Assembly: GCF_009659535.1 (NCBI RefSeq)
Contig: NZ_VJZZ01000004.1
Span: 124,001 to 188,000 of the forward strand
Direction of reading: 5' to 3'
Length of the DNA: 64,000 bases
Origin: Aggregicoccus sp. 17bor-14
Lineage (GTDB): Bacteria > Myxococcota > Myxococcia > Myxococcales > Myxococcaceae
A program made the position numbers and the translations under genes. Positions 1 through 64,000 of the stretch are shown piece by piece; the stretch's first letter is position 1, and each line of letters starts with the position of its first letter. Under the pieces are notes generated by a model, which had not been told where the DNA came from, made no database searches, and saw only the letters and a program-made list of their open reading frames with translations.

Positions 1-1
1 C

Positions 2-289
2 GGCCTGGACACGCTCGCGCGCAGCAAGGCCGGCTCCCCCGTGACGGTGCAGTACTCGGGGCAGACGCTGGTGCTCGCCGACAACGCGCAGATCCCGCTC
101 GCGCTGCGCGGCTACGTGCAGCTCGCGCTGGACCGCGGCATTCTGCAGGCCAGCTACTCTCTCGAGCAGGGTCCCTTCGACTTCCAGCCCACGCTCACCG
201 CGCGGGTGAAGCCGACGGACACCCTCACCCGCGCGCTGCTCGCCTACGCGCTCACGCACTACCGCGAGCACTTCGTCGCGGGCGACTAG
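2..289 (+). CDS. C-terminal fragment, possible S8 (subtilisin-like) peptidase tail
   Basis: The reading frame is open to the left edge, so only the last 95 residues are present; the upstream part and the start lie outside the window. The fragment has no catalytic motif. It carries a segment of the form ALRGYVQLALDRGIL followed by TLTRALLAYALTHYREHF, which looks like the SLH-like tail found after some bacterial S8 serine peptidases. That family assignment is from memory of the tail only and is tentative. The gene ends 15 bases before the convergent mevalonate operon, and no clear terminator is visible in the gap. Confidence 0.5.
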   Translation, partial: GLDTLARSKAGSPVTVQYSGQTLVLADNAQIPLALRGYVQLALDRGILQASYSLEQGPFDFQPTLTARVKPTDTLTRALLAYALTHYREHFVAGD

Positions 290-304
290 GCACGTCCCTG
301 GCCG

Positions 305-1384
305 CTACTCCGCGGCCTCGAGCCACTGCGTGAGCCGCGGGTCGGCGTGCGCCTCACCGCGCACGCCGGCCTCCGGCTCCAGCGGCAGGGCATAGAGGCC
401 GCGCGCGGCGAGGCCCTCGAGCAGCTCCGCGCGCGCTTCCTGCGAGGGCGCGAAGAGGATGCAGCCGTCGCCTCCGCCTGCGCCGGAGAGCTTCCCCGCG
501 CAGCCGTAGCTGCCCGCGAGCGCGAGCACGCGGCGCATGCCTTCCGTCTCCAGCGGGCCCAACTCGAGCAGCAGCGCGTGCTGGGCCTCCACCGCCTCGC
601 GGAAGGCGCGGAAGTCTCCGCCCGCGAGCCCCTCCTCCACCGCGAGCCCCAGCGCATCCGAGCGCTGCATGAAGCGCGCGCGGCCCTCGGCCTCGAGCTG
701 CGTCTCCACCTGCGTAATGAGCACCCGCGTGCTCGCCGACGCGCCCGTGAAGGCGTACGCCATCGCCACGCGCGGCGCGGGCAGCCGCCACAGGTCCACC
801 GGCGGGGCCTCGAGCAGCGCGGCGCCGTAGCGCGAGGAGTTGCTCGCGGAGAGCAGCGCCGCCACGTCGTAGCGGCGGTAGCGCAGCACGCCTCCCGCGA
901 AGCTCGCCGCCACGTCCCCGCCGCTGCCCTTGCCGCCCTGTCCCGCCGCGTGTGAGGCGAGCGCGAGCTTGAGCGCATCGAAGCGCTCGGAGAGCACCGA
1001 GCGCGCCCCTTCCGCCGCGAGCACCGTGGCGCAGGCGCTGCCGCCCATGCCCAGCTTGTGCCCGTTCGCCCCCACGGCAGAGGGAGCCACCGCGAGCTGC
1101 AGGCCCAGCGCGTCGCGGCCGTGCGCGCGCAAGGCCTCGTCCAGCGTGCGCGCGACGAAGGCGAAGCCCGCGGGCACCGCGCCCTCCCAGGCGACCCCGA
1201 AGGGCGTGGCGCGCCCCTCCAGCCGCCCCTCCTCCAGCACCACCTGCACGCGCGTGTCCTGGCGGCGGCGCACGAGCGCGTGGGTGCGCGGGCCCACCGC
1301 GAGCACGCGGGCGACGCCGCCCCACAGCACGGCGTACTCGCCGCTGAGGAAGAGCTTGCCGGGGGCCGAGAGGGCGCGCTCCAT
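305..1384 (-). CDS. mvaK2: Phosphomevalonate kinase (GHMP family)
   Basis: Protein of 359 residues that should phosphorylate mevalonate 5-phosphate to the diphosphate in the cytoplasm. All three GHMP signatures are visible: an N-terminal APGKLFLSGEYAVL segment near residues 7-20, a GMGGSACATV glycine-rich ATP loop near residue 115 (a variant of the usual GLGSSA), and a C-terminal KLSGAGGGDGC motif. It is the last gene of the operon. Its ATG overlaps the stop of the decarboxylase gene by one base (TGATG), which implies translational coupling. The position in the set of GHMP kinases supports the phosphomevalonate rather than mevalonate assignment, because mevalonate kinase and the decarboxylase are already accounted for upstream. 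Confidence 0.88.
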   Translation of the reverse strand: MERALSAPGKLFLSGEYAVLWGGVARVLAVGPRTHALVRRRQDTRVQVVLEEGRLEGRATPFGVAWEGAVPAGFAFVARTLDEALRAHGRDALGLQLAVAPSAVGANGHKLGMGGSACATVLAAEGARSVLSERFDALKLALASHAAGQGGKGSGGDVAASFAGGVLRYRRYDVAALLSASNSSRYGAALLEAPPVDLWRLPAPRVAMAYAFTGASASTRVLITQVETQLEAEGRARFMQRSDALGLAVEEGLAGGDFRAFREAVEAQHALLLELGPLETEGMRRVLALAGSYGCAGKLSGAGGGDGCILFAPSQEARAELLEGLAARGLYALPLEPEAGVRGEAHADPRLTQWLEAAE

Positions 1385-2373
1385 CAGAAGAGGTGCTCGG
1401 AGAGCAGCTCGGCGTCTCCGCCCGGCACGCAGCGCACCACGTCCTGGGCGCCGCAGGCGCGGGCGAGCGCCTCCGCGGCCACCTCGTGCGCCGCGTCCGT
1501 GATGAGGACGGGGTTGGGGCCGGCGTCCAGCGTGAACCACACCGGCACGCCCTTCTTGCGCTGCTCCTTGAGCGAGCCCACCAGCGCGAGCGTGCCCGGC
1601 AGCAGGTAGCAGAGCGGCGGATCCGCGGCGAGCGCGCTCGCGTGCATGCGCCACGCGTTGCGCTCGGCGAGCGCGCCCAGTCCCTCGAGGTCGCGCGCCT
1701 GGATGAGCGAGCGCGCGCGGGCGAGCTCCCCTTCCGCGTCCGCGCACCAGGCCGGGTAGTAGGGCGAGCTGTCCACGGTGTGCTTCATGCCGTCGCGGCT
1801 CTTCACGTCCTTCTCGTCGCGGCTCACGATGGCCACGACCATGCGCAGCTCCGGCCAGTGCGCGGCCGGGAAGTCCTGCACCGCGTAGCTGTCCTCGCCG
1901 TCCGCGCGGCTGCCGCGCAGCCAGCTGCAGAAGCCGCCCTGGATGCTGCGGCAGGCGCTGCCGCTGCCCAGGCGCGCGAGCAGGCTCGCCGCGCGCGGCT
2001 CTGCCGGGAGCCCCGCCGCCGCGCGCGCCGCCACCGCCAGCGCCGCGAAGCCTGCCGCGCTGCTCGCGAGCCCCGCCGCCTCCGGGAAGTCGCCGCGGCT
2101 CACCACCCGGGCCGCCCCCTTCACGCCGCCCTGCGCGCGCACCGCGTCCAGCACCCGCAGCACCCGGTCGCGCGCGCTGCCCTTGGCCACGTGGTGGTTG
2201 ATCTCCACCTGGTCGGCCGTCCCCTCCTGCCCGAACTCCACCGTGGTGCGCACGGAGAGCGGCGAGAGCGTGAGCGAGAGGCTGGACTGGTGCGGAAGGA
2301 TGAGCGCGTCGTCGCGCTTCCCCCAGTACTTCACCAGGGCGATGTTCGGATGCGCGAGGGCGGTGGCTTTCAT
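1384..2373 (-). CDS. mvaD: Diphosphomevalonate decarboxylase
   Basis: Protein of 329 residues. The N-terminus has the family hallmark ALVKYWGKRD (residues about 12-21), followed by the PHQSSLSLTL substrate segment, an ASSAAGFAALAVA ATP loop, and the C-terminal VWFTLDAGPNP motif that carries the catalytic aspartate. It converts mevalonate 5-diphosphate to isopentenyl diphosphate with ATP hydrolysis and CO2 loss. The start ATG at 2373 overlaps the mevalonate kinase stop by four bases (ATGA), so the three GHMP genes are translationally coupled. Length and motif order match the bacterial enzyme, and nothing appears broken. Confidence 0.93.
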   Translation of the reverse strand: MKATALAHPNIALVKYWGKRDDALILPHQSSLSLTLSPLSVRTTVEFGQEGTADQVEINHHVAKGSARDRVLRVLDAVRAQGGVKGAARVVSRGDFPEAAGLASSAAGFAALAVAARAAAGLPAEPRAASLLARLGSGSACRSIQGGFCSWLRGSRADGEDSYAVQDFPAAHWPELRMVVAIVSRDEKDVKSRDGMKHTVDSSPYYPAWCADAEGELARARSLIQARDLEGLGALAERNAWRMHASALAADPPLCYLLPGTLALVGSLKEQRKKGVPVWFTLDAGPNPVLITDAAHEVAAEALARACGAQDVVRCVPGGDAELLSEHLF

Positions 2374-3329
2374 GGCGAGCCTCGAAGGGAGCGTCGGGAG
2401 GGGCCAGCGAGCTGGCTCTCGAAGCAGCGGACACCCTCGCGCCGCAGCTGCGCGAGCGCCCGCGCGGGGTCGGAGAAGAGGCCGATCACGGCGCCGCCGT
2501 CGCCGCCCGCTCCGGTGAGCTTCGCGCCCAGGGCGCCCAGCGCGCGCAGGCGGTAGACGGCGTCCTCCAGCGCGGGCGAGGAGAGCCCGAGCGCCGCGAG
2601 CAACCCCTGGTTCACGTTCATCAGGTCGCCGAGCGCCTCGAGGTCGCCGGCCTCCACGGCCTCGGCGCCCTCGGTGGCGAGCCGGCCCATCTCGCGCATC
2701 AGCCGCGTGTAGCGCGCGGGCCAGCGCGCCTGGCGCGCGCGCAGGGAGGCCACGGTGGCCCGCGTGGGGCTGCGCACGCCCACCAGCGCCACCACCACGC
2801 GCAGGGGCTGCGGGCTCGCGACCACGCGCGCGCGCCCCGCGTCCAGCCCGGGCCGCTTGCGGAAGAGCACCAGCTGGCCGAGCGCGCTCGAGGTGTGGTC
2901 CACCCCCGAGGGCGTGCCGTGGAACTCCTGCTCCATGCCCCACGCCACGCGCGCGACCTCCGCGGGCACCGGCGCCCGGCCGCTCGCGGCCTGCAGCAGC
3001 AGCCGCGCGCACGCGACCGAGAGCGCCGCGGAGGAGCCGAGCCCCATGGACACGGGGAGCCCCGCCTCGAGCGTCACCTTCACCGGAGGGTTGCCCGTGG
3101 CGGCCGCCGCGCGGGCGAAGGCGCGCGAGAGCAGCGCGCGCTGCGGGCGGCTGAGCTCCCCGGGCATCACCAGCTGGGTGCGGCGCGCGGGGACCCCGCG
3201 CGCCTGCATCCCCACGGTGAGCGCGCCGGCGAGCGCGGGGTGGCCGTACACCACGCTGTGCTCTCCCAGCAGGATGACCTTGCCGGGACCGAAGGCCGTG
3301 AGGGGCTCGCTGCTCGCAGGGGTGCGCAT
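2370..3329 (-). CDS. mvk: Mevalonate kinase (GHMP family)
   Basis: Protein of 319 residues expected to make mevalonate 5-phosphate. It shows PGKVILLGEHSVVYG near residues 15-29 (the HS-V-YG form typical of mevalonate kinase), the ATP loop MGLGSSAALSVA near residue 92, and a C-terminal KLTGAGGDGG motif. It begins 59 bases downstream of the HMG-CoA reductase stop. That gap has no obvious terminator, so cotranscription is likely. The 3' end overlaps mvaD by four bases. Confidence 0.92.
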   Translation of the reverse strand: MRTPASSEPLTAFGPGKVILLGEHSVVYGHPALAGALTVGMQARGVPARRTQLVMPGELSRPQRALLSRAFARAAAATGNPPVKVTLEAGLPVSMGLGSSAALSVACARLLLQAASGRAPVPAEVARVAWGMEQEFHGTPSGVDHTSSALGQLVLFRKRPGLDAGRARVVASPQPLRVVVALVGVRSPTRATVASLRARQARWPARYTRLMREMGRLATEGAEAVEAGDLEALGDLMNVNQGLLAALGLSSPALEDAVYRLRALGALGAKLTGAGGDGGAVIGLFSDPARALAQLRREGVRCFESQLAGPSRRSLRGSP

Positions 3330-3388
3330 GGCTACCCGCGCCCTTTACCCCATCCCCGGCAGGCGTTGGACCGGAATCGGGACCGGAA

Positions 3389-4714
3389 TCACCCGGTGCC
3401 GGTGGCGGCCGCGGCCTCCTCGGCCGGCAGCGCGGCGATGATCTCGCGGGCCTTCTCCACCTTCACGTGGCCCGCCTTCACCAGCAGGTTCGCGATCTTC
3501 TCCACCCAGTCGCCGCGCGCGCCCGCCGTCACGGCCACGCAGCGCGCGTGCAGGGCCATGTGGCCCTTCTGGATGCCCACGCTGCCCAGCGCGCGCAGGG
3601 CGGCGAAGTTCTGCGCGAGCCCCACCGCGGCGAACACCATGGACAGCTCGCGCACGCTCGTGGTGCGCAGCAGCTTGAGCGCCACCTGCACGCCGGGGTG
3701 CACCTTGATGGGGCCACCCACCGTGCCCAGCGCGAGCGGCAGCTCGATGCGGCCCACCAGGTGCCCCTCCTCGAGGAACCAGTTGGACAGCGGGCGGTAC
3801 TGCCCGTCGCGGCAGGCGAAGGCGTGCGCCCCCGCCTCGATCGCGCGCCAGTCCTGCCCGGTGGCGATGGCCACCGAGTCGATGCCGTTCATCACGCCCT
3901 TGTTGTGCGTGGCGGCGCGGTAGGGGTCCGCCTGCGCGAAGCGGCTCGCCTGCGCGATGCCCTCCGCGATGGCCTCGCCCGGCATGTCGAAGTCCGCGAG
4001 CAGCGGCACCGGGATGCGGCAGGTGGCGCGCGCGAGCCGGCGGTCCGCGAGGTTGGAGAGGATGCGCAGGTACACCTTGCCGCCGGTGATCTGCTCGATG
4101 AAGGGCGCCACGCCCTCGGCCACCGTGTTGATGAGGTTGGCCCCCATCGCCTCCTGCGTGTCGATGACCACGTGCACGATGAGCAGCGGCTCGCCGCGCG
4201 GGCCCTCGGGCGCCGGCAGCACGCGCACCTCCACGTCCTTCGCCCCGCCGCCGCGCCGCACCATCTGCGGGTGGAAGCTGTTGGCGAGCGCGAGGATGTG
4301 CTCCTTGTGCGCGAGGATCTTCTTCGTGGCCTCGGTGGGGTCGCCGTAGCGCGTCACCTGCACCTGGCCGATCATCATCGACTCGTCGGCCTCGGCCACG
4401 AAGCCGCCTGCCTCGCGCACGATCTTGGCCGCGAAGGACACCGCCGCGACCACCGAGGGCTCCTCCACCGCCATCGGCACGATGTAGTCGCGCCCGTTGA
4501 CGCTCATGTTCAGACCGAGCCCCAGCGGCAGGGAGAAGGTCCCCACCGCGTTCTCGATCATCTGGTTGGCGAGCGTCGCCTCCAGGCCCTCCGTTCCCTG
4601 AAGCTGCGCCAGCTCCTCCGGCGTCAGCCGGAACATCCGGCCGAGCTGGGCGAGCCGCTCGTCCATCGGCAGCTTGTGGAACCCGGAGAGCCGGGACGTC
4701 ACGGTGTCAGACAT
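3389..4714 (-). CDS. mvaA: Hydroxymethylglutaryl-CoA reductase, class II-like
   Basis: Protein of 441 residues that produces (or, in catabolic relatives, consumes) mevalonate. The sequence has the ENAVGTFSLPLGLGLN segment, the catalytic-Glu segment VEEPSVVAAVS, a cofactor-binding DTQEAMGANLINT stretch, the catalytic-Lys segment THNKGVMNGID followed by GQDWRAIE, and a C-terminal QKGHMALHAR that supplies the catalytic histidine. It lacks membrane segments, as expected for a soluble bacterial class II enzyme. It sits between idi and mevalonate kinase, so here it serves biosynthesis. HMG-CoA synthase is not in the window and must be encoded elsewhere. The preference for NADH or NADPH cannot be read from the sequence. 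Confidence 0.94.
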   Translation of the reverse strand: MSDTVTSRLSGFHKLPMDERLAQLGRMFRLTPEELAQLQGTEGLEATLANQMIENAVGTFSLPLGLGLNMSVNGRDYIVPMAVEEPSVVAAVSFAAKIVREAGGFVAEADESMMIGQVQVTRYGDPTEATKKILAHKEHILALANSFHPQMVRRGGGAKDVEVRVLPAPEGPRGEPLLIVHVVIDTQEAMGANLINTVAEGVAPFIEQITGGKVYLRILSNLADRRLARATCRIPVPLLADFDMPGEAIAEGIAQASRFAQADPYRAATHNKGVMNGIDSVAIATGQDWRAIEAGAHAFACRDGQYRPLSNWFLEEGHLVGRIELPLALGTVGGPIKVHPGVQVALKLLRTTSVRELSMVFAAVGLAQNFAALRALGSVGIQKGHMALHARCVAVTAGARGDWVEKIANLLVKAGHVKVEKAREIIAALPAEEAAAATGTG

Positions 4715-4781
4715 GGTTTCCTTCCCACCCTCTACACACTGCGGTCTACGGACTGTACGGACGCCAGCGCCGGGCGCCTCT

Positions 4782-5840
4782 CTATAGCGCCGAGAGCCAC
4801 TCCTTCAACTCACCGGTCAGCACCCTCGGCCGCTCCCTCAGATCAGCTGGCCTTCTGCAACCCGTCAGCACGAAGGCCTGGCGCAGGCCCGCGAGGATGA
4901 CCTGCAGGGCGGCTTCCGCCCCCGCGAGCCCTCCCGCCTGCTGGGCGCGGAACAGCGGCAGCGCCATGCCGCCCACGTCCGCTCCCAGGGCGAGCACCTT
5001 TGCGAGATCCAGGCCAGTGCGCAGCCCGCCCGACGCCACGAGCCGCGGCTCCGGTCCCACCGCGCGGCGCACGCTGGCGATGGCGGCGGCCGTGGGGATG
5101 CCCCAGCCGCTGAAGGCCGCGCCCAGCTCGGCGAGCTGACCGGCCGCGCGCAGCTGCTCCACCCGCACCCAGCTGGTGCCGCCCAGCCCCGAGACGTCCA
5201 GGTGGCGCACGCCCAGCTCGCAGAGGCGGCGCGCCACGTCCGGGCCGATGCCGCAGCCCGTCTCCTTCACCAGGAGCCGGTCACCGAAGGCGCGCACCAG
5301 CTGGCCCACGATCTCGTAGCCGCCGCGGAAGTCCCGGTCGCCCTCCGGCTGGGTGAGCTCCTGGCCCGCGTTGAGGTGCAGGGCCATGCCGTCCGCCCCG
5401 ATGCTGTCTCCCAGCCGCCGCACCCCGTCTACGCCCAGCCGCACCGCCTGGTAGAGCCCGATGTTGCCCAGCACCACCGCCGTGGGGGCCACGCTGCGCA
5501 CCTGGTAGGAGGCGGCGCGCTCGGGCGCCTCGCTCATGGCGCGCTGGCTGCCCACCCCGAACGCGAGCCCGTGGCGCTCGGCGAGCTCGGCCATGTCCCG
5601 GTTCACCTGGCCCGCCCGCTCGGTGCCGCCCGTCATCCCGGTGATGAGCAGCGGGGAGCGCAGGCGCTTGCCGAGGAACTCCGTGGAGAGGTCCACGTCC
5701 TCCACCGCCATCTCCGGCATGGCGCAGTGGACCAGGTGCACGCACTCGAGCAGGGTGCGGTTCTGCGCCGGCTCCACGTCCCCGCTCGCGCAGAGGTCGA
5801 GGTGCGCGTCCTTGCGCCTGGCTGTGGTCTCCTCACCCAT
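4782..5840 (-). CDS. fni: Isopentenyl-diphosphate delta-isomerase, type 2 (FMN-dependent)
   Basis: Protein of 352 residues that interconverts IPP and DMAPP. It is the flavin-dependent type 2 enzyme, not the Nudix type 1 enzyme: the TIM-barrel signatures LLITGMTGGT, GVGSQRAM, a QPEGDRDF stretch, VKETGCGIG and SGGLRTGLD (phosphate/FMN binding) all appear in order. The chosen ATG at 5840 begins MGEETTARRKDAHLDLC, matching the usual RKxxHL N-terminus of this family. Longer in-frame extensions upstream look non-coding. It is the first gene of the minus-strand operon, so the operon promoter should lie between here and the divergent gene at 6108. Confidence 0.93.
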   Translation of the reverse strand: MGEETTARRKDAHLDLCASGDVEPAQNRTLLECVHLVHCAMPEMAVEDVDLSTEFLGKRLRSPLLITGMTGGTERAGQVNRDMAELAERHGLAFGVGSQRAMSEAPERAASYQVRSVAPTAVVLGNIGLYQAVRLGVDGVRRLGDSIGADGMALHLNAGQELTQPEGDRDFRGGYEIVGQLVRAFGDRLLVKETGCGIGPDVARRLCELGVRHLDVSGLGGTSWVRVEQLRAAGQLAELGAAFSGWGIPTAAAIASVRRAVGPEPRLVASGGLRTGLDLAKVLALGADVGGMALPLFRAQQAGGLAGAEAALQVILAGLRQAFVLTGCRRPADLRERPRVLTGELKEWLSAL

Positions 5841-5967
5841 GCTCGTCTGTCCCCACCGGGCCCCGCTCGCGCCCCTCGGGCTCGCGCGGCGCCGGCCGTC
5901 CGGGGTCTGTCCCTCTGATGTCGAACGCGGCCGCGCGATGCGGCTAAGTGCCTGATAGGCCGAGGGA

Positions 5968-5996
5968 TTCCTAGCAAGCGAGGGAGGGGCGTGCAA
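5968..5996 (-). promoter_or_regulatory. Candidate promoter of the mevalonate operon
   Basis: Read on the minus strand there is TTGCAC at 5996-5991, a 17-base spacer, then TAGGAA at 5973-5968. Each box matches the sigma-70 consensus at only 3 of 6 positions, but the spacing is ideal and the site lies about 120 bases before the idi start. The rest of the 5841-6107 divergent gap shows nothing else I can name. Confidence 0.3.
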
Positions 5997-6107
5997 GCCA
6001 AAGGGATGGGGCTCGCCGCAGCGCTCGTCCGCCGCCCTGCCCCGGCGTGTCCCGCGGCCTGCGGCGCGTCCCCCCCGCGCCTGCAGTCGCGGTGTTAAGA
6101 GGGGCGC

Positions 6108-6551
6108 GTGTCCGCGAGCACTCCCCTGCCTCCGTCCCCGCCCCCCGCCGCAGCCAGCAAGGTCGCCGTCTTCCTGCACAGCGGCGACTACGATCGCGTG
6201 CACCAGGGGCTCTCCATCGCGGCAGCGGCCGTGGCGGCCGGACGCCCCGTGGAGCTCTACCTCTTCTGGTGGGCGCTCGAGCGCTTCGTGAGGGGCGCGC
6301 TGGACGAGCCGGACTTCGGCCCGGAGCACGAGGACGTGGCGGACCGGCTCGAGGCGCGCGGAGCGCCCACCTGCCGCGCCCTGCTCGAGCACGTGCGCGA
6401 GTCCGGCCGGGCCTCGGTGCACGCCTGTACCGGCTCGCTCGCCGCGGTCGGCGCTGACCCGCAGCGCCCCGTGGTGGGCGTGGACGGCTGGGTGGGCTGG
6501 AGCGCCATCCTGCAGCGCACCGCGGGCGTCGTGGACCGCTTCTACCTCTAG
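6108..6551 (+). CDS. DsrE/DsrF-like small protein
   Basis: Protein of 147 residues starting at GTG. After a Pro/Ala-rich leader of about 20 residues it shows a DsrE-type alpha/beta fold pattern: strand KVAVFLHSGDYDRV, helix HQGLSIAAAAVAAG, strand PVELYLFWWALE, and later TCRALLEHV and VHACTGS with one cysteine in each of the last two. DsrE-family proteins act in sulfur relay or as small redox/peroxiredoxin-like proteins, but the specific role cannot be inferred here. It is divergent from the mevalonate operon and is followed by the 304-base region before the exopolysaccharide operon. Confidence 0.65.
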   Translation: MSASTPLPPSPPPAAASKVAVFLHSGDYDRVHQGLSIAAAAVAAGRPVELYLFWWALERFVRGALDEPDFGPEHEDVADRLEARGAPTCRALLEHVRESGRASVHACTGSLAAVGADPQRPVVGVDGWVGWSAILQRTAGVVDRFYL

Positions 6552-6855
6552 TCCACACGGCGTGCCCGGGCGGCGCCTTCACACCGCGTGAGGCTCGGAT
6601 GACAGGGGCTCGGCTACCTGCCCGCAATCATTGAGGCGCAAAAAAGCCGCCAAAGCCATAAAAAGCATCACTTACCGGGCGCATTAGATTTATCGAGGAC
6701 GTTGGGGAATCTACATCTCCCCCCCGTTCCCACCGCGACGCGCACGGTGCTACACAGGCGCCAATGTGAGTCGATTACGCCTGTACGGCAAACGTCTGAC
6801 TTCGACACACAGAGGGGAAACCCGGGCTGATCGGGACTCCAAAGGGGGGGAACGT
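6552..6855 (+). promoter_or_regulatory. AT-richer leader region before the exopolysaccharide operon
   Basis: This gene-free stretch contains an unusually A/T-rich patch (about 6625-6720, with runs such as AAAAAAG and CATAAAAAGC) in DNA that is otherwise extremely GC-rich. A TAGATT hexamer at 6685-6690 could serve as a -10 box, but no convincing -35 box lies at the right distance, and I found no sigma-54 GG-N10-GC pattern. An in-frame GTG at 6766 would lengthen EpsZ by 30 residues. The strong purine-rich RBS (AAAGGGGGGG, 6841-6850) favours the ATG at 6856 instead, leaving this region as promoter and 5' leader. Confidence 0.4.
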
Positions 6856-8253
6856 ATGTCGTCGTCCATTGGCACCGTCGCACCGGGTGCAGCCGCGAAG
6901 GTCAATCTGATCCTCGACGTGCTGACGCTGCTCTTCGCCATCGTGCTCGCGACGCCGGGCAGCAGCCTGTCGGCCGCGCTCGCAGAGCCGGCCACCGTGA
7001 GCTTCGCGGTGGTCGCACTCGGGGTGTGGGTGGTGACGAGCATCGCGCTGCGCCACTACGCGCGCAGCATGGGGCGTGATCGCCTGGACGACGCGGCCAT
7101 GGTGACGGTGCTCGCGCTCGCCGAGGCGACGGTGCTGCTGGTGGGGAGCCTGGCGGCCCCGCCCGCGTCGCTGCCCGCGCTGGGCATCTTCTTCGCGGTC
7201 CTCTGGCCGGTCACGCTGTGCGTGCGCGTGCTGGGCATCCGCCCGCTGTGGGCGCGCGAGGCGCCGCTGGACGAGGTGCTGGTGGTGGGCGTGGGCGCGC
7301 TGGGCCGGGCGACCGCGGACAACCTCGCCACCCCGGGCAGCCGCCGCCAGGTGGTCGGCTTCCTCAGCCTGCCGGGCGAGGCGGTGGCGCCGCAGCTGCT
7401 GCGCGCGCCGGTGCTGGGCAGCAGCACGGACCTCGGCCGCATCCTCGCCGAGAAGGCCGTGGCGGAGGTGTACATCGCCGGCAGCGCCACCCGTCAGGGC
7501 GAGGCGATGCAGGCCACCATCCGCACCTGCGAGACCTACGGCGTGCCCTTCGCGCTGCCCGCGTACGAGTTCCGCCTGGACCGCGCGCGCCTCGCGGACC
7601 CGCGCGCCGTGCTGGACGGCTACCTGCACTACGCCCAGTCCGACACCAAGCCCACGCAGCACGCGCTCAAGCGGCTCTTCGACATCGTGGCCTCGGGCCT
7701 CGCGCTCTGGCTGCTCCTGCCGCTGCTCGCGGTGGTGGCGCTGGCCATCAAGCTCACCAGCCGCGGCCCCGTCTTCTTCAAGCAGGTGCGCGCCGGCGTG
7801 CACGGCCGCCCCTTCCACATGCTCAAGTTCCGCTCCATGGTGGTCAACGCCGAGGAGCTCAAGGCGCGGCTCGCCGCTCAGAACGAGCAGACCGGCCCGG
7901 TCTTCAAGATGAAGAACGACCCGCGCATCACGGGCATCGGCCGCTTCATCCGCAAGTACTCCATCGACGAGCTGCCCCAGCTCATCAACGTGCTGCGCGG
8001 CGACATGAGCGTGGTGGGTCCCCGCCCTCCGGTGCCCGCGGAGGTCGCCCAGTACGAGCCCTGGCAGCGCCGCCGGCTCTCGGTGCGCCCCGGCCTCACC
8101 TGTATCTGGCAGGTGAGCGGGCGCAACCAGATCTCCTTCGAAGACTGGATGTACCTGGACATGCAGTACATCGACCACTGGAGCCTCTCCCAGGACATCG
8201 GTCTCATCTTGAAGACAGTTCCGGTGGTGCTTACCGGACGCGGGGCGAGCTAG
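6856..8253 (+). CDS. epsZ: Polyprenyl-phosphate hexose-1-phosphate transferase (priming enzyme of EPS synthesis)
   Basis: Protein of 465 residues of the WbaP/PHPT type that loads the first sugar phosphate onto undecaprenyl phosphate at the inner membrane. Visible parts are four N-terminal membrane segments (about 17-125), a Rossmann-like CoA-binding fold with VLVVGVGALGRATADNL (about 140-250), a further membrane helix (about 280-305), and the C-terminal catalytic domain from KRLFD at residue 272. That domain includes LKFRSMVVNAE, KYSIDELPQLINVLRGDMS and VGPRPP, all hallmarks of the family. The start is set by a strong RBS at 6841-6850. The symbol rests on gene order shared with the M. xanthus eps locus. 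Sugar specificity is not predictable from sequence. Confidence 0.9.
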   Translation: MSSSIGTVAPGAAAKVNLILDVLTLLFAIVLATPGSSLSAALAEPATVSFAVVALGVWVVTSIALRHYARSMGRDRLDDAAMVTVLALAEATVLLVGSLAAPPASLPALGIFFAVLWPVTLCVRVLGIRPLWAREAPLDEVLVVGVGALGRATADNLATPGSRRQVVGFLSLPGEAVAPQLLRAPVLGSSTDLGRILAEKAVAEVYIAGSATRQGEAMQATIRTCETYGVPFALPAYEFRLDRARLADPRAVLDGYLHYAQSDTKPTQHALKRLFDIVASGLALWLLLPLLAVVALAIKLTSRGPVFFKQVRAGVHGRPFHMLKFRSMVVNAEELKARLAAQNEQTGPVFKMKNDPRITGIGRFIRKYSIDELPQLINVLRGDMSVVGPRPPVPAEVAQYEPWQRRRLSVRPGLTCIWQVSGRNQISFEDWMYLDMQYIDHWSLSQDIGLILKTVPVVLTGRGAS

Positions 8254-8326
8254 ACCCCGGGGCGGCTTCCGTCCCCCTCTGGGCGCGTGGTACTGAGGCA
8301 GCATCTTTCTTTCGGGGGCGGAGCCC

Positions 8327-8989
8327 ATGAGCAGGTTGGTGCAGCAGGGAACGGCAGCGCATGGCGCGGGCAAGGGCCCGGGCCGTAGCCAGGGCCGTGC
8401 GCGGAGCGCATTCGGGCTCGCGCTCGGGCTGCTCGCGCTGCTCTCGGGCTGCAAGCACGCGGGGGCCTACACCTGGGTGGACCAGGTGGCGCCCGAGCCC
8501 GAGGCCTCCGAGTACCAGATCGTGCGCGGGGACACCCTGAGCGTGCGCGTGTTCGGCCAGGAGGGGATGAGCGCCCGGGCGCGGGTGCGCGAGGACGGCA
8601 AGATCTCCCTGCCCTTCCTGCAGGACGTGCAGGTGGTGGGCTACACGCCGCCGGTGCTCGCGCAGCAGCTGCAGACGCGGCTCAAGGACTACTTCGCCAA
8701 CCCCGTGGTCACCGTGGCGCTCGAGGAGCCGCGCCCCTTCACCGTCTCGGTGATGGGCGAGGTCGCGCGCCCGGGCCTGGTGCAGGTGGAGCGCAGCAAC
8801 CCCGGCGTGCTGCCCGCGCTGGCGAGCGCCGGGGGGCTCACCCCCTTCGCGGACCATGACGCCATCTTCGTGCTGCGCCCGGGCAGCCCGCCGCGCCGCA
8901 TCCGCTTCAAGTACGAGGCGCTCACCACGGCCGAGGGGAGGGCTGCCGCGTTCCGCTTGCAGAGCGGCGACGTGGTCGTGGTGGAGTAG
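8327..8989 (+). CDS. epsY: Short OPX (Wza-like) polysaccharide export lipoprotein
   Basis: Protein of 220 residues with a long basic n-region, a hydrophobic segment and a lipobox LLSGC (Cys42). It then has a polysaccharide export (PES) domain, EYQIVRGDTLSVRVFGQEGM through about residue 130, and one SLBB-type domain with FTVSVMGEVARPGLVQVE. It stops at GDVVVVE and so lacks the C-terminal amphipathic helix that lets E. coli Wza cross the outer membrane. Short OPX proteins of this class are known to depend on a separate beta-barrel, and the next gene (3 bases downstream) encodes a candidate for it. It should form the periplasmic part of the export channel. Confidence 0.88.
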   Translation: MSRLVQQGTAAHGAGKGPGRSQGRARSAFGLALGLLALLSGCKHAGAYTWVDQVAPEPEASEYQIVRGDTLSVRVFGQEGMSARARVREDGKISLPFLQDVQVVGYTPPVLAQQLQTRLKDYFANPVVTVALEEPRPFTVSVMGEVARPGLVQVERSNPGVLPALASAGGLTPFADHDAIFVLRPGSPPRRIRFKYEALTTAEGRAAAFRLQSGDVVVVE

Positions 8990-8991
8990 CC

Positions 8992-10188
8992 ATGTGGACC
9001 CCGCTCGCGATCGTGCCGCTCGCGCTCGCGAGCGGCAGCGTGGGAAGCGCGTACGAGGCGGGCCTGCGCGCCGAGCTGCGCAGCCGCCCCTCGGGCTCGC
9101 GCGGCGCGGACCTGGAGCTGGTGCCGGCGCTCGCGCTCGAGCACACCCACGAGACGCTCACCTTGGCGGTGCGCTACGCGCCGCGCCTGCTCATCTCGGT
9201 CGATGCGGGAGCCCCGGGGCTCGCCGTGACCTCTCCCAACGTGCTGCACGTGGGCGCGCTCGAGGCCACCTGGGCCCTGAGCCCCATCTCGCAGCTGCGC
9301 GCGGTGGAGCAGGTGAGCTACGGCGTGAACCAGTTCGACCCGCTCTCCGCCAGCGATCCCGCGGATCCGCTCAACGGTGAAGCGCCCGGGCTCGAGGGGC
9401 GGCCGCTCACCTCCGTGCCGCGCTACCTGTCCACGGACACCGGCCTCGCGTGGAGCCGCGCGCTCAGCCTGCGCACGCGCCTGTCGCTGGGCGCGCGCTA
9501 CCAGGTGAGCGGCAGTCTCGCCGAGGAGGCGCGCGCGGCGCTGCCCTTGCAGCACGGCCCCTCCGCCGAGGCGCGGCTCAGCCACGACCTCACCCGGCGC
9601 GACCAGCTGGAGACCGTGGCGAGCGCCACCCAGACCACCTTCTCCACCGACGAGAGCGCCCTCACCGTGACGCTCGCCCAGGGCTGGCGCCGCCAGCTCG
9701 CGCACGCGCTGGACGGGGAGCTCGCGCTGGGCGGCGCGGCGCTGCGCTCGACGAGTCCCGCGCAGCCCGCGGCGGGCACGCGCGCGCTGCCGGTGGCCGC
9801 GGCCTCGCTCGGCTACGCGCCGCAGCTCAGCGTGCACCCGCTCACCCTGCGCGCCGCCGCGCGCTACGCGCCCTTCATCGACCGGGTGAGCGGCGAGGCC
9901 TACGGCCGCGCCGAGGGAGACCTCGCGCTCGCCTGGTCTCCGCACCCCTGGGTGCAGCTGGGCTCGCGCGCGGGGCTGGCGCGCGCGCTGCAGTCCGGGG
10001 CGGGCCAGGGCAACACGCTCGCCACGCTGGAGGCCGGCGCCACGTTCCAGAAGGACAAGGCGCTCGCGCTCTCGGCCGGCGTGCGCGGCGCGTGGGACCG
10101 GCGCACGCTCGCGGACGGCACGGCCCTGCGCCGCTTCGACGCCGGCGCCTTCCTCACCCTCACCCTGCTCACGCACGAGGCGCTCTAG
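8992..10188 (+). CDS. epsX: Outer-membrane beta-barrel partner of the OPX protein
   Basis: Protein of 398 residues with a signal-peptide-like N-terminus (WTPLAIVPLALASGSVGSA). After that there are many alternating hydrophobic/polar strands ending in aromatic or charged turns (for example LAVRYAPRLLISVDAG, SLGARYQVSGSLAE, LTLRAAARYAPFIDRV, LALSAGVRGAWDRR). The C-terminus, AGAFLTLTLLTHEAL, is strand-like. No catalytic motif is present. Position next to a helix-less OPX gene, length and pattern match EpsX, the barrel that completes EPS export in M. xanthus. The strand count cannot be fixed by eye, although the family is described as 18-stranded. Confidence 0.75.
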   Translation: MWTPLAIVPLALASGSVGSAYEAGLRAELRSRPSGSRGADLELVPALALEHTHETLTLAVRYAPRLLISVDAGAPGLAVTSPNVLHVGALEATWALSPISQLRAVEQVSYGVNQFDPLSASDPADPLNGEAPGLEGRPLTSVPRYLSTDTGLAWSRALSLRTRLSLGARYQVSGSLAEEARAALPLQHGPSAEARLSHDLTRRDQLETVASATQTTFSTDESALTVTLAQGWRRQLAHALDGELALGGAALRSTSPAQPAAGTRALPVAAASLGYAPQLSVHPLTLRAAARYAPFIDRVSGEAYGRAEGDLALAWSPHPWVQLGSRAGLARALQSGAGQGNTLATLEAGATFQKDKALALSAGVRGAWDRRTLADGTALRRFDAGAFLTLTLLTHEAL

Positions 10189-10191
10189 GCC

Positions 10192-10362
10192 ATGGGCAAG
10201 GTGATCCTCATCTCCATCGTGGTCGTGCCCATCGTGCTCGCGATGCTCGCCGCGCGCGAGAAGCGCGCCGTGTACGGCCTCAAGCGGCTGGTGCTGCTCA
10301 TCCTCGCCTTCCACGTCCTGTACGTGCTGGCGGTCCTGTTCGTCTACCCACGGGTTGCCTGA
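10192..10362 (+). CDS. 56-residue membrane protein inside the EPS operon
   Basis: A small gene starting ATG 3 bases after the barrel gene and ending with a TGA that overlaps the next possible ATG (TGATG at 10360-10364). The protein has two hydrophobic segments, about residues 4-20 (ILISIVVVPIVLAMLAA) and 31-52 (KRLVLLILAFHVLYVLAVLFVY), joined by a basic loop REKRAVYGLKR, which suggests a hairpin membrane protein with its loop on the cytoplasmic side. No family is recognised. Tight packing between EpsX and EpsW implies expression with the export machine and possibly a helper role at the inner membrane. Confidence 0.7.
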   Translation: MGKVILISIVVVPIVLAMLAAREKRAVYGLKRLVLLILAFHVLYVLAVLFVYPRVA

Positions 10363-10382
10363 TGCCGGTTCGTGGTGAAGCC

Positions 10383-10784
10383 ATGTCCAGTCCCCGCCCC
10401 CGCGCGCTCGTCGTCGAGGACGCGCCCTCCATCCGCAAGCTGATGCGCGTCTACCTCGAGGAGCTGAACTTCGAGGTGGCGGAGGCCTCGGACGGCCAGG
10501 AGGCGATCCGCCTGCTGGGCGCGGCGCCCCCGGCGCTGGTGTGCCTGGACCTGATGCTGCCGCGCTTCTCCGGCTACCAGGTCTGCCAGTTCATCCGGCA
10601 GCACCCGGAGTTCCGCGAGGTGCCGATCATGGTGGTGAGCGCGCGCACGCTCCCGCTGGACCGCGCGCACGCCGAGGAGGCCGGCGCCTCCGCCTACCTG
10701 ACCAAGCCCTTCACCCGGGCCCATTTCGCGGAGCAGGTGCGGGCGCTGGTGCCCCCCTCCCGCGCGGATCGCTCTGCCCCATGA
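10383..10784 (+). CDS. epsW: Single-domain response regulator (REC) in the EPS operon
   Basis: Receiver-only protein of 133 residues. It has the acidic pair in ALVVEDAPSIRKLM, the phosphorylation site in VCLDLMLPRFSGYQ (Asp56 from this start), the Thr/Ser segment MVVSARTLP, and the conserved lysine in YLTKPFTRAHF. There is no output domain, so signalling must occur by protein contact. An alternative in-frame ATG at 10362 would add seven residues and couple to the preceding stop; 10383 is chosen because a GGTGAAG stretch lies just upstream. It overlaps epsV by four bases. No cognate kinase is adjacent. Confidence 0.85.
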   Translation: MSSPRPRALVVEDAPSIRKLMRVYLEELNFEVAEASDGQEAIRLLGAAPPALVCLDLMLPRFSGYQVCQFIRQHPEFREVPIMVVSARTLPLDRAHAEEAGASAYLTKPFTRAHFAEQVRALVPPSRADRSAP

Positions 10785-12238
10785 TGCCCTCCACGCCGCC
10801 CTCCGCCGCCGCCTCCGAGTCCGCGGACCTCTTCGACTACCAGATCCTGCGCGACTACGTGGGCTTCGCCCTGCGCGCGCCGGGGCGCCACAAGCTGCTC
10901 GCCACCGCCGTGTTCCTCGCGGTGCTGGGCACGGCGGTGGCCGCGCTCTGGGCCATGCCCAAGACCTTCCACACCGAGGTGCGCATCCTCGCGCAGCGCA
11001 ACCAGGTGATCGCCGCGCTGGGCAACCCGCGCCGCTCCATGCCGGGTGACGCAGACGCGCCCACGCGCGCCGCCTCGGAGACGGTGATGCGCCGCGACAA
11101 CCTGGTGGCGCTCATCCGCCAGACCAACCTGCTCGAGCACTGGCGCACCCACCGCGCGCCCATCCAGCGCCTGCGCGACAGCGTGAGCCAGATGGTGCGC
11201 GGCCCCATGGACGAGGAGGACCAGCTGGACGCGCTGGTGGGGCTGCTGGGCAAGAAGCTCTCGGTGCAGACGGGCGAGGGCACCGTCACCATCGCCATCG
11301 ACTGGCAGGACGCGCAGATGGCGTACCGGCTCATCGGCGCCGCGCAGCAGAACTTCCTCGAGGCGCGCCACGCCTCGGAGATCTCCACCATCGCCGAGGC
11401 CATCTCCATCCTCGAGGGGCACGCGAGCAGCGTGCAGGAGAGCATCGAGAACACGATGGAGGACATGCAGCGCAGCCGCGAGGCGCGCAAGCCCGTGGCC
11501 GCCCGCGCGCGAGCGCCGGAGGGCTCGGCCGCGCGCACCGCCGAGCAGGACCTCGCCCAGCTCAAGGTGATGCTCGCCGCCAAGCGCCGCGCGCTCTCGG
11601 ACCTGGAGGACTTCCGCCGCCGCCGGCTCGCGGAGCTCGAGTCGCAGCTGCTCGAGCAGCGGCGCACCTACGCGGACGCGCACCCGCTCATCGTGAGCAC
11701 CCGCGAGAGCATCGAGGCGCTCAACACCGACTCGCCCCAGATGTCCGCGCTGCGGCGCGAGGAGCGCGAGCTGCGCGAGGAGTACACGCGGCGCGCAGGC
11801 AGAGACCCGGACGCCCTGGTCCCCGCCTCGAGCGCCGTGCCCACCGGCCCCACGGTGGCCGGCCCCGAGGGAGAGCTGCAGCGCGCGCCCGCGACCCTGA
11901 GCGCGAAGGACACCGAGGAGTACTCGCAGTCGAGGCTGCGCATCGCCACGAACAAGTACGAGGAGCTGCTGGACCGCATCGACGCGGCCCGCATCGAGCT
12001 GGACACGGCGCGCGCGGCCTTCAAGTACCGCTACAGCGTCATCGACCCCGCGCAGGTGCCCAAGAAGGCGCTCAAGCCCAACCCCATCGTGATGGTGCTG
12101 GGCGGCATCGTGGGCGGGCTCGCGCTCGCGCTGTTCTGCTGCATCGCCGCGGACCTGCGCAGCCGCCGCCTCCTCGAGCGCTGGCAGCTGGAGCGCTCGC
12201 TGGGGCTGCCGGTGCTCGGAGAGCTGCGGCGGTGGTGA
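10781..12238 (+). CDS. epsV: Polysaccharide co-polymerase (Wzz/Wzc-like) without kinase domain
   Basis: Protein of 485 residues with the PCP layout. A first membrane helix lies at about 38-58 (KLLATAVFLAVLGTAVAALWAM), then a long periplasmic region rich in predicted coiled coil (ARELERRRL-type heptads, about 210-330), then a PxxP-like segment VIDPAQVPKKALKPNP leading into the second helix (IVMVLGGIVGGLALALFCC, about 435-455). The chain ends about 30 residues later at LPVLGELRRW, so the BY-kinase domain that follows in Wzc is absent. It should control chain length together with the polymerase encoded next. A separate, degenerate kinase-like protein occurs at 15002-15514. Confidence 0.87.
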   Translation: MMPSTPPSAAASESADLFDYQILRDYVGFALRAPGRHKLLATAVFLAVLGTAVAALWAMPKTFHTEVRILAQRNQVIAALGNPRRSMPGDADAPTRAASETVMRRDNLVALIRQTNLLEHWRTHRAPIQRLRDSVSQMVRGPMDEEDQLDALVGLLGKKLSVQTGEGTVTIAIDWQDAQMAYRLIGAAQQNFLEARHASEISTIAEAISILEGHASSVQESIENTMEDMQRSREARKPVAARARAPEGSAARTAEQDLAQLKVMLAAKRRALSDLEDFRRRRLAELESQLLEQRRTYADAHPLIVSTRESIEALNTDSPQMSALRREERELREEYTRRAGRDPDALVPASSAVPTGPTVAGPEGELQRAPATLSAKDTEEYSQSRLRIATNKYEELLDRIDAARIELDTARAAFKYRYSVIDPAQVPKKALKPNPIVMVLGGIVGGLALALFCCIAADLRSRRLLERWQLERSLGLPVLGELRRW

Positions 12239-13788
12239 GTGAGGCGCCCAGCCACCCGGTGCGCTTCGCGGCGCTCGTGGTGCTGCTCACGCTCGCGACC
12301 TGCGCCGCGCTGGTGGTGGGCGGGGGCCAGCCCCTGTTCGCGCTCGCGCCGGTGGCGGGGCTCGGGCTGCTCTGGGTGCTGTGGAAGGTGCCCCTGCGGG
12401 GGCCGCTGCTGGTGCTGCTCGCGCTCGCGCTCGCGCTGGAGGTCCCCTCCGAGCGCCCGGGCAACGGGCGCTTCACCACGCCCCTCTACCCGCTCGGTCA
12501 GGTCCTCTTCGACAACCTCAACAACGTGACCGGCATCGGGGCGCTGCGCTTCAGCGGCATGGACCTCGTCGTCGTCGGGGCGCTGTTCCTCGTCTTCTAC
12601 CGCAAGGCCATGCGCCAGGACGTGGACGGGGCGCGCGGCGTGCAGACGGCGAGCTGCGTGGGTCCCGTGCTGCTGCTCGCCATCCTGGGCGTGGTGTTCA
12701 TGGAGCTGTGGGGCATCGGGCGCGGGGGCGACTTCCGCAACTCGCTGTGGCAGATGCGCCAGATGCTGTTCCTGCCGCTGCTCGCCTACCTCTTCCAGGC
12801 GACCATGCGCGGGCCGAAGGATCACCGCGCCATCGCGCTCATCCTGGTGGGCTGCGCGGTGTGGAAGGCCCTGCTGGGGCTCTACATCTACAAGGTGATC
12901 TACGGGCCCCTGAACATCCGGCCGCAGCACGCGACCATGCACTCGGACTCGGTGATCTACGCCACCGCGGTGGTGATGCTCCTCGTGCGCTGGAACGAGC
13001 GGCGCGACCTCACCGGCTGGCTCGGCGTGCTCGGCGTGCTGCCGGTGCTTGCCGTGGGCATGTTCGTGAACAACCGCCGCATCGTGTACGTGGAGATCGT
13101 CCTCGCGCTCGCGACGCTCTACTTCCTGTTGCCCTGGAACGCGGTGAAGCGGCTCGCCACGCGCGCCGTGCTGCTGATGGTGCCCCTGGTGCCGCTCTAC
13201 CTGGCGGTGGGCTGGAACTCGAGCGCGGGCATCTTCAAGCCGGCGCAGACGGTGAAGTCCATCGTGTCCGCGGACGCGGACCGCTCCACGGCCACGCGCG
13301 AGATCGAGAACTACAACCTGTACATCACCCTCAAGCAGAACCCGCTCATCGGCACGGGGCTGGGGCACGAGTACGTCGAGCAGTCGCGCGCGGACGACAT
13401 CTCCCAGTTCTTCCCGCAGTACCGCTTCATCCCCCACAACAGCCTGCTCGGGCTGTGGGCCTTCGGGGGGCTGGTGGGCTTCACCTGCGTGTGGGCGCCC
13501 CTGCTGGTGGCGGTGTTCCTCGCCGTGCGCAGCTACCGCTTCGCGCACCGGCCCGGCGACCGCACCGCGGCGCTCACCATCATCGCCGCCATCTTCGCCT
13601 TCGTCTGCCAGGCCTACGGCGACATGGGCCTGCAGAGCTGGCCCGGCGTCTTCCTCGCGGCCGCAGCCGTCAGCGTGGCGGGAAAGCTCGCGGTGGCGGT
13701 GGGCGCGTGGCCCGAGCGCCGCGTGCGCGCCGCCCCGCCCGCGCTCGCCCTTCCCTCCCGCGCCCCTTCCCAGGAGTCGCTCGCGTGA
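12235..13788 (+). CDS. wzy: Polysaccharide polymerase (Wzy / O-antigen ligase family)
   Basis: Membrane protein of 517 residues with roughly ten to twelve hydrophobic segments. A large extracytoplasmic loop after about residue 330 contains ATREIENYNLYITLKQNPLIGTGLGHEY and the short FIPHNSLLGLWAFGG motif. The pattern of loop, then PHNxxL, then helix is typical of O-antigen ligase/polymerase (Wzy_C-like) proteins, which join repeat units on the periplasmic side. The start GTG at 12235 overlaps the epsV stop (GTGA); a GTG at 12232 is an alternative. In a Wzx/Wzy locus the polymerase role is more likely than ligase. Confidence 0.82.
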   Translation: MSEAPSHPVRFAALVVLLTLATCAALVVGGGQPLFALAPVAGLGLLWVLWKVPLRGPLLVLLALALALEVPSERPGNGRFTTPLYPLGQVLFDNLNNVTGIGALRFSGMDLVVVGALFLVFYRKAMRQDVDGARGVQTASCVGPVLLLAILGVVFMELWGIGRGGDFRNSLWQMRQMLFLPLLAYLFQATMRGPKDHRAIALILVGCAVWKALLGLYIYKVIYGPLNIRPQHATMHSDSVIYATAVVMLLVRWNERRDLTGWLGVLGVLPVLAVGMFVNNRRIVYVEIVLALATLYFLLPWNAVKRLATRAVLLMVPLVPLYLAVGWNSSAGIFKPAQTVKSIVSADADRSTATREIENYNLYITLKQNPLIGTGLGHEYVEQSRADDISQFFPQYRFIPHNSLLGLWAFGGLVGFTCVWAPLLVAVFLAVRSYRFAHRPGDRTAALTIIAAIFAFVCQAYGDMGLQSWPGVFLAAAAVSVAGKLAVAVGAWPERRVRAAPPALALPSRAPSQESLA

Positions 13789-15005
13789 CGTCCCCCACCC
13801 TGCTCTCGCTGCTGCCGCTGCTGGACATGGCGCTGCTGCTGCTCGCCGTGCCGGCGCTGCTCGCCGCGCTCTACCTGCTCGCGCTCACCCTGCTCTCGGG
13901 CCGGCTGCCGGTCCCCGCGCGCGCGCCTGCGCGGCTTCGCTTCGACCTCGTCGTGCCCGCGCACAACGAGGAGGCGGGCATCGCGCGCACCGTGGCGAAC
14001 CTCTCCGCGCTCGACTACCCGGCCGCCCTGCGGCGCATCGTCGTCGTGGCGGACAACTGCACGGACGCCACCGCCGAGCGTGCGCGCGCCGCCGGGGCGC
14101 ACGTGCTGGTGCGCCACGACGCCGAGCGCCGCGGCAAGGGCTACGCGCTCGAGTACGCCTTCGCCCGGAGCCTGGAGGAGGCGCAGGCGGACGCGGTGGT
14201 GGTGGTGGACGCGGACACGGTGGTGTCCGCGGGCCTGCTGCACGCCTTCGCGGCGCGGCTGGAGGCGGGCGCACGGGCGGTGCAGGCAGAGTACGGCGTG
14301 CAGAACCCGGATGCCTCCTGGCGCACGCGCCTGCTCACCATCGCCTTCGCGCTGTTCCACGACGTGCGCAGCCGTGCGCGCGAGCGCCTGGGGCTCTCCT
14401 GCGGCCTGCGCGGCAACGGCATGTGCTTCGCGCTCCCGCTGCTGCGCCAGGTCCCGCACGACGCCTTCTCCGTGGTGGAGGACGTGGAGTACGGGCTTCG
14501 CCTGGGGCTCGCGGGGCAGCGCGTGCACTACGCCGGCGAGGTGAAGGTGCTAGGAGAGATGGTGGCCGGTGAGCAGGGCTCGCGCTCGCAGCGCCGGCGC
14601 TGGGAGGGCGGGCGGCTGCAGCTGATGCGCCAGCACGGGCTGCCGCTGCTCGGCCGCGGCCTCGCGCAGCGCTCGGGCCTGCTGGTGGACCTGGCCCTGG
14701 ACATCCTCGTCCCGCCGCTCTCGTGGCTCGCCGCGCCCGCGCTCCTCCTCGGGGCGCTCGCGCTCGCGCTCTCGCTCGCGGGCGGGCACGCGCTGCTGTC
14801 GCTCGGGGCCTGGGGCGCCGTCCTGGCCATGCTCACGCTGTACGTGCTGCGCGGCTGGTGGCTGTCCGGAATGGGGCTGCGCGGCCTTGCGGACCTGGCG
14901 TGCGCGCCGCTGTACGTGCTCTGGAAGCTGGTGCTGTTGCTGCGCCGCCCGCAGCACCCGAAGGGTGCGTGGGTGAGAACGACCCGCGAGGGGGAGTCCC
15001 GATGA
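13785..15005 (+). CDS. epsU: Membrane glycosyltransferase, family GT2
   Basis: Protein of 406 residues. A short N-terminal membrane segment (about 14-38) is followed by a GT-A fold: FDLVVPAHNEEAGIARTV, VVVADNCTDATAE, VVVVDADTVVS (DxD metal site) and a C-terminal QRRRWEGGR (the QxxRW motif of processive-type GT2 enzymes). Three or four further hydrophobic segments follow after residue 300. It should add a sugar to the lipid-linked repeat unit at the cytoplasmic face. The start GTG overlaps the wzy stop (GTGA). The symbol follows the M. xanthus locus by position only, and the donor sugar is unknown. Confidence 0.82.
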   Translation: MTSPTLLSLLPLLDMALLLLAVPALLAALYLLALTLLSGRLPVPARAPARLRFDLVVPAHNEEAGIARTVANLSALDYPAALRRIVVVADNCTDATAERARAAGAHVLVRHDAERRGKGYALEYAFARSLEEAQADAVVVVDADTVVSAGLLHAFAARLEAGARAVQAEYGVQNPDASWRTRLLTIAFALFHDVRSRARERLGLSCGLRGNGMCFALPLLRQVPHDAFSVVEDVEYGLRLGLAGQRVHYAGEVKVLGEMVAGEQGSRSQRRRWEGGRLQLMRQHGLPLLGRGLAQRSGLLVDLALDILVPPLSWLAAPALLLGALALALSLAGGHALLSLGAWGAVLAMLTLYVLRGWWLSGMGLRGLADLACAPLYVLWKLVLLLRRPQHPKGAWVRTTREGESR

Positions 15006-15514
15006 TGAAGCGACGCGAGGCCGTGTCCTCCCTCTCCGCGAGCTCCGAGCCGCTCGCGCTCGCGGCGGCCGTGAAGGCCAACCCCCGGCTCAGCCCCGAG
15101 CTGCAGCAGCTGTGGTTCACGCTGCTGCGCGAGCCGTGGAGCACGCTGGTGGTGATGCCCAGCCACCCGGGCGGCTCCTCCATCGAGCTCACGCGCGCGC
15201 TGGCGGAGGTCGCCCGCATGCACCGCGGCAGCCCGCCCATGGTCATCGACGCGCGCGGCGCGGAGCTGGGGCGCGCGCCGCACTTCATCATCGACATGAG
15301 CACCCACGTGGACAACGGGGGCATGGTGCTGGTGGCGGCGGACGCGGTGGTGGAGAACCAGGTGGGCATCCCGCTCGCGCTCGCGGCCAACGCGGTGCTG
15401 CTCACGGTGACGCTGGGCCAGGCGGACGTGGCGAGCGCGGAGCGCACGCTGGAGCTGCTCGGGCGCCAGCGCATCCTCGGCTGCGTGACGGTGCCGGCGG
15501 TGGAGGCGCGATGA
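15002..15514 (+). CDS. Degenerate BY-kinase/P-loop-like protein of the EPS operon
   Basis: Protein of 170 residues. The layout resembles the cytoplasmic tyrosine-kinase domain of Wzc/CapB. There is a pre-helix QQLWFTLLREPWS, a strand TLVVMPSHPGGSSIELTRALAEVAR placed where the Walker A loop should be but lacking the GK(S/T), and MVIDARG at the Walker A' position. A C-terminal VLLTVTLGQADVASAERTLELLG-RQRILGCV resembles the end of the kinase fold. The missing lysine and the absence of a Tyr cluster imply no ATP hydrolysis. It is translationally coupled on both sides and may be a pseudokinase partner of EpsV. The family link is by pattern and is not proven. Confidence 0.5.
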   Translation: MMKRREAVSSLSASSEPLALAAAVKANPRLSPELQQLWFTLLREPWSTLVVMPSHPGGSSIELTRALAEVARMHRGSPPMVIDARGAELGRAPHFIIDMSTHVDNGGMVLVAADAVVENQVGIPLALAANAVLLTVTLGQADVASAERTLELLGRQRILGCVTVPAVEAR

Positions 15515-17700
15515 AGGCGGCGGCGAGCGGCGGCAGGGCGGTCCCGTTGCTCGCGGCGCGGGCGCTCGTGCTGCTCGCGCTGGCGCTCGCCTGCGGGCGC
15601 AGCGCCGTGGCGGCCGAGCGCGCGCCGGGCCAGCGCACCCAGGCGGCGCCGGCCCCCAGCGAGCCCCTCTACGTGTCCGGGCTCAAGGGCGAGTGGCAGG
15701 ACTACGGCTGGGCGCCGCGCGAGCTGAAGGCCGGCGCGCCCGCGCGCCTGGACCTCAGCAACAAGGGCGGGTGGATCATCGCCCGGCCGGGCTACGGCGC
15801 CCGGCCCGCGGGGCTGGTGCTGCGCTACCGCGCGCCCAGGGGCTTCGGCGACTTCCTCGAGGTGCGCCTGGACGGCAGCGGCAGCGCGGACTTCCCGCAC
15901 GTGCGCGTGCTGCCGCGCCACCGCCTGGACGGCAAGGACGGCTGGAGCGAGGCGTGGCTGTCCCTGCAGGAGCTCAACCCCGCGGGCGCCCCCTTCGACC
16001 GCATCGTGCTGCGCGCGGCCGAGCAGGTGGGAAACGAGCGCGTGGAGGTGGACGGCGTGGGCTTCACCGCCACCGCGCCCGCGGGCGGCCCCGAGGTCGC
16101 CGCGGCCCCCCAGGCCGCCCCGCGCGAGGTGCAGCTCTCCCTCGACTGCCGCGCGCCCGCGCAGCGCATCAAGCCGGGCATCTACGGCATCGCGTACGAC
16201 CAGATGCGCGACGCTCAGAGCATCCACCAGTGGCAGCTGGGCGCCACCATGCGCCGCTGGGGCGGCAACGCCACCAGCCGCTACAACTGGGAGCTGGGCA
16301 ACGCCTGGAACACCGCGAGCGACTGGTACTTCCGCAACGTGAACTACACGGACGTGCCCAACTTCTCGTACACGCGCTTCCTCGATGCGGACCTCGAGAA
16401 GGGCGTGCAGACCGCCCTCACGGTGCCCACCATCGGCTGGGTCGCGAAGGACACGAGCTCGCACGCGTTCTCGGTGGCCACCTTCGGCGCGCAGGCCTCG
16501 GTGGACCCCAGCGTGCCGGACGCGGGCAACGGCGTGGACACCAAGGGCCAGCGCATCGCGCCGGGGCCTCCCGAGCTCACCAGCGTGCCGGCGGGCCCGG
16601 ACTTCATCGGCCGCTGGGTGAAGGCCATCCGCAAGCGCGACGCCGAGAAGGGCACGCGCAGCGTGCACATGTACATCCTGGACAACGAGCCGGCGCTCTG
16701 GAGCGAGACCCACCGGGACGTGCACCCCGAGCCGGTCACCTACGACGAGCTGCTGCAGCGCACGCTCGCGTACGGCACGGCGGTGCGCCGCGCGGACCCG
16801 GACGCGGTCATCGCGGGGCCGGCCGAGTGGGGCTGGTCCAACTACCTGTACTCGGCGAAGGACGCGAAGGTGAGCTACACGCTCGCCCCGGACCGGCGCG
16901 CGCACGGCAACGTGCCCCTGGTGCCCTGGCTCCTGCGCAAGGTGCGCGAGAGCGAGCGGCAGACGGGCGTGCGCGTGCTGGACGTGCTGGACCTGCACTT
17001 CTACCCGCAGGGCAAGGGCATCGGCGTGGGCACGGGCGGGCAGACCGACCCCGGCACCAACGAGCGGCGCATCCGCTCCACGCGCGGGCTGTGGGATCCC
17101 ACCTACGTGGACGAGTCGTGGATCGGCGAGCCGGTGCGGCTCATCCCGCGCATGCGCGAGTGGGTGGACCAGAACGCGCCCGGCGTGGGGCTCTCCATCG
17201 GCGAGTACAACTTCGGCGCCGAGGGGCACATGAGCGGCGGGCTCGCGCTCGCGGAGGCCCTGGGACGCTTCGGCCAGTACGGGCTGGACGCCGCCTTCTA
17301 CTGGACCTACCCGCCGGAGAACTCCCCCGCCTTCTGGGCCTTCCGCGCCTACCGCAACTTCGACGGCAAGGGCGGCCGCTTCCAGGACCTCTCCGTGCCG
17401 GCGCGCTCGAGCCTCGCGAGCACCTCGCTCTTCGCCTCGCGCGACGAGAGCGGCGAGCACCTGGTGGCGGTGCTGCTCAACCTGGACCCCGAGCGCCCCG
17501 CGCGCGGGCGCCTGGACCTGGGCGCCTGCGGCAGCGTGAGCGCGCAGCGCGCCTTCCGCTACATCGGTGAGGCGGCGGGCTTCCGCGAGCTGCCGGCCTC
17601 GGAGGTCCCCGGCGCGAGCGGCCCCGACGTCACCCTTCCCCCCTACTCCATGACGGTGCTCGATCTCACCCTGAGCGCCCGCCCCAAGACCTCCCGATGA
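15511..17700 (+). CDS. epsB: Secreted glycoside hydrolase family 44-like enzyme
   Basis: Protein of 729 residues with a signal peptide (hydrophobic run ending near residue 34) and an N-terminal beta-sandwich-like region (about 50-190). A GH44-type TIM barrel follows from IYGIAYDQMRDAQSIHQW, with MRRWGGNATSRYNW. The predicted acid/base is the Glu of DNEPALW (Glu393) and the predicted nucleophile the Glu of IGEYNFGAEG (Glu565). A C-terminal beta domain follows (YIGEAAGF through PPYSMTVLDLTL). GH44 enzymes cut beta-1,4-glucan or xyloglucan-type chains. Within this operon it may trim or release EPS, or clear misplaced polymer in the periplasm. The symbol is by analogy with the glycosyl hydrolase of the M. 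xanthus eps locus. Confidence 0.85.
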   Translation: MKAAASGGRAVPLLAARALVLLALALACGRSAVAAERAPGQRTQAAPAPSEPLYVSGLKGEWQDYGWAPRELKAGAPARLDLSNKGGWIIARPGYGARPAGLVLRYRAPRGFGDFLEVRLDGSGSADFPHVRVLPRHRLDGKDGWSEAWLSLQELNPAGAPFDRIVLRAAEQVGNERVEVDGVGFTATAPAGGPEVAAAPQAAPREVQLSLDCRAPAQRIKPGIYGIAYDQMRDAQSIHQWQLGATMRRWGGNATSRYNWELGNAWNTASDWYFRNVNYTDVPNFSYTRFLDADLEKGVQTALTVPTIGWVAKDTSSHAFSVATFGAQASVDPSVPDAGNGVDTKGQRIAPGPPELTSVPAGPDFIGRWVKAIRKRDAEKGTRSVHMYILDNEPALWSETHRDVHPEPVTYDELLQRTLAYGTAVRRADPDAVIAGPAEWGWSNYLYSAKDAKVSYTLAPDRRAHGNVPLVPWLLRKVRESERQTGVRVLDVLDLHFYPQGKGIGVGTGGQTDPGTNERRIRSTRGLWDPTYVDESWIGEPVRLIPRMREWVDQNAPGVGLSIGEYNFGAEGHMSGGLALAEALGRFGQYGLDAAFYWTYPPENSPAFWAFRAYRNFDGKGGRFQDLSVPARSSLASTSLFASRDESGEHLVAVLLNLDPERPARGRLDLGACGSVSAQRAFRYIGEAAGFRELPASEVPGASGPDVTLPPYSMTVLDLTLSARPKTSR

Positions 17701-18506
17701 GCGCTCCCGCCCCGGTCCTCCGCTCCCCTCCCCCTGCCGCTCCCGCGGCGCCGCGCCTGCGCCTCGGGCGGCTCACGATCGATCCCGTCACCTTCCCCGA
17801 GGCGCTCGCGCGCATCGAGGCGCTGGTGGCCGCACGCCAGGGGGGCAGTGTCTTCACCCCCAACGTGGACCACGTGGTGAACGTGGACGCGGACGCGCAC
17901 TTCGCCGAGGCCTACGCGCAGGTGAGCCTCTCGCTGGTGGACGGCACGCCGCTGCTCTGGGCCTCGCGCGCGCTGGGCGCGCCCCTGCCGGAGAAGATCT
18001 CGGGCTCGGACCTGGTGTGGCCGCTCATGCAGCGCGCCGCCGAGCGCGGCTGGCGCGTGTACCTGCTAGGCGCGGGGCCCGGCGTGGCCCAGGAGGCCGC
18101 CGAGCGCTTCGAGCGGGAGCTGGGACTGAAGGTCGTGGGCGTGGACTCGCCGCGCATTGCCGCCCGTCCCGGCGCCGTCGACGAGAGCGCCGAGGCGCTC
18201 GCGCGCCTGCGCGCCGCCGCGCCGGACCTGGTGCTCGTGGCCTTCGGCTCGCCGAAGCAGGAGCTGTGGATCCACGCGCACGCGGCCCAGCTCGCGCCGG
18301 CCGTGGCGGTGGCCGTGGGCGCCTCGCTGGACTTCGTGGCGGGGCGGGTGAAGCGCGCCCCGGCCTGGATGTCGCGCGCGGGGCTGGAGTGGCTCTACCG
18401 GCTCGGGCAGGAGCCGCGCCGCCTGTGGCGCCGCTACCTGGTGAACGACCCCAAATTCGTGGGCATCCTGCTGCGCACGCTGCGCGAGTCGCGGCGCGCC
18501 CGCTAG
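17697..18506 (+). CDS. epsA: WecG/TagA/CpsF-family glycosyltransferase (GT26)
   Basis: Protein of 269 residues. Characteristic segments are VFTPNVDHVVNVDAD, LVDGTPLLWASRALG with EKISGSDLV, the strand YLLGAGPGVAQEAAERF, VLVAFGSPKQELWI (the G-PKQE motif) and VGASLDFVAGRVKRAPAWM, with the family end LEWLYRLGQEPRRLWRRYLV. Such enzymes add ManNAc(A)- or Glc-type sugars to a lipid-linked intermediate at the inner membrane. The start overlaps the glycoside hydrolase stop (ATGA), and it is the last gene of the plus-strand operon. Ten bases separate it from the convergent acetyltransferase, and I see no terminator there. Confidence 0.9.
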   Translation: MSAPAPVLRSPPPAAPAAPRLRLGRLTIDPVTFPEALARIEALVAARQGGSVFTPNVDHVVNVDADAHFAEAYAQVSLSLVDGTPLLWASRALGAPLPEKISGSDLVWPLMQRAAERGWRVYLLGAGPGVAQEAAERFERELGLKVVGVDSPRIAARPGAVDESAEALARLRAAAPDLVLVAFGSPKQELWIHAHAAQLAPAVAVAVGASLDFVAGRVKRAPAWMSRAGLEWLYRLGQEPRRLWRRYLVNDPKFVGILLRTLRESRRAR

Positions 18507-18516
18507 GGACGCGGGC

Positions 18517-19071
18517 TCAGGTCCCCGAGCGCGCGGTGCGGTAGGGGTCCCGCGCGCCCTTGGGCTGGGCCTTCGCCGGGATGCCCGTCACCACGCTGTC
18601 CGGGGGCACGTCGTGCAGCACCACGGCGTTGGCCCCGATGACCGAGCGGGCCCCCACGCGGATGGGGCCGAGGATGCGCGCCCCGCAGCCCACCACCACG
18701 TCCTCCTCGAGCGTGGGGTAGCCGTTGTCCTTCGCGGTGCCCACGGTGTTGTTGCCCATGAAGCGCACGCGGTCGCCGATGCGCGCGTCCCCGCCGATGA
18801 CGATGCCCAGCGTGTGCACGAAGTACACGCCCTTGCCCAGCGTCACGTCCTTGCCGATCTCGATGCCGTAGAGCGCCGTCTGCGCGAGCCGCAGGATGCG
18901 GTTCGCGCCCGGCAGCAGGCGCGCCGCGGCCCGCACGCGCTGCAGCGCGAGCACCGTGTACCCGTCCGAGAGGGCCAGGGTGCGCAGCACCTGGCGGGCG
19001 TCCGGGCTGCCCCCGGCCTCGCACTGCGCCACCTGCACCGCGTCTTCGTACAGCTGCCTGAGCATGCGCAT
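18517..19071 (-). CDS. epsC: Serine O-acetyltransferase-like protein (left-handed beta-helix)
   Basis: Protein of 184 residues, shorter than E. coli CysE (273). After a 70-residue helical part it has hexapeptide-repeat coils: IEIGKDVTLGKGVYFVHTLG, IVIGGDARIGDRVRFMGNN, and VVVGCGARILGPIRVGARSVIGANAVV, ending VVTGIPAK. A histidine is kept in the VHTLG position, but the usual His-Pro of the IHPGA motif is replaced. In this setting it more likely acetylates a sugar or an intermediate of the EPS than makes O-acetylserine. It is convergent with epsA and lies 95 bases downstream of the lipoprotein gene at 19167-20960 on the same strand. The symbol follows the M. xanthus eps locus. Confidence 0.75.
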   Translation of the reverse strand: MRMLRQLYEDAVQVAQCEAGGSPDARQVLRTLALSDGYTVLALQRVRAAARLLPGANRILRLAQTALYGIEIGKDVTLGKGVYFVHTLGIVIGGDARIGDRVRFMGNNTVGTAKDNGYPTLEEDVVVGCGARILGPIRVGARSVIGANAVVLHDVPPDSVVTGIPAKAQPKGARDPYRTARSGT

Positions 19072-19166
19072 CTCCACGGCCCTTCGCGGGCCCGAGCGCC
19101 CGCGCGCGGGCTGCTCCGGGTGTACCCCCCGGGCGCACGCGGCGTCCAGGGAGTGCGCTCGGAGGC

Positions 19167-20960
19167 TCAGCCCTTGTACGTGTAGCAGACGCTGGGATCG
19201 AAGGTGGGCGGGGCGGCCACGTTCTCCTGCAGCCCCAGGTTGTCCCAGCTGCGCTCGTCCATGAAGGGCGTGTTCTGCAGGTAGTAGCGCTGGCCGGTGC
19301 GGTCGTTGCTGTCCGAGAAGAACTCGATGCGCTCGCCGGCCGAGTGGTAGAGCACCTGCCCGAAGCCCACCGCCGCCTCCGCCATGGTGAGCTTCACCGA
19401 GGGGAAGTCGTTGCAGAGGCGCTGCTGGCCGTTCACGTAGAGCACCACGCGGCCGCGGCGCACGTACAGGTCGTAGCGGGCGCGCGGGGCGATGAGCATC
19501 TGGTCGTCCAGGATGGGCGCGAGCAGCTTGCCGGCCGCGTCCTGCGTGCGGAACCAGCCGGGCGCGGCGATGTTCGGCTCGTGGTACTGGTCCGGGCTCA
19601 CGTTCACCACGCTGCTGCGCGTGGGCTTGTTGGCCAGGTTCACCATCACGCGGATGTCGGACTCGGGGCGCTTGTTGCTGGGCGCCAGGGTGAAGGGCCA
19701 GCCGTCGCGCGGGAACACCTGGAGGCAGTTCCACAGCTCGATGCTGGGGTTCTGCCCGTCCTCCTGGTGGAAGAAGGGGGTCTGGATGATGCTGCCCTTG
19801 AGCGCACCGTCCGCCTCCATCGTGGCGCCCTCGGTGGCCGCGCCGCACAGCGAGATCCACCAGTAGCGGCGCGAGGTGGCGTCGCTCGCGACCTCGTAGG
19901 AGACGTGCAGGTAGCCCTCGTCGTAGAGCTTCGCCGGGTGCTTCGGGTAGGCGATGTTGGAGGCGAACACGTCCTGCCCCACGTCCGCGATCAGCGTGTG
20001 CAGCTGCCCGCGGTCGACGAAGAACTGGGTGAGCTCGGAGCCGTAGGTGTAGAAGTTCCACTTCGCGTTCATGTACCGGCGCGGGTTCTGCGCGCGGTCG
20101 TAGCCCTTCACGCTGCCCACCAGCTTCGGCTGATCGTTCTCGGTGAAGCCGTCGAAGAAGTCGCTCGGCGCGGTGGGGGCCGCGCGCGGGGTGATGAGCA
20201 GCGTGGTGCGCGCGAGCACCCGGGGCGCCACGGGCGCGGCCTGCGCGCCGGGGCGGGGGCCCGGGCCGTGGCCGTTCACGATGAGGCTGCCGTAGCGAGT
20301 CCGGATCTCGTCCGCCGTGTACACCTCGTGGAGCCCCTTCGCCGCGTCCTTCACCTCCACGTTGTTCGTCACGTCCACCACGCCGTGCTCCGAGCCGATG
20401 ACGCCCGGGAAGGGGCACGCGGCGTCCACCGCCTCCACCACCACGCGCGTGGGGCCGGAGAGCGCCGTCACGTCCAACTGCCGCAGCAGCTCCAGCGTGG
20501 CCTGCGCCTTCGCGTTGTGCTGGCGGTAGCCCGCGCAGTGCACCAGCGCGCCGTCCACCTGCTCCTGACCCGCGACGGGCACGCTCACCTTCACGCCGTT
20601 CACCAGGGCGAAGGCGCGGTAGTCGCGTGCGCCGTCCACCAGGGGGAGCACGAGCAGGGCGCTGTCGTAGTTGGCGAGCACCTGCACCCCCTCCATGAGC
20701 GGGGCGCTGGTCCACGGCAGCGCCGCGCCGTCCGCCCCCGGGGGCGCGGTGGGGCTGTCGGCCACCGTGGCGGGCACCGCCTCGGGCGCGCCGGGCAGGG
20801 GGTCCACGCCCACCTCCGGCTCGGTGACGCCCGGCCCGGCCCCCGGGTCCCCCTTACAGGCGAGGACGAGAAGTGAGGCGACCAGCGCGCAGCGCCGCAG
20901 GGCGGACGGGAGGGGGCTGGGGCGGGTCGGGGAGGGGCACTCGAGTCGGCGTAGGTACAT
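19167..20960 (-). CDS. Large lipoprotein of unknown function, possible polysaccharide-binding C-terminus
   Basis: Protein of 597 residues with a signal sequence ending in the lipobox LVLACKGD, then a Pro/Gly/Glu-rich linker (about 40-90). The body is rich in beta strand and Asn/Tyr/Trp. The last 120 residues (RARYDLYVRRGRVVLYVNGQ, VGFGQVLYHSAGERIEFFSD) have the strand pattern of a concanavalin-like or jelly-roll module. I cannot assign a family. It lies between epsC and the divergent peroxidase gene and is probably exported to the outer membrane, where it could bind the exopolysaccharide. The start at 20960 is the ATG giving the signal peptide MYLRRLECPSP. Confidence 0.65.
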   Translation of the reverse strand: MYLRRLECPSPTRPSPLPSALRRCALVASLLVLACKGDPGAGPGVTEPEVGVDPLPGAPEAVPATVADSPTAPPGADGAALPWTSAPLMEGVQVLANYDSALLVLPLVDGARDYRAFALVNGVKVSVPVAGQEQVDGALVHCAGYRQHNAKAQATLELLRQLDVTALSGPTRVVVEAVDAACPFPGVIGSEHGVVDVTNNVEVKDAAKGLHEVYTADEIRTRYGSLIVNGHGPGPRPGAQAAPVAPRVLARTTLLITPRAAPTAPSDFFDGFTENDQPKLVGSVKGYDRAQNPRRYMNAKWNFYTYGSELTQFFVDRGQLHTLIADVGQDVFASNIAYPKHPAKLYDEGYLHVSYEVASDATSRRYWWISLCGAATEGATMEADGALKGSIIQTPFFHQEDGQNPSIELWNCLQVFPRDGWPFTLAPSNKRPESDIRVMVNLANKPTRSSVVNVSPDQYHEPNIAAPGWFRTQDAAGKLLAPILDDQMLIAPRARYDLYVRRGRVVLYVNGQQRLCNDFPSVKLTMAEAAVGFGQVLYHSAGERIEFFSDSNDRTGQRYYLQNTPFMDERSWDNLGLQENVAAPPTFDPSVCYTYKG

Positions 20961-21067
20961 GTGTGCGACGCGTCTTACCTTGACTGGGGGTGATTGTTCT
21001 ATTGGACCCCTTGCCGAACCGGCTCCTGCTCGGAAAGCATCCGGCCTCCTCCCGTGTTCGAGGCCCC

Positions 21068-22333
21068 GTGCTCGAATTTCCCTGCCCTTCCCTGCCCCCG
21101 CGCCGCCTCCGCCGCTTCGCGCTCGGTGTGAGTGCGCTCCTCGCGCTCGGCGCCTGCAGCGAGCCCTGCCCCGAGGCCCCCGGGCTGGGTGCGCAGCAGT
21201 GCGCGGAGGTGCGCGCGATGCGGCTGCCCGAGGCCCTGCCGGCCGCGCGCGGCAACGCGCACGCGGAGGACCCGGCCGCGGCGCTGCTGGGCTTCCGCGT
21301 CTTCTTCGACGCGCGCTTCTCCTCGGACCAGCAGGTGCGCTGCGCCACCTGCCACGCCCCCGAGCGCCACTTCCAGGACGGCCTGCCCGTGGCACACGGG
21401 CTCGAGGACGTGACGCGCAACACGCCCACCGTGCTCAACGCGGCCTGGCAGCGCTGGCAGACGTGGGACGGCAGCGCGGACTCGCTCTGGTCGCAGCCGC
21501 TCACCGCGCTCGAGAACCCGAAGGAGATGAACCTCACGCGGCTCGAGCTCGCGCACCGCATCGCGGAGTACTACGGCCCGCGCTACGAGCCGGCCTTCGG
21601 CGCGCTCCCGCCGCTCGGGGACACGGCGCGCTTCCCTGCGCGCGGCAGCCCCGGCTCCTCCGAGTGGGAGGCGATGGCGCCCGCGGACCAGGACGCGGTG
21701 AACCGGGTGGCCGCCAACGTGGGCAAGGCCCTCGAGGCGTACCTGCGCAAGCTCGCCGCGGGGCCGTCCGCCCTGGACCGCTACCTCGCGGGCGACGCGG
21801 CCGCCCTGGGCGAGCAGGAGCGCAAGGGCCTGCGGGTGTTCGTGCAGGCGGGCTGCAGCAGCTGCCACTCCGGCCCGCAGCTGAGCGACGAGCGCTACCA
21901 CAACCTCGGCGTCCCCGCGCTCGCGGGCGCGCCGCTGGACGAGGGCCGCAGCGCCGGGCTCGCGCACGCGGGCGCGAGCCCCTTCAACGCGCTGGGACCC
22001 TATGCGGACGGTCCGGTGCCGGGCGCCTCGGGCGCGGACTACGTGGCGCAGCCGGGCGCGGAGGCGCTGGGGGCCTTCCGCACCCCGTCCCTGCGCAACC
22101 TCGAGGACAGCGCGCCCTACGGGCACAACGGCCGCTTCGCGACGCTCGAGGAGGTGGTGGACTTCCACCTCCAGGGCGGGGGCCGCGGCGCCGGCGGTTT
22201 CGTGGGCGAGGTGAGCCCGCTGCTGCAGCCGCGCACGCTCTCCGCGGACGAGCGCGAGGCGCTGCTCGCCTTCCTGCGCTCGCTCGAGGGGCAGTACCCG
22301 GCCGCCCCCTGGAACAACTGGCCCGAGGGCTAG
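21068..22333 (+). CDS. MauG/cytochrome c peroxidase-like dihaem lipoprotein
   Basis: Protein of 421 residues with lipobox LLALGACSE. Two c-type haem sites are visible, CATCH in the first half and CSSCH in the second, along with GFRVFFDARFS and the C-terminal FRTPSLRNLEDSAPYGHNGRFATLEEVVDFH typical of the MauG/CcpA superfamily. Members reduce peroxide or oxidise a protein substrate in the periplasm. The GTG at 21068 gives a normal signal peptide; a GTG at 20990 would start too close to the divergent gene. A TTGACT at 20980-20985 could be its -35 box, but no good -10 follows. The link to EPS synthesis is unclear. Confidence 0.8.
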   Translation: MLEFPCPSLPPRRLRRFALGVSALLALGACSEPCPEAPGLGAQQCAEVRAMRLPEALPAARGNAHAEDPAAALLGFRVFFDARFSSDQQVRCATCHAPERHFQDGLPVAHGLEDVTRNTPTVLNAAWQRWQTWDGSADSLWSQPLTALENPKEMNLTRLELAHRIAEYYGPRYEPAFGALPPLGDTARFPARGSPGSSEWEAMAPADQDAVNRVAANVGKALEAYLRKLAAGPSALDRYLAGDAAALGEQERKGLRVFVQAGCSSCHSGPQLSDERYHNLGVPALAGAPLDEGRSAGLAHAGASPFNALGPYADGPVPGASGADYVAQPGAEALGAFRTPSLRNLEDSAPYGHNGRFATLEEVVDFHLQGGGRGAGGFVGEVSPLLQPRTLSADEREALLAFLRSLEGQYPAAPWNNWPEG

Positions 22334-22339
22334 CGGGAG

Positions 22340-23905
22340 CTAGGCCGACTGGGCGCGGCGCGCGGCCCGCTGCCCCAGCACCTCGCGCACGAAGTGGATC
22401 AGCTCGCGCGGGCGCACGGCGCCGAAGGCCCAGGCGAGCGGCAGGTACGCGAGCGCGTCCACCGCGAGCCGCCACGGCCCCAGCGGCGCGAGCAGGCGGT
22501 GCAGCAGGATCACCGCCGCGCACACCGCGAGCGAGCGCCCGATGGTGAGCAGCGTGGAGCGGTCGAGCAGCTCGCGCCCCACCGTCCACATCAGCATCGC
22601 GGTGACGCAGATCTCCATGCCCACCACGCCCACCGCCGAGCCCACGCCCGCGCCGCCCGGACCGAAGTGGCGCGCGCACAGGGGCACCGCCACCAGCGCG
22701 ATGAGCGGGTTGAGGATGACACCGGTGATGGACACCGAGGTCAGCGTCCAGCCGCGGTTCTCCGTGATCAGCGCCATGGAGAGCAGGATGGCCAGGTAGG
22801 TGAAGGCGAAGAGCAGCACCAGCACCCGCAGGCTGTGCACGGCGGGCGCGTAGGCCTCGCCGAACACGCGGCGCACCAGGAGGTCCGCCCCCAGGCCGAT
22901 GAGCAGCATGATGGGCAGCGTGGCGGTGATGACGCCTGCCACCGAGCGGCGCAGCACCTGCACGAAGGCCTCGTGGCTCTCGGCGCGCGCGCGCGACAGC
23001 AGCGGCATCACCACCCAGTTGACCAGCGGCGAGAGCAGCATCGCGAGGCTCGCCAGGTTGTTCGAGGCGCTGTACCAGCCGATCTCCTGCGCGTCGCGCG
23101 TGAGGAAGCCGAGCATGGTCACGTCCACCTTGGAGCAGAGCGTGACGGCCACCCCGTTCACGAAGAAGGGGATGCAGGCGCGCAGCACCTCGCGCGTGGC
23201 GGCCGCGTCCACGCGCAGCGTCAGGTCCAGCTCGCGCTGCGCGATGGGCCACAGCAGCACCACGCGCAGCGCCTCGGAGAGCAGGAAGCTGGAGGCGAGC
23301 ACCCAGAGCGGGGCGTGCAGCACGATGCCCAGCCCCACGCCCACCGCCCAGATCAGCTTCGCGCCCACGTTGATGACCGCGAGCCGCCCCACCGTGCCGT
23401 GCGCCTGCAGCAGCGCCGCGAGCGAGTTGCTCACGCTGACGCACAGGTACGCGACCCCGAAGAGCACCACCACCGGCTCGGTGCCCGCGGGTGCCCCCGC
23501 GCGCCCGATGGAGAGCGCGAGCGCGGCGAACACCGGCGCGCTCAAGAGCGCGCGCGCCACCAGCAGCCCCCCGAAGAAGTCCGAGGCGTGCGCCGGGCGC
23601 ACCGAGATCTCCTTCTGGATGTAGGTGTCCACCCCCAGGGTGAGCAGGATGAAGTAGGTGGCCGCGAGCGTGTCCGCGAGGTTCAGGGTGCCGAACAGCT
23701 CGGGGCCCAGGTGGCGCGGCAGCGCGATGCGGATGACCAGGGCCACCGCCCAGGTGCCCAGCAGCGAGGCCCCGAGCTTCAACGCGTTTCGCGCCGCGAC
23801 CACCCGGCTGTTGGTGGGGGCGGGAGCGGCGACGGCGACGGCGACGGCGGCATCGGGCGGAGCGGCGGCGGACATGGGCTCGGGTGCCATACCACGCGAG
23901 CGCAT
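22340..23905 (-). CDS. wzx: Polysaccharide flippase (Wzx, MOP superfamily)
   Basis: Protein of 521 residues with about twelve to fourteen membrane helices and MATE/Wzx-type features: RNALKLGASLLGTWAVALVIRIALPRH at the first helix, YLCVSVSNSLAALLQAHG, and SKVDVTMLGFLTRDAQEIGWYSAS. It should flip the undecaprenyl-linked repeat unit to the periplasm for the polymerase encoded at 12235. The start at 23905 has an AGGTG seven bases upstream; in-frame ATGs at 23890 and 23875 are alternatives. It is isolated on the minus strand, divergent from the FkbH gene, and ends convergently 6 bases from the peroxidase gene. Confidence 0.87.
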   Translation of the reverse strand: MRSRGMAPEPMSAAAPPDAAVAVAVAAPAPTNSRVVAARNALKLGASLLGTWAVALVIRIALPRHLGPELFGTLNLADTLAATYFILLTLGVDTYIQKEISVRPAHASDFFGGLLVARALLSAPVFAALALSIGRAGAPAGTEPVVVLFGVAYLCVSVSNSLAALLQAHGTVGRLAVINVGAKLIWAVGVGLGIVLHAPLWVLASSFLLSEALRVVLLWPIAQRELDLTLRVDAAATREVLRACIPFFVNGVAVTLCSKVDVTMLGFLTRDAQEIGWYSASNNLASLAMLLSPLVNWVVMPLLSRARAESHEAFVQVLRRSVAGVITATLPIMLLIGLGADLLVRRVFGEAYAPAVHSLRVLVLLFAFTYLAILLSMALITENRGWTLTSVSITGVILNPLIALVAVPLCARHFGPGGAGVGSAVGVVGMEICVTAMLMWTVGRELLDRSTLLTIGRSLAVCAAVILLHRLLAPLGPWRLAVDALAYLPLAWAFGAVRPRELIHFVREVLGQRAARRAQSA

Positions 23906-23914
23906 TCCTACACA

Positions 23915-23926
23915 CCTGGCGCCAGG
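23915..23926. promoter_or_regulatory. Perfect 12-bp palindrome at the wzx start
   Basis: CCTGGCGCCAGG lies 10 bases upstream of the wzx start and overlaps its RBS. It sits in the divergent interval to the FkbH gene, so it could be an operator or a small hairpin that blocks wzx translation. At this GC content, chance palindromes of this size are not rare. Confidence 0.25.
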
Positions 23927-23968
23927 GTCTCCGGGTGCCGTCGGACCCGGGGTCGAAGTCTCAGGGGC

Positions 23969-23998
23969 TTCAAAGCGCCCACGCTGAAATGCTACAAG
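23969..23998 (+). promoter_or_regulatory. Candidate promoter for the FkbH-LbH / ACP-LbH pair
   Basis: TTCAAA at 23969-23974, an 18-base spacer, then TACAAG at 23993-23998; each box matches the consensus at 4 of 6 positions. The predicted start point leaves a leader of about 55 bases before the ATG at 24060. The same TACAAG -10 occurs before rpsF in this window. Confidence 0.4.
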
Positions 23999-24059
23999 AC
24001 CTACATCCGCCCCTGGCGCTGCGCGCTCGCGCCGGGCGCCGCCCTGAGCCATCCGCCCC

Positions 24060-26516
24060 ATGAACGTCAAAGGTATCGCCGAGGCCCTGCTGCCCCGCTC
24101 CCCCCTGGTCGACAAGCTGCTGCGCAGCCTCGGCCGTGACGCGGAGCTTCCGCTCTCGCAGAAGGTGAGCAAGGGGGTGCGCTTCCTCACCGCCTCCACC
24201 TCGGCGCCCTTCTACCTGCGCGAGTGCACGCAGGTGGGCGCGCGCGCCCGCACGCAGGGGCGGCCGGTGATCGTGAACCAGGGCGAGCTCCACATCGGGG
24301 ACGACCTCAACCTCAACTGCGCCTTCAGCCCGGTGCAGCTGAGCACCGCGCCCGGGGGCGTGCTGGAGATCGGGAACCGCGCGGACATCAACTTCGGCAC
24401 CCTGCTCAGCGCGCACGCGCGCGTGAGCGTGGGAGACCGCGCGCGCATCGGGCCCTACTGCATCCTCTCGGACACGGGCACCGCGGACGCTTCCCCTTCC
24501 GCGGACGCGCCCCTGCCCGCCCAGCCCATCAGCGTGGGCCACGACGTGTGGCTCGCGGGTCGCGTGACGGTGCTGCCGGGCGCGAGCATCGGGGACGGCT
24601 CGGTCATCACCGCGGGCTCGGTCGTCTCGGGCGCGATTCCCGCTGGCGTCATCGCCGGCGGCATCCCCGCGCGCGTGCTGCGGCGGCTGGAGGCGGGCGC
24701 ACCCGCCGGAGCCGCGGAGCTCACCGGGCCCACCGAGGTCACCGGGCCCACCGGGCCCACCGGGCCCAGCGCGGGCGCGCGCCTCGCCGCCGCGGCCCAG
24801 CGCCTGCCCGCGGCGTCCGAGGCGGCAGACGCCGTGCGCCCCGCGGTGGCGCTGCGCGGCCTCGCCATCTCGGACTTCACCATCGACGAGCTCGCGCAGC
24901 AGCTGGAGCAGGACCTCGAGGCGCCGGGGCTCGCGCTGGAGGTGGCCCCCTTCGGCCAGGTGATGCCCACGCTGATGGAGCTGGGCTCGGGAGCGAGGAG
25001 CGCGCCGGACTTCGCCCTGGTGTGGACGCGGCCCGAGGCGGTGCTGCCCAGCTTCGCCGAGCTGCTCGCCTTCAAGCCCGTGGCGCCCGAGCGCCTGCTG
25101 GAGGAGGTGGACGCCTTCTGCGCCCTGCTCACGCAGGGGGTGAAGGGCTGCCGCTTCGCCTTCGTGCCCACCTGGGTGCTGCCCGCGCACAACCGCGGCC
25201 TGGGCCTGCTGGACACGCGCGAGGGGCCGGGCCTGCGCCACGCGCTGACCCGGGCGAACCTGCGGCTGATGGAGAACCTGGCGCGCGCCTCCAACGTGCA
25301 CGTGCTGGACGCGGAGCGCTGGGTGCAGGCGGTGGGCCGGAACGCGCTCAACCCGAAGCTCTGGTACCTGGGCAAGGTGGCCTTCCACAGCGACGTGTTC
25401 GCCGAGGCGGTGAAGGACCTCAAGGCGGCGGTGCGCGGGCTCACCGGCGGGGCGCGCAAGCTGGTGGTGGTGGACCTGGACGACACCCTGTGGGGCGGCA
25501 TCGTGGGGGACCAGGGCTGGCAGAACCTGCGCCTGGGCGGCCACGACAGCGTGGGCGAGTCCTTCGTGGACTTCCAGCACCACCTCAAGGCGCTCACCCG
25601 CCGCGGCATCGTGCTGGCCATCGCGAGCAAGAACGAGGAGTCGGTGGCCCTGGAGGCCATCCGCAGCCACCCCGAGATGGTGCTCAAGCCCGAGGACTTC
25701 GTGGGCTGGCGCATCAACTGGCAGGACAAGGCGCGCAACATCGCGGACCTCGCGGCGGAGCTGAACCTGGGCCTGCAGTCCGTGGTCTTCCTGGACGACA
25801 ACCCCGTGGAGCGCGCGCGCGTGCGCGAGGCGCTGCCCGAGGTCTTGGTGCCCGAGTGGCCCGAGGACAAGCTGCTCTACACGAGCGCGCTGCTCTCCCT
25901 GCGCTGCTTCGATGCGCCGGCCATCAGCAAGGAGGACCTGGAGCGCACGCAGATGTACGGCTCGGAGCGCCAGCGCGACGCGCTCAAGGAGCAGGTGGGC
26001 TCGCTGGACGCGTGGCTGCAGAGCCTGGGCATCCAGGTGAAGGCGGAGCCCTTGAGCGCGAGCAACCTGCAGCGCAGCACCCAGCTGCTCAACAAGACGA
26101 ACCAGATGAACCTCTCCACGCGCCGGCTCACCGAGCCCGAGCTGCAGGCGTGGGCGAGCGCGCCCGGGCACCGGCTGTGGGCGGTGCACGTGTCCGACCG
26201 CTTCGGCGACGCGGGCCTCACCGGCCTGGTCAGCGTGGAGGTGGAGGGCACGCGCGCCCGCGTCGTGGACTTCGTGCTCAGCTGCCGGGTGATGGGCCGC
26301 AAGGTGGAGGAGACGATGGCGGCCCTGGTGGTCGCGTACGCGCGCACCCAGGGCCTGAGCGAGGTGGTGGCGGACTTCCTGCCCACGAAGAAGAACAAGC
26401 CCTGCCTCACCTTCTGGGAGGGCTCGGGCTTCACCCGCGAGGGCGAGCGCTTCCGCTGGGACGCGAGCGCCCCCTACCCCGTGCCCGGCTTCATCCAGCT
26501 CGAGGAGGCGCCTTGA
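24060..26516 (+). CDS. LbH acyltransferase fused to FkbH-type HAD-IIIC / GNAT protein
   Basis: Protein of 818 residues in four parts. Residues about 70-215 are hexapeptide-repeat coils (LHIGDDLNLNC, LEIGNRADINFG, VSVGDRARIGPYCI, ISVGHDVWLAGRVTVLPGA, ending IAGGIPARVL) of an acyltransferase beta-helix. Residues 222-236 are a TGP-repeat linker. Residues about 250-465 resemble the SGNH-like N-terminus of FkbH proteins. Residues about 468-600 are the HAD-IIIC domain, with nucleophile Asp472 in VVVDLDDTLWGGIVGD, AIASKNEESV and VFLDDNPVERA. The end is a GNAT-like domain with DFLPTKKNKPCLTFWEGSGF. FkbH proteins take a glyceryl unit from 1,3-bisphosphoglycerate to a carrier protein. The next gene overlaps it and contains a carrier domain. 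Confidence 0.85.
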   Translation: MNVKGIAEALLPRSPLVDKLLRSLGRDAELPLSQKVSKGVRFLTASTSAPFYLRECTQVGARARTQGRPVIVNQGELHIGDDLNLNCAFSPVQLSTAPGGVLEIGNRADINFGTLLSAHARVSVGDRARIGPYCILSDTGTADASPSADAPLPAQPISVGHDVWLAGRVTVLPGASIGDGSVITAGSVVSGAIPAGVIAGGIPARVLRRLEAGAPAGAAELTGPTEVTGPTGPTGPSAGARLAAAAQRLPAASEAADAVRPAVALRGLAISDFTIDELAQQLEQDLEAPGLALEVAPFGQVMPTLMELGSGARSAPDFALVWTRPEAVLPSFAELLAFKPVAPERLLEEVDAFCALLTQGVKGCRFAFVPTWVLPAHNRGLGLLDTREGPGLRHALTRANLRLMENLARASNVHVLDAERWVQAVGRNALNPKLWYLGKVAFHSDVFAEAVKDLKAAVRGLTGGARKLVVVDLDDTLWGGIVGDQGWQNLRLGGHDSVGESFVDFQHHLKALTRRGIVLAIASKNEESVALEAIRSHPEMVLKPEDFVGWRINWQDKARNIADLAAELNLGLQSVVFLDDNPVERARVREALPEVLVPEWPEDKLLYTSALLSLRCFDAPAISKEDLERTQMYGSERQRDALKEQVGSLDAWLQSLGIQVKAEPLSASNLQRSTQLLNKTNQMNLSTRRLTEPELQAWASAPGHRLWAVHVSDRFGDAGLTGLVSVEVEGTRARVVDFVLSCRVMGRKVEETMAALVVAYARTQGLSEVVADFLPTKKNKPCLTFWEGSGFTREGERFRWDASAPYPVPGFIQLEEAP
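24723..24767 (+). repeat. Five tandem 9-bp units encoding a collagen-like TGP linker
   Basis: Five head-to-tail 9-mers, four exactly ACCGGGCCC and the second ACCGAGGTC, lie in frame and encode TGPTEVTGPTGPTGP between the beta-helix and FkbH parts of the preceding entry. The unit length is a multiple of three, so copy-number change would only lengthen or shorten the linker. Confidence 0.85.
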
Positions 26517-27349
26517 AGCGCCCGGGCTTCGCGGGCCTGCTGGCCGGGCTCATGCCTGCAGCACACGGCGCGCTGCAGCTGCGCGCCTGCGACCGGGTGG
26601 GCCTGCGCCCGCGCGTGCACGGGAGCGCGCACGTGGAGAACCGCGGGCACATGGAGGTGGGCGACCGCTTCCTGCTCGAGTCCTCGCCCGTGCAGTCGCA
26701 CCTGGTCACGGGGCCGCGCGGGCGGCTGGAGATCGGCCACGACGTCTCCATCGGCCACGGCGCGGCCATCGCCGCGCACGCGCACGTGCAGGTGGGCAAC
26801 CGCGTGCAGGTGGGCGCCTTCGTGATGGTGATGGACACCGACTTCCACGACGCCGTGCACCGCGACGTGATGCCCGAGGGCCAGCCCATCCTCATCGGCC
26901 ACGGGGTGCGCATCGGCGCCCGGGTGACGGTGCTGCGCGGCACCGTCATCGGCGAGGGCGCGGAGGTGGAGGCGGGCAGCGTGGTGTCCGGCGAGGTGCC
27001 GCCCCACACCGTGGTGGGCGGCGTGCCGGCGCGGGTGCTGCGCCGCGTGGGCGAGGCACCCGGCGCAGCGCCGCAGGGCCCAGCCGAGGCGCAGGGCAGC
27101 GTACTCGCGCGCGTGGGCCAGGTGGTGCAGCGCACCTTCGGCCTGCCGCAGGTGCCGCCCCCGGAGGCGGGCCCGGGCCAGGTGCGCGGCTGGGACTCGC
27201 TCGGCTCGCTCAAGCTGCTGCTCGCGCTGGAGGACGCCTTCGGGGTGTCCCTCTCCGAGGACGAGATGGCGCGCTCGCGCACGCTCGCCGAGCTGGGCGC
27301 GACGCTCGAGGCAGCGCTCGCGCGCCGCAAGGGCGCGCACGCCGCCTGA
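26513..27349 (+). CDS. LbH acyltransferase fused to an acyl carrier protein
   Basis: Protein of 278 residues. Residues about 50-175 are hexapeptide coils (GHMEVGDRFLLES, LEIGHDVSIGHGAAIAAHA, VQVGNRVQVGAFVMVMD with TDFHD, ILIGHGVRIGARVTVLRGTVIG, VVGGVPARVLRR), as in maltose/galactoside-type acetyltransferases. After a linker, residues about 200-270 form a carrier domain with the phosphopantetheine site GWDSLGSLKLLL (Ser229) and AFGVSLSEDEMARSRTLAEL. The start is TTG at 26513, overlapping the preceding stop by four bases (TTGA), with GAGGAGG just upstream as RBS. Linking carrier and transferase in one chain suggests the acyl group loaded by the FkbH protein is passed directly to a sugar. The acyl group and acceptor are unknown. 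Confidence 0.82.
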   Translation: MKRPGFAGLLAGLMPAAHGALQLRACDRVGLRPRVHGSAHVENRGHMEVGDRFLLESSPVQSHLVTGPRGRLEIGHDVSIGHGAAIAAHAHVQVGNRVQVGAFVMVMDTDFHDAVHRDVMPEGQPILIGHGVRIGARVTVLRGTVIGEGAEVEAGSVVSGEVPPHTVVGGVPARVLRRVGEAPGAAPQGPAEAQGSVLARVGQVVQRTFGLPQVPPPEAGPGQVRGWDSLGSLKLLLALEDAFGVSLSEDEMARSRTLAELGATLEAALARRKGAHAA

Positions 27350-27358
27350 GCGGGTGGG

Positions 27359-29032
27359 CTAGGTGCCCGAGGGCTTCGCGGCCCCGGGGCCCGTGCTGCT
27401 CTGGCCGCGCTTGCGCGGGCGCACGGCGCTCGCCGGCGTCTCCACGATGGAGCCCGCGGGCACCGACTGCAGCACCACGGCGTTGGCCATGATCTTCGAG
27501 CCCTCGCCGACCGTGATGGGGCCGAGCAGCCGCGCGCCCGGGCCCACGTGCACGTGGGCCTCGAGCACCGGCGAGCCGATGGCGCCCGTCACCGGGTCGC
27601 GGCTCTCGCCCACCGTCACCTGCTGGCTGAGCACCGCGCCGGGGCCGATGCGCGCCGCGCCGTTGATCGCCATCCCCATCCCGTGCACCACGATGCAGCC
27701 CGGGGCGATGTCCGCGTCCCAGTGGATGTCCGAGCCGTAGAGGTGGCGGATGAGGCGCGAGCTCGCCTTGGCCGCGAAGGTGAGCCCCACGCGGCGGAAG
27801 AAGCGCATCACGCGGTACTGGATGAGGATCTGGAAGCCCACCTTCTGCACCGCGTCCACCGGCAGGCGCCCGGGCGGCACCAGCTCGCCGTGGTACTTCG
27901 CCTCGGCGGTGCGGATGGCGGCGTGGTCCGCCTCGATGCCGTGCACCAGCTCCGCGAGCGCCGCGCCCCCACCCTCCCCGCCCCAGCGCGCGAGGTAGCC
28001 CAGGTACTCCTTGAGCGCGGGCCACGCGCCGCCGGTCTCCTCGCGCACGCCGCGGTAGTACTCCATGCCGTACACCAGCGTGGCCGCGGCGATGGCGAGC
28101 CGCTCCTGTCCCAGCCGGTCCACCGCCAGCCCCGTGCGGATGGCCACCGCGGCGAGCCCCTGCGAGATGCGCGGCGCCACCAGCGCGAGCCCCAGCAGCG
28201 GGCGCGAGAGCGGGTTCACCATCCCGAGGAAGCGCCAGGGGCTCGCGTTCTGCACGTCCGGGTGCTTGCGCGCGATGCGCAGGTCGAAGACGCCGTAGTG
28301 CAGCGCCCGCTTCAGCCAGGTGTCCAGCTTCGTGTGGTCCGAGCCATGGATGACGTAGGGCAGCTCGGAGAACACGATGCGGCAGCCCAGCTTCTCGAGG
28401 CGGATGCCGAGCTCCACGTCCTCGGAACGCTTGAGCGAGCGGTCGAAGCCGCCGGCGGCGAGGAAGTCCTCGCGCCGCAGCGACACGTTGCCCGTGTACA
28501 GGTGGTCCCCGCGCGGCACGAGGCGCCCCTCGCGCACGTCGCTCACGAACATCTCCAGCATGCGCGAGTGGTAGCGCTCGAAGAGCGGCATCCGGCCGAG
28601 GTTCTCGTCCGGGCGGATGAGTCCCAGCGCCACGTTGCGCGAGCCCTCGGGGTGCAGCGCCAGGTGCTGCGCGAGGAAGTCCTCGGCCACCTGCATGTCG
28701 TCGTCCACGATGACCAGCAGCTCCGCGCGCGCGCGCTGCACGCCCGCCTGCCGCGCCGCCGCGGGCCCCGCGTTCTCCTGCTCCACCACCTCGAGGTGGA
28801 AGGGCCACGCGCGCGCCTGCAGCGCCGGCACCACGCGCTCGCGCGAGCCGTCGTCCACCACCACCACCTCGAAGCGCGAGGGCGCGAGGCTCTGGCGCCC
28901 CAGCTGCTCGAGCAGCCGCAAGAGCAGCGGCAGGCGGTTGTACGTGGCCATGACCACGCTCAGCTCGGGCGTGCCCGACTCCGCCACGCCCGGCCCCCTA
29001 GCGCGGCCCCCCTCGCGGTGCTTGCGACTCAT
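27359..29032 (-). CDS. GT2 glycosyltransferase fused to a serine-acetyltransferase-like domain
   Basis: Protein of 557 residues. The first 300 are a GT-A transferase: LSVVMATYNRLPLLLRLLEQL, FEVVVVDDGS, LLVIVDDDMQ (DxD), and RREDFLAAGGFDRSLKRSEDVELGIRL with the catalytic ED. A helical middle part follows (about 320-420). The C-terminus from about 425 is CysE-like: HLYGSDIHWDADIAPGCIVVHGMGMAINGAARIG, then VTVGESRD and ITVGEGSKIMANAVV. The fusion suggests a sugar is transferred and then acetylated, or an acetylated sugar is built by one polypeptide. It converges on the ACP-LbH gene with a 9-base gap. It could correspond to one of the GT genes of the M. xanthus eps locus, but I do not assign a symbol. 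Confidence 0.85.
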   Translation of the reverse strand: MSRKHREGGRARGPGVAESGTPELSVVMATYNRLPLLLRLLEQLGRQSLAPSRFEVVVVDDGSRERVVPALQARAWPFHLEVVEQENAGPAAARQAGVQRARAELLVIVDDDMQVAEDFLAQHLALHPEGSRNVALGLIRPDENLGRMPLFERYHSRMLEMFVSDVREGRLVPRGDHLYTGNVSLRREDFLAAGGFDRSLKRSEDVELGIRLEKLGCRIVFSELPYVIHGSDHTKLDTWLKRALHYGVFDLRIARKHPDVQNASPWRFLGMVNPLSRPLLGLALVAPRISQGLAAVAIRTGLAVDRLGQERLAIAAATLVYGMEYYRGVREETGGAWPALKEYLGYLARWGGEGGGAALAELVHGIEADHAAIRTAEAKYHGELVPPGRLPVDAVQKVGFQILIQYRVMRFFRRVGLTFAAKASSRLIRHLYGSDIHWDADIAPGCIVVHGMGMAINGAARIGPGAVLSQQVTVGESRDPVTGAIGSPVLEAHVHVGPGARLLGPITVGEGSKIMANAVVLQSVPAGSIVETPASAVRPRKRGQSSTGPGAAKPSGT

Positions 29033-29105
29033 CCCGGCAGCTCCTCGGTGATTTTTGCACCCGCAGCGGAAAAAGACGCCGCCACGGCCCTGCTTCCCGC
29101 CCTTC

Positions 29106-29993
29106 CTATCGCAACTCGGGGTCCAGGTGCGAGCGGGTGGGAGCGCCAGCGTCCAGTGGTGGCAGTGCGCCGGGCTCCTCGAGCAGGGCCTGCACGCAGC
29201 GGGCGAGCTGGGCGGCGTGGTAGCCGTCGATGAAGCGGTGGTCGAAGGAGGCGTTCACGTTCATCACCCGCCCCACGCCCACCGCGCCTCCGGGCAGCGC
29301 GAGCGGCACCTCGCGCACGGCGCCCAGCGCCACCACGATGGGCACGCGCGCGTGCGGCACCAGCGGCAGGTACGCGGTGTCCAGCCCCAGCGCGCCCACG
29401 TCCACCACCGCGGCCGAGCCGAAGGGGTCGCGCGGCAGGCCCAGCGCCCGCAGGTCCAGGTTCAGCGTGTGCTGCAGCAGCGCGGCGAGCCGGCTCCAGG
29501 GGCGCAGCAGCAGGAAGGGCACGCGCGAGAGCAGGTGGCGCTCGCGCTCGAGCGCCGCATCCGCGCGGGTGCGCACGCGCAGGGCCGCCGCCTCCAATCC
29601 CCGGGCGACCTCCTCCAGCGAGAGCCCGTCCACGCGCTCGAGCTTCGCCGGCACCAGCTCCGCCTCGGGCCCCTCCCCGTCCACCACCAGCAGGCTCACG
29701 TCCACCTGCTGGCGCAGGTAGATGCGGTTGAAGCGCAGCACGGCGTTTGCCTCGGGGCAGCGGCGCAGCGCCTCGCCGAGCGCGCGCACCACCAGGTGCG
29801 AGAGCTGCAGCGCCACGCCCGTGCGGGCGCGGAAGGCCTCGGTGAAGGCGAGCGCCGCGTCCACGCGCACCGTCAGCGTGCCGTACACCGTGGGATCGTG
29901 CGCGGTGCGCCAGCTGCCGATCGCCAGCTTGCGGAAGCTGGACACCCTTCGCTGGGGCACGAGCTCCAGGTGCTTGCCCATGCGCCGGAGCAT
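29106..29993 (-). CDS. Stand-alone 2-oxoacid dehydrogenase E2-type acyltransferase domain
   Basis: Protein of 295 residues that matches only the catalytic domain of dihydrolipoamide acyltransferases. The N-terminal part contains RRVSSFRKLAIGSWRTAHDP, then LSHLVVRALGEALRRCPEANAVL, and near the C-terminus the active-site signature NASFDHRFIDGYHAA (S-x-DHR-x-x-DG). There is no lipoyl or subunit-binding domain and no E1 gene nearby. Such lone E2-fold (chloramphenicol-acetyltransferase-like) proteins use CoA thioesters. Its place at the end of the acyltransferase-rich half of the EPS locus suggests another acyl-transfer step. The ATG at 29993 is chosen over a TTG at 30017; an ATG at 29981 is also possible. 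Confidence 0.75.
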   Translation of the reverse strand: MLRRMGKHLELVPQRRVSSFRKLAIGSWRTAHDPTVYGTLTVRVDAALAFTEAFRARTGVALQLSHLVVRALGEALRRCPEANAVLRFNRIYLRQQVDVSLLVVDGEGPEAELVPAKLERVDGLSLEEVARGLEAAALRVRTRADAALERERHLLSRVPFLLLRPWSRLAALLQHTLNLDLRALGLPRDPFGSAAVVDVGALGLDTAYLPLVPHARVPIVVALGAVREVPLALPGGAVGVGRVMNVNASFDHRFIDGYHAAQLARCVQALLEEPGALPPLDAGAPTRSHLDPELR

Positions 29994-30095
29994 CGCGGCT
30001 CCGGGCGGCGCGCCCAAGCGCTTTCGGGCACCCCGCCCCTCGCCCGGCCGCTCGGCGGCAGGGCCGCGCCCCTCTGCGAAGGGCCACCGCTGCCC

Positions 30096-30123
30096 TTGAC
30101 GCCCCCCGCTCGGACGTTACGCT
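30096..30123 (+). promoter_or_regulatory. Candidate sigma-70-type promoter
   Basis: TTGACG at 30096-30101, a 16-base spacer and TACGCT at 30118-30123. It is placed about 35 bases before the TTG start of the next gene, whose RBS (GGAGG, 30146-30150) is well formed. Confidence 0.4.
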
Positions 30124-30157
30124 GCGGCGCTTTTCGGACCCGTTTGGAGGTCGTTCC

Positions 30158-31195
30158 TTGCAGGCATATCTGATCGTGCTCCTCTTCCTGGTGAGCATCG
30201 GCTTCGCCGTCACCCTCGGCATGCTGCTGTTCGGCAACAAGCGCGCCGGGAGCCACGCGGCTCCTGCCGCTCCCCGCACCCCGCAGCTCGAGACCGAGAG
30301 CAAGGCGCGCGCCCACGCGGAGGCCGAGCTGGAGCGCAAGCGCCGCGAGCTGGACGAGCAGCGCGGGCAGCTCAACGAGCTCAAGGGCCAGCTGAAGGAG
30401 GCCAAGCGCAAGCTGTTCGAGCTGAAGGACGGCGACAGGGGCGACAAGGAGCTGCAGCGCGCGCGCGCCGAGGTGGAGCGCAGCGCGAGCCAGCAGCTCG
30501 AGGTGGTGCGCGCGGAGCTCGCGGGCGCCTTCGCCGAGATCGATCGCCTCAAGAGCCTCAACGAGGGCGGGCGCCCCGCGCGCCGCGCTCCGGCAGCCCC
30601 CGCCGCGCCCGCGGCTGCGACCCCTGCCGCCCCCGCGGCCCAGATCGCCGCGCCCGCCGAGACGCTCGTCGTCGCGGCGGCCGTGCCGGTGTCCGGCGAG
30701 GGGACCGCTGCCGCCGCCCCCGCCGCGGCGCCCGCGCCCCGGCGCTTCCGCGAGCTGACGGACGCGGACCGCGAGCGCATGGAGCGGCTCGAGCACACCG
30801 CGAACAAGGAGCGCAGCCGCGCCGCCGAGCTCGAGGCGAACCTCAAGAAGACCCGCTCGCGCGCGGACACCCAGGCCCGCCTCTACACCGCGACCCGCGC
30901 CGAGCTGGACCTGGTGAAGGACAAGTTCAAGGCGCTCGAGAAGCGGCTCAACCGCACCCTGCTCGAGCGCGACCTCGTGCGCCGCGCGATCAAGGACCTC
31001 GAGAAGCGCACCGGCAGCGTGGCGGAGCGCACCGAGCTCACCCCGGACGAGATCGCCGCGAGCGACCGCAAGAGCGAGGAGGCCGCGCAGGCGGCGGCCG
31101 CCGCCGAGGCCGAGCGCAAGGCGGCGCTCGCCGCGAGCGCCGAGGCCGCGGGCACCGGCGAGGCCGCCCCGGGCGAGGACAAGCCCAGCGCGTAA
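30158..31195 (+). CDS. Membrane-anchored coiled-coil protein
   Basis: Protein of 345 residues starting at TTG (RBS GGAGG seven bases upstream). One N-terminal membrane helix (about 3-25, AYLIVLLFLVSIGFAVTLGMLLF) is followed by charged heptad-rich segments (about 45-135), an Ala/Pro-rich linker (about 145-200), more coiled coil with many Arg/Lys/Glu (about 205-300) and an Ala-rich acidic tail. No enzymatic motif is present. The layout resembles TolA-like or structural scaffold proteins, and the family is not recognised. It is transcribed alone, with its own promoter candidate and a clear terminator downstream. Confidence 0.75.
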   Translation: MQAYLIVLLFLVSIGFAVTLGMLLFGNKRAGSHAAPAAPRTPQLETESKARAHAEAELERKRRELDEQRGQLNELKGQLKEAKRKLFELKDGDRGDKELQRARAEVERSASQQLEVVRAELAGAFAEIDRLKSLNEGGRPARRAPAAPAAPAAATPAAPAAQIAAPAETLVVAAAVPVSGEGTAAAAPAAAPAPRRFRELTDADRERMERLEHTANKERSRAAELEANLKKTRSRADTQARLYTATRAELDLVKDKFKALEKRLNRTLLERDLVRRAIKDLEKRTGSVAERTELTPDEIAASDRKSEEAAQAAAAAEAERKAALAASAEAAGTGEAAPGEDKPSA

Positions 31196-31242
31196 CGCCC
31201 CGCGCCCCGGGGCTCGTGGGGCTTCCTGGGGCTCCGCAGCAC

Positions 31243-31293
31243 GAGGGACGCCACGGACCTGCAGGGGCCCGGGCGTCCCTCTTCTTCTTCTTC
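31243..31293 (+). terminator. Rho-independent terminator
   Basis: A perfect 10-bp stem (GAGGGACGCC at 31243-31252 with GGCGTCCCTC at 31272-31281) is followed directly by four TTC units. It ends transcription of the coiled-coil gene, and the T-rich tail touches the stop codon of the convergent Kelch gene. Confidence 0.8.
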
Positions 31294-32830
31294 AGTCCAC
31301 CGGCGCCGGCGTGAACACGAGCACGTCCCCGAGCACCTCCCGCACCACGCCCACCTCGCCCGGCGCCTCCTTCAGGCCGCCCACCACGAGCACGGTGCCG
31401 TCCGCGAGCAAGGTGCAGGTGTGCGCCCAGCGGCCGGCCTCGAGCCGCGCGAGCCCCAGCACCACGGGCAGCGGCGTGCTCGCGTCCGCGGCGGGCGGGA
31501 CGATGAGCTCCGCCGCGTCGCTGCTCTGCGGGAGGGTGCCGGGCTCGCCCGTGCGGCCTCCCGCGGCGAGCACGCGGCCGTCCGGCAGCGCCACGGCGCA
31601 CGCGTCCGCGCGCGCGCCCACGTTGGGGCCTGGCGTCGCGCGGGCCCCCGGCGTGAGCGCCACCAGCTCGCTCGTGGCCAGGGCCCGCTGCGTCGTGGGG
31701 GACTCGGTGGGCGTGTCGAAGCCGCCCAGCACCAGGGCGCTCGCGCCGCCCGCCCAGGGCGCCACGGCCGCCGCGCGCCGCCCCTGCAGCAGGCGCGCAG
31801 GGGGCCCCGCGCTCTCGAAGCCCGCAGCGCCGAAGCGCAGCAGCACCACGTCCTGGACGAGCGCGCTGCCGTCCGAGCCGCCCACCACGGCGAGCCCGTC
31901 TCCGGGGGTGCGCAGCGCGCTCGCGCCGAGGCGCGGCAGCGGCACGGCCACCGGCGCCGCAGCGGCGCCGTCCTGCACGCGCGCCTCGGCCGGCGCCACC
32001 ACGCCTCCGCCCTCCCCCACCCCGCCCGCGAGCAGCACGTGCCCCGCGCTGTCCACCGCGGCCGCGTGCTGGCTGCGCGCGCGCTCGAGCGGGAAGCTCG
32101 CCACGCCCCCCTGCGCGAGGTCCACCCGCAGCGCGTCCGCGAGCGGCCCGGCCGCATTCTCTCCGCCGGCGAGCAGCACGCTGCCGCTGGGCAGGAGCGA
32201 GGCGGAGTGGAAGGCGCGCGCGCTGCCCAGGTCCGGCGCTGCGGAGAGCGTGCCCGTGTCCGGCGCGTAGAGCTCGGCGCTCGAGAGGGCGACGCGCGCG
32301 CCGGCCTGCAGCGCGAAGCCCCCCGCCACGAGCACCCGGCCGTCCTGCAGCAGCGTGGCGCTGTGGCCCGCGCGCGGCGCGGCGAGCGCGCCGCAGGTCT
32401 CCGGGTGCTCCACGTCGCTCACCGGGGTGAAGGCATTCACCCGCCGCACCACCACGCGCTGCGAGGGGGCGGCTCCCCCGGCGACGTCGAAGGGCGCGGT
32501 GCGCCCGAGCGCCACCACGCGCCCGCCCTCCTCGGGCCGGTTCTGGTAGGCGCGCACCTCGAGCACGCGCGCGGGGCCCGGGGGCACGCCCTCGAGCGCC
32601 TCGGGCGGAGAGCCCACCGGCACCAGGCGCTCGAGCGGGGCCATGCCCTCGCCGGTGACGCGCAGGCGCAGGTGCGTGGCCCCCTCGAGCGGAGGCGTTC
32701 CCGCGCAGGCGCGGGTGACGAGCTGCAGCGGCAGGCGCGTCCCCTCGCTCTCGAAGAGGGAGCACCCCGCGGGGAGCGTCAGCACGAGGGCGGCGGCGAG
32801 CAGGCGGAGGCGGACGGAGGCGGGCCACAT
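31292..32830 (-). CDS. Kelch-repeat lipoprotein (predicted seven-bladed propeller)
   Basis: Protein of 512 residues with a lipobox LTLPAGCSL. After a beta domain of about 120 residues there are seven recognisable Kelch-type units of the form H-(S/A)-A-x-L-x-x-G-x-V-L-(V/L)-A-G-G, for example HSATLLQDGRVLVAGG, HSASLLPSGSVLLAGG, DACAVALPDGRVLAAGG and HTCTLLADGTVLVVGG. The others are more divergent. Seven units fit a closed propeller. Proteins of this kind are common in myxobacteria and are probably surface-exposed binding proteins; no ligand can be inferred. It is divergent from the histidine kinase gene. Confidence 0.82.
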   Translation of the reverse strand: MWPASVRLRLLAAALVLTLPAGCSLFESEGTRLPLQLVTRACAGTPPLEGATHLRLRVTGEGMAPLERLVPVGSPPEALEGVPPGPARVLEVRAYQNRPEEGGRVVALGRTAPFDVAGGAAPSQRVVVRRVNAFTPVSDVEHPETCGALAAPRAGHSATLLQDGRVLVAGGFALQAGARVALSSAELYAPDTGTLSAAPDLGSARAFHSASLLPSGSVLLAGGENAAGPLADALRVDLAQGGVASFPLERARSQHAAAVDSAGHVLLAGGVGEGGGVVAPAEARVQDGAAAAPVAVPLPRLGASALRTPGDGLAVVGGSDGSALVQDVVLLRFGAAGFESAGPPARLLQGRRAAAVAPWAGGASALVLGGFDTPTESPTTQRALATSELVALTPGARATPGPNVGARADACAVALPDGRVLAAGGRTGEPGTLPQSSDAAELIVPPAADASTPLPVVLGLARLEAGRWAHTCTLLADGTVLVVGGLKEAPGEVGVVREVLGDVLVFTPAPVD

Positions 32831-32945
32831 CGGGGGCGCCACCCTAGCAGCCCGGGGCCAGTGTCGGGGGGCGGAGCGGGGCGCGCTGTCCGGCTGCCGC
32901 GGCGCTGGCCTTGTGGCGCCGGCGCTGCGATCCTGCGCGCTCGCG

Positions 32946-34502
32946 ATGAAGCTCTCCCTCGCCTCCCGCATCTTCCTCGGCTACGCGGCGGTGCTCGTCA
33001 CCTTCGGGGCGGTGTCCCTGTTCAGCGTGGCGGAGCTGCACCGCAACCGGCTGGAGATCCGCCTGGTGAGCCAGGGCTACCTGCAGCTGTCCCAGGACGC
33101 CGCGGCGCTCGAGACCTTCCACACGAACCAGGAGAAGGACACCGCGCGGCTGCTCGAGGAGCAGACCCCCGAGACGCGCCGCGCGCTCATCCGGCTCACC
33201 CGCCTGTACTACCCGCCGCTCATCGGGGAGCGGCTCTCGGCGGCGAGCGCGCAGGCCCGGCAGGTGTACGGCTTCGCGCCCTCCTCCGAGCTGCCCTTCG
33301 TGCAGGAGCTGGTGTGGCGCTTCGCAGACCTCGCCTCGCGCGAGCGCGCCTACGGCCGCGCGGCGGACGCGGTGTACCTCGCGCTCGCCGGGGGTGAGCC
33401 GGGCAGCGTGGTGCGGGCGACCGCGGAGCTGCGCCAGCAGGAGACCTCCATCGGGCGCGACATCCGCTACCTGCGCGCCGCGCTGGACAACCGCATCCGC
33501 GAGCGCGTGCAGAAGGCCGAGGAGCGCGAGCGGCGCACCGGCCTGTACATCATCACGCTCTCGCTGCTCGCGGTGGGCGTGGGGCTCGGGGCGACGGTGG
33601 CCGCCGCGCGCAGCCTGCGCCCCATGCGCACGCTCATCGAGGGCGTCATCCGCATCGGGCGCGGCGACTACAGCGCGCAGCTGGGCGTGCGCGGCCAGGA
33701 CGAGGTGGCGGTGCTCGCGCGCGAGTTCGACGCCATGGCCAAGAGCCTGCGCGCGCGCGAGCAGGAGCTGCGCGCGAACCAGGAGCTGCTCCTGCGCGCC
33801 GAGCAGCTCGCGGCCGTGGGGCGCATCAGCGCGCAGATCGCCCACGAGGTCAGAAACCCCCTCTCCTCCATCGGGCTCAACGTGGAGCTCCTGGAGGAGG
33901 CGGTGGCGCGCGCCCCCTTCACCACCGAGGCCGAGGCCCGCGAGGCGCGCGACATCCTCGGCGCGGTGACGCGCGAGGTGGACCGGCTCACCGAGGTGAC
34001 CGAGCAGTACCTGCGCCTCGCGCGTCCGCCGCGCGCGAGCCTCACGGCCGAGGACCTGGGCGAGCTGCTCGGGGGCGTGCTGGACTTCTCGCGCGAGGAG
34101 CTGGAGCGCGCGGGCGTGCAGGTGGTGCGCGCGCTTCCCGCCGAGCTGCCCCCGGTGCTCGCGGACGAGGCGCAGCTGCGCCAGGTCTTCCTCAACCTGC
34201 TGCGCAACGCGCGCGAGGCGATGCCCGCGGGAGGGCGGCTCACGGTGAGCGCGCGCGAGGGCACGCCCGGCACGGACGGCGACGGCGCGTGGGTGGAGGC
34301 GGTGTTCGAGGACACGGGCCACGGGATGAGCGAGGCGGTGCGCGCGCGCATCTTCGAGCCCTTCTTCTCCACGAAGGCGCAGGGCACGGGGCTGGGGCTG
34401 GCGGTGAGCCAGCAGATCCTGCAGGCGCACGGCGGCTCGCTCACCTGCCACAGCAGCCCCGGCGCCGGCACCACCTTCGTGTTAAGGCTGCCGCGCGCAT
34501 GA
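32946..34502 (+). CDS. Membrane-bound sensor histidine kinase
   Basis: Protein of 518 residues. Membrane helix 1 (about 10-28) and helix 2 (about 200-222) enclose a helical periplasmic sensor region. A HAMP domain (about 222-275) leads into HisKA with the phospho-acceptor His300 in AAVGRISAQIAHEVRNPLSS. The ATPase domain follows with N-box NLLRNAREAMP, G1 DTGHGMS, F-box FEPFFSTKAQG and G2 TGLGLAVSQQI. No response regulator is adjacent. Instead the stop codon overlaps the start of an M16 peptidase gene (ATGA), which is unusual. The regulators at 40357 and 41848 lie some kilobases away on the other strand, so the partner is unknown. Confidence 0.9.
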   Translation: MKLSLASRIFLGYAAVLVTFGAVSLFSVAELHRNRLEIRLVSQGYLQLSQDAAALETFHTNQEKDTARLLEEQTPETRRALIRLTRLYYPPLIGERLSAASAQARQVYGFAPSSELPFVQELVWRFADLASRERAYGRAADAVYLALAGGEPGSVVRATAELRQQETSIGRDIRYLRAALDNRIRERVQKAEERERRTGLYIITLSLLAVGVGLGATVAAARSLRPMRTLIEGVIRIGRGDYSAQLGVRGQDEVAVLAREFDAMAKSLRAREQELRANQELLLRAEQLAAVGRISAQIAHEVRNPLSSIGLNVELLEEAVARAPFTTEAEAREARDILGAVTREVDRLTEVTEQYLRLARPPRASLTAEDLGELLGGVLDFSREELERAGVQVVRALPAELPPVLADEAQLRQVFLNLLRNAREAMPAGGRLTVSAREGTPGTDGDGAWVEAVFEDTGHGMSEAVRARIFEPFFSTKAQGTGLGLAVSQQILQAHGGSLTCHSSPGAGTTFVLRLPRA

Positions 34503-35794
34503 GCTTCGTGACCCACCGTGACGTGCTGCCCTCGGGGCTGCGCGTCGTCACCGTCGAGACGCCCCACCTCCACACCGCGCTGCTCGCGGTCTACGTCCGC
34601 ACCGGCAGCCGCCACGAGACCCCCGCCAACAACGGGGTGAGCCACTTCCTCGAGCACCTCTTCTTCCGCGGCTCCGAGCGCTACCCGGACAGCGTGCGGA
34701 TGAACGCCCTGGTGGAGGAGGTGGGCGGCAACCTCAACGGCGTCACCACCCGCGACCACGGCTACTACTACACCCCCTTGCACCCCGCGCACCTGGACGT
34801 GGCGGTGGACGTGCTGGGCGACATGCTCACCCGCCCCCGGCTCACCGACATGGAGGTCGAGCGGCAGATCATCCTCGAGGAGATGCTCGACGAGGTGGAC
34901 GAGAAGGGCCGGGACATCGACCTGGACAACCTCTCCAAGCAGCTGCTCTTCGCAGACCACCCGCTCGCGCTGAAGATCGCGGGCACGGTGGAGTCGGTGA
35001 AGGCGCTCACCCACCGGCAGGTGGTGGAGCACTTCCACCGCCACTACGTCACCGGCAACCTGGTGTTCACGGTGGCGGGGCCGGTGCGCCACGCGGACAT
35101 GCTGCAGCTCGCCGAGAAGGCCTTCGCGGGCGTGCCCCGCGGCCCCGCGAGCACGGAGCTGCCGCCGCCCGCGCCCACGCGCGGGCCCCGCTTCCACTTC
35201 GTGGCGCACGACGAGGCGCAGACGGACTTCCGCCTCAACTTCCCCACCGTGCCCGAGCACCACCCGGACTTCGCGCCGCTGGGGCTCTTGCGCCGGCTGC
35301 TCGACGACGGGCTCAGCTCGCGGCTGCCGCACGAGATCGTGGAGAAGCGCGGCCTCGCCTACTCCGTGCACGCCTCGCTCGAGACCTTCCACGACGCCGG
35401 CTTCTTCGAGATCGACGCGGCGAGCGCGCCGGACAAGGCCTCGCTCGTGGTGGCCGAGGCGCTGCGCACGCTGGGCACGCTCTGCGACGAGGTGGTGAGC
35501 GACGAGGAGCTCGCGCGCGCGAAGCGCCGCCACCGCCTGCTGCTGGACTTCAGCCAGGACTCCCCGGGCGAGCTCGCCGGCTGGTTCGGCGGCACCGAGC
35601 TGTTCCGCCCGCCGGAGACCTTCGAGCAGCGCGTGCGGGCGGTGGATGCGCAGACCCCGCACAGCGTGCGCGAGGCGGCGCGCCGCTACTTCCACCGCGA
35701 GAACCTCACCGTGGTGGCCGTGGGCCAGCGCAAGGGCGTCAAGGCGCTCGAGCGCGTGGTGGCCGCCGCCGAGGGGCTGCCCGAAGCCCCCTGA
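34499..35794 (+). CDS. M16-family zinc metallopeptidase
   Basis: Protein of 431 residues with the inverted zinc motif HFLEH (His49, Glu52, His53) in NNGVSHFLEHLFFRGS. The distal glutamate lies in VERQIILEEMLDE. The C-terminal half has the R-Y pair region RGLAYSVHASLETFHDAGFF. It is a single-chain processing-peptidase-like enzyme of about 48 kDa without a signal peptide, so it is likely cytoplasmic. It is translationally coupled to the histidine kinase upstream, so the two are expressed together. The substrate is unknown. Confidence 0.9.
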   Translation: MSFVTHRDVLPSGLRVVTVETPHLHTALLAVYVRTGSRHETPANNGVSHFLEHLFFRGSERYPDSVRMNALVEEVGGNLNGVTTRDHGYYYTPLHPAHLDVAVDVLGDMLTRPRLTDMEVERQIILEEMLDEVDEKGRDIDLDNLSKQLLFADHPLALKIAGTVESVKALTHRQVVEHFHRHYVTGNLVFTVAGPVRHADMLQLAEKAFAGVPRGPASTELPPPAPTRGPRFHFVAHDEAQTDFRLNFPTVPEHHPDFAPLGLLRRLLDDGLSSRLPHEIVEKRGLAYSVHASLETFHDAGFFEIDAASAPDKASLVVAEALRTLGTLCDEVVSDEELARAKRRHRLLLDFSQDSPGELAGWFGGTELFRPPETFEQRVRAVDAQTPHSVREAARRYFHRENLTVVAVGQRKGVKALERVVAAAEGLPEAP

Positions 35795-35885
35795 GGCTGC
35801 GGCCAGGCAGGCGGGCCGCGCAGGTCCCTGCCGGGCCTGCGCAGCCATGAGATGGGGGACCCGGGGTGTTATGGTCCCCTCTCCG

Positions 35886-36251
35886 ATGGATCCCTTCGTC
35901 CGGCGCCTCGTGCAGAGGCTACATGACCCCGCGCGCCCCCTCTCGCGCAACCGGCACTTCCATACCTTCGACACGCCGGAGGGCCGCAGCGCGCTGAAGC
36001 TGAGCCGGCGGCTGCGCAGCCTGCAGCAGGACATCCTCGCCTCGTTCGCGGAGGGGCTGCGGCCGCGGGTGAGCCGCGTCTCCACGGCGAGCGGAGAGTG
36101 CCGCATCGAGCTGCAGATGGAGCGCATCCAGGGCCGGCGCGTGAGCCACCTGATGGACGCGGAGTTCGAGCTGCTGCAGGAGCTCCCGGGCGTGCGCGAG
36201 GCGCTCGCCGGGGTGCAGCTGCTCCCGAGCGCCGAGACCGACGCGGCCTGA
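35886..36251 (+). CDS. Small conserved-looking protein of unknown function
   Basis: Protein of 121 residues, rich in Arg and Leu, without signal peptide or membrane segment. It begins MDPFVRRLVQRLHDPARP, has a basic helical middle (ALKLSRRLRSLQQDILASF) and a C-terminal half with ECRIELQMERIQGRRVSH. I do not recognise a family. It stands alone between the peptidase and the beta-lactamase-like gene, 91 bases after the former. The high GC3 and even amino-acid use support that it is coding. Confidence 0.6.
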   Translation: MDPFVRRLVQRLHDPARPLSRNRHFHTFDTPEGRSALKLSRRLRSLQQDILASFAEGLRPRVSRVSTASGECRIELQMERIQGRRVSHLMDAEFELLQELPGVREALAGVQLLPSAETDAA

Positions 36252-36368
36252 GCGCGGCTCCGGTCGCGGCTCTCGTCGAGCGCGGAAAAGGTGAGGCCCC
36301 GCGCAACTTGCGCGAGGCTGCCGGGTTCGCAAGCGCAGCCGCAGCCCCTGCGCTCCCGGAGGTCGTCC

Positions 36369-37523
36369 GTGTCCGTCCGCCGCCCCTGGCTCCCCCTCGC
36401 CGTCCTCCTGCTCTGTGCGTGCAGCGGCTCTGGAGGCTCCGAGCCCCCCGCGCCGGACTCCGGAACGCCGCCGGGGCTGCCCGACGCAGGCGCGCCGGAC
36501 GCAGGGGACCCGGACGCCGGGAGCGCCGGCCGCTTCGATGCCGTGGACGCGCTGGTGGCGGCGGCCGTGGCGGACGCAGGGGTGCCCGGGGCGACGCTCG
36601 CGGTGTACGACGCGCAGGACCACCGCGTCTTCGTGAAGTCCTACGGCGACTTCGCTCCGGACCGGCGCGTGGCGGTGGCCTCCGCGAGCAAGCTCGTCTC
36701 GGCCGTGGTGCTGCTGCGCCTGGTGGACGCGGGCGTGCTCTCGCTCGACTCGACCACGGGCAGCGTGCTCGGGTGGACGGGACCCGAGGGCGCGGTGACC
36801 CTGCGCCAGCTGCTCTCCTTCACCTCGGGGCTGCAGGCGGCTCCCAACTGCACCCTCAACCCGGCCACCACGCTGCGCGCCTGCGCGGACGCCATCGGCG
36901 CCGCGGGGCTCACCGGCACGCCGGGCGCCCAGTTCGAGTACGGCAGCGGGCACCTGCAGGTGGCTGCCGCCATGGCCGAGACCGTGACACGCAAGCGCTG
37001 GGCGCAGCTCTTCGAGGAGCAGCTGAAGGTGCCGCTGGGCCTCACGAGCGCGGAGCTCGCGTACTTCACCTTCCCGCGCCAGGCCTCCGGCACGCTCAAT
37101 CCCCTGGTGGCGGGCGGCCTGCGCGCGACGGTGGACGAGTACGCGCGGCTGCTCTCGGTGGTGTTCCACAAGGGCCAGCTCCCGACGGGCCCGCTCGCCG
37201 ACCCCGCGCTCTTCGACACGCAGGCGCGCGAGCCCTACCCGGACGCGCGCATCGTCGCCTCGCCGATGCAGGACCACGGCCTCCCCTACCGCTACGGCCT
37301 GGGCAACTGGCTCGAGTGCGGCACCCCCGCCACGGGCTGCCCCGTGGTCTCTTCACCGGGCGCCTTCGGCTTCGACCCGTGGGTGGACCGCGTGGGCAAC
37401 TACTACGCCATCCTCGGCATGCAGCTGGAGACGGACGACAACGAGGGCGTGGGGAGCTTCTCGGTGTTCCTCGAGGAGCAGCTGCGCCCGCTGCTGCGCG
37501 AGGCCCTGCAGCCCGCGCCCTGA
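36369..37523 (+). CDS. Class C beta-lactamase-like serine hydrolase lipoprotein
   Basis: Protein of 384 residues starting at GTG with GGAGG seven bases upstream. Lipobox LLLCACSG is followed by a myxobacterial-style PDAGAPDAGDPDAG linker. The hydrolase domain has the SxxK motif SASK (Ser105, Lys108), YGSGH in place of the YxN box, and a C-terminal region with AFGFDPWVDR instead of a classic KTG/HTG. It belongs to the serine hydrolase/penicillin-binding-like superfamily, which includes esterases and D-aminopeptidases. Resistance to beta-lactams should not be assumed. It is probably periplasmic or on the outer membrane. Confidence 0.82.
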   Translation: MSVRRPWLPLAVLLLCACSGSGGSEPPAPDSGTPPGLPDAGAPDAGDPDAGSAGRFDAVDALVAAAVADAGVPGATLAVYDAQDHRVFVKSYGDFAPDRRVAVASASKLVSAVVLLRLVDAGVLSLDSTTGSVLGWTGPEGAVTLRQLLSFTSGLQAAPNCTLNPATTLRACADAIGAAGLTGTPGAQFEYGSGHLQVAAAMAETVTRKRWAQLFEEQLKVPLGLTSAELAYFTFPRQASGTLNPLVAGGLRATVDEYARLLSVVFHKGQLPTGPLADPALFDTQAREPYPDARIVASPMQDHGLPYRYGLGNWLECGTPATGCPVVSSPGAFGFDPWVDRVGNYYAILGMQLETDDNEGVGSFSVFLEEQLRPLLREALQPAP

Positions 37524-37607
37524 GCGCACTCCCCGGTGCGGGGAATCCCCGTGTCGGCTCTGACCCACATTGCCGGAATTGCGGCACTGGCATAGTTGTC
37601 CGCCTCC

Positions 37608-39596
37608 ATGGAAAGAGGCACCGACACGCCTGCGCCGCGCTCCGCCCTTCAGGAGCTCGCGCGGAGCCTCGCGGCCCGCGCACTCGCGCTCAGCGGCGTC
37701 TTCGTGCTGCTGAAGGTGGGGCTGGTGCGTTGGTACGCGGCGCGGGGGGTGGATGCACTCGCCGGGGTCGCCCCCCACCGGGTGCCCGCGCTGGCCGGGG
37801 CGGACCTGCTCGCCGCCGCGGCCGTCTTCGTCGTGGCGCTCGCGGCGGTGCTGCCGCTGGCTGCCTGGGGACGGCGCGGGGGACAGCGCCTCGCAGGGGC
37901 GCTGGGCGCAGCGCCCTTCGCCGCGGCCGCGCTGGTGGGGTGTGTGAGCTTCAAGGTGAACCAGGCCTATGGGCGGCCCCTGAGCTTCGGGCTGCTCGCG
38001 CTGGCTTCGTCCGGAGTGGGGGCGCTGCGCGACTCCGTGCTCGCCTCGGTGGACGCCCTGCTGCTCGCCGTCACCGCCGCCGCGCTGCTGGCGGTGCTGC
38101 TCGCCCCACGCGTGCTGGGCCCGGCGCTGCGCCGGCTCGGGGCGGTGGGGGCCGGGGCGCTGGTGCTCGGGCTGGGTGCGGCCGGCGGCGGCGCTGCGCA
38201 GCTGCTCTTTCGCAACGTGTACGCCTTCGGCCTGAAGACCAACCCGCTGGTGGAGCTGGCGCGCTCGCTGCCGCGGCGGCCCGCCAGCGCGCACGACGTG
38301 CTGCGCGAGCTGGAGGCCTCGGAGCGGCGGCTGGAGGGGCACGGGGGCGCGGCGCTCGACCTCTCCTCCCACCTCGCGCCGGGCCACGAGCCGGGCCACC
38401 CGGAGCTCCGGGGGAAGGCGGCGGGCTACAACCTGCTGCTGGTGGTGCTGGAGTCCACGGCGGCGCGGTACGTGGATGCGCAGACCGCCCCCACGCTCGC
38501 GGGCCTGGGCGCCGAGGGGCTGCGCTACGAGCACCACTTCACCACCGCCCCCTTCACACTCACCGCGCAGTACTCGCTGTACTACTCGGCCTACCTGCCC
38601 TTCGCGGACTTCGACGGGCGCACGCTCTACGGGCGGCCGCCGCCTTCCGCCTCGCTCCTCGAGAGCTTCAAGGCGGCAGGCTACGACACGGCGCTGTTCT
38701 GCTCGGCCTTCTTCTACTTCGCGGACCTCGGCTGGCTCTTCGAGCACAAGGGCGTGGACACGCTGGCCGGCGGCGAGCAGCTGCAGCGGCCCGAGCATCC
38801 GGTCCACTCGTGGGGCGTGCAGGAGTCGCAGACGGTCGAGGCGCTGAGCGCGTGGCTCGCCGAGCACCGGGGCGGGCCCTTCTTCGCCATCTACAACCCC
38901 ATCACGCCGCACCACCCGTACCATGCCCCGCTCGCCGCCCGGCGCTTCGCCGGCTACGGCGTGGAGGACAACTACCGCAACGCGCTCTCCTACACGGACC
39001 AGCAGGTGGCGCAGCTGCTCGAGGTGCTGCGGCGGCTCGAGCTCGAGCGGCGGACGGTGGTGGTCGTGGTCTCGGACCACGGCGAGACCGTGCTCGGCCC
39101 CGGCGGCGCCGCGGGCCACGGGCTGGACTTCAGCGACGCCGAGTTCCGCACGCCCTTCCTCGTCTGGGCCCCCGAGCTGCTGCGCCAGCCCCAGCGCGAG
39201 GCGCTCTTCACGAACCACCTCGACGTGGCCCCGACCCTCGCCTCGCTCTTCGGCCTGCCTCAGCCGGCGGGCTGGCAGGGGCGCGACCTGCTCGCGCCGC
39301 AGGTGGAGCGGCGCACCCTGTACCTGGGGCTGGGCGCGAGCAACCGCAGCGGGCTCATCGACAACGGGTACGCGCTCGAGCACAACGCGAACGACGGCAG
39401 CCTTCACGGCTACACGGTGACGGCGGACCTCTTCACGCCGCTGGACTCGCTGCCCGAGGCGCTCGCGGCGCAGGGCCCGGCGGTGCAGGACTTCGAGGCG
39501 CGGCTGAAGCTTCGCCACCTGCGCGCGGCGCTCCAGGCGGACGGGCCGCCGCAGAGCCCGTCGCGGGGCGAGCCGCGCGCGGCCGACCAGCTGTAG
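37608..39596 (+). CDS. LtaS-like sulfatase-fold membrane phosphotransferase/hydrolase
   Basis: Protein of 662 residues. Four to five membrane helices in the first 220 residues are followed by an extracytoplasmic alkaline-phosphatase/sulfatase-fold domain with LLLVVLESTAARYV (first metal ligand), a Thr-rich segment HHFTTAPFTLTAQYS that should hold the nucleophile, NPITPHHPYH, VVVVSDHGETV (metal-binding Asp-His), and TNHLDVAPTLASLFG. This layout is that of lipoteichoic-acid-synthase-like or phosphoethanolamine/phosphoglycerol transferases. In a Gram-negative cell it may add phosphoglycerol or a similar group to a surface glycan. Hydrolase activity cannot be excluded. Confidence 0.82.
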   Translation: MERGTDTPAPRSALQELARSLAARALALSGVFVLLKVGLVRWYAARGVDALAGVAPHRVPALAGADLLAAAAVFVVALAAVLPLAAWGRRGGQRLAGALGAAPFAAAALVGCVSFKVNQAYGRPLSFGLLALASSGVGALRDSVLASVDALLLAVTAAALLAVLLAPRVLGPALRRLGAVGAGALVLGLGAAGGGAAQLLFRNVYAFGLKTNPLVELARSLPRRPASAHDVLRELEASERRLEGHGGAALDLSSHLAPGHEPGHPELRGKAAGYNLLLVVLESTAARYVDAQTAPTLAGLGAEGLRYEHHFTTAPFTLTAQYSLYYSAYLPFADFDGRTLYGRPPPSASLLESFKAAGYDTALFCSAFFYFADLGWLFEHKGVDTLAGGEQLQRPEHPVHSWGVQESQTVEALSAWLAEHRGGPFFAIYNPITPHHPYHAPLAARRFAGYGVEDNYRNALSYTDQQVAQLLEVLRRLELERRTVVVVVSDHGETVLGPGGAAGHGLDFSDAEFRTPFLVWAPELLRQPQREALFTNHLDVAPTLASLFGLPQPAGWQGRDLLAPQVERRTLYLGLGASNRSGLIDNGYALEHNANDGSLHGYTVTADLFTPLDSLPEALAAQGPAVQDFEARLKLRHLRAALQADGPPQSPSRGEPRAADQL

Positions 39597-39671
39597 CGGC
39601 GCGGGCGCTCACGCGCCGGCGGGGGGCCCGGCTTGGCAGGGAGACGTGCGGTGCGCGAAAACGCGCACTCC

Positions 39672-40400
39672 ATGATTTCCAATACAGAGTGGCACGCCCA
39701 TCACGATCGCCGGCTCGAGCAGTTCCGGCAGGAGAACGCCGCTCTCTCCCGCCGGGAGGGCACGCAGGTCGTCTTCCTGGGTGACTCGCTCACCGAGGCC
39801 TTCGCCGTGCAGCGCGCCTTCCCGGAGCGCTGCGTGGTCAACCGCGGCATCAACTCGGATCACCTAGGTGGCACGCAGGGCCGCGGGCTGCTCGCGCGCA
39901 TCTCCCCGGAGCTGCTCGCGCCGGCCCCCTCGGACGTGTTCGTGCTCGCGGGCGTCAACGACCTGGGTGACCGGCCGGACGACGTGGAGGGCGCGCTCGC
40001 GCGCTTCCGCGACCTGCTGCAGGCGCTGCGCGCGAGCTACCCGGACGTGCGCCTGTGGGTCCAGAGCCTGCTCCCCGCGCGCGCGCCGTACGCCCACCTC
40101 AACGAGCCGGTGCGCCAGCTCAACGCGCGCCTCAGGCCGCTCGCGGCCGAGCTCGGCGCGACCTACCTCGACCTGCACGACCTGCTCTCGGAGGCGCACG
40201 GCGAGCTCGATGCGCGGCTGTCGCGCGACGGGCTGCACCTCACCCCGCGCGCCTACGCCATCTGGTCCGCCCTGCTCGCCCGCAGCGCGGACCTCGGCCG
40301 CCACCACCGCCCGCTGCTCTCACGGCTCTCCGCCCGCGGAGCGCACTGGACCACGCTCACGGGTGCGTGGCGCCAGCTCCGCTCGCGCCGGGAGGGTTGA
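39672..40400 (+). CDS. SGNH/GDSL-family hydrolase
   Basis: Protein of 242 residues. All four blocks are visible: block I VVFLGDSLTEAF with nucleophile Ser39, block II NRGINSDHLGG, block III LAGVNDLGD, and block V DGLHLT with the catalytic Asp/His. It resembles acetylhydrolases that remove O-acyl groups from sugars or lipids. It has no signal peptide from the ATG at 39672; a GTG at 39651 would add seven residues. Its 3' end overlaps the convergent regulator gene by 44 bases. In a window so rich in acyltransferases, a deacylase is worth noting, but no direct link is shown. Confidence 0.87.
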   Translation: MISNTEWHAHHDRRLEQFRQENAALSRREGTQVVFLGDSLTEAFAVQRAFPERCVVNRGINSDHLGGTQGRGLLARISPELLAPAPSDVFVLAGVNDLGDRPDDVEGALARFRDLLQALRASYPDVRLWVQSLLPARAPYAHLNEPVRQLNARLRPLAAELGATYLDLHDLLSEAHGELDARLSRDGLHLTPRAYAIWSALLARSADLGRHHRPLLSRLSARGAHWTTLTGAWRQLRSRREG

Positions 40401-41829
40401 TCGCCTGAACCAGCAGCATGCGCAGCGCCTCCACCACGTCGTCGCCCGCGGCGACGGCGCCGGCGGGCGCGGCCTGGAGTGCCTGCGGCACGGCGCTGCC
40501 CACCACGGCCACCGGCACGCGCACCTCCCAGGCGAGGAAGCGCGCGAGCCGCACCGCGGCCTCGCTCGCGTCCAGCACCAGCGCTCCCACCGCGCCCGCG
40601 CTGAAGGGGTGCCACAGGGGGCGCGCGGCCTCGGCCGGGGGTAGCACGCAGAAGTCGATGCGCAGCACCTCGCTGAGCTCCAGCCGCCCCAGCGTGCCGA
40701 AGCCGCTCTTCACCGCGCTGGGCTCGGCGGCCACCGGCTCGAGGTGCGGCAGCCGGTGCAGGAGCCGGCGCGCCGCGGAGGCGCCGCCGCCGCACACGAA
40801 CACCTTCGCGGCCACCATGCGCACCGGCGCGCGGCCGCGCAGCACGCGGCTGCGCAGCGCGTGCAGCTCCGCGGGCTCGAGCAAGGGGCCTCCGTCCTCG
40901 CTCTCGCCCTCGGCCACCCGCGCGACGTCCTTCTGCAGCAGCGTGCTGAGGGCGCCGAGCACCTCCAGGTCCAGCGCGGGCGCGAGGTCCAGCACCTCGC
41001 CGAGCGAGCGCGGCTGGCGCAGCAGCTCCACCACCTGGGCCGTCACCGGGTGCTGATCCTTGGGCAGGTCCGCCTCGGGGGCGAGCACGAGGCGCGTGTG
41101 GCGCGGCGGCAGCGTGGGCAGCAGCCGGTTCACCTCGTCCGCCTGCCGGAAGCCCTCCAGCAGCGCGTCGTCGATGGCGCGCTGGATGCGCGGCTTGCCG
41201 CTCACCGGTCCCGGGGTGAAGGTGAAGGTGCCCTCCGTCCACGCAATCATCCGGAACAGGGCCTTCTCGCCCTCCACCTTGCCCAGGCGCGCGTTCACCG
41301 GGCGCCCCTCGCTCATGGAGATCTCGCCGCGCTCGGAGCCGCGCACCAGCGCGAGCCTCCCGGAGCGCTTGTTCATCCCGAGGATCTGCATCAGGTCCGG
41401 GATGCCCAGCTGAGAGAGCGAGCCCTCGATCTCCTCGGTCTCGGCGCGCAGGTCCTTGGCGGCCTCGTTGCGGCGGAACACGTGCTCGATGCGCGCGAGC
41501 ACCTCGTCCAGGTTGAAGGGCTTCTTGAGGAAGCCGTCGCGCAGGCCGCGCGCCTGGTCCGCGTCCACCTGCGCGGTGGTGAGCACCACCGGGATGTCGT
41601 CGGTGCGGGGGTTGGTGCGCAAAATCTGGATGAAGGTGCGCGCCTCGAGCAGCTTGCACGCCTCGTCGAAGAGGACCAGGTCCGGGTGGCGCAGCACGGC
41701 CACCTCGAGCGCGCGGCTGCCGTCCGGCGCGTAGTGCACCTGGTAGCCGCGCTGGCGCAGGGCGCGGCTGAGGCTGCGCACCGAGTCCAGCTCGGGGTCG
41801 GCGATGAGGATCTTGCGGACCGGGGGCAC
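40357..41829 (-). CDS. Response regulator with DUF4388 (PATAN) domain
   Basis: Protein of 490 residues. The N-terminal receiver domain has ILIADPELD, LVLFDEACKLL (phospho-acceptor Asp) and FLKKPFNLDEVL. A DUF4388/PATAN-like domain follows (about 140-255: EIEGSLSQLGIPDLMQILGMNKRSGRLAL, then GEISMSEGRPVNARLG and the EGTFTFTP strand). After a helical stretch (about 255-340) comes an unassigned alpha/beta C-terminal part beginning VRMVAAKVFVCGGGASAARRLLH. REC-PATAN proteins are plentiful in myxobacteria and act through protein contacts. It starts 18 bases after the stop of the upstream regulator gene, so the two are likely cotranscribed. Confidence 0.82.
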   Translation of the reverse strand: MPPVRKILIADPELDSVRSLSRALRQRGYQVHYAPDGSRALEVAVLRHPDLVLFDEACKLLEARTFIQILRTNPRTDDIPVVLTTAQVDADQARGLRDGFLKKPFNLDEVLARIEHVFRRNEAAKDLRAETEEIEGSLSQLGIPDLMQILGMNKRSGRLALVRGSERGEISMSEGRPVNARLGKVEGEKALFRMIAWTEGTFTFTPGPVSGKPRIQRAIDDALLEGFRQADEVNRLLPTLPPRHTRLVLAPEADLPKDQHPVTAQVVELLRQPRSLGEVLDLAPALDLEVLGALSTLLQKDVARVAEGESEDGGPLLEPAELHALRSRVLRGRAPVRMVAAKVFVCGGGASAARRLLHRLPHLEPVAAEPSAVKSGFGTLGRLELSEVLRIDFCVLPPAEAARPLWHPFSAGAVGALVLDASEAAVRLARFLAWEVRVPVAVVGSAVPQALQAAPAGAVAAGDDVVEALRMLLVQAINPPGASGAGATHP

Positions 41830-41847
41830 GGGGGCGCTCGCTCCTGG

Positions 41848-43698
41848 CTACAGGGGCTGCAGGTCGTACTCGGCCTGCAGTTTGAAGATGAGCCCGTCCA
41901 CCACCGCGGTGTCCGAGGAGTGGAAGCCCCAGGTGGCCCCGCGGCCGCGCCGCTGGATGAGCGCGTAGGCGGCGCTCTCGGAGAGCCAGAAGAGGAACTC
42001 GTGGCGCCCCACCCGCTCGTCCCCCTCGAGGAACACGGGGGTGAGCGCGGGATGCGACTCGAGGTCGGCGCGGCGGCCCAGCAGGTACACGCGGCTGCCC
42101 AGGTCCGGGGGCGCCGTCTCCAGCCCCAGCGCGATGGGCAGGTCCGCGCGGATCTCGGGGCCCCCCACGTAGAGCAGGCCGCGCGCGCCGGGATCGCGCA
42201 ACAGCTCGCGCGCGATCTCCGCCTGCAGCTCGTCGAAGAGCACGTCGCTCACCTTGCCGCGGCGGCTGGGCTCGGCGCGCTCGTCCACCGGCAGCTTCGC
42301 GCTCTGCGCGTTGCCCAGCAAGAGCTCCACCTCGTCCCAGAAGGGCAGCCCGTCCAGCAGCAGGCGGCGCTGCAGGCTCGCGCGCCGCTCGTCCATGCGG
42401 CGGCGGCAGCGGTGCATCAGCTCGTCGAAGTCCTCCCCGTCCTTGGGGAAGGTGCTCGCCCCGGCGGTGAGCGCGAGCGGCAGGCGCGCCTCCACCTCCT
42501 GCGCCTCCGGCTCCTCGGCCACCGCCGCCATGGCACGGCGCACGAACATCAGCGCGCCGAAGAAGTCCGTCTCGGGCAGCAGCACGTAGAACTCCTGCTC
42601 GCTCGCCTTGGCGATGACGTCCGAGTCGCGCACGATCTTGCTCAGCGCCCGGATGATGCCGCGCACCGCGCGCTTGGCCTCCTGCGCGCCCAGCCGCACG
42701 CGCACCTGCGGCAGGTTGTCCACGCTGAAGGCCAGGAGGGAGAAGGTGCGGCCGTAGCGGCGCGCCTTGTAGATCTCCTTGGAGGCGTAGTCGGTGAAGT
42801 AGCTGAGGTTGTACGCCGCGGTGTCGCGGTCGCGCAGGCCCAGGCGCTGCAGCGCGAGCAGGCGCCGGCCGTTCTTGAGCCCCACCGCGGCGAAGTCGCC
42901 CAGCGTCTTCGCGGTGCGCAGGTGCTCGCTGCCGAAGTCACCGGAGAGCGGGTCGCTGAGCTGCGCGAGCCCGATGATCTCCCCGCCCGCGATGAAGGGC
43001 ACGTAGAGCACCGGGGCGCGCTCGTCGCGGGCCACCCAGGGCTGCGCCTCGCGCAGGCGCGCGCCCAGCGGCCCTTCCGCCACGATGCGCTCCGAGAGGA
43101 ACTGCCGGTCCAGCAGGCCCCGGTAGGCGCGCAGCGCGAGGTCTCCCCGGTCGTCCGCCACCCACAGGGCGGCGCTCTGCGCATCGCACAGCGAGCCCAG
43201 GTCCGCGGTGATGCGCTCCTGCAGCCACTCCAGATCCGGCTGCGAGAGGAACTCGAGGCAGCGCTGCTGCAGGTTCTGCGAGCGCGCGAACTCCAGGTTC
43301 TCGTCGCGCAGGCGCGCGCGCTCGCGGCGCAGGGACGCGCGCTCGAGCGCCCGGTCCACCGCGAGCACCAGGTCCGCCTCGTCCACCGGCTTGGTGAGGC
43401 AGTCGCTCACCCCGGCGCGCAGCGCCATGAGGCTGCCCTTCACGTCCTGGCGCTGGCTGAGGAGGATGACCTCCTGGTCCGGGTCGCGCTCGCGCAGCCG
43501 CGCGGTGAGCGTGAAGCCGTCCACGCCGGGCATCACCACGTCCGAGAGGACGAGATCGAAGGCGGTGTGCGACACCTCCTCGAGCGCGCTCTGCGCGCTG
43601 TCCGCGGTGAGCACCTGGTGCCCCCGGCGGCCCAGGATGTCGGAGACCAGCTGGCGGAAGAACGGGTCGTCGTCGACGACGAGGATGGGGCCGGCCAC
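41848..43698 (-). CDS. Response regulator with GAF and degenerate GGDEF domains
   Basis: Protein of 616 residues starting at GTG. The receiver domain (1-120) has ILVVDDDPFFRQL, LVLSDVVMPGVDG and CLTKPVDEADLV. A coiled-coil linker leads into a GAF-like domain (about 165-300, AQSAALWVADDRGDLAL). A GGDEF-like domain follows (about 310-450) in which the signature loop reads KASEQEF instead of GG(D/E)EF, so diguanylate cyclase activity is unlikely. About 150 C-terminal residues (KVSDVLFDELQAEIARELL through WGFHSSDTAVVDG) are unassigned. It lies between dapF and the REC-DUF4388 gene, and all are probably in one transcript. Confidence 0.8.
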   Translation of the reverse strand: MAGPILVVDDDPFFRQLVSDILGRRGHQVLTADSAQSALEEVSHTAFDLVLSDVVMPGVDGFTLTARLRERDPDQEVILLSQRQDVKGSLMALRAGVSDCLTKPVDEADLVLAVDRALERASLRRERARLRDENLEFARSQNLQQRCLEFLSQPDLEWLQERITADLGSLCDAQSAALWVADDRGDLALRAYRGLLDRQFLSERIVAEGPLGARLREAQPWVARDERAPVLYVPFIAGGEIIGLAQLSDPLSGDFGSEHLRTAKTLGDFAAVGLKNGRRLLALQRLGLRDRDTAAYNLSYFTDYASKEIYKARRYGRTFSLLAFSVDNLPQVRVRLGAQEAKRAVRGIIRALSKIVRDSDVIAKASEQEFYVLLPETDFFGALMFVRRAMAAVAEEPEAQEVEARLPLALTAGASTFPKDGEDFDELMHRCRRRMDERRASLQRRLLLDGLPFWDEVELLLGNAQSAKLPVDERAEPSRRGKVSDVLFDELQAEIARELLRDPGARGLLYVGGPEIRADLPIALGLETAPPDLGSRVYLLGRRADLESHPALTPVFLEGDERVGRHEFLFWLSESAAYALIQRRGRGATWGFHSSDTAVVDGLIFKLQAEYDLQPL

Positions 43699-43751
43699 GG
43701 GCGAGGGCTCTGGGAGGGGGCGAGGGGGGAGCGACGCGGGAGGCGCGGAGG

Positions 43752-44615
<864 letters not shown>

Positions 44616-44666
44616 CCTAGCGACGCCGCGGCGGCTGCGCTCGCCCGAAGGCCCGGGCCTGGCGGC

Positions 44667-47600
44667 CTAGCGGACCTTCTTGGGCGCCACGGGGGTGAGC
44701 ACGGGCGGCGCCGAGGGCGCTGCCTGGGGCCGGGCCGTCGCGGCGGGCCGCGCCGCGGACGAGGGCCGCGCGAGCGGCGGCAGCGGCGCAGGCGCAGGCG
44801 CCACGGCGGTCACCGGTGCGGGCGCGGGGCGCTTCGGGGGCGGAGGCGGGGGCAGCGTCGCATCCTCCTCCACGACGATCTCCTCCCCCTCTCCCAGGCC
44901 GCCGAGCTCGTCGAGCCCGTCGAGTCCCGCCGTGGGCACCTCCTCCACCGCGACCTCGTCCAGGGCCACCTCGCCCAGGGGCACGTCCTCCATGGCCACG
45001 TCCACCGCGAGCTCCTGCGGCTCGCCGCCTCCGCCCGGCTCGACGTCCACGTGGAGGTCCTCCACGTGCACCACCTCGAGACCGGTGGGGGTGGGGTCCT
45101 CGGGCGCGAGCGCCGGAGGGGCGGGCTTCGCCGCTGCGGGGTCCGCGGGCACGTCCGCGCTGGAGAGCTCGTCCAGCATGTCGTTCCACTGCGGAGACGG
45201 CACCGGGGCCACGGCCTTCGCGGGCGCAGCGGGGCGCTCGCCGGGAGCGCGCTTGTTCAGCCCGTTCTTCACCGCGGTGAGCTCGGCGTTGGCCCGCTCG
45301 TAGATCTGCTGCACGGCGTTGGGACTGCCGCGCTGGGAGGAGCGGCGCAGCACGGCGAGCTCCGTCTCCTGCGCGGAGAGCCGGCGCTGCAGCAGCTCCA
45401 GCTTCTGGTCCCGCTCACTCACCGAGGCCGCGGCCCGCGCCTCGCGCTCCTTCGCCTCGGCGGCGCTCGTGCGCAGGCCCTGCGCCTCGAGCGCCGAGAG
45501 CTCGCCCTTCACGCGCGCCTGCTCCAGCTCGGCGCGCAGCGCGGCCAGCGCCTCGGCCCGCTCGCGCTCCGCGCCCTCGGCCCGCTCGCCGCGCGCCTGC
45601 GCCGCCTCGAGCTCCGTGCGAAGGCGCGCGAGCTCTCCGGCGAGCGACGCGCGGGCCGCCTCCAGCTGCGCGCGCTCCTGGCGGCGCTCCTCCTCGAGCG
45701 CCTCGAGCCGCGTGCGCGCACCCGTCTCGGCAGCCTCGAGCTGGGCGCGCGCGCCCGCCTCCGCCGCGGCCGCGGCGCGCTGCGTCTCCTCGCGCAGCTG
45801 CCGAAGCGCCGCCTCGCGCTCGCCCACCTGCGCCCCCGCCTGGGTGCGCTCGGCCTCGAGCTGCGCGAGCTGCGCCCGCAGCTGCTGGGTCGCGGACTCG
45901 GCCTCGGCGAGCCGCGCGGCCGCAGCGGCCGCCTCCTGCGCGCGCGACGTCTCCGCCTCCTGCTTCGCCCGCGCGAGCTCCGCCTCGAGCTGCGCGCGCG
46001 CGGCCGCGCCCTGCGCCTCGGTCTCCTGCGCGTGCCGCTGCGCGGTCTGCAGCGCCACCGCATGCTCCTCGGCGAGCTGCTGCGCGCGTGCGCGAGCCTC
46101 GGCGAGCTGGGCACCGAGGGTCTCACGCGAGGCCCCCGCATCCTCCTGCAGCTGCGCCGCCTGCGCGCGCGCCGCGGCGAGCGCCTGCTCGAGCTCCCCT
46201 CCCCGGCCGTGCGCGGCGTCCAGCTCGGCGCGCAGGGCAGCCTGCGCCTCGCGCGTGCGGGACTCGAGCGCGGCCTGGGCCTCCTTCGCCTCGGAGAGCT
46301 CTGCGCCCAACGCCTCCAGCCGCCGCTCGAGCTCGGCGCGCCCTGCCATCTGCTGCTCCACCCGCGCGCGCGCCGCGTCCCGCTCGGCCTCCAGCTCGCC
46401 GGCCTGGCCCGCGAGTGCCTCGCGCTCGCTGCCCCACTCTGAGCGGGCCTGCGCGAGCTCCGCGCGCAGCGCCTCCAGGGCCTCGGCCTGCGAGGCGCTC
46501 GACGCCTGGGCGGCCTGCGCCTCCATCTCCTGGCGCGCGCGGGCGGCCTCGAGGGCGTTCGCCGTCTGCTCTGCCCGGTCCAGCGCCGCGTCCAGCGCCT
46601 GCTGGAGCGCCTCGGTCTGGCGCTGCGCCTCCTCGCGCTGCGCGGTGCGCTGCGCCTCGGCCTCCGCGAGCCGCGCGGCGAGCCCGGCGCGGTCGGCCTC
46701 CCGCTGCGCGAGCGTGGCCTCCAGGCTGCGCACGCGCTCGAGCGCCTGTGCCTCCAGGCCGGTGAGCCGACCTGCGGCCTCCGACTGCAGCTGCTCGAGG
46801 GCAGCGCGGTGCTCGGCCTGGGCGTGCGCCTCCTGCTCGCGCAGGCGCTGCGCCTCGGCGCGCACCGCCTCGAGCTCCACGGCGCTGCGCTCGGCGGCCT
46901 CGCGCGCGGCCTGCTCGCGCGCGGCGAGCTCCGCGCTCAGCGCCTCGAGCCGCGTCGCCTGCGCCTGCGCCTCGGTGCGCGCGAGCGCGAGCTGCTGCTC
47001 GGCCACCGCGTGCGCCGCCGCGAGGGCCTCGTGCTCCGCACGCAGCGCCGCCGCCTCGCCCGCCGCCGCCGTGTGCGCGGCGCCCAGGCGCAGCGCCTCG
47101 GCCTCCGCCACGGCCAGGGCCTGGGCGTGCGAGGCGCGGGCCTCGGCGAGCTGCGCCTGCAGCTGCTCCACCTCGCTGTCCATGCTCTGCAGCCGCTGCT
47201 GCAGCGCATCCGCGGCGCGGGCGGAGGCCGCCTCGGCCTCGCGCAGCGCCTCCTCGAGCGCCGCGATGCGCGCCCCGGCGCTCTCCTGCGCCTGCGCGGC
47301 CGCGCGCTCCAACTCCGCCGCCCGGGCCTGCGCCTCGGAGAGCTGCGCCTCGAGGGTCCCGGTCAGCCCGGCCGCGGCGCTGCGCTCGGACGCGAGTGCG
47401 GTGGCCTGCTCCCGCAGCGCCTCGAGCTCGAGGCCGAGGGCGCCGCGCGACGCGTCCGCTGCGGAGAGCCGCTCCTCCAGAGCGGTGCGGTCCTGGGCGG
47501 CGGCCGCGAGCCTGCCCTCCAGCTCGGCCCGGGCCTCGTCGCCGGCGGCGAGCCGCCCCTCGAGCGCGGTGCGCGCCGCGTCGGCAGCCGCCAGCCGCTC

Positions 47601-49577
47601 CTCGAATGCACCTTGGGCCGCGTCGGCAGCGGCGAGCCGCTCCTCGAGCGCACCTCGAGCTGCGTCGGCGTCGAGGAGCCGGGCCTCGAGCGCGCCGCGC
47701 TCCTCTTCGAGCTCGGCGAGCCGCGCCTCGCGCGCACTCCCCGCCTCCCGCGCCTCCTCGAGCTGGGCGGAGAGGGCCTGCAGCTGCGCGTCGAGCGCCG
47801 CGCGCTGCGCGCCCCGGGCGCGGGCCTCCTGCACCTGGGCCGCGAGCGCCTCGAGCTGCGCCGTCAGCGCCTGGGTGGCCTGCTCGGCCTCCAGCGCCTC
47901 CTCGGAGCGCTGCGCCTCGGCGGCCTCCGCGCGGCTGCGCTCCTGCGCGAGCGCCTCCTCGAGCGAGGCGGCGAGCGCGCGTGCCTGCTCGGCGGAGCGC
48001 CGCAGCGCCTCGGCCTCCTCCACTGCGCGGGCGGCCGTGGCGCGCGCGGACTCGAGCTCCGTCTCCAGGGCGCGCCGCTCCGAGAGCCCGGAGTGCTGCT
48101 GCACCTCGGCGGCCTGGCGCGAGGCCTCGGCCGCCTGGGCGCGCGACTCGGCGAGGTCCAGCGTGCGCTGCACCCGGGCGAGCTCCGCCTCGCGGGTGAG
48201 CAGCGCCTCGGTGGCGCTGCGCGCATCGGCCTCGAGCTGCACCCGGGCCTGCTTCAGGTGCTCGACCGCCGCGAGCGCCTGCGAGTACTGCTCGGCCATG
48301 CGCAGCTCGCGCTCGCGCGCCGCCTCCAGCTGCAGCCGCCGGTCCTCGGCCTGGGCGCTCGCGCGCTCGGCCTGGACCCGGTCCTGGGTGCGCGCCTCGC
48401 GCTCGGCGTCCGCCGCCTCCTGCGCGCCGCGGGCCTCCTCGTAGGCCTGGGTGAGCCGGGTGCGCAGGGCCTCCAGCGCGCTCGCGCCCTCGGCGGCACG
48501 CGCGCGCTCCAGGCGCAGCGACTCCTGGGCCGCGAGCACCTGCACGCCGGCCTCCGCCTGGGCGCGCTGGGCGGCCTCCAGCTCCAGGCGCAGGGCGCCC
48601 TGGCGCTGCTCGAGGTCCGCGGCGCGCTCGCGCGCCACCTGCAGCTCGATGCCGCCGCGCCGCACGCGGGCCGCGAGCTCGTCGCGCTCGCGCGAGAGCT
48701 CGGGGGTGCCGCGCGCGCCCTCCAGCTGCGCGGTGAGGCGCGCCACGTCCTCGCGCGCCGCCTCCAGCTGCGGCTGCAGGGCGGCGAGCGCCGCGGCGTG
48801 GCCGTCCGCCTCGGCGCGCACCCGGGCGAGCGCCTCCTTCAGCTTGCCGCTGCGCTCCTCCCAGCTGCGCGCGCGCCCCGCCACCTCGTCCAGGCGCCCG
48901 CGGGTGAAGGCGAGCGGCTCGGGGGGCAGCTGCACCCAGGTGGGGTCCACCGCGCGCAGGGGCTCGCGGCTGGCCACCACCACGAAGTAGGCGGCCTCGG
49001 TGCTGCGGGCCAGGGTGCCGTCCACCTGCAGCCCCTCGCCGCGCTCGAACGCGAGCTGGTAGCCGAGCAGCGGGCTCTGGGTGGCGGTCTCCACGTGCGG
49101 GAAGTGGGACGAGAGCGCGTCCAGCAGCTGGCCGTAGGTGGGCGGGGCGCCCTCCTCCGGCTCCATCAGCTGCGCGAGCGCGAGGCCGCCCGCGTTGCGC
49201 AGGCCGCCCACGAGGCTGCCGCCGCGCGCGAGCAGCCGCACCAGCTCCTCGAGCAGCGCGGGGGCGCGCACGTAGGGGGCCAGGTCCGCGACGAGCACCG
49301 CGTCGAAGCTGCCCGGCTCGAAGTCCTCGAAGACGCCGGGGCGAAAGCGCAGGGTGGCCGAGCCGAGCTGCCGCTGGGCGGCCTCCACCGCGGCGAGGTC
49401 CTCGTCCACCGAGACCACGGCGCGCGCGCCGCGCTCGAGCAGGAAGCGCGCGCTCTCGCCGCCGGTGCTCGCTACCGCTCCCACCTCGAGGACGCGGCGC
49501 CGGGCGAAGAGGCTCTCCGCGAAGATGTAGCGGGGCAGCAGTTCACTGGGCCCCAGGCGCCTGAAAGTGGGATGCAT
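44667..49577 (-). CDS. Giant methyltransferase-fold / coiled-coil protein
   Basis: Protein of 1,636 residues. The first 200 residues look like a Rossmann-type methyltransferase (RRVLEVGAVASTGGESARFLLERG, VVSVDEDLAAVEAAQRQL, FDAVLVADLAPYV), although the glycine-rich loop is not classical. From about residue 240 to 1,400 there is one almost unbroken coiled coil of Ala, Glu, Arg, Leu and Gln heptads. The last 200 residues are Pro/Ala/Glu-rich with acidic hydrophobic stretches (GLDELGGLGEGEEIVVEED) and a basic end PVAPKKVR. It could act as a long cytoplasmic scaffold in which the N-terminal domain binds or modifies a partner. It heads the minus-strand run with dapF and two regulators. Confidence 0.82.
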   Translation of the reverse strand: MHPTFRRLGPSELLPRYIFAESLFARRRVLEVGAVASTGGESARFLLERGARAVVSVDEDLAAVEAAQRQLGSATLRFRPGVFEDFEPGSFDAVLVADLAPYVRAPALLEELVRLLARGGSLVGGLRNAGGLALAQLMEPEEGAPPTYGQLLDALSSHFPHVETATQSPLLGYQLAFERGEGLQVDGTLARSTEAAYFVVVASREPLRAVDPTWVQLPPEPLAFTRGRLDEVAGRARSWEERSGKLKEALARVRAEADGHAAALAALQPQLEAAREDVARLTAQLEGARGTPELSRERDELAARVRRGGIELQVARERAADLEQRQGALRLELEAAQRAQAEAGVQVLAAQESLRLERARAAEGASALEALRTRLTQAYEEARGAQEAADAEREARTQDRVQAERASAQAEDRRLQLEAARERELRMAEQYSQALAAVEHLKQARVQLEADARSATEALLTREAELARVQRTLDLAESRAQAAEASRQAAEVQQHSGLSERRALETELESARATAARAVEEAEALRRSAEQARALAASLEEALAQERSRAEAAEAQRSEEALEAEQATQALTAQLEALAAQVQEARARGAQRAALDAQLQALSAQLEEAREAGSAREARLAELEEERGALEARLLDADAARGALEERLAAADAAQGAFEERLAAADAARTALEGRLAAGDEARAELEGRLAAAAQDRTALEERLSAADASRGALGLELEALREQATALASERSAAAGLTGTLEAQLSEAQARAAELERAAAQAQESAGARIAALEEALREAEAASARAADALQQRLQSMDSEVEQLQAQLAEARASHAQALAVAEAEALRLGAAHTAAAGEAAALRAEHEALAAAHAVAEQQLALARTEAQAQATRLEALSAELAAREQAAREAAERSAVELEAVRAEAQRLREQEAHAQAEHRAALEQLQSEAAGRLTGLEAQALERVRSLEATLAQREADRAGLAARLAEAEAQRTAQREEAQRQTEALQQALDAALDRAEQTANALEAARARQEMEAQAAQASSASQAEALEALRAELAQARSEWGSEREALAGQAGELEAERDAARARVEQQMAGRAELERRLEALGAELSEAKEAQAALESRTREAQAALRAELDAAHGRGGELEQALAAARAQAAQLQEDAGASRETLGAQLAEARARAQQLAEEHAVALQTAQRHAQETEAQGAAARAQLEAELARAKQEAETSRAQEAAAAAARLAEAESATQQLRAQLAQLEAERTQAGAQVGEREAALRQLREETQRAAAAAEAGARAQLEAAETGARTRLEALEEERRQERAQLEAARASLAGELARLRTELEAAQARGERAEGAERERAEALAALRAELEQARVKGELSALEAQGLRTSAAEAKEREARAAASVSERDQKLELLQRRLSAQETELAVLRRSSQRGSPNAVQQIYERANAELTAVKNGLNKRAPGERPAAPAKAVAPVPSPQWNDMLDELSSADVPADPAAAKPAPPALAPEDPTPTGLEVVHVEDLHVDVEPGGGGEPQELAVDVAMEDVPLGEVALDEVAVEEVPTAGLDGLDELGGLGEGEEIVVEEDATLPPPPPPKRPAPAPVTAVAPAPAPLPPLARPSSAARPAATARPQAAPSAPPVLTPVAPKKVR

Positions 49578-49590
49578 GGTCGACTGTTCG

Positions 49591-49618
49591 AGTATAGCCG
49601 GGGGTTGTGGGGCCCCAA
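49591..49618 (-). promoter_or_regulatory. Candidate promoter with an almost absent leader
   Basis: On the minus strand TTGGGG (49618-49613), a 16-base spacer and TATACT (49596-49591, 5 of 6 matches) precede the ATG at 49577. The start point would fall only about six bases before the ATG, so the mRNA would be nearly leaderless. Confidence 0.4.
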
Positions 49619-49686
49619 GGAAAGGGCCCGAGGAAATGGCGCCGTCAGTCCGCACGTAGGGGGAGCAGGCACCGGGAGACCACACG

Positions 49687-50559
49687 ATGGACGCGTACCA
49701 GTCGCAGAGCTTCGGACACCGCGCCGGCCGCACCTTCACCCGCTTCCTCGTCACGCTCGTGGTCCTGGCGCTGGCGGGCGGGGTGCTCTTCCTCCTCTCG
49801 CAGCTCAACAGCCGCACCTACCGGCTCGCGCACGAGAACGGCCAGCTGGTGGTGCTCAAGGGGCGCATGCTCCCCTTCGGCGCCGTGCCCTACACGCCCG
49901 GCGACGCGCGGCTCGCGGACGCCTACGCCCCGCTCGCCGTGCCCGCCGGCGAGGTGCAGGGGCTGCTCGAGCGCCGCTTCTCGGACCGCGACGAGCTGGA
50001 CCGCGCCCTCTTCGGCGTGCTCGAGGCGCTCGCCCGGCCCCGCGTCGCCTCGGACGAGCCCGCGCGCCTGGACGAGGGGCTCACCTACCTGCGGCGCGCC
50101 GAGAAGCTCAGCGGCCTCACCGAGGAGCAGCGCCTCAGCCTCAAGAAGATGCAGGCGGACGTCGCCTACTACCAGGCCCGCCAGCGCCTGGACGAGGCGC
50201 GCCGGGACATCGCCGAGGCCCTGGGCCAGCTGAAGCTCGCGGCGGAGAACCGCGGCCGCCAGGCGGACAGCGCCAACGCCATGATCACCCGCGTGGGCCC
50301 CGCGGCCGAGAAGCTCGAGGAGGCGCTGCGGGCCGCCGTCCACGGAAGCGCCGAGGCCCCCGCGCCGGGCTCCAACCCGGGCTCTGGCGAGAGCCCGGCC
50401 CAGGCGCCTGGAGCCGCCCCACCCCCGTCCGCGGCACAGGGTGCTACAGCCCCCACCTCCGGGTCGGGGGGCTCGCCTGCGGTCGCGCCAGCGCCCGCCC
50501 AGGGCCCTTCCGCGGCCGGTCCCGGCGCGGTCGGTGACGGGGGTTCGCGGGCTCCCTGA
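49687..50559 (+). CDS. Single-pass membrane protein with periplasmic helical domain
   Basis: Protein of 290 residues. A membrane helix at about 20-42 (FLVTLVVLALAGGVLFLLSQL) is followed by RTYRLAHENGQLVVLKGRMLPFG, a helical domain (about 75-215) with alternating charged residues, and an 85-residue Pro/Ala/Gly/Ser-rich tail. The segment YRLAHENGQLVVLKGRMLPFG recalls IF-type membrane proteins seen in myxobacterial genomes, but I cannot name a family. It is divergent from the giant coiled-coil gene (109-base gap) and lies 371 bases upstream of nrdA, with a hairpin between. Confidence 0.7.
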   Translation: MDAYQSQSFGHRAGRTFTRFLVTLVVLALAGGVLFLLSQLNSRTYRLAHENGQLVVLKGRMLPFGAVPYTPGDARLADAYAPLAVPAGEVQGLLERRFSDRDELDRALFGVLEALARPRVASDEPARLDEGLTYLRRAEKLSGLTEEQRLSLKKMQADVAYYQARQRLDEARRDIAEALGQLKLAAENRGRQADSANAMITRVGPAAEKLEEALRAAVHGSAEAPAPGSNPGSGESPAQAPGAAPPPSAAQGATAPTSGSGGSPAVAPAPAQGPSAAGPGAVGDGGSRAP

Positions 50560-50616
50560 GGGGGCTTGCGGACACTTCCGTGGGACCGGAAATCCGGCCC
50601 CGCGGCACTGTCCTCC

Positions 50617-50645
50617 GGGCGTCAGTGGGAGAAAAACTGACGCCC
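50617..50645 (+). repeat. Perfect 10-bp inverted repeat in the nrdA upstream region
   Basis: GGGCGTCAGT and ACTGACGCCC flank a 9-base loop (GGGAGAAAA). No T-run follows, so it is not a standard intrinsic terminator. It lies 58 bases after the preceding gene and 67 bases before the nrd -35 box. It could be a protein-binding site or an mRNA 3'-end structure. Confidence 0.5.
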
Positions 50646-50711
50646 CTGCCACGTGATCGTAGATTGCAACTCAAGGGCCAGCGCCCGCGCCGGAAACCCC
50701 CAGATCTAGCG

Positions 50712-50740
50712 TTGACAGGTCAGGGTGGGCCCCATACCTT
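50712..50740 (+). promoter_or_regulatory. Sigma-70-type promoter of nrdAB
   Basis: A perfect TTGACA (50712-50717), a 17-base spacer and TACCTT (50735-50740) make this the best vegetative-type promoter in the window. Transcription would start near 50747, giving a leader of about 180 bases before the nrdA start. The rest of the 50560-50930 gap holds only the inverted repeats listed here. Confidence 0.75.
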
Positions 50741-50796
50741 GCGCTTCGTTGCTGCTGAAGCCCGCCCTCCGCCACAGCCCAAAACTTCATCGATAG

Positions 50797-50813
50797 GTCG
50801 CGTCCGACGCGAC
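50797..50813. promoter_or_regulatory. 17-bp palindrome in the nrd leader, candidate operator
   Basis: GTCGCGTC-C-GACGCGAC is a perfect 8-bp inverted repeat around one base, about 50 bases downstream of the predicted start point. A second, weaker hairpin (CTCCAC/GTGGAG) follows at 50826-50841. A dimeric repressor could bind the first; I see no match to a known NrdR box. Confidence 0.45.
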
Positions 50814-50930
50814 ATGTGACCGCACCTCCACTCGCGTGGAGTGGCGCACGGCGAGCCATTGCCGAGTCATGACGGGGGCCTCCTGTAGGCTCCTGTAAGG
50901 CGGGCCTATGCCCGGGGGAAGTCCGTCGCC

Positions 50931-53435
50931 ATGCCAGGAGAAGTCCGAGTGAACGCCGAGTCGCCTGTGAAGCCCGCCACCGCTGCCGCCGCTGACTCCT
51001 TCGCCCTCACCTCGCCGCCGAACGAGGTGCTGCCCACGATGATGCGGGTCAAGAAGCGCAACGGCGGCTCCGAGCCCGTGGACGTGAACAAGATCGTCCG
51101 CGCGGTGGGCCGCAACTGCTTCGGCCTCAGCCGCGTGGACGCCATGCGCGTGGCCACCAAGACCATCAGCGGGCTCTACGACGGCGCCACCACGCGCGAG
51201 CTGGACAGCCTCTCCATCCAGACCGCCGCCGCCCTCATCGTGGAGGAGCCCGAGTACGCGCGCCTCAGCGCCCGCCTGCTGTCCACCTTCATCCAGAAGG
51301 AGGTCAGCAACCAGGAGATCCACTCCTTCAGCCAGTCCGTCGCCGCCGGGCACCGCCACGGTCTGATCGCGGACCGGCTGCTGCAGTTCGTGCAGACCAA
51401 CAGCCGCAAGCTCAACAGCGCGATCGATCCCTCGCGCAACGACCTCTTCGAGTACTTCGGCCTGCGCACGGTCTACGACCGCTACCTGCTCAAGAACCCG
51501 CAGACCCGCGAGGTCATCGAGACCCCGCAGGACTTCTTCCTGCGCGTGGCCTGCGCCCTGACGGAGAACGCCAAGGACGCGATCGAGCTCTACCACCTGT
51601 TCAGCTCGCTCGAGTACCTGCCCTCCTCCCCCACCCTCTTCAACTCGGGCACCCGCCACGAGCAGCTCAGCAGCTGCTTCCTGCTGGACTCGCCCCAGGA
51701 CGACCTGAGCGCCATCTACCAGCGCTACGCGGACATCGCGATGCTCTCCAAGTTCAGCGGAGGCATCGGGGTGGCGTACCACCGGGTGCGCGCGCGCGGC
51801 AGCCTCATCAAGAGCACCAACGGCCACTCCAACGGCATCGTTCCCTGGCTCAAGACCCTGGATGCGTCGGTCGCCGCGGTGAACCAGGGCGGCAAGCGCA
51901 AGGGCGCGTGCTGCGTGTACCTCGAGACCTGGCACGCGGACCTCGAGGACTTCCTCGAGCTGCGCGAGAACACGGGCGACGAGGCGCGCCGCACCCACAA
52001 CCTGAACCTGGCCAACTGGGTGCCGGACCTCTTCATGAAGCGCGTGGAGCAGGACGGCGACTGGAGCCTCTTCGACCCCAAGGCCGTCCCGCACTTCACC
52101 GACCTCTTCGGTGAGGCCTTCGAGAGCGCCTACCTCGAGGCCGAGGCGAAGGGCCTCGCGGTCAAGAAGTTCAAGGCCCGCGAGCTCTACGCGCGCCTGA
52201 TGAAGACGCTCGCCCAGACCGGCAACGGCTGGATGACCTTCAAGGACCACAGCAACAAGAAGAGCAACCAGACCGGCGCCCCCGGCAACGTCATCCACCT
52301 GTCCAACCTGTGCACGGAGATCCTCGAGGTCACCAGCAACAGCGAGACGGCGGTGTGCAACCTGGGCAGCCTGAACCTCGGCCGCCACGTGGTGAGCGGG
52401 AAGTTCGACTTCGAGCGCCTCGCGGCCAACGTGCGGCTCGCGATGCGGCAGCTCGATAAGGTCATCGACCTCAACTACTACCCCATCGACACCGCCGCGG
52501 CGTCCAACCGCCGCTGGCGCCCGGTGGGCCTGGGCGTGATGGGCCTGCAGGACGTCTTCTTCCAGCTCAAGCTCGCCTTCGACGCGCCCGAGGCGCGCGC
52601 GCTGGGCAAGAAGATCCAGGAGGAGATCTACTTCGCGGCCCTCACCACGAGCTGCGAGCTCGCCGAGCAGAATGGTCCCCACGCCGCCTTCAAGGAGACG
52701 CGCGCGGCCAAGGGCGAGCTGCAGTTCGACCACTGGGGCGTGGTGCCCGAGGACACCGCGCGCTGGGACGCGCTGCGCCAGCGCATCATGAAGAGCGGCC
52801 TGCGCAACTCGCTGATGATCGCCATCGCCCCCACGGCGACCATCGCCTCCATCGCGGGCTGCTACGAGTGCATCGAGCCGCAGGTGAGCAACCTGTTCAA
52901 GCGCGAGACGCTCTCGGGTGACTTCCTCCAGGTGAACCGCTACCTCGTGCGCGATCTGCAGGCGCTGGGGCTGTGGAACGAGTCCATCCGCAACCGCATC
53001 AAGCTCGCGGAAGGCAGCGTGCAGGACCTCACCGAGCTGCCCGAGCAGCTGCGCGCCATCTACCGCACCGCGTGGGAGATCCCCATGCGCTCGCTCATCG
53101 ACATGGCGGCCGACCGCGGCGCCTTCATCGACCAGAGCCAGAGCCTCAACCTGTTCGTGGAGAGCCCGAACATCGGCAAGCTCAGCTCCATGTACATGTA
53201 CGCGTGGCAGAAGGGCCTGAAGACCACGTACTACCTGCGCAGCCGCCCGGCGACCCGCATCGCGAAGACCACCATCGCCTCCGGCACCACGCAGGCCGCA
53301 CCCACCGGGCTCGCGCCCACGCAGGCCCCCGCCCAGGCGGCGCCCGCCGCGGCTCCCGCCCCGAAGCAGTTCGCGGACGCCGAGGCGATCGCCTGCAGCC
53401 TCGAGAACCCCGAGGCCTGCGAGGCCTGCCAGTAG
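50931..53435 (+). CDS. nrdA: Ribonucleoside-diphosphate reductase, class I alpha subunit
   Basis: Protein of 834 residues that reduces ribonucleotides with the radical supplied by NrdB. An ATP-cone allosteric domain (about 35-120: MRVKKRNGGSEPVDVNKIVRAV) precedes the barrel with QLSSCFLLDSPQDD (first redox Cys), NLCTEILEVT (radical Cys), AVCNLGSLNL (second redox Cys), and IAPTATIASIAGCYECIEPQ. The C-terminal tail CSLENPEACEACQ holds the thioredoxin-reducible cysteine pair. An in-frame GTG at 50949 with AGGAG eight bases upstream may be the true start, shortening the protein by six residues. The ATP cone implies dATP feedback control. Confidence 0.95.
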   Translation: MPGEVRVNAESPVKPATAAAADSFALTSPPNEVLPTMMRVKKRNGGSEPVDVNKIVRAVGRNCFGLSRVDAMRVATKTISGLYDGATTRELDSLSIQTAAALIVEEPEYARLSARLLSTFIQKEVSNQEIHSFSQSVAAGHRHGLIADRLLQFVQTNSRKLNSAIDPSRNDLFEYFGLRTVYDRYLLKNPQTREVIETPQDFFLRVACALTENAKDAIELYHLFSSLEYLPSSPTLFNSGTRHEQLSSCFLLDSPQDDLSAIYQRYADIAMLSKFSGGIGVAYHRVRARGSLIKSTNGHSNGIVPWLKTLDASVAAVNQGGKRKGACCVYLETWHADLEDFLELRENTGDEARRTHNLNLANWVPDLFMKRVEQDGDWSLFDPKAVPHFTDLFGEAFESAYLEAEAKGLAVKKFKARELYARLMKTLAQTGNGWMTFKDHSNKKSNQTGAPGNVIHLSNLCTEILEVTSNSETAVCNLGSLNLGRHVVSGKFDFERLAANVRLAMRQLDKVIDLNYYPIDTAAASNRRWRPVGLGVMGLQDVFFQLKLAFDAPEARALGKKIQEEIYFAALTTSCELAEQNGPHAAFKETRAAKGELQFDHWGVVPEDTARWDALRQRIMKSGLRNSLMIAIAPTATIASIAGCYECIEPQVSNLFKRETLSGDFLQVNRYLVRDLQALGLWNESIRNRIKLAEGSVQDLTELPEQLRAIYRTAWEIPMRSLIDMAADRGAFIDQSQSLNLFVESPNIGKLSSMYMYAWQKGLKTTYYLRSRPATRIAKTTIASGTTQAAPTGLAPTQAPAQAAPAAAPAPKQFADAEAIACSLENPEACEACQ

Positions 53436-53462
53436 AGCCGTCACCACCGTGACGCATTTCCA

Positions 53463-53495
53463 GGGGCCGCTGCGTGAACCGCGGCGGCCCCTCTT
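53463..53495 (+). terminator. Hairpin between nrdA and nrdB (weak terminator or attenuator)
   Basis: GGGGCCGC (53463-53470) pairs with GCGGCCCC (53484-53491) and is followed by only TCTT. It could partly terminate or stabilise the nrdA message and so set the NrdA:NrdB ratio. Confidence 0.4.
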
Positions 53496-53529
53496 GCCCT
53501 CCAGCCTCACCTAGAAGGACGTGAACACC

Positions 53530-54528
53530 ATGCTGCTCGACCCCGGGATGAACCTCACGCTGCGCCCGATGGCATACCCGGCCTTCTACGAGATGTACCG
53601 AAACGCCATCAAGAACACGTGGACCGTGGAGGAGGTGGACTTCTCCACGGACCTGGTGGACCTGCGCTCGAAGATGACGGACGCGGAGCGCCACCTCATC
53701 CACCGGCTGGTGGCGTTCTTCGCGACGGGCGACTCGATCGTCTCGAACAACCTGGTGCTCAACCTCTACAAGCACATCAACGCGCCCGAGGCGCGCATGT
53801 ACCTGAGCCGCCAGCTCTACGAGGAGGCGCTCCACGTCCAGTTCTACCTGACGCTGCTGGACACCTACGTGCCGGACCCGCAGGAGCGCGCCAAGGCGTT
53901 CGCGGCGGTGGACAACATTCCGTCCATCCGCGCGAAGGCGCAGTTCTGCATGAAGTGGATCGACAGCATCCAGAACCTGCACAGCCTGAAGACGAAGGCG
54001 GACCGCCGTCAGTTCCTGCTGAACCTCATCTGCTTCGCGGGCGTCATCGAGGGGCTCTTCTTCTTCGCGGCCTTCGCGTACGTGTACTTCCTGCGCAGCA
54101 AGGGGCTGCTCAACGGGCTCGCGGCGGGCACCAACTGGGTGTTCCGCGACGAGAGCGCGCACATGAGCTTCGCCTTCGAGGCGATCCGCGTGATGCGCGA
54201 GGAGGAGCCGGACCTCTTCGACGCGGGGATGCAGGCGGACGTGATGGCGATGATCAACGAGGCGGTGGACTGCGAGACGATGTTCGCGCAGGACCTGCTC
54301 TCGGGCGGCGTCGCGGGCCTCAGCGTGGGCGAGATGCGCCAGTACCTCCAGTACGTGGCGGACCAGCGCTTCCAGATGCTCGGCATGTCGCCGATGTTCC
54401 GGGTGAAGAACCCGCTCGCCTTCATGGACCTGCAGGACGTGCAGGAGCTCACCAACTTCTTCGAGCGCCGCGTCTCCGCCTACCAGGTGGGCGTCACGGG
54501 CAACGTCACCTTCGACGAGGCGTTCTAG
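53530..54528 (+). CDS. nrdB: Ribonucleoside-diphosphate reductase, class I beta subunit
   Basis: Protein of 332 residues, a ferritin-like metal carrier. Metal ligands are visible in DAERHLIHRL, EEALHVQFY (Glu99-x-x-His102), IEGLFFFAAFAYVYF and RDESAHMSFAF. The radical tyrosine is present (Tyr106, four residues after the histidine), so this is a normal Tyr-radical enzyme rather than the Phe-containing class Ic type. The ATG at 53530 is chosen because AAGGA lies ten bases upstream; a GTG at 53521 is only one base from that RBS. A strong terminator follows. Confidence 0.95.
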   Translation: MLLDPGMNLTLRPMAYPAFYEMYRNAIKNTWTVEEVDFSTDLVDLRSKMTDAERHLIHRLVAFFATGDSIVSNNLVLNLYKHINAPEARMYLSRQLYEEALHVQFYLTLLDTYVPDPQERAKAFAAVDNIPSIRAKAQFCMKWIDSIQNLHSLKTKADRRQFLLNLICFAGVIEGLFFFAAFAYVYFLRSKGLLNGLAAGTNWVFRDESAHMSFAFEAIRVMREEEPDLFDAGMQADVMAMINEAVDCETMFAQDLLSGGVAGLSVGEMRQYLQYVADQRFQMLGMSPMFRVKNPLAFMDLQDVQELTNFFERRVSAYQVGVTGNVTFDEAF

Positions 54529-54555
54529 CCACCGTCCCCTCCCCCTTGGGGAATC

Positions 54556-54601
54556 CGCGGGCTGCAGCCTCCGAACGGGAGGCTGCGGCCCGTGTGCTTT
54601 T
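54556..54601 (+). terminator. Rho-independent terminator of nrdAB
   Basis: A stem of about 17 bp (54556-54572 with 54578-54594, including two G-T pairs) and a 5-base loop are followed by TGCTTTTC. It sits exactly between nrdB and the stop of the convergent lipoprotein gene. Confidence 0.75.
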
Positions 54602-56100
54602 CAGCGGCCGCGCAGCGCGTCCAGGTGCTCGGGGTCCTCGCCCAGCGCCGAGGCCAGGGCCTGGGCGACGGCGGCGGGAGGCGCGCTGGCGCCGTACGCG
54701 CAGCGCGCCGCATCCTCCAGCGCGTAGCGCGGCTGCTGGCAGTGCGCCGCGGCCCAGCGCTCCTGGAGCGCGCTGCGCAGGCGCGCCTCCAGCTCGCCAT
54801 ACACGCCCTCGACCCACACGGGCCCTGCGGGGAGCGTGGAGGCATGCGGCGCCAGGTTCATGGCGGGGTTGGACTCGGCGTACTCGAGCTCGCTGCGCTG
54901 CAGCTCACCCTTCGCCTCGAGCTGCAGCGGCTCCGCCTCGCGCGCCGCGAGCACCACGGTGAGCAGCGCTTCGGCGGCGTAGTCCGCGGTGAGCTTCTCC
55001 GCGGGGAAGCTGTAGACGCGCGCCTCGGAGCGGTGGCGCGTGACGTCGCGCCACTTGGTCTCGTACTCGGTGCGGTAGCGGGTGACCTGGCGCGTGCGGT
55101 ACTCGGTGCGGTAGTGGGTCACCGGCCGGCTCCCGGTGCAGGTGCGGTTGCTCCCGCACGAGTAGCTGTACGACTCGCTCGTCGTGTACGGGACCTGCTC
55201 CGTGTAGCTCTCGGTGGCCTGGTACGGGACCTGGCGCGACTCCTGGTAGGACTCGCGATCGGTGTAGGGCACCATCACCGAGTAGGCGTGCTGCGCGGTG
55301 ACCTGCGTGCGCGTGAGCTGTGCGGTGTAGCGCCCCGAGAGCCGCGCGTGCGCTACGTCCGCGGCGGACGCGTCGTACCAGGGCGAGCTGCGAAACACCT
55401 GCCCCAGGCGCTCGAGCGGCGCGGGCGGGGCGCCCGAGAGGGCCCCATCCAGGGAGAGGCCTCCCATGAGGCCCGGCAGCGCCACCGGCGCGAGCGTCAC
55501 CTGCCAGTGGGCGCAGGAGCGCGCGACCCACCAGGTGCCGTAGGGGCCCTGCAGGCCGGGATCGCGCTGCAGCGCCGCGCAGGTCTCCTGCCCCGCGGCC
55601 CTGATCGAAGCACCCAGCGCCTCGCCCACCGGTGCGAGCTCCGCGATGCGCAGCGCCTCGGCGTGCGCGGCGAGCGCGCGCTCGGCGCGCAGGGGGCCGC
55701 CGGACTTGAGGCGCCCGAGCACGTCCTCGCGCAGGGCACGGCCCTGGGCCTCGAGCTCGCTCGCGAGCAGCGCCCGCGTCAGCGCGTCGAGCGAGGGCTC
55801 CCACGCATCGCGCCGGGAGAGCGCCTCGCGCAGGACCTCGATGGACCCCGCCTCGTTGCCGGCCTCGCGCAGGGTGGAGGCCCGGCGCACGCGATCCACC
55901 AGTGCCGCGCGGCGGGCCTGGTCGCGCTCGGCGACGAGGGCGGCGTCACCCGGGTGCTGCGCGACGAGCTGGTCGTACTGCTGGAGCGCCGGGGTGTATT
56001 GCCCCCGGCGCACCAGGTCGCGGGCGCGGTCGGCAGGGGTCACACAGGCGAGGACGAGCAGCGCGCAGAGGAGCGCGCCGGAGCGGCAGGACGGGGACAT
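54601..56100 (-). CDS. Lipoprotein with Tyr/Glu-rich imperfect repeats
   Basis: Protein of 499 residues with a lipobox LLVLACVTP and an alpha-helical N-terminal half that looks TPR-like (RRGQYTPALQQYDQLVAQHP and similar, about 30-190). The middle (about 270-370) has short repeats built on VPY-x3-ESY-x-E (VPYTDRESYQES, VPYQATESYTEQ, VPYTTSESYSY) and then TRYRTEYETKW-like units, in all about a dozen tyrosines alternating with Arg or Glu. The C-terminal domain is helical. A cysteine pair (SCGSNRTC) lies within the repeat region. No family is recognised. The repeats could form a long beta-hairpin or stacked ladder at the cell surface. Confidence 0.75.
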   Translation of the reverse strand: MSPSCRSGALLCALLVLACVTPADRARDLVRRGQYTPALQQYDQLVAQHPGDAALVAERDQARRAALVDRVRRASTLREAGNEAGSIEVLREALSRRDAWEPSLDALTRALLASELEAQGRALREDVLGRLKSGGPLRAERALAAHAEALRIAELAPVGEALGASIRAAGQETCAALQRDPGLQGPYGTWWVARSCAHWQVTLAPVALPGLMGGLSLDGALSGAPPAPLERLGQVFRSSPWYDASAADVAHARLSGRYTAQLTRTQVTAQHAYSVMVPYTDRESYQESRQVPYQATESYTEQVPYTTSESYSYSCGSNRTCTGSRPVTHYRTEYRTRQVTRYRTEYETKWRDVTRHRSEARVYSFPAEKLTADYAAEALLTVVLAAREAEPLQLEAKGELQRSELEYAESNPAMNLAPHASTLPAGPVWVEGVYGELEARLRSALQERWAAAHCQQPRYALEDAARCAYGASAPPAAVAQALASALGEDPEHLDALRGR

Positions 56101-56181
56101 GGCTTCACACAGGGAAAAGAAGGGAAAGCAGCAACTCCCCGAGCCTACCAGCCCTGCCCTGCGACGCGGGAGCCCCCTCCC

Positions 56182-57153
56182 CTACCGGGTGGCCTCGGCG
56201 AGCTGCCGCAGCTCCTCGCCCGAGAGCGGTGAGCGGAAGGCGCCCAGCAGCTCGCGCACCTGCTCCGGGCTGGTGGCGCTCGCAATGGGCGACGTCACGG
56301 TGGGCTGCGCGGCGAGCCACGCGAGCGCCGTCTGGGAGAGCGACTGTCCCCGCCCCTTCGCCACCTTCTCGAGCGCCGCGAGCGCGCGCCAGCCGCGCGG
56401 GTTCGCATAGCGCTTCATCACGCCCTCGGCGCGCTTCGTGTCCGGGGGTGGCTGGCCCTCGCGGTACTTGCCGGTGAGGAAGCCCGCGGCGAGGCCGAAG
56501 TACGGCGCGACGGCGATTCCCTCGCGCTCGCACAGCTGCTGCAGCGGGCCCTCGAAGGAGTCGCGCGAGACGAGGTTGTACTCGGGCTGCAGCACCGCGT
56601 AGCGGGCGAGCCCGAGCTTTCGGGAGAGCTCCAGCGCGGAGGCGAGGCGCCCCGCGTCGAAGTTGCTCGCGCCCAGCTGGCGCACCTTGCCCGCGCGCAC
56701 CAGCGCGTCGAAGGCCTTCGCGGTCTCCTCCTGCGCCGTGTCCGGATCGTCGCGGTGCGCGTAGTAGAGGTCGATGCGCTCCACGCCGAGGCGGCGCAGC
56801 GAGTCGTCACAGGCGCGCTGGATGTGGGCCGCACCGAGGCCCTTTCCCGTGGGCATGGGCGAGCCCACCTTCGTCGCGATGACCACGCGCTCGCGCACCT
56901 TGCGTGACGCCATCCACTTGCCCAGCAGCGTCTCGGACTCGCCGCCCTGGTTACCCGGCACCCAGGACGAGTACACGTCCGCGGTGTCGATGAAGTTGCC
57001 GCCGCCCTCGAGGAAGGCATCGAGCACGGCGAAGGAGCCCTTCTCGTCCAGGGTCCAGCCGAACACGTTGCCTCCGAGGCAGAGCCGGGAGACCTCGGGG
57101 CCCTCACGCCCCAGCTTCACCCGCTCACCTGCCGTCCGTGCCGCAGTCGCCAT
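56182..57153 (-). CDS. Aldo/keto reductase
   Basis: Protein of 323 residues with an NADPH-dependent TIM-barrel pattern: GREGPEVSRLCLGGNVFGW, NFIDTADVYSSW (catalytic Asp/Tyr), VVIATKVGSPMP (catalytic Lys), YYAHRDDPDTA (the catalytic His region), LGASNFDA, and ALAWLAAQPTVTSPIASATSPEQV for phosphate binding. It matches the YajO/AKR13-like subgroup, which often acts on small aldehydes; the substrate is unknown. The start is preceded by GGAGG. The gene lies 160 bases downstream of hpt on the same strand and may or may not share its transcript. Confidence 0.9.
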   Translation of the reverse strand: MATAARTAGERVKLGREGPEVSRLCLGGNVFGWTLDEKGSFAVLDAFLEGGGNFIDTADVYSSWVPGNQGGESETLLGKWMASRKVRERVVIATKVGSPMPTGKGLGAAHIQRACDDSLRRLGVERIDLYYAHRDDPDTAQEETAKAFDALVRAGKVRQLGASNFDAGRLASALELSRKLGLARYAVLQPEYNLVSRDSFEGPLQQLCEREGIAVAPYFGLAAGFLTGKYREGQPPPDTKRAEGVMKRYANPRGWRALAALEKVAKGRGQSLSQTALAWLAAQPTVTSPIASATSPEQVRELLGAFRSPLSGEELRQLAEATR

Positions 57154-57313
57154 GCATCCTCCAGGAGGGTGTGTGCCCCGAGCGCTCTTCGAGAGAGCAC
57201 CCGGGCGAGGAGGACAAGGTGCGGTCCGGGGGCCCGGCGTGCCAGGGAAAGCGCAGGCTCGTCTGCCCACGGACGTGGCAGTCGGCGTGCCTCCGGACCG
57301 GAAGGCTGCGGCG

Positions 57314-57859
57314 CTACTTCCCCTTCATCACGCCGATGAACGGGAGGTTGCGGTACTTCTCGCCGAAGTCGAGCCCGTAGCCCACGACGAACACGTCGTC
57401 GATGACGAAGCCCTTGTAGTCGATGGGCACCTGGGTGCGCGCGCGGCTGGGCTTCTCGAGGAGGCTCGCGACCTTGAGGCTCGCCGGGTGGCGGCTGCGC
57501 AGGTTCTCGAGCAGGAAGCTCATGGTGAGCCCGGTGTCGATGATGTCCTCGATCACCAGCAGGTGCTTGCCGGCCATGGGCTTGGTCGCATCCAGGGTGA
57601 TGCGCACCTCGCCGGTGGTCTCGGTGCCGCCCTGGTAGCTGCTCACCCCGAGGAACTCGAGCGTGAGCGGCAGGTCGATGCACTTGGCCAGGTCGGTGGC
57701 GAAGAACACGCTGCCCTTGAGCACCACGAGCAGCGTGAGCTCCTTGCCCTGGTAGTCGCGGGTGATCTGCGCGCCCAGCTCGCGGATGCGCGCCTGGAGC
57801 TTCTGGGAATCGATGAGGGTGCCGACGTCCTGCTCGAAGAAGGCCACGGGGTGTTCCAC
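57314..57859 (-). CDS. hpt: Hypoxanthine phosphoribosyltransferase
   Basis: Protein of 181 residues that makes IMP (and GMP) from hypoxanthine or guanine and PRPP. It has LLVVLKGSVFFATDL, the PRPP loop LLVIEDIIDTGLTMS, and the C-terminal DDVFVVGYGLDFGEKYRNL diagnostic of HPRT. It starts at GTG directly after the upp stop codon with no gap, and the upp and tdk genes lie just upstream, so this is a purine/pyrimidine salvage operon. It is supplied with PRPP by the prs gene 2.5 kb away on the other strand. Confidence 0.95.
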   Translation of the reverse strand: MEHPVAFFEQDVGTLIDSQKLQARIRELGAQITRDYQGKELTLLVVLKGSVFFATDLAKCIDLPLTLEFLGVSSYQGGTETTGEVRITLDATKPMAGKHLLVIEDIIDTGLTMSFLLENLRSRHPASLKVASLLEKPSRARTQVPIDYKGFVIDDVFVVGYGLDFGEKYRNLPFIGVMKGK

Positions 57860-58675
57860 CTAGACGTATGCGTTGTTCATGATCTCCCCGAAGCCGCCGC
57901 CACCGGGGACGATGTACTGCCGCTCATCCAGCCCGCGCTCCTTCTCCCAGTGCGTGCCCGGCACGGTGCCGAACACCTCGGGAGGGGACATGCCGCGGTC
58001 CAGCCGCAGCGCGTAGACCGCCACGTCCGGGTGCTCCTGCGTGATGCGCCGCAGGTACTCCGGGGTGACGATCAGGTTGAGCAGGAGGATGCGCCGCGCC
58101 TTGCCGGGCACCTTGTCCTTGTAGAGCGAGATGGCGGTGCAGAGGCTGCCGCCGGTGGCGCCCATGGGGTCCGGGAAGAGCACGATGGCGTCGTCCACGT
58201 CCCCGCCGATCTTCGCCCCGCCGATGCTCGAGCCGACCACCGTCTCGGCCTCGTCCAGCATGCGGCTCATGATGATGTGGTCCTGGCGCACCAGCTCCGG
58301 GTCCAGCGTCACGTTGAGCAGATCGTAGGCCACCTGGCTCGGCAGCGTGCCCGCGCGCGCGATGTTCACCGTGACGGCGCGCACGTGCGGGTCGATCACC
58401 TGCCCCTGGTAGAGCGCCTGCGGGGTGCTGTCGATCATGCGCGTGGGGATGGTCACGCTCTTGCGCGGGAACTCCGCGTTGATGACCGTCTTGATCAGGT
58501 CCGTGTAGAGCAGCGCCACCAGGCGGTTGATCTGCGGCTGCACGGTGCCCTTCGCGCACAGCGTGGCGAGCTGGCTGAGCAGGAAGGGGTTGCCCACCAG
58601 GTGCACCTGCGGGCCGTAGCGGTGGGGCATCTCGCTCAGGGCGAACGGGATGTCGGCGTAGAGGGTGTCGCGCAT
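57860..58675 (-). CDS. upp: Uracil phosphoribosyltransferase, long form
   Basis: Protein of 271 residues, longer than E. coli Upp (208). It forms UMP from uracil and PRPP. The PRPP motif is VLFPDPMGATGGSLCTAI, and the region VNIARAGTLPSQVAY is the uracil-binding loop analogue. The C-terminus ERQYIVPGGGGFGEIMNNAYV includes the PGxGxFG(D/E) motif of the family. The ATG at 58675 gives the natural start MRDTLYADIP. It lies between tdk (10 bases away) and hpt (adjacent). Confidence 0.9.
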   Translation of the reverse strand: MRDTLYADIPFALSEMPHRYGPQVHLVGNPFLLSQLATLCAKGTVQPQINRLVALLYTDLIKTVINAEFPRKSVTIPTRMIDSTPQALYQGQVIDPHVRAVTVNIARAGTLPSQVAYDLLNVTLDPELVRQDHIIMSRMLDEAETVVGSSIGGAKIGGDVDDAIVLFPDPMGATGGSLCTAISLYKDKVPGKARRILLLNLIVTPEYLRRITQEHPDVAVYALRLDRGMSPPEVFGTVPGTHWEKERGLDERQYIVPGGGGFGEIMNNAYV

Positions 58676-58685
58676 GGGCGCTCCT

Positions 58686-59285
58686 TCAGTCCTTGAACAG
58701 CTCGAGCGTCTGCGGCGTGGCCTCGGCCGCCTCGGGCACGTGGCACTTGCGGCAGCGCGCCTCATACGCGCCCGCTGCGCCCACCATCACCCGCTCCTCG
58801 CTCTGCACCAGGCGCTGGGTGCGGTTGGCCGGATTGCCGCACACCACGCAGATGGCCAGCTGCTTGGTCACGTACTCGGCCACGGCGAGCAGGTGGTGCA
58901 CCGGCTCGAAGGGCTTGCCCTGGAAGTCCTGATCCAGCCCGGCGCAGATGACGCGCAGGCCGCGCCCCGCGAGCGCTTCGCACACGGCCACCACCTCGGG
59001 CCCGAGGAACTGCACCTCGTCGATGCCCACCACCTGCGTGTCCGGGCGCAGGTGGCGGAAGATCTCCTCCGCCCGGTCGATGACCGTGGAGCTGATCTTG
59101 AGCTGCGAGTGGCTCACCACGGCCACGTCGTCGTAGCGGTTGTCCAGCCGCGGCTTGAACACCTGCACGCGCTGCTTGCCCCAGGCCGCGCGCTTCACGC
59201 GCCGGATCAGCTCCTCGGTCTTGCCCGAGTACATCGAGCCGCAGACCACCTCTATCCACCCGATGTCGCTGGGAAATTGGTGCAC
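58686..59285 (-). CDS. tdk: Thymidine kinase, type II
   Basis: Protein of 199 residues with GTG start. The P-loop is CGSMYSGKTEELIRR (about 15-29), the lid/acceptor part VVGIDEVQFLG, and two CxxC-type zinc pairs, CVVCGNPA and CRKCHVP, are visible in the order typical of TK1-like enzymes. It phosphorylates thymidine and deoxyuridine. It is the first gene of the salvage operon. A TTGACG at 59356-59361 (minus strand) may be its -35 box, but the -10 is unclear. Confidence 0.95.
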   Translation of the reverse strand: MHQFPSDIGWIEVVCGSMYSGKTEELIRRVKRAAWGKQRVQVFKPRLDNRYDDVAVVSHSQLKISSTVIDRAEEIFRHLRPDTQVVGIDEVQFLGPEVVAVCEALAGRGLRVICAGLDQDFQGKPFEPVHHLLAVAEYVTKQLAICVVCGNPANRTQRLVQSEERVMVGAAGAYEARCRKCHVPEAAEATPQTLELFKD

Positions 59286-59466
59286 GGGAAAGGGCCGCCG
59301 GGGCTAGGGGGTGGAGGAAAAGCGGGGCGGACACTCTCGGCCACGCGGCCCGCTCCGTCAACGTTTCCACCGTGGGGCCCCGCCCCGCCTCCGGCCACCC
59401 CTGGCAGGAGTCTTGAATGCGCTCCCGGAGCAGGGGCGGGGTGCAGGGGTGGGCGCGGGGGGCGAC

Positions 59467-59838
59467 GTGGCGACGACGGCGGGAACCAGACGCTTCAACA
59501 TCGCAGCAGCAGGGACTTTCTCGGGCGCCTCGTACGTCGGGGCCGCGGTGGCGCTGCTGCTGCTGAACCTGAGCGACGGGCTCTTCACCCTGACCTTCTT
59601 ACAGATGGGGGTGGCCGAGGAGCTGAATCCCCTGATGCGCCTGGCCTACGAGCGCTCGCCGGTGCTCTTCATGGGCGTCAAGCTCGCCATCGTGGGTACG
59701 GGCGTCCTGCTGCTGTGCCTGCACCACGCGCAGCGCATGGCGCGCTGGGCGCTGCGCGCGGGCGCCGGGCTCTACCTGCTCATCAACCTCTACCACCTGG
59801 CCTTCCTCGCGCACTCGCTGCTCTCGGGCGGGCGCTGA
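59467..59838 (+). CDS. Small membrane protein (DUF5658-like)
   Basis: Protein of 123 residues with three membrane segments (about 23-45, 60-85 and 95-118). Features are the LLLNLSDGLFTLTFLQMGVAEELNPLM motif, with an acidic NP in the first loop, and LFMGVKLAIVGTGVLLL. The pattern matches the DUF5658 type of unknown function. The GTG at 59467 is chosen with a G-rich RBS; longer starts would add a low-complexity basic leader. It is 90 bases from spoVG. Confidence 0.65.
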   Translation: MATTAGTRRFNIAAAGTFSGASYVGAAVALLLLNLSDGLFTLTFLQMGVAEELNPLMRLAYERSPVLFMGVKLAIVGTGVLLLCLHHAQRMARWALRAGAGLYLLINLYHLAFLAHSLLSGGR

Positions 59839-59864
59839 CAGAAGCGCCGGGGGCGGCTTGCAAT
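59835..59864 (+). promoter_or_regulatory. Candidate promoter of spoVG
   Basis: CTGACA (59835-59840, overlapping the stop of the upstream gene), an 18-base spacer and TGCAAT (59859-59864) match the consensus at 5 and 4 of 6 positions. The leader before ATG 59929 would be about 58 bases and carries GGGGAGGGGG as RBS. Confidence 0.35.
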
Positions 59865-59928
59865 CGCATCCTACCTTGGCCCAGGCTCTCCTTCCTGCGT
59901 CCGTCAGCAGTCGCGGGGAGGGGGACCG

Positions 59929-60285
59929 ATGAACATCACCGACGTGCGGGTGTTTCCGGTGGACGAGGACAAGCTCAAGGCCTACGTGACCATCACGTTG
60001 GACGGCTGCTTCGTGATCCGCGACCTCAAGGTCATCCACGGGGCGACCGGGCTGTTCATCGCCATGCCGGCCAAGCGGCGCAAGGACGGCACGTACAAGG
60101 ACATCGCGCACCCGCTCAACGCGGACACCCGCCTGCAGATGGAGCGCGCCATCCTGGACGAGTACGCGCGCCACACCGGCACCCGGCCCCAGCTGGCCGC
60201 CTCGCCGCTCGCCGCGGGGCTGGCGGCGGCGCTGGTCGATCTGCCCCACGACTTGCCGCGCGACGTCGCCGCAGAGCCGGACTGA
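59929..60285 (+). CDS. spoVG: SpoVG-family nucleic-acid-binding regulator
   Basis: Protein of 118 residues. The first 80 residues match SpoVG closely: MNITDVRVFPVDEDKLKAYV, ITLDGCFVIRDLKVIHG, GLFIAMPAKRRKDGTYKDIAHPLN. A variable C-terminal tail of about 35 residues follows. SpoVG affects septation and sporulation genes in Bacillus and binds nucleic acid in Borrelia and Listeria. In a myxobacterium a role in development is possible but untested. It lies 46 bases before prs, as in many bacteria, and probably shares its transcript. Confidence 0.92.
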   Translation: MNITDVRVFPVDEDKLKAYVTITLDGCFVIRDLKVIHGATGLFIAMPAKRRKDGTYKDIAHPLNADTRLQMERAILDEYARHTGTRPQLAASPLAAGLAAALVDLPHDLPRDVAAEPD

Positions 60286-60331
60286 GCCAGAGACTTCCCT
60301 TTGGGGCCCACCCGGGCTATGGGGGCGGCCC

Positions 60332-61282
60332 ATGCAGCCGCGCGACTTCAAGGTCTTCTCCGGTAGCTCCAACCCGGCCCTCGCTCAACGCATCTGCGAC
60401 TACCTCAAGCGCCCGCTCGGCAAGGCGCAGGTGGGGCGCTTCTCGGACGGCGAGATCCAGGTCGAGATCGGCGAGAACGTGCGGGGCCAGGACATCTTCA
60501 TCGTCCAGTCCACCTGCCCGCCGGCGAACGACAACCTGATGGAGCTGCTCGTCATGTGCGACGCGCTCAAGCGCGCGAGCGCCGGCTCCATCAACGCGGT
60601 CATCCCCTACTACGGCTACGCGCGCCAGGACCGCAAGGTGGCGCCGCGCACCCCCATCACCGCGAAGCTCATCGCGGACCTGCTCGAGGTCGCGGGCGCC
60701 ACGCGCGTGGTCTCCATGGACATGCACGCGGGGCAGATCCAGGGCTTCTTCAACATCCCCTCGGATCACCTCTACGGCAGCCCCGTGTTCCTCGAGGACC
60801 TGAAGAAGAAGTTCCCCGAGCCGGGCGAGGTGGTGGTGGTGAGCCCGGACGCGGGCGGCGTGGAGCGCGCGCGCGCCTACTCCAAGCGCATCGGCTGCAC
60901 GCTGGCCATCGTGGACAAGCGCCGCCCCCGCCCCAACTCCTCCGAGGTGATGAACCTCATCGGAGACGTGAGCGGCAAGGACGCCATCCTCGTGGACGAC
61001 ATGGTGGACACCGCGGGCACGCTCGCGCAGGCGGCCAAGGCGCTCAAGGAGCGCGGCGCGCGCCGGGTGGTGGCGTACGCGGTGCACCCCATCCTCTCCG
61101 GCCCCGCGGTGCAGCGCATCACCGACTCGGAGCTCGAGGAGGTGGTGTTCACGGACACCGTGCCGCTCAGCCCCGCCGCCCAGGCGTGCAAGAAGATCCG
61201 CGTGCTCACCACCGAGCGGCTCTTCGGCGAGGCGATCGCGCGCATCCACCGCGCCGACTCCCTCAGCTCGCTCTTCGTCTAG
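60332..61282 (+). CDS. prs: Ribose-phosphate pyrophosphokinase
   Basis: Protein of 316 residues, the usual length. It makes PRPP from ribose 5-phosphate and ATP. It shows SSNPALAQRICDYLK, RFSDGEIQVEIGENVRGQD, the flexible loop YYGYARQDRKVAPRTPITAK, VVSPDAGGVERARAYSKRI, and the PRPP-binding DDMVDTAGTLAQAAKAL. It follows spoVG and precedes rplY, a common order (spoVG/prs/ctc/pth). Its product feeds hpt, upp and nucleotide synthesis. Confidence 0.97.
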   Translation: MQPRDFKVFSGSSNPALAQRICDYLKRPLGKAQVGRFSDGEIQVEIGENVRGQDIFIVQSTCPPANDNLMELLVMCDALKRASAGSINAVIPYYGYARQDRKVAPRTPITAKLIADLLEVAGATRVVSMDMHAGQIQGFFNIPSDHLYGSPVFLEDLKKKFPEPGEVVVVSPDAGGVERARAYSKRIGCTLAIVDKRRPRPNSSEVMNLIGDVSGKDAILVDDMVDTAGTLAQAAKALKERGARRVVAYAVHPILSGPAVQRITDSELEEVVFTDTVPLSPAAQACKKIRVLTTERLFGEAIARIHRADSLSSLFV

Positions 61283-61327
61283 GCACGGCCCGGGCGCCCG
61301 GGCGCCCGCCCCCCTGCCCTGCCCGGC

Positions 61328-61356
61328 TTGACTCGGGGCAGGCCCGCTGGCATGTG
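61328..61356 (+). promoter_or_regulatory. Candidate promoter of rplY
   Basis: TTGACT (61328-61333) follows CCCGGC exactly as before rpsF. Seventeen bases on, CATGTG (61351-61356) is a weak -10. A 16-bp GC palindrome (GCCCGGGC twice) lies about 25 bases upstream, after prs. Confidence 0.4.
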
Positions 61357-61479
61357 TGCCCGCCAGCGCTGCCGGTCCGCACGGCGCCGTCTTCGGGGCC
61401 CACCATCGGGGTGGGATGCCGAGGGCGCCAGGAGAGACCGGCGGCTCACCCGCAGCACCCAAAGAGAGAGAGTTTCCCC

Positions 61480-62175
61480 ATGGCGACCAACACGCTCGAG
61501 GCGAAGGCACGCGAGGGCGCTGGCAAGGGCGCGGCGCGCCGCCTGCGCACTGCCGGCCTCGTGCCCGCGGTGGTGTACGGCAAGCACCTGCAGGCCCCGC
61601 TGCACATCGCGGTGGACCCCAAGGCCGTGCGCGCGGCGATCAACACCCCGCACAAGTTCAACACCGTCATCACGCTCAAGGCCCAGGGCGGTGACAAGCA
61701 GGTGCTCCTCAAGGAGTACCAGCAGGATCCCGTCACCCGCGAGATCCTCCACGTGGACTTCATCGACGTGCGCGAGAACGAGCAGGTGAAGGTGAAGGTC
61801 CCGCTCGTGCTCGTGGGCAAGGCGATCGGCACCGCGGACGGCGGCCTGCTCACGCAGATCCGCCGCGAGATCGAGGTCTTCGCGCTCCCCGGCTCCATCC
61901 CCGAGAAGATCGAGGCGGACGTCACCCACCTCAAGATCGCGACCGCGCTGCACGTGAACGAGATGACCATGCCCAAGGGCGTGACGGTCAAGAGCCACGT
62001 GAACTACACCATCGCGGTCGTCTCCGCGCCCGAGAAGGAGGAGGCGGGTCCTGCGGCGGCGGCTGCTGCGGCGGCGGCCCCTGCGGCCGGTGCGGCGGCG
62101 CCTGCGGCCGGTGCGAAGCCTGCGGCCGGTGCGGCGGCGGCCCCTGCGGCGGCCAAGGCCCCCGCGAAGAAGTAG
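61480..62175 (+). CDS. rplY: 50S ribosomal protein L25, Ctc form
   Basis: Protein of 231 residues. The 5S-rRNA-binding part (about 5-95) has EAKAREGAGKGAARRLR, VPAVVYGK and VDFIDVREN. The TL5-type C-terminal domain (about 96-185) has VPLVLVGKAIGTADGG and LPGSIPEKIEADVTHL. A 45-residue tail of Ala/Pro/Gly ending in Lys-rich APAKK is encoded by DNA repeats. It is a general-stress ribosomal protein in Bacillus (Ctc). RBS AGAGAGAGAG lies at 61462-61471, with the ATG at 61480. It is followed by a terminator and pth. Confidence 0.94.
   Translation: MATNTLEAKAREGAGKGAARRLRTAGLVPAVVYGKHLQAPLHIAVDPKAVRAAINTPHKFNTVITLKAQGGDKQVLLKEYQQDPVTREILHVDFIDVRENEQVKVKVPLVLVGKAIGTADGGLLTQIRREIEVFALPGSIPEKIEADVTHLKIATALHVNEMTMPKGVTVKSHVNYTIAVVSAPEKEEAGPAAAAAAAAAPAAGAAAPAAGAKPAAGAAAAPAAAKAPAKK
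62080..62133 (+). repeat. Three 15-bp repeats encoding the rplY Ala/Pro/Gly tail
   Basis: CCTGCGGCCGGTGCG occurs at 62080-62094, 62101-62115 and 62119-62133, all in frame and encoding PAAGA. It is a likely site of slippage with no loss of frame. Confidence 0.8.
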
Positions 62176-62204
62176 TCCCCTTCTTCGCAGGGCTTCAGCA
62201 TCCC

Positions 62205-62243
62205 GGGGCCGGCCCTCTTCTGCGGGGTCGGCCCCTTCTCTTT
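62205..62243 (+). terminator. Rho-independent terminator between rplY and pth
   Basis: GGGGCCGGCC (62205-62214) pairs with GGTCGGCCCC (62226-62235, one wobble) and is followed by TTCTCTTT. It should end most prs/rplY transcripts; pth starts only 17 bases later, so read-through or a hidden promoter must serve pth. Confidence 0.7.
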
Positions 62244-62260
62244 GAATCGGAGCGACACAC

Positions 62261-62836
62261 GTGAAGCTCATCTGCGGGCTGGGCAACCCGGGGCGCGAGT
62301 ACGAGCGCCACCGCCACAACGTGGGCTTCATGGTGGTGGACCTGCTGCTGGGCCGCGCGCGCGCGAGCCTCAGCCAGGGCAAGTTCGAGGCCCACGTGGG
62401 CCAGGGCTCCCTGGGCGGCGAGAAGGTGCTCTTCGTGCTGCCGCAGACCTTCATGAACCTGTCCGGCCGCTCGGTGGCCGCGGCGGCGCGCTTCTACAAG
62501 ATCGCCCCCGAGGACGTGCTCGTCATCCACGACGAGCTGGACCTGCCCTTCGGGCGGCTGCAGCTCAAGGCGGGCGGCGGCGCCGGGGGCCACAACGGCC
62601 TGCGCAGCATCACCCAGCTGCTGGGCACGGATGGCTACCACCGGCTGCGCTTCGGCATCGACAAGCCGCAGGGCCCCAACGCCAAGGAGCGCGTGGCGGG
62701 CTACGTGCTCTCCAACTTCGACGACGGCGAGCGCCGGTCGCTGGAGGACGGGCTGTACCGGGCAGCCGACGCGGCGGAGGCCTGGACGCGCGACGGGCTG
62801 GCGAGCGCGATGAACCAGTTCAACCGCAAGGCGTGA
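62261..62836 (+). CDS. pth: Peptidyl-tRNA hydrolase
   Basis: Protein of 191 residues that frees tRNA from stalled peptidyl-tRNA. The N-terminus [23 protein letters not shown] gives Asn9 and catalytic His19. Further motifs are [22 protein letters not shown] with the catalytic Asp, and [13 protein letters not shown]. It starts at GTG with GGAG about ten bases upstream. It lies after rplY and before rpsF, the classic rplY-pth-rpsF neighbourhood. Confidence 0.96.
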
Positions 62837-62865
62837 GGGCGGCCCTGATCCGGCGCCGGCCCGGC

Positions 62866-62894
62866 TTGACTTGGGCCCCACCCCCTCATACAAG
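62866..62894 (+). promoter_or_regulatory. Sigma-70-type promoter of rpsF-rpsR
   Basis: TTGACT (62866-62871), a 17-base spacer and TACAAG (62889-62894). With the start point near 62901 the leader is about 200 bases long, ample for translational feedback. Confidence 0.6.
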
Positions 62895-62909
62895 GCCCCC
62901 CTCCCCGGA

Positions 62910-62937
62910 AGCCTCCGGCCCCGGGGGCTGTTCTTTT
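62910..62937 (+). terminator. Terminator-like hairpin early in the rpsF leader
   Basis: AGCCTCC (62910-62916) pairs with GGGGGCT (62923-62929, one wobble) and is followed by GTTCTTTT. Lying about ten bases into the transcript it could be an attenuator. A second stem, GACGGG/CCCGTC at 62984-63006 with CCG in its loop, follows and might bind the S6:S18 pair. Confidence 0.4.
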
Positions 62938-63099
62938 CCAGCTTCCCGAGGGCACCTCCGCCCCCGGGACGAAGCGCGAAGGTGACGGGCGCGCCGTTTT
63001 CCCGTCCCCGGTCGCAGGCCCCTTTCTCGGCCCGCGCCACCGTCTTCCCGCTCCATGCCGGTGCATGGGGCCCTCAACCAACCCCAAGGGGAGAGAAAC

Positions 63100-63585
63100 A
63101 TGGCAGAGACGCAGGCCGCCAAGCGGCTTCGTGAGTACGAGACCATCTTCCTGGTCAAGCCCGACGCGACGGACGACACCGTGGACAAGCTCAAGGAGCG
63201 CGTCCGCGGCATCATCAACCGCGAGGGTGGCAAGGCCCTCAAGTTCACCATCTGGGGCAAGAAGAAGACGATGTTCCCGGTGGCGAAGCAGCCCCGGGCC
63301 ATCTACGTGCACACCTCCTTCCTCGGCGGGCACGCCCTAGTGGCCGAGGTGGAGCGCAACCTGCGCAACATCGACGAGGTCACCCGCTTCATCTCGGTGA
63401 AGCTCGCCGACGAGGTGGACCCCGAGACGCGCCCCGTCCAGGAGGACGTGAAGATGGCCGGCGACACCGAGGAGGTGCCGCGCGTGCCCGGTGCGAACGA
63501 GCGCGCCGAGGGCGCCCCCTTCCGCGCCACGGCTGCCGTCGAGGAGCCCGCGGGTGAGGACGACGAGGCCGGCGAGGAGCCGTAG
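63100..63585 (+). CDS. rpsF: 30S ribosomal protein S6
   Basis: Protein of 161 residues. The S6 fold is clear in [51 protein letters not shown] and [19 protein letters not shown]. After about residue 108 there is a long acidic tail (ending DDEAGEEP), longer than in E. coli. In E. coli such tails carry added glutamates, but modification here is only a possibility. RBS GGGGAGAG precedes the ATG. rpsR follows after 44 bases without an intervening ssb gene. Confidence 0.96.
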
Positions 63586-63629
63586 GGCATCCCCGGTCTT
63601 TCACGACAACTTCTGACGAGAGAAATCAC

Positions 63630-64000
63630 ATGAGCACGGACAAGACGACTTCGACTGGGACCGGCGGCGGCCGCTCCTTCGGCGGTGGCGGCGGCGGCGG
63701 GAGCGGCGGTGGCCGCTCCTTCGGCGGTGGCGGCGGCGGCGGTGGTGGCTACGGCGGCGGCGGCTTCGGTGGTGGCGGGCGCGGCGGCGGCGACGACCGC
63801 GGCGGGCGCGACGACCGCGGCGGCGGCATGGACGACGACAAGCGCGGTGGGCGCGGCTTCGGCCGCAAGAAGGTCTGCCGCTTCTGCGCCGAGAAGGGCG
63901 CGAAGGTGGACTTCAAGGATCAGGCGGCGCTCAAGTACTTCGTGACCGAGCGCGGCAAGATCATCCCCCGTCGCATCTCCGGCAACTGCGCGAAGCACCA
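63630..64000 (+). CDS. rpsR: 30S ribosomal protein S18 with Gly-rich N-terminal extension (partial)
   Basis: The gene runs off the right edge. The N-terminal 75 residues are a low-complexity Gly/Arg/Asp region with GGGRSFGGG and RGG-type units (for example [20 protein letters not shown]). The conserved S18 part then begins: [42 protein letters not shown]. The CxxC and later Cys are the zinc-binding (C+) form of bS18. The ATG at 63630 is chosen with an AGAGA purine stretch (about 63618-63623) upstream. Starting at the internal ATG (63829, MDDDKRGG) would remove most of the extension. Confidence 0.9.
63669..63742 (+). repeat. 42-bp-spaced direct repeat in the rpsR extension
   Basis: A 32-base block beginning GGCCGCTCCTTCGGCGGTGG occurs at 63669-63700 and again at 63711-63742. 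It encodes two [11 protein letters not shown] units, so the Gly-rich extension grew by duplication. Confidence 0.75.

Follow-up and report, generated by a model that had tools for sequence, protein, structure and literature searches.

LpxA and LpxD are LbH acyltransferases that use acyl-ACP and a catalytic His, and in this they resemble the gene pair described here (A and B). Unlike A/B, they are unfused homotrimers with complete active sites and work with fatty acyl chains and the general AcpP. The plant mitochondrial gamma carbonic anhydrase/CA-like heterotrimer is an LbH heteromer that unites an active and a degenerate paralogue, similar to our proposal for A/B, but it has an unrelated reaction, is carrier-free, and forms part of complex I. 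In the DltA/DltC and AlmE/F/G systems, a small group is passed from a carrier to an envelope polymer (PMC3783018), as proposed for A/B; these systems, however, use an AMP-forming loader and a membrane-bound MBOAT or LPLAT transferase, and contain neither LbH nor FkbH.

FkbH proteins with a dedicated, discrete ACP are found in tetronate and methoxymalonate pathways (e.g. Mad7/Mad8), in which there is precedent for glyceryl-ACP formation and the expected product is glyceryl-S-ACP (PMC7489565). A/B share this combination, but carry an LbH domain on both proteins and lie in a polysaccharide locus, with neither a FabH-like ring-forming enzyme nor dehydrogenases or a PKS encoded in the vicinity. Unfused ACP-FkbH pairs, which occur in many phyla, contain an FkbH of the same family as A (41-62 % identity) and an adjacent ACP. 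They differ in that the ACP is stand-alone and mostly upstream, there is no LbH fusion, and SDR and MaoC genes, which could alter the acyl group, are often present. No description of an LbH-FkbH/LbH-ACP fused pair was found in the open-access papers searched, which likewise yielded nothing relevant linking FkbH to O-antigen, exopolysaccharide (EPS), or capsule.

Domain architecture of A and B

The window, i.e. the whole 64,000-nucleotide stretch of Aggregicoccus sp. 17bor-14 DNA analyzed here, contains the two genes in direct succession, with the stop of A and the TTG start of B sharing four bases (TTGA) and a GAGGAGG box preceding the latter (Table 1). Profile searches identified a hexapeptide domain (PF00132, 33.4 bits versus a cut-off of 27) and an FkbH region (TIGR01686, residues 465-794, 288.2 bits versus a curated cut-off of 146.65) in A, and a Hexapep match (42.2 bits) followed by a PP-binding domain (PF00550, 26.3 bits versus a cut-off of 20.8) in B. 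The open reading frames and these matches bear out the LbH-FkbH and LbH-ACP architectures and the overlap that an earlier note on this DNA had described, and the nucleophile motif of A (DLDDTLWGG) and the attachment serine of B (WDSLG) proved as intact as it had claimed.

The FkbH part of A consists of an N-terminal region, a HAD-IIIC phosphatase (467-610), and a GNAT-like transferase (about 647-800), and its Foldseek matches include 3slr BF1531 and GNAT folds. Asp472 and Asp474, counting sequences that cover the column, and Cys742 are each conserved throughout a wider FkbH alignment; Cys742 is a candidate acyl-thioester or active-site residue. As expected from its family, this part would most likely transfer a glyceryl unit from 1,3-bisphosphoglycerate to a carrier.

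The LbH domain of B belongs by sequence to the LacA/maltose acetyltransferase superfamily. For its carrier domain, the best Foldseek matches are ACPs (probability 1.00), in agreement with the four-helix ACP fold, and Ser229 opens helix 229-243 of the model, just as the attachment Ser of an ACP opens helix II; overall, the AF2 models of A and B are only moderate (pLDDT 74.7 and 68.5, respectively). In the ACPs of two homologous loci, T replaces D before the attachment Ser. The 17bor-14 genome contains two PF01648 (PPTase) matches, and a PPTase gene is located inside one homologous EPS locus.

Table 1. Coordinates of A, B, their functional elements, and neighboring genes in the window.
Feature	Position	Strand	Evidence
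Gene A, LbH-FkbH fusion, 818 aa	24060..26516	+	ORF; TIGR01686 and PF00132 matches; FkbH part forms a single clade together with those of 9 other fused homologues
LbH domain of A, residues 57-211	24228..24692	+	Alignment to LacA 1kqa; 10 A proteins aligned
LbH/FkbH linker of A, low-complexity, about residues 212-262	24693..24845	+	Model pLDDT about 30; alignment gaps
FkbH part of A, residues 265-816	24852..26507	+	TIGR01686/TIGR01681; Foldseek
HAD nucleophile motif Asp472-Leu-Asp474	25473..25481	+	80/80 aligned FkbHs covering the column
Cys742 of S-C-R motif, GNAT-like part of A	26283..26285	+	80/80 aligned FkbHs
Gene B, LbH-ACP fusion, 278 aa, TTG start	26513..27349	+	ORF; Hexapep, PF00550; order A then B in 10/10 loci
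LbH domain of B, residues 22-181	26576..27055	+	10/10 B proteins share D-[TS]-D-[FY]-H
His112 of B	26846..26848	+	Corresponds to LacA His115, with an alignment offset of at most one residue
Carrier (ACP) domain of B, residues 197-277	27101..27343	+	PF00550; model pLDDT about 90; Foldseek
Ser229 of B, predicted phosphopantetheine attachment site	27197..27199	+	W-[DT]-S-L in 10/10 B proteins
Myxococcus eps-type Wzx/Wzy locus	6856..23875	.	Pfam; comparison with M. xanthus eps locus (PMC7484181)
PHPT	6856		Pfam
OPX	8327		Pfam
PCP	10781		No Pfam match; named by position and M. xanthus locus comparison; homologues in other loci
Wzy	12232		Pfam
GT2	13785		Pfam
GH44	15511		Pfam
WecG/TagA GT	17697		Pfam
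EpsC-like SAT	18517	-	Pfam
Wzx	22340	-	Pfam
GT2 + serine-acetyltransferase-like LbH fusion, neighbor of A/B	27359..29032	-	Pfam

Conservation and genomic setting of the pair

A search for co-occurring homologues and their gene context found a fused A directly followed by B in 10/10 distinct loci, distributed over Myxococcota and Pseudomonadota. This, together with the long, overlapping frames, rules out a pairing by chance or local accident, and supports A and B as one conserved functional unit. A Beijerinckiaceae locus (L090) that was considered as a further fusion actually contains an unfused FkbH and a separate downstream LbH. The FkbH parts of the fused A proteins form one clade nested within the unfused FkbHs (SH-aLRT 92). 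Because a stand-alone ACP is adjacent in 68/72 loci of the unfused relatives, the ancestral state was probably a functional unit of FkbH and ACP.

The locus next to A/B contains the gene set of the M. xanthus eps type, comprising PHPT, OPX, PCP (assigned by comparison and position only), Wzx, Wzy, a WecG-type GT, an EpsC-like SAT, and an EpsB-like glycosyl hydrolase. Homologues of the pair are not found mainly outside such settings, as 6/10 loci lie within Wzx/Wzy-type exopolysaccharide loci; glycosyl genes are only scattered in two near-identical loci (L067, L068), and no polysaccharide genes are visible in two others (L041/L069, L073). Among the Pfam-scanned neighbors of the window pair (6108-32830), we found no PKS, FabH-like condensing enzyme, or 3-hydroxyacyl dehydrogenase, and no AMP-forming carrier ligase or MBOAT or LPLAT transferase of the Dlt/Alm type. 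The neighboring GT2-LbH protein is possibly accessory.

Division of active-site residues between paired LbH domains

In LacA and in complete single LbH relatives, Asn, His, and Trp are all present at the positions of LacA N85, H115, and W139. The LbH domain of A retains Asn111 and Trp164 at these positions and has Thr141 in place of the catalytic His, whereas that of B contains His112 within its DTDFH motif and lacks the Asn and Trp equivalents. The same loss of His in A and the reverse pattern in B were observed in 10/10 loci, so that no single subunit holds all three residues. The earlier note had read both domains as hexapeptide acyltransferases; the LbH fold is confirmed on each, but the domains follow a fixed complementary pattern, and with none of the ten A proteins retaining the catalytic His, the LbH of A is not an intact acyltransferase. 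A decaying domain is nevertheless unlikely, as its Asn and Trp are invariant and its identity to the window protein among homologues (35-56 %) is about that of the B-LbH (39-51 %).

The split extends beyond the fused pair. In Myxococcaceae, it is present in unfused tandem LbH genes, which are followed by ACP, AsnB, AMP-ligase, and NAD-synthase-like genes (L148-L152, L154, L155, L158, L161); these operons share the asymmetric LbH pair and the carrier with A/B, but consist of separate genes and have AMP-ligase and amidotransferase-type genes in place of FkbH. A third operon of the 17bor-14 genome combines the split with ACP-like, AMP-ligase-like, and SDR-like genes. N-type domains contain N in 22/22, W in 22/22, and H in none, and H-type domains contain H in 22/22, W in none, and N in one. 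Parts that are joined by fusion in A and B occur side by side elsewhere as separate genes. This complementary division between paired LbH domains is new in this analysis. The data do not demonstrate that all asymmetric pairs descend from one ancient duplication: grouping of A-LbH with the N-type and of B-LbH with the H-type domains of the tandem pairs is weak in the LbH tree (support 66/79), and an A+B clade is compatible with the data (p-AU 0.64).

Proposed mechanism and alternative explanations

The balance of evidence tips slightly toward A and B being two subunits of a single self-loading acyltransferase. The FkbH part of A would act on a phosphorylated three-carbon acyl donor, for which 1,3-bisphosphoglycerate is the likeliest candidate; its HAD part would strip the phosphate, and the acyl group, most likely D-glyceryl, would pass to the phosphopantetheine attached at Ser229 of B. 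The two LbH domains may co-assemble via their beta-helices, such that loader and carrier hang from one core, and transfer would occur at the A/B interfaces, with His112 contributed by B and Asn111 and Trp164 by A. As putative acceptor, we propose a sugar within the repeat unit of the Wzx/Wzy-dependent exopolysaccharide, with acylation taking place in the cytoplasm prior to flipping; this acceptor and the glyceryl group are suggested by knowledge of the families. The loader/carrier pair for EPS acylation envisaged in the earlier note stands with respect to the conserved unit, the intact FkbH and ACP residues, and the EPS context, but not with respect to two working LbH transferases. Carrier-dependent transfer is by itself no new kind of route, since DltA/DltC, AlmE/F/G, and LpxA/D use carriers.

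It is rather unlikely that the LbH domains are a mere docking or oligomerization scaffold for FkbH and ACP. In that case, glyceryl-ACP would be used by another enzyme, and the absence of the catalytic His from A in all ten loci would be readily explained. Candidates would be the GT2-LbH protein, whose homologues are kept beside A/B in two other EPS loci (L040 4826-6478, L066 13070-14719), or a membrane acyltransferase like the Acyl_transf_3 encoded next to B in L070. However, no acyltransferase other than A/B was seen in common among the ten loci, and a pure scaffold would need neither the invariant DTDFH-type motif of B nor the Asn and Trp kept in every A.

The superfamily membership of B-LbH and its retained His would also fit an ordinary acetyl-CoA-dependent sugar O-acetyltransferase homotrimer, with FkbH and ACP making something else and the fusion coupling just expression and location. 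We consider this improbable, as B lacks the Trp that is conserved in LacA-type enzymes and complete single relatives (0/22 H-type domains), and its LbH is covalently tied to an ACP in 10/10 loci. Very improbable is a role of A/B in making a glyceryl-derived secondary-metabolite building block unrelated to EPS. FkbH with a discrete ACP is indeed best known from tetronate and methoxymalonate pathways (PMC7489565), and two loci lie outside polysaccharide clusters, but the corresponding biosynthetic genes are absent from the scanned neighborhood of the window pair and most loci are of the Wzx/Wzy type.

Returning to the self-loading acyltransferase, we see an even chance that it exemplifies a class whose members are carrier-dependent LbH transferases with a single active site divided over two obligate subunits (His versus Asn and Trp). 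Loaders would be interchangeable, with FkbH in the window type and AMP-ligases in the Myxococcus-type operon and the third 17bor-14 operon, and fusion would have condensed the system into a two-protein machine in the former. Such split LbH transferases would be missed by annotation pipelines because each subunit resembles an ordinary or degenerate acetyltransferase. Their signature, in which a His-only LbH adjoins an Asn/Trp-only one in the vicinity of an ACP, is easily searchable, so that the reach of the system is testable at once. The structure of M. xanthus EPS is reported as unknown (PMC7484181), which leaves room for acyl decorations there. If true, our proposal would describe a bacterial hexapeptide transferase with an active site divided between two genes, and would add a bacterial route for decorating surface polysaccharides with small acyl groups straight from glycolysis.

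Architecture of the fused gene pair

In the product of gene A, a hexapeptide beta-helix (LbH) domain (PF00132, 33.4 bits) is fused to an FkbH region that scores 288 bits with TIGR01686 (cut-off 146.65); in that of gene B, an LbH domain (42.2 bits) is fused to a carrier domain that scores 26.3 bits with PF00550 (cut-off 20.8). The TTG start of gene B follows a GAGGAGG box and overlaps the stop of gene A by four bases. Open reading frames and domain profile matches bear out the layout described in the earlier note, and Asp472 and Asp474 of A and Ser229 of B lie where it had placed them. Structures were predicted for each protein on its own. In B (pLDDT 74.7) the carrier domain is modelled with confidence; its top PDB hits are ACPs (probability 1.00), and Ser229 opens a helix (229-243). 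For the predicted structure of A (pLDDT 68.5) the match is BF1531 from Bacteroides fragilis (3slr), with GNAT folds matched by the C-terminal part.

Genomic features of the A/B pair and related systems
Feature	Location	Strand	Description
Gene A	window 24060-26516	+	818 aa
Gene B	window 26513-27349	+	278 aa
GT2 glycosyltransferase fused to serine-acetyltransferase-like (SAT) LbH	window 27359-29032		Directly after B, convergent with it; also kept beside A/B in L040 and L066
MauG-like di-haem cytochrome c peroxidase	window 20990-22333		Inside EPS locus, between acetyltransferase region and Wzx
Mevalonate-pathway genes	window 305-4714		Beside EPS locus; GHMP kinases, diphosphomevalonate decarboxylase (by eye)
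Phosphopantetheinyl transferase (PF01648)	L040 14040-14726		Overlaps Wzx gene of homologous EPS locus
Second LbH-FkbH copy	G199:C13:87891-90161		In the genome of L073
Conserved Myxococcaceae operon	L158 6887-13820 (example)		Also L148-L152, L154, L155, L161
Third system with LbH split	L163 6436-9955		Window's own genome (G000), contig C11

Upstream of A/B lies a Wzx/Wzy locus of the Myxococcus eps type. Pfam identified PHPT, OPX, Wzy, GT2, GH44, a WecG-type glycosyltransferase and Wzx; the EpsC-like acetyltransferase matched as a hexapeptide protein, and the PCP, which has no Pfam match, was named from position and comparison with the M. xanthus locus. The two parts of the GT2-LbH fusion that follows B occur at L159 as separate GT2 and SAT genes adjoining an LbH pair.

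Distribution of the fusion and of FkbH carriers

The LbH-FkbH fusion turned up at ten distinct loci when related genomes were searched and 84,980 species genomes were scanned once. They are the window, L040 (G036), L039/L072 (G055), L041/L069 (G001), L066 (G077, Anaeromyxobacter), L067 and its near-copy L068 (Hyphomicrobium MAG), L070, L073 and L077 (Sorangiineae MAG). A gene B with both LbH and ACP domains lies directly 3' of A in all ten. Six of these loci (window, L040, L039, L066, L070 and L077) are polysaccharide loci, in keeping with the role in exopolysaccharide acylation that the earlier note proposed; L067/L068 have scattered glycosyl genes only, and at L041 and L073 no polysaccharide context is visible. 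The ten fused FkbH parts share one branch (SH-aLRT 92) in a tree with 69 unfused FkbHs, which suggests that the fusion arose once and has to some extent spread laterally between Myxococcota and Pseudomonadota.

Each of the 80 aligned FkbHs covering the positions of D472, D474 and C742 has these residues. A carrier-like ORF, usually with an LDSLG motif, occurs within 1.5 kb of unfused FkbH in 68 of 72 loci (the remaining four include loci ending at contig ends), mostly directly upstream and overlapping. Other neighbours include SDR, MaoC, methyltransferase, glycosyltransferase, epimerase and some hexapeptide genes. This ACP-FkbH pair is widespread across many phyla (L071-L145) and frequently accompanied by MaoC, SDR and glycan genes, and we found no literature on it.

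Complementary LbH domains

Aligned with LacA (1kqa), the LbH domain of A keeps the equivalents of Asn85 and Trp139 (Asn111 and Trp164), with Thr141 in place of His115; other A proteins have varied residues there, never His. The LbH domain of B, conversely, keeps the His (His112, in D-[TS]-D-[FY]-H) and lacks Asn and Trp equivalents, and this split recurs in all ten pairs. Single unpaired Myxococcales relatives (L156, L157, the first gene of L159, and L160) have all three residues.

The same division is found in unfused systems. Searches with B and inspection of loci revealed tandem LbH genes in Myxococcaceae, one His-only and one Asn/Trp-only, followed by an ACP in 9 of the 11 such loci used in the alignment; at L158, AsnB, an AMP-binding enzyme and an NAD-synthase-like protein follow. 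The conserved operon comprises an FFGHQSVG-motif protein, both LbH types, ACP, asparagine synthase, AMP-ligase and an NAD-synthase-like protein; its make-up suggests a parallel system for carrier-dependent acylation. On contig C11 the order, named by eye from sequence, is His-only LbH, AMP-ligase-like, SDR-like, ACP-like (VLDSIG) and Asn/Trp-only LbH.

In the joint alignment, whose LacA row agrees with the 1kqa chain over the aligned part, Asn and Trp are each present in 22/22 Asn/Trp-type domains and His in 0/22 (His loss becomes 21 of 22 if gaps in L149 are placed differently), while His-type domains have His in 22/22, Trp in 0/22 and Asn in 1/22; the rows are mutually dependent and represent three systems. 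The LbH tree is compatible with one or several origins of the split.

Proposed function

Active sites of the LbH superfamily lie between neighbouring subunits. A duplicated subunit pair that keeps His on one side and Asn and Trp on the opposite side is the pattern expected from an obligate heteromer with shared sites, and such assembly of the A and B domains is moderately likely. On this reading the fusions fall into place: the Asn/Trp subunit carries the loader (FkbH) and the His subunit the carrier (ACP), and LbH assembly would bring the two together. Searches of an open-access library turned up no account of an LbH-FkbH fusion, nor of any bacterial LbH acyltransferase whose active site is divided. 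ACP-using LbH enzymes are known from the Lpx group. Carrier-dependent acylation of envelope polymers, as proposed here, is likewise known from Dlt and Alm (PMC3783018).

A and B very probably act together, and B very likely becomes a holo-ACP. FkbH probably loads a C3 unit; since no SDR/MaoC set was seen beside A/B in the fused loci, its direct use there is the simplest reading, and the chances that the acyl group is glyceryl are about even. Transfer to an EPS sugar, as the earlier note proposed, is somewhat favoured. The parts of the window locus are also those of the published M. xanthus eps locus, and no acyl carrier is mentioned in the text of that paper (PMC7484181); A/B therefore appears to be accessory to this branch.
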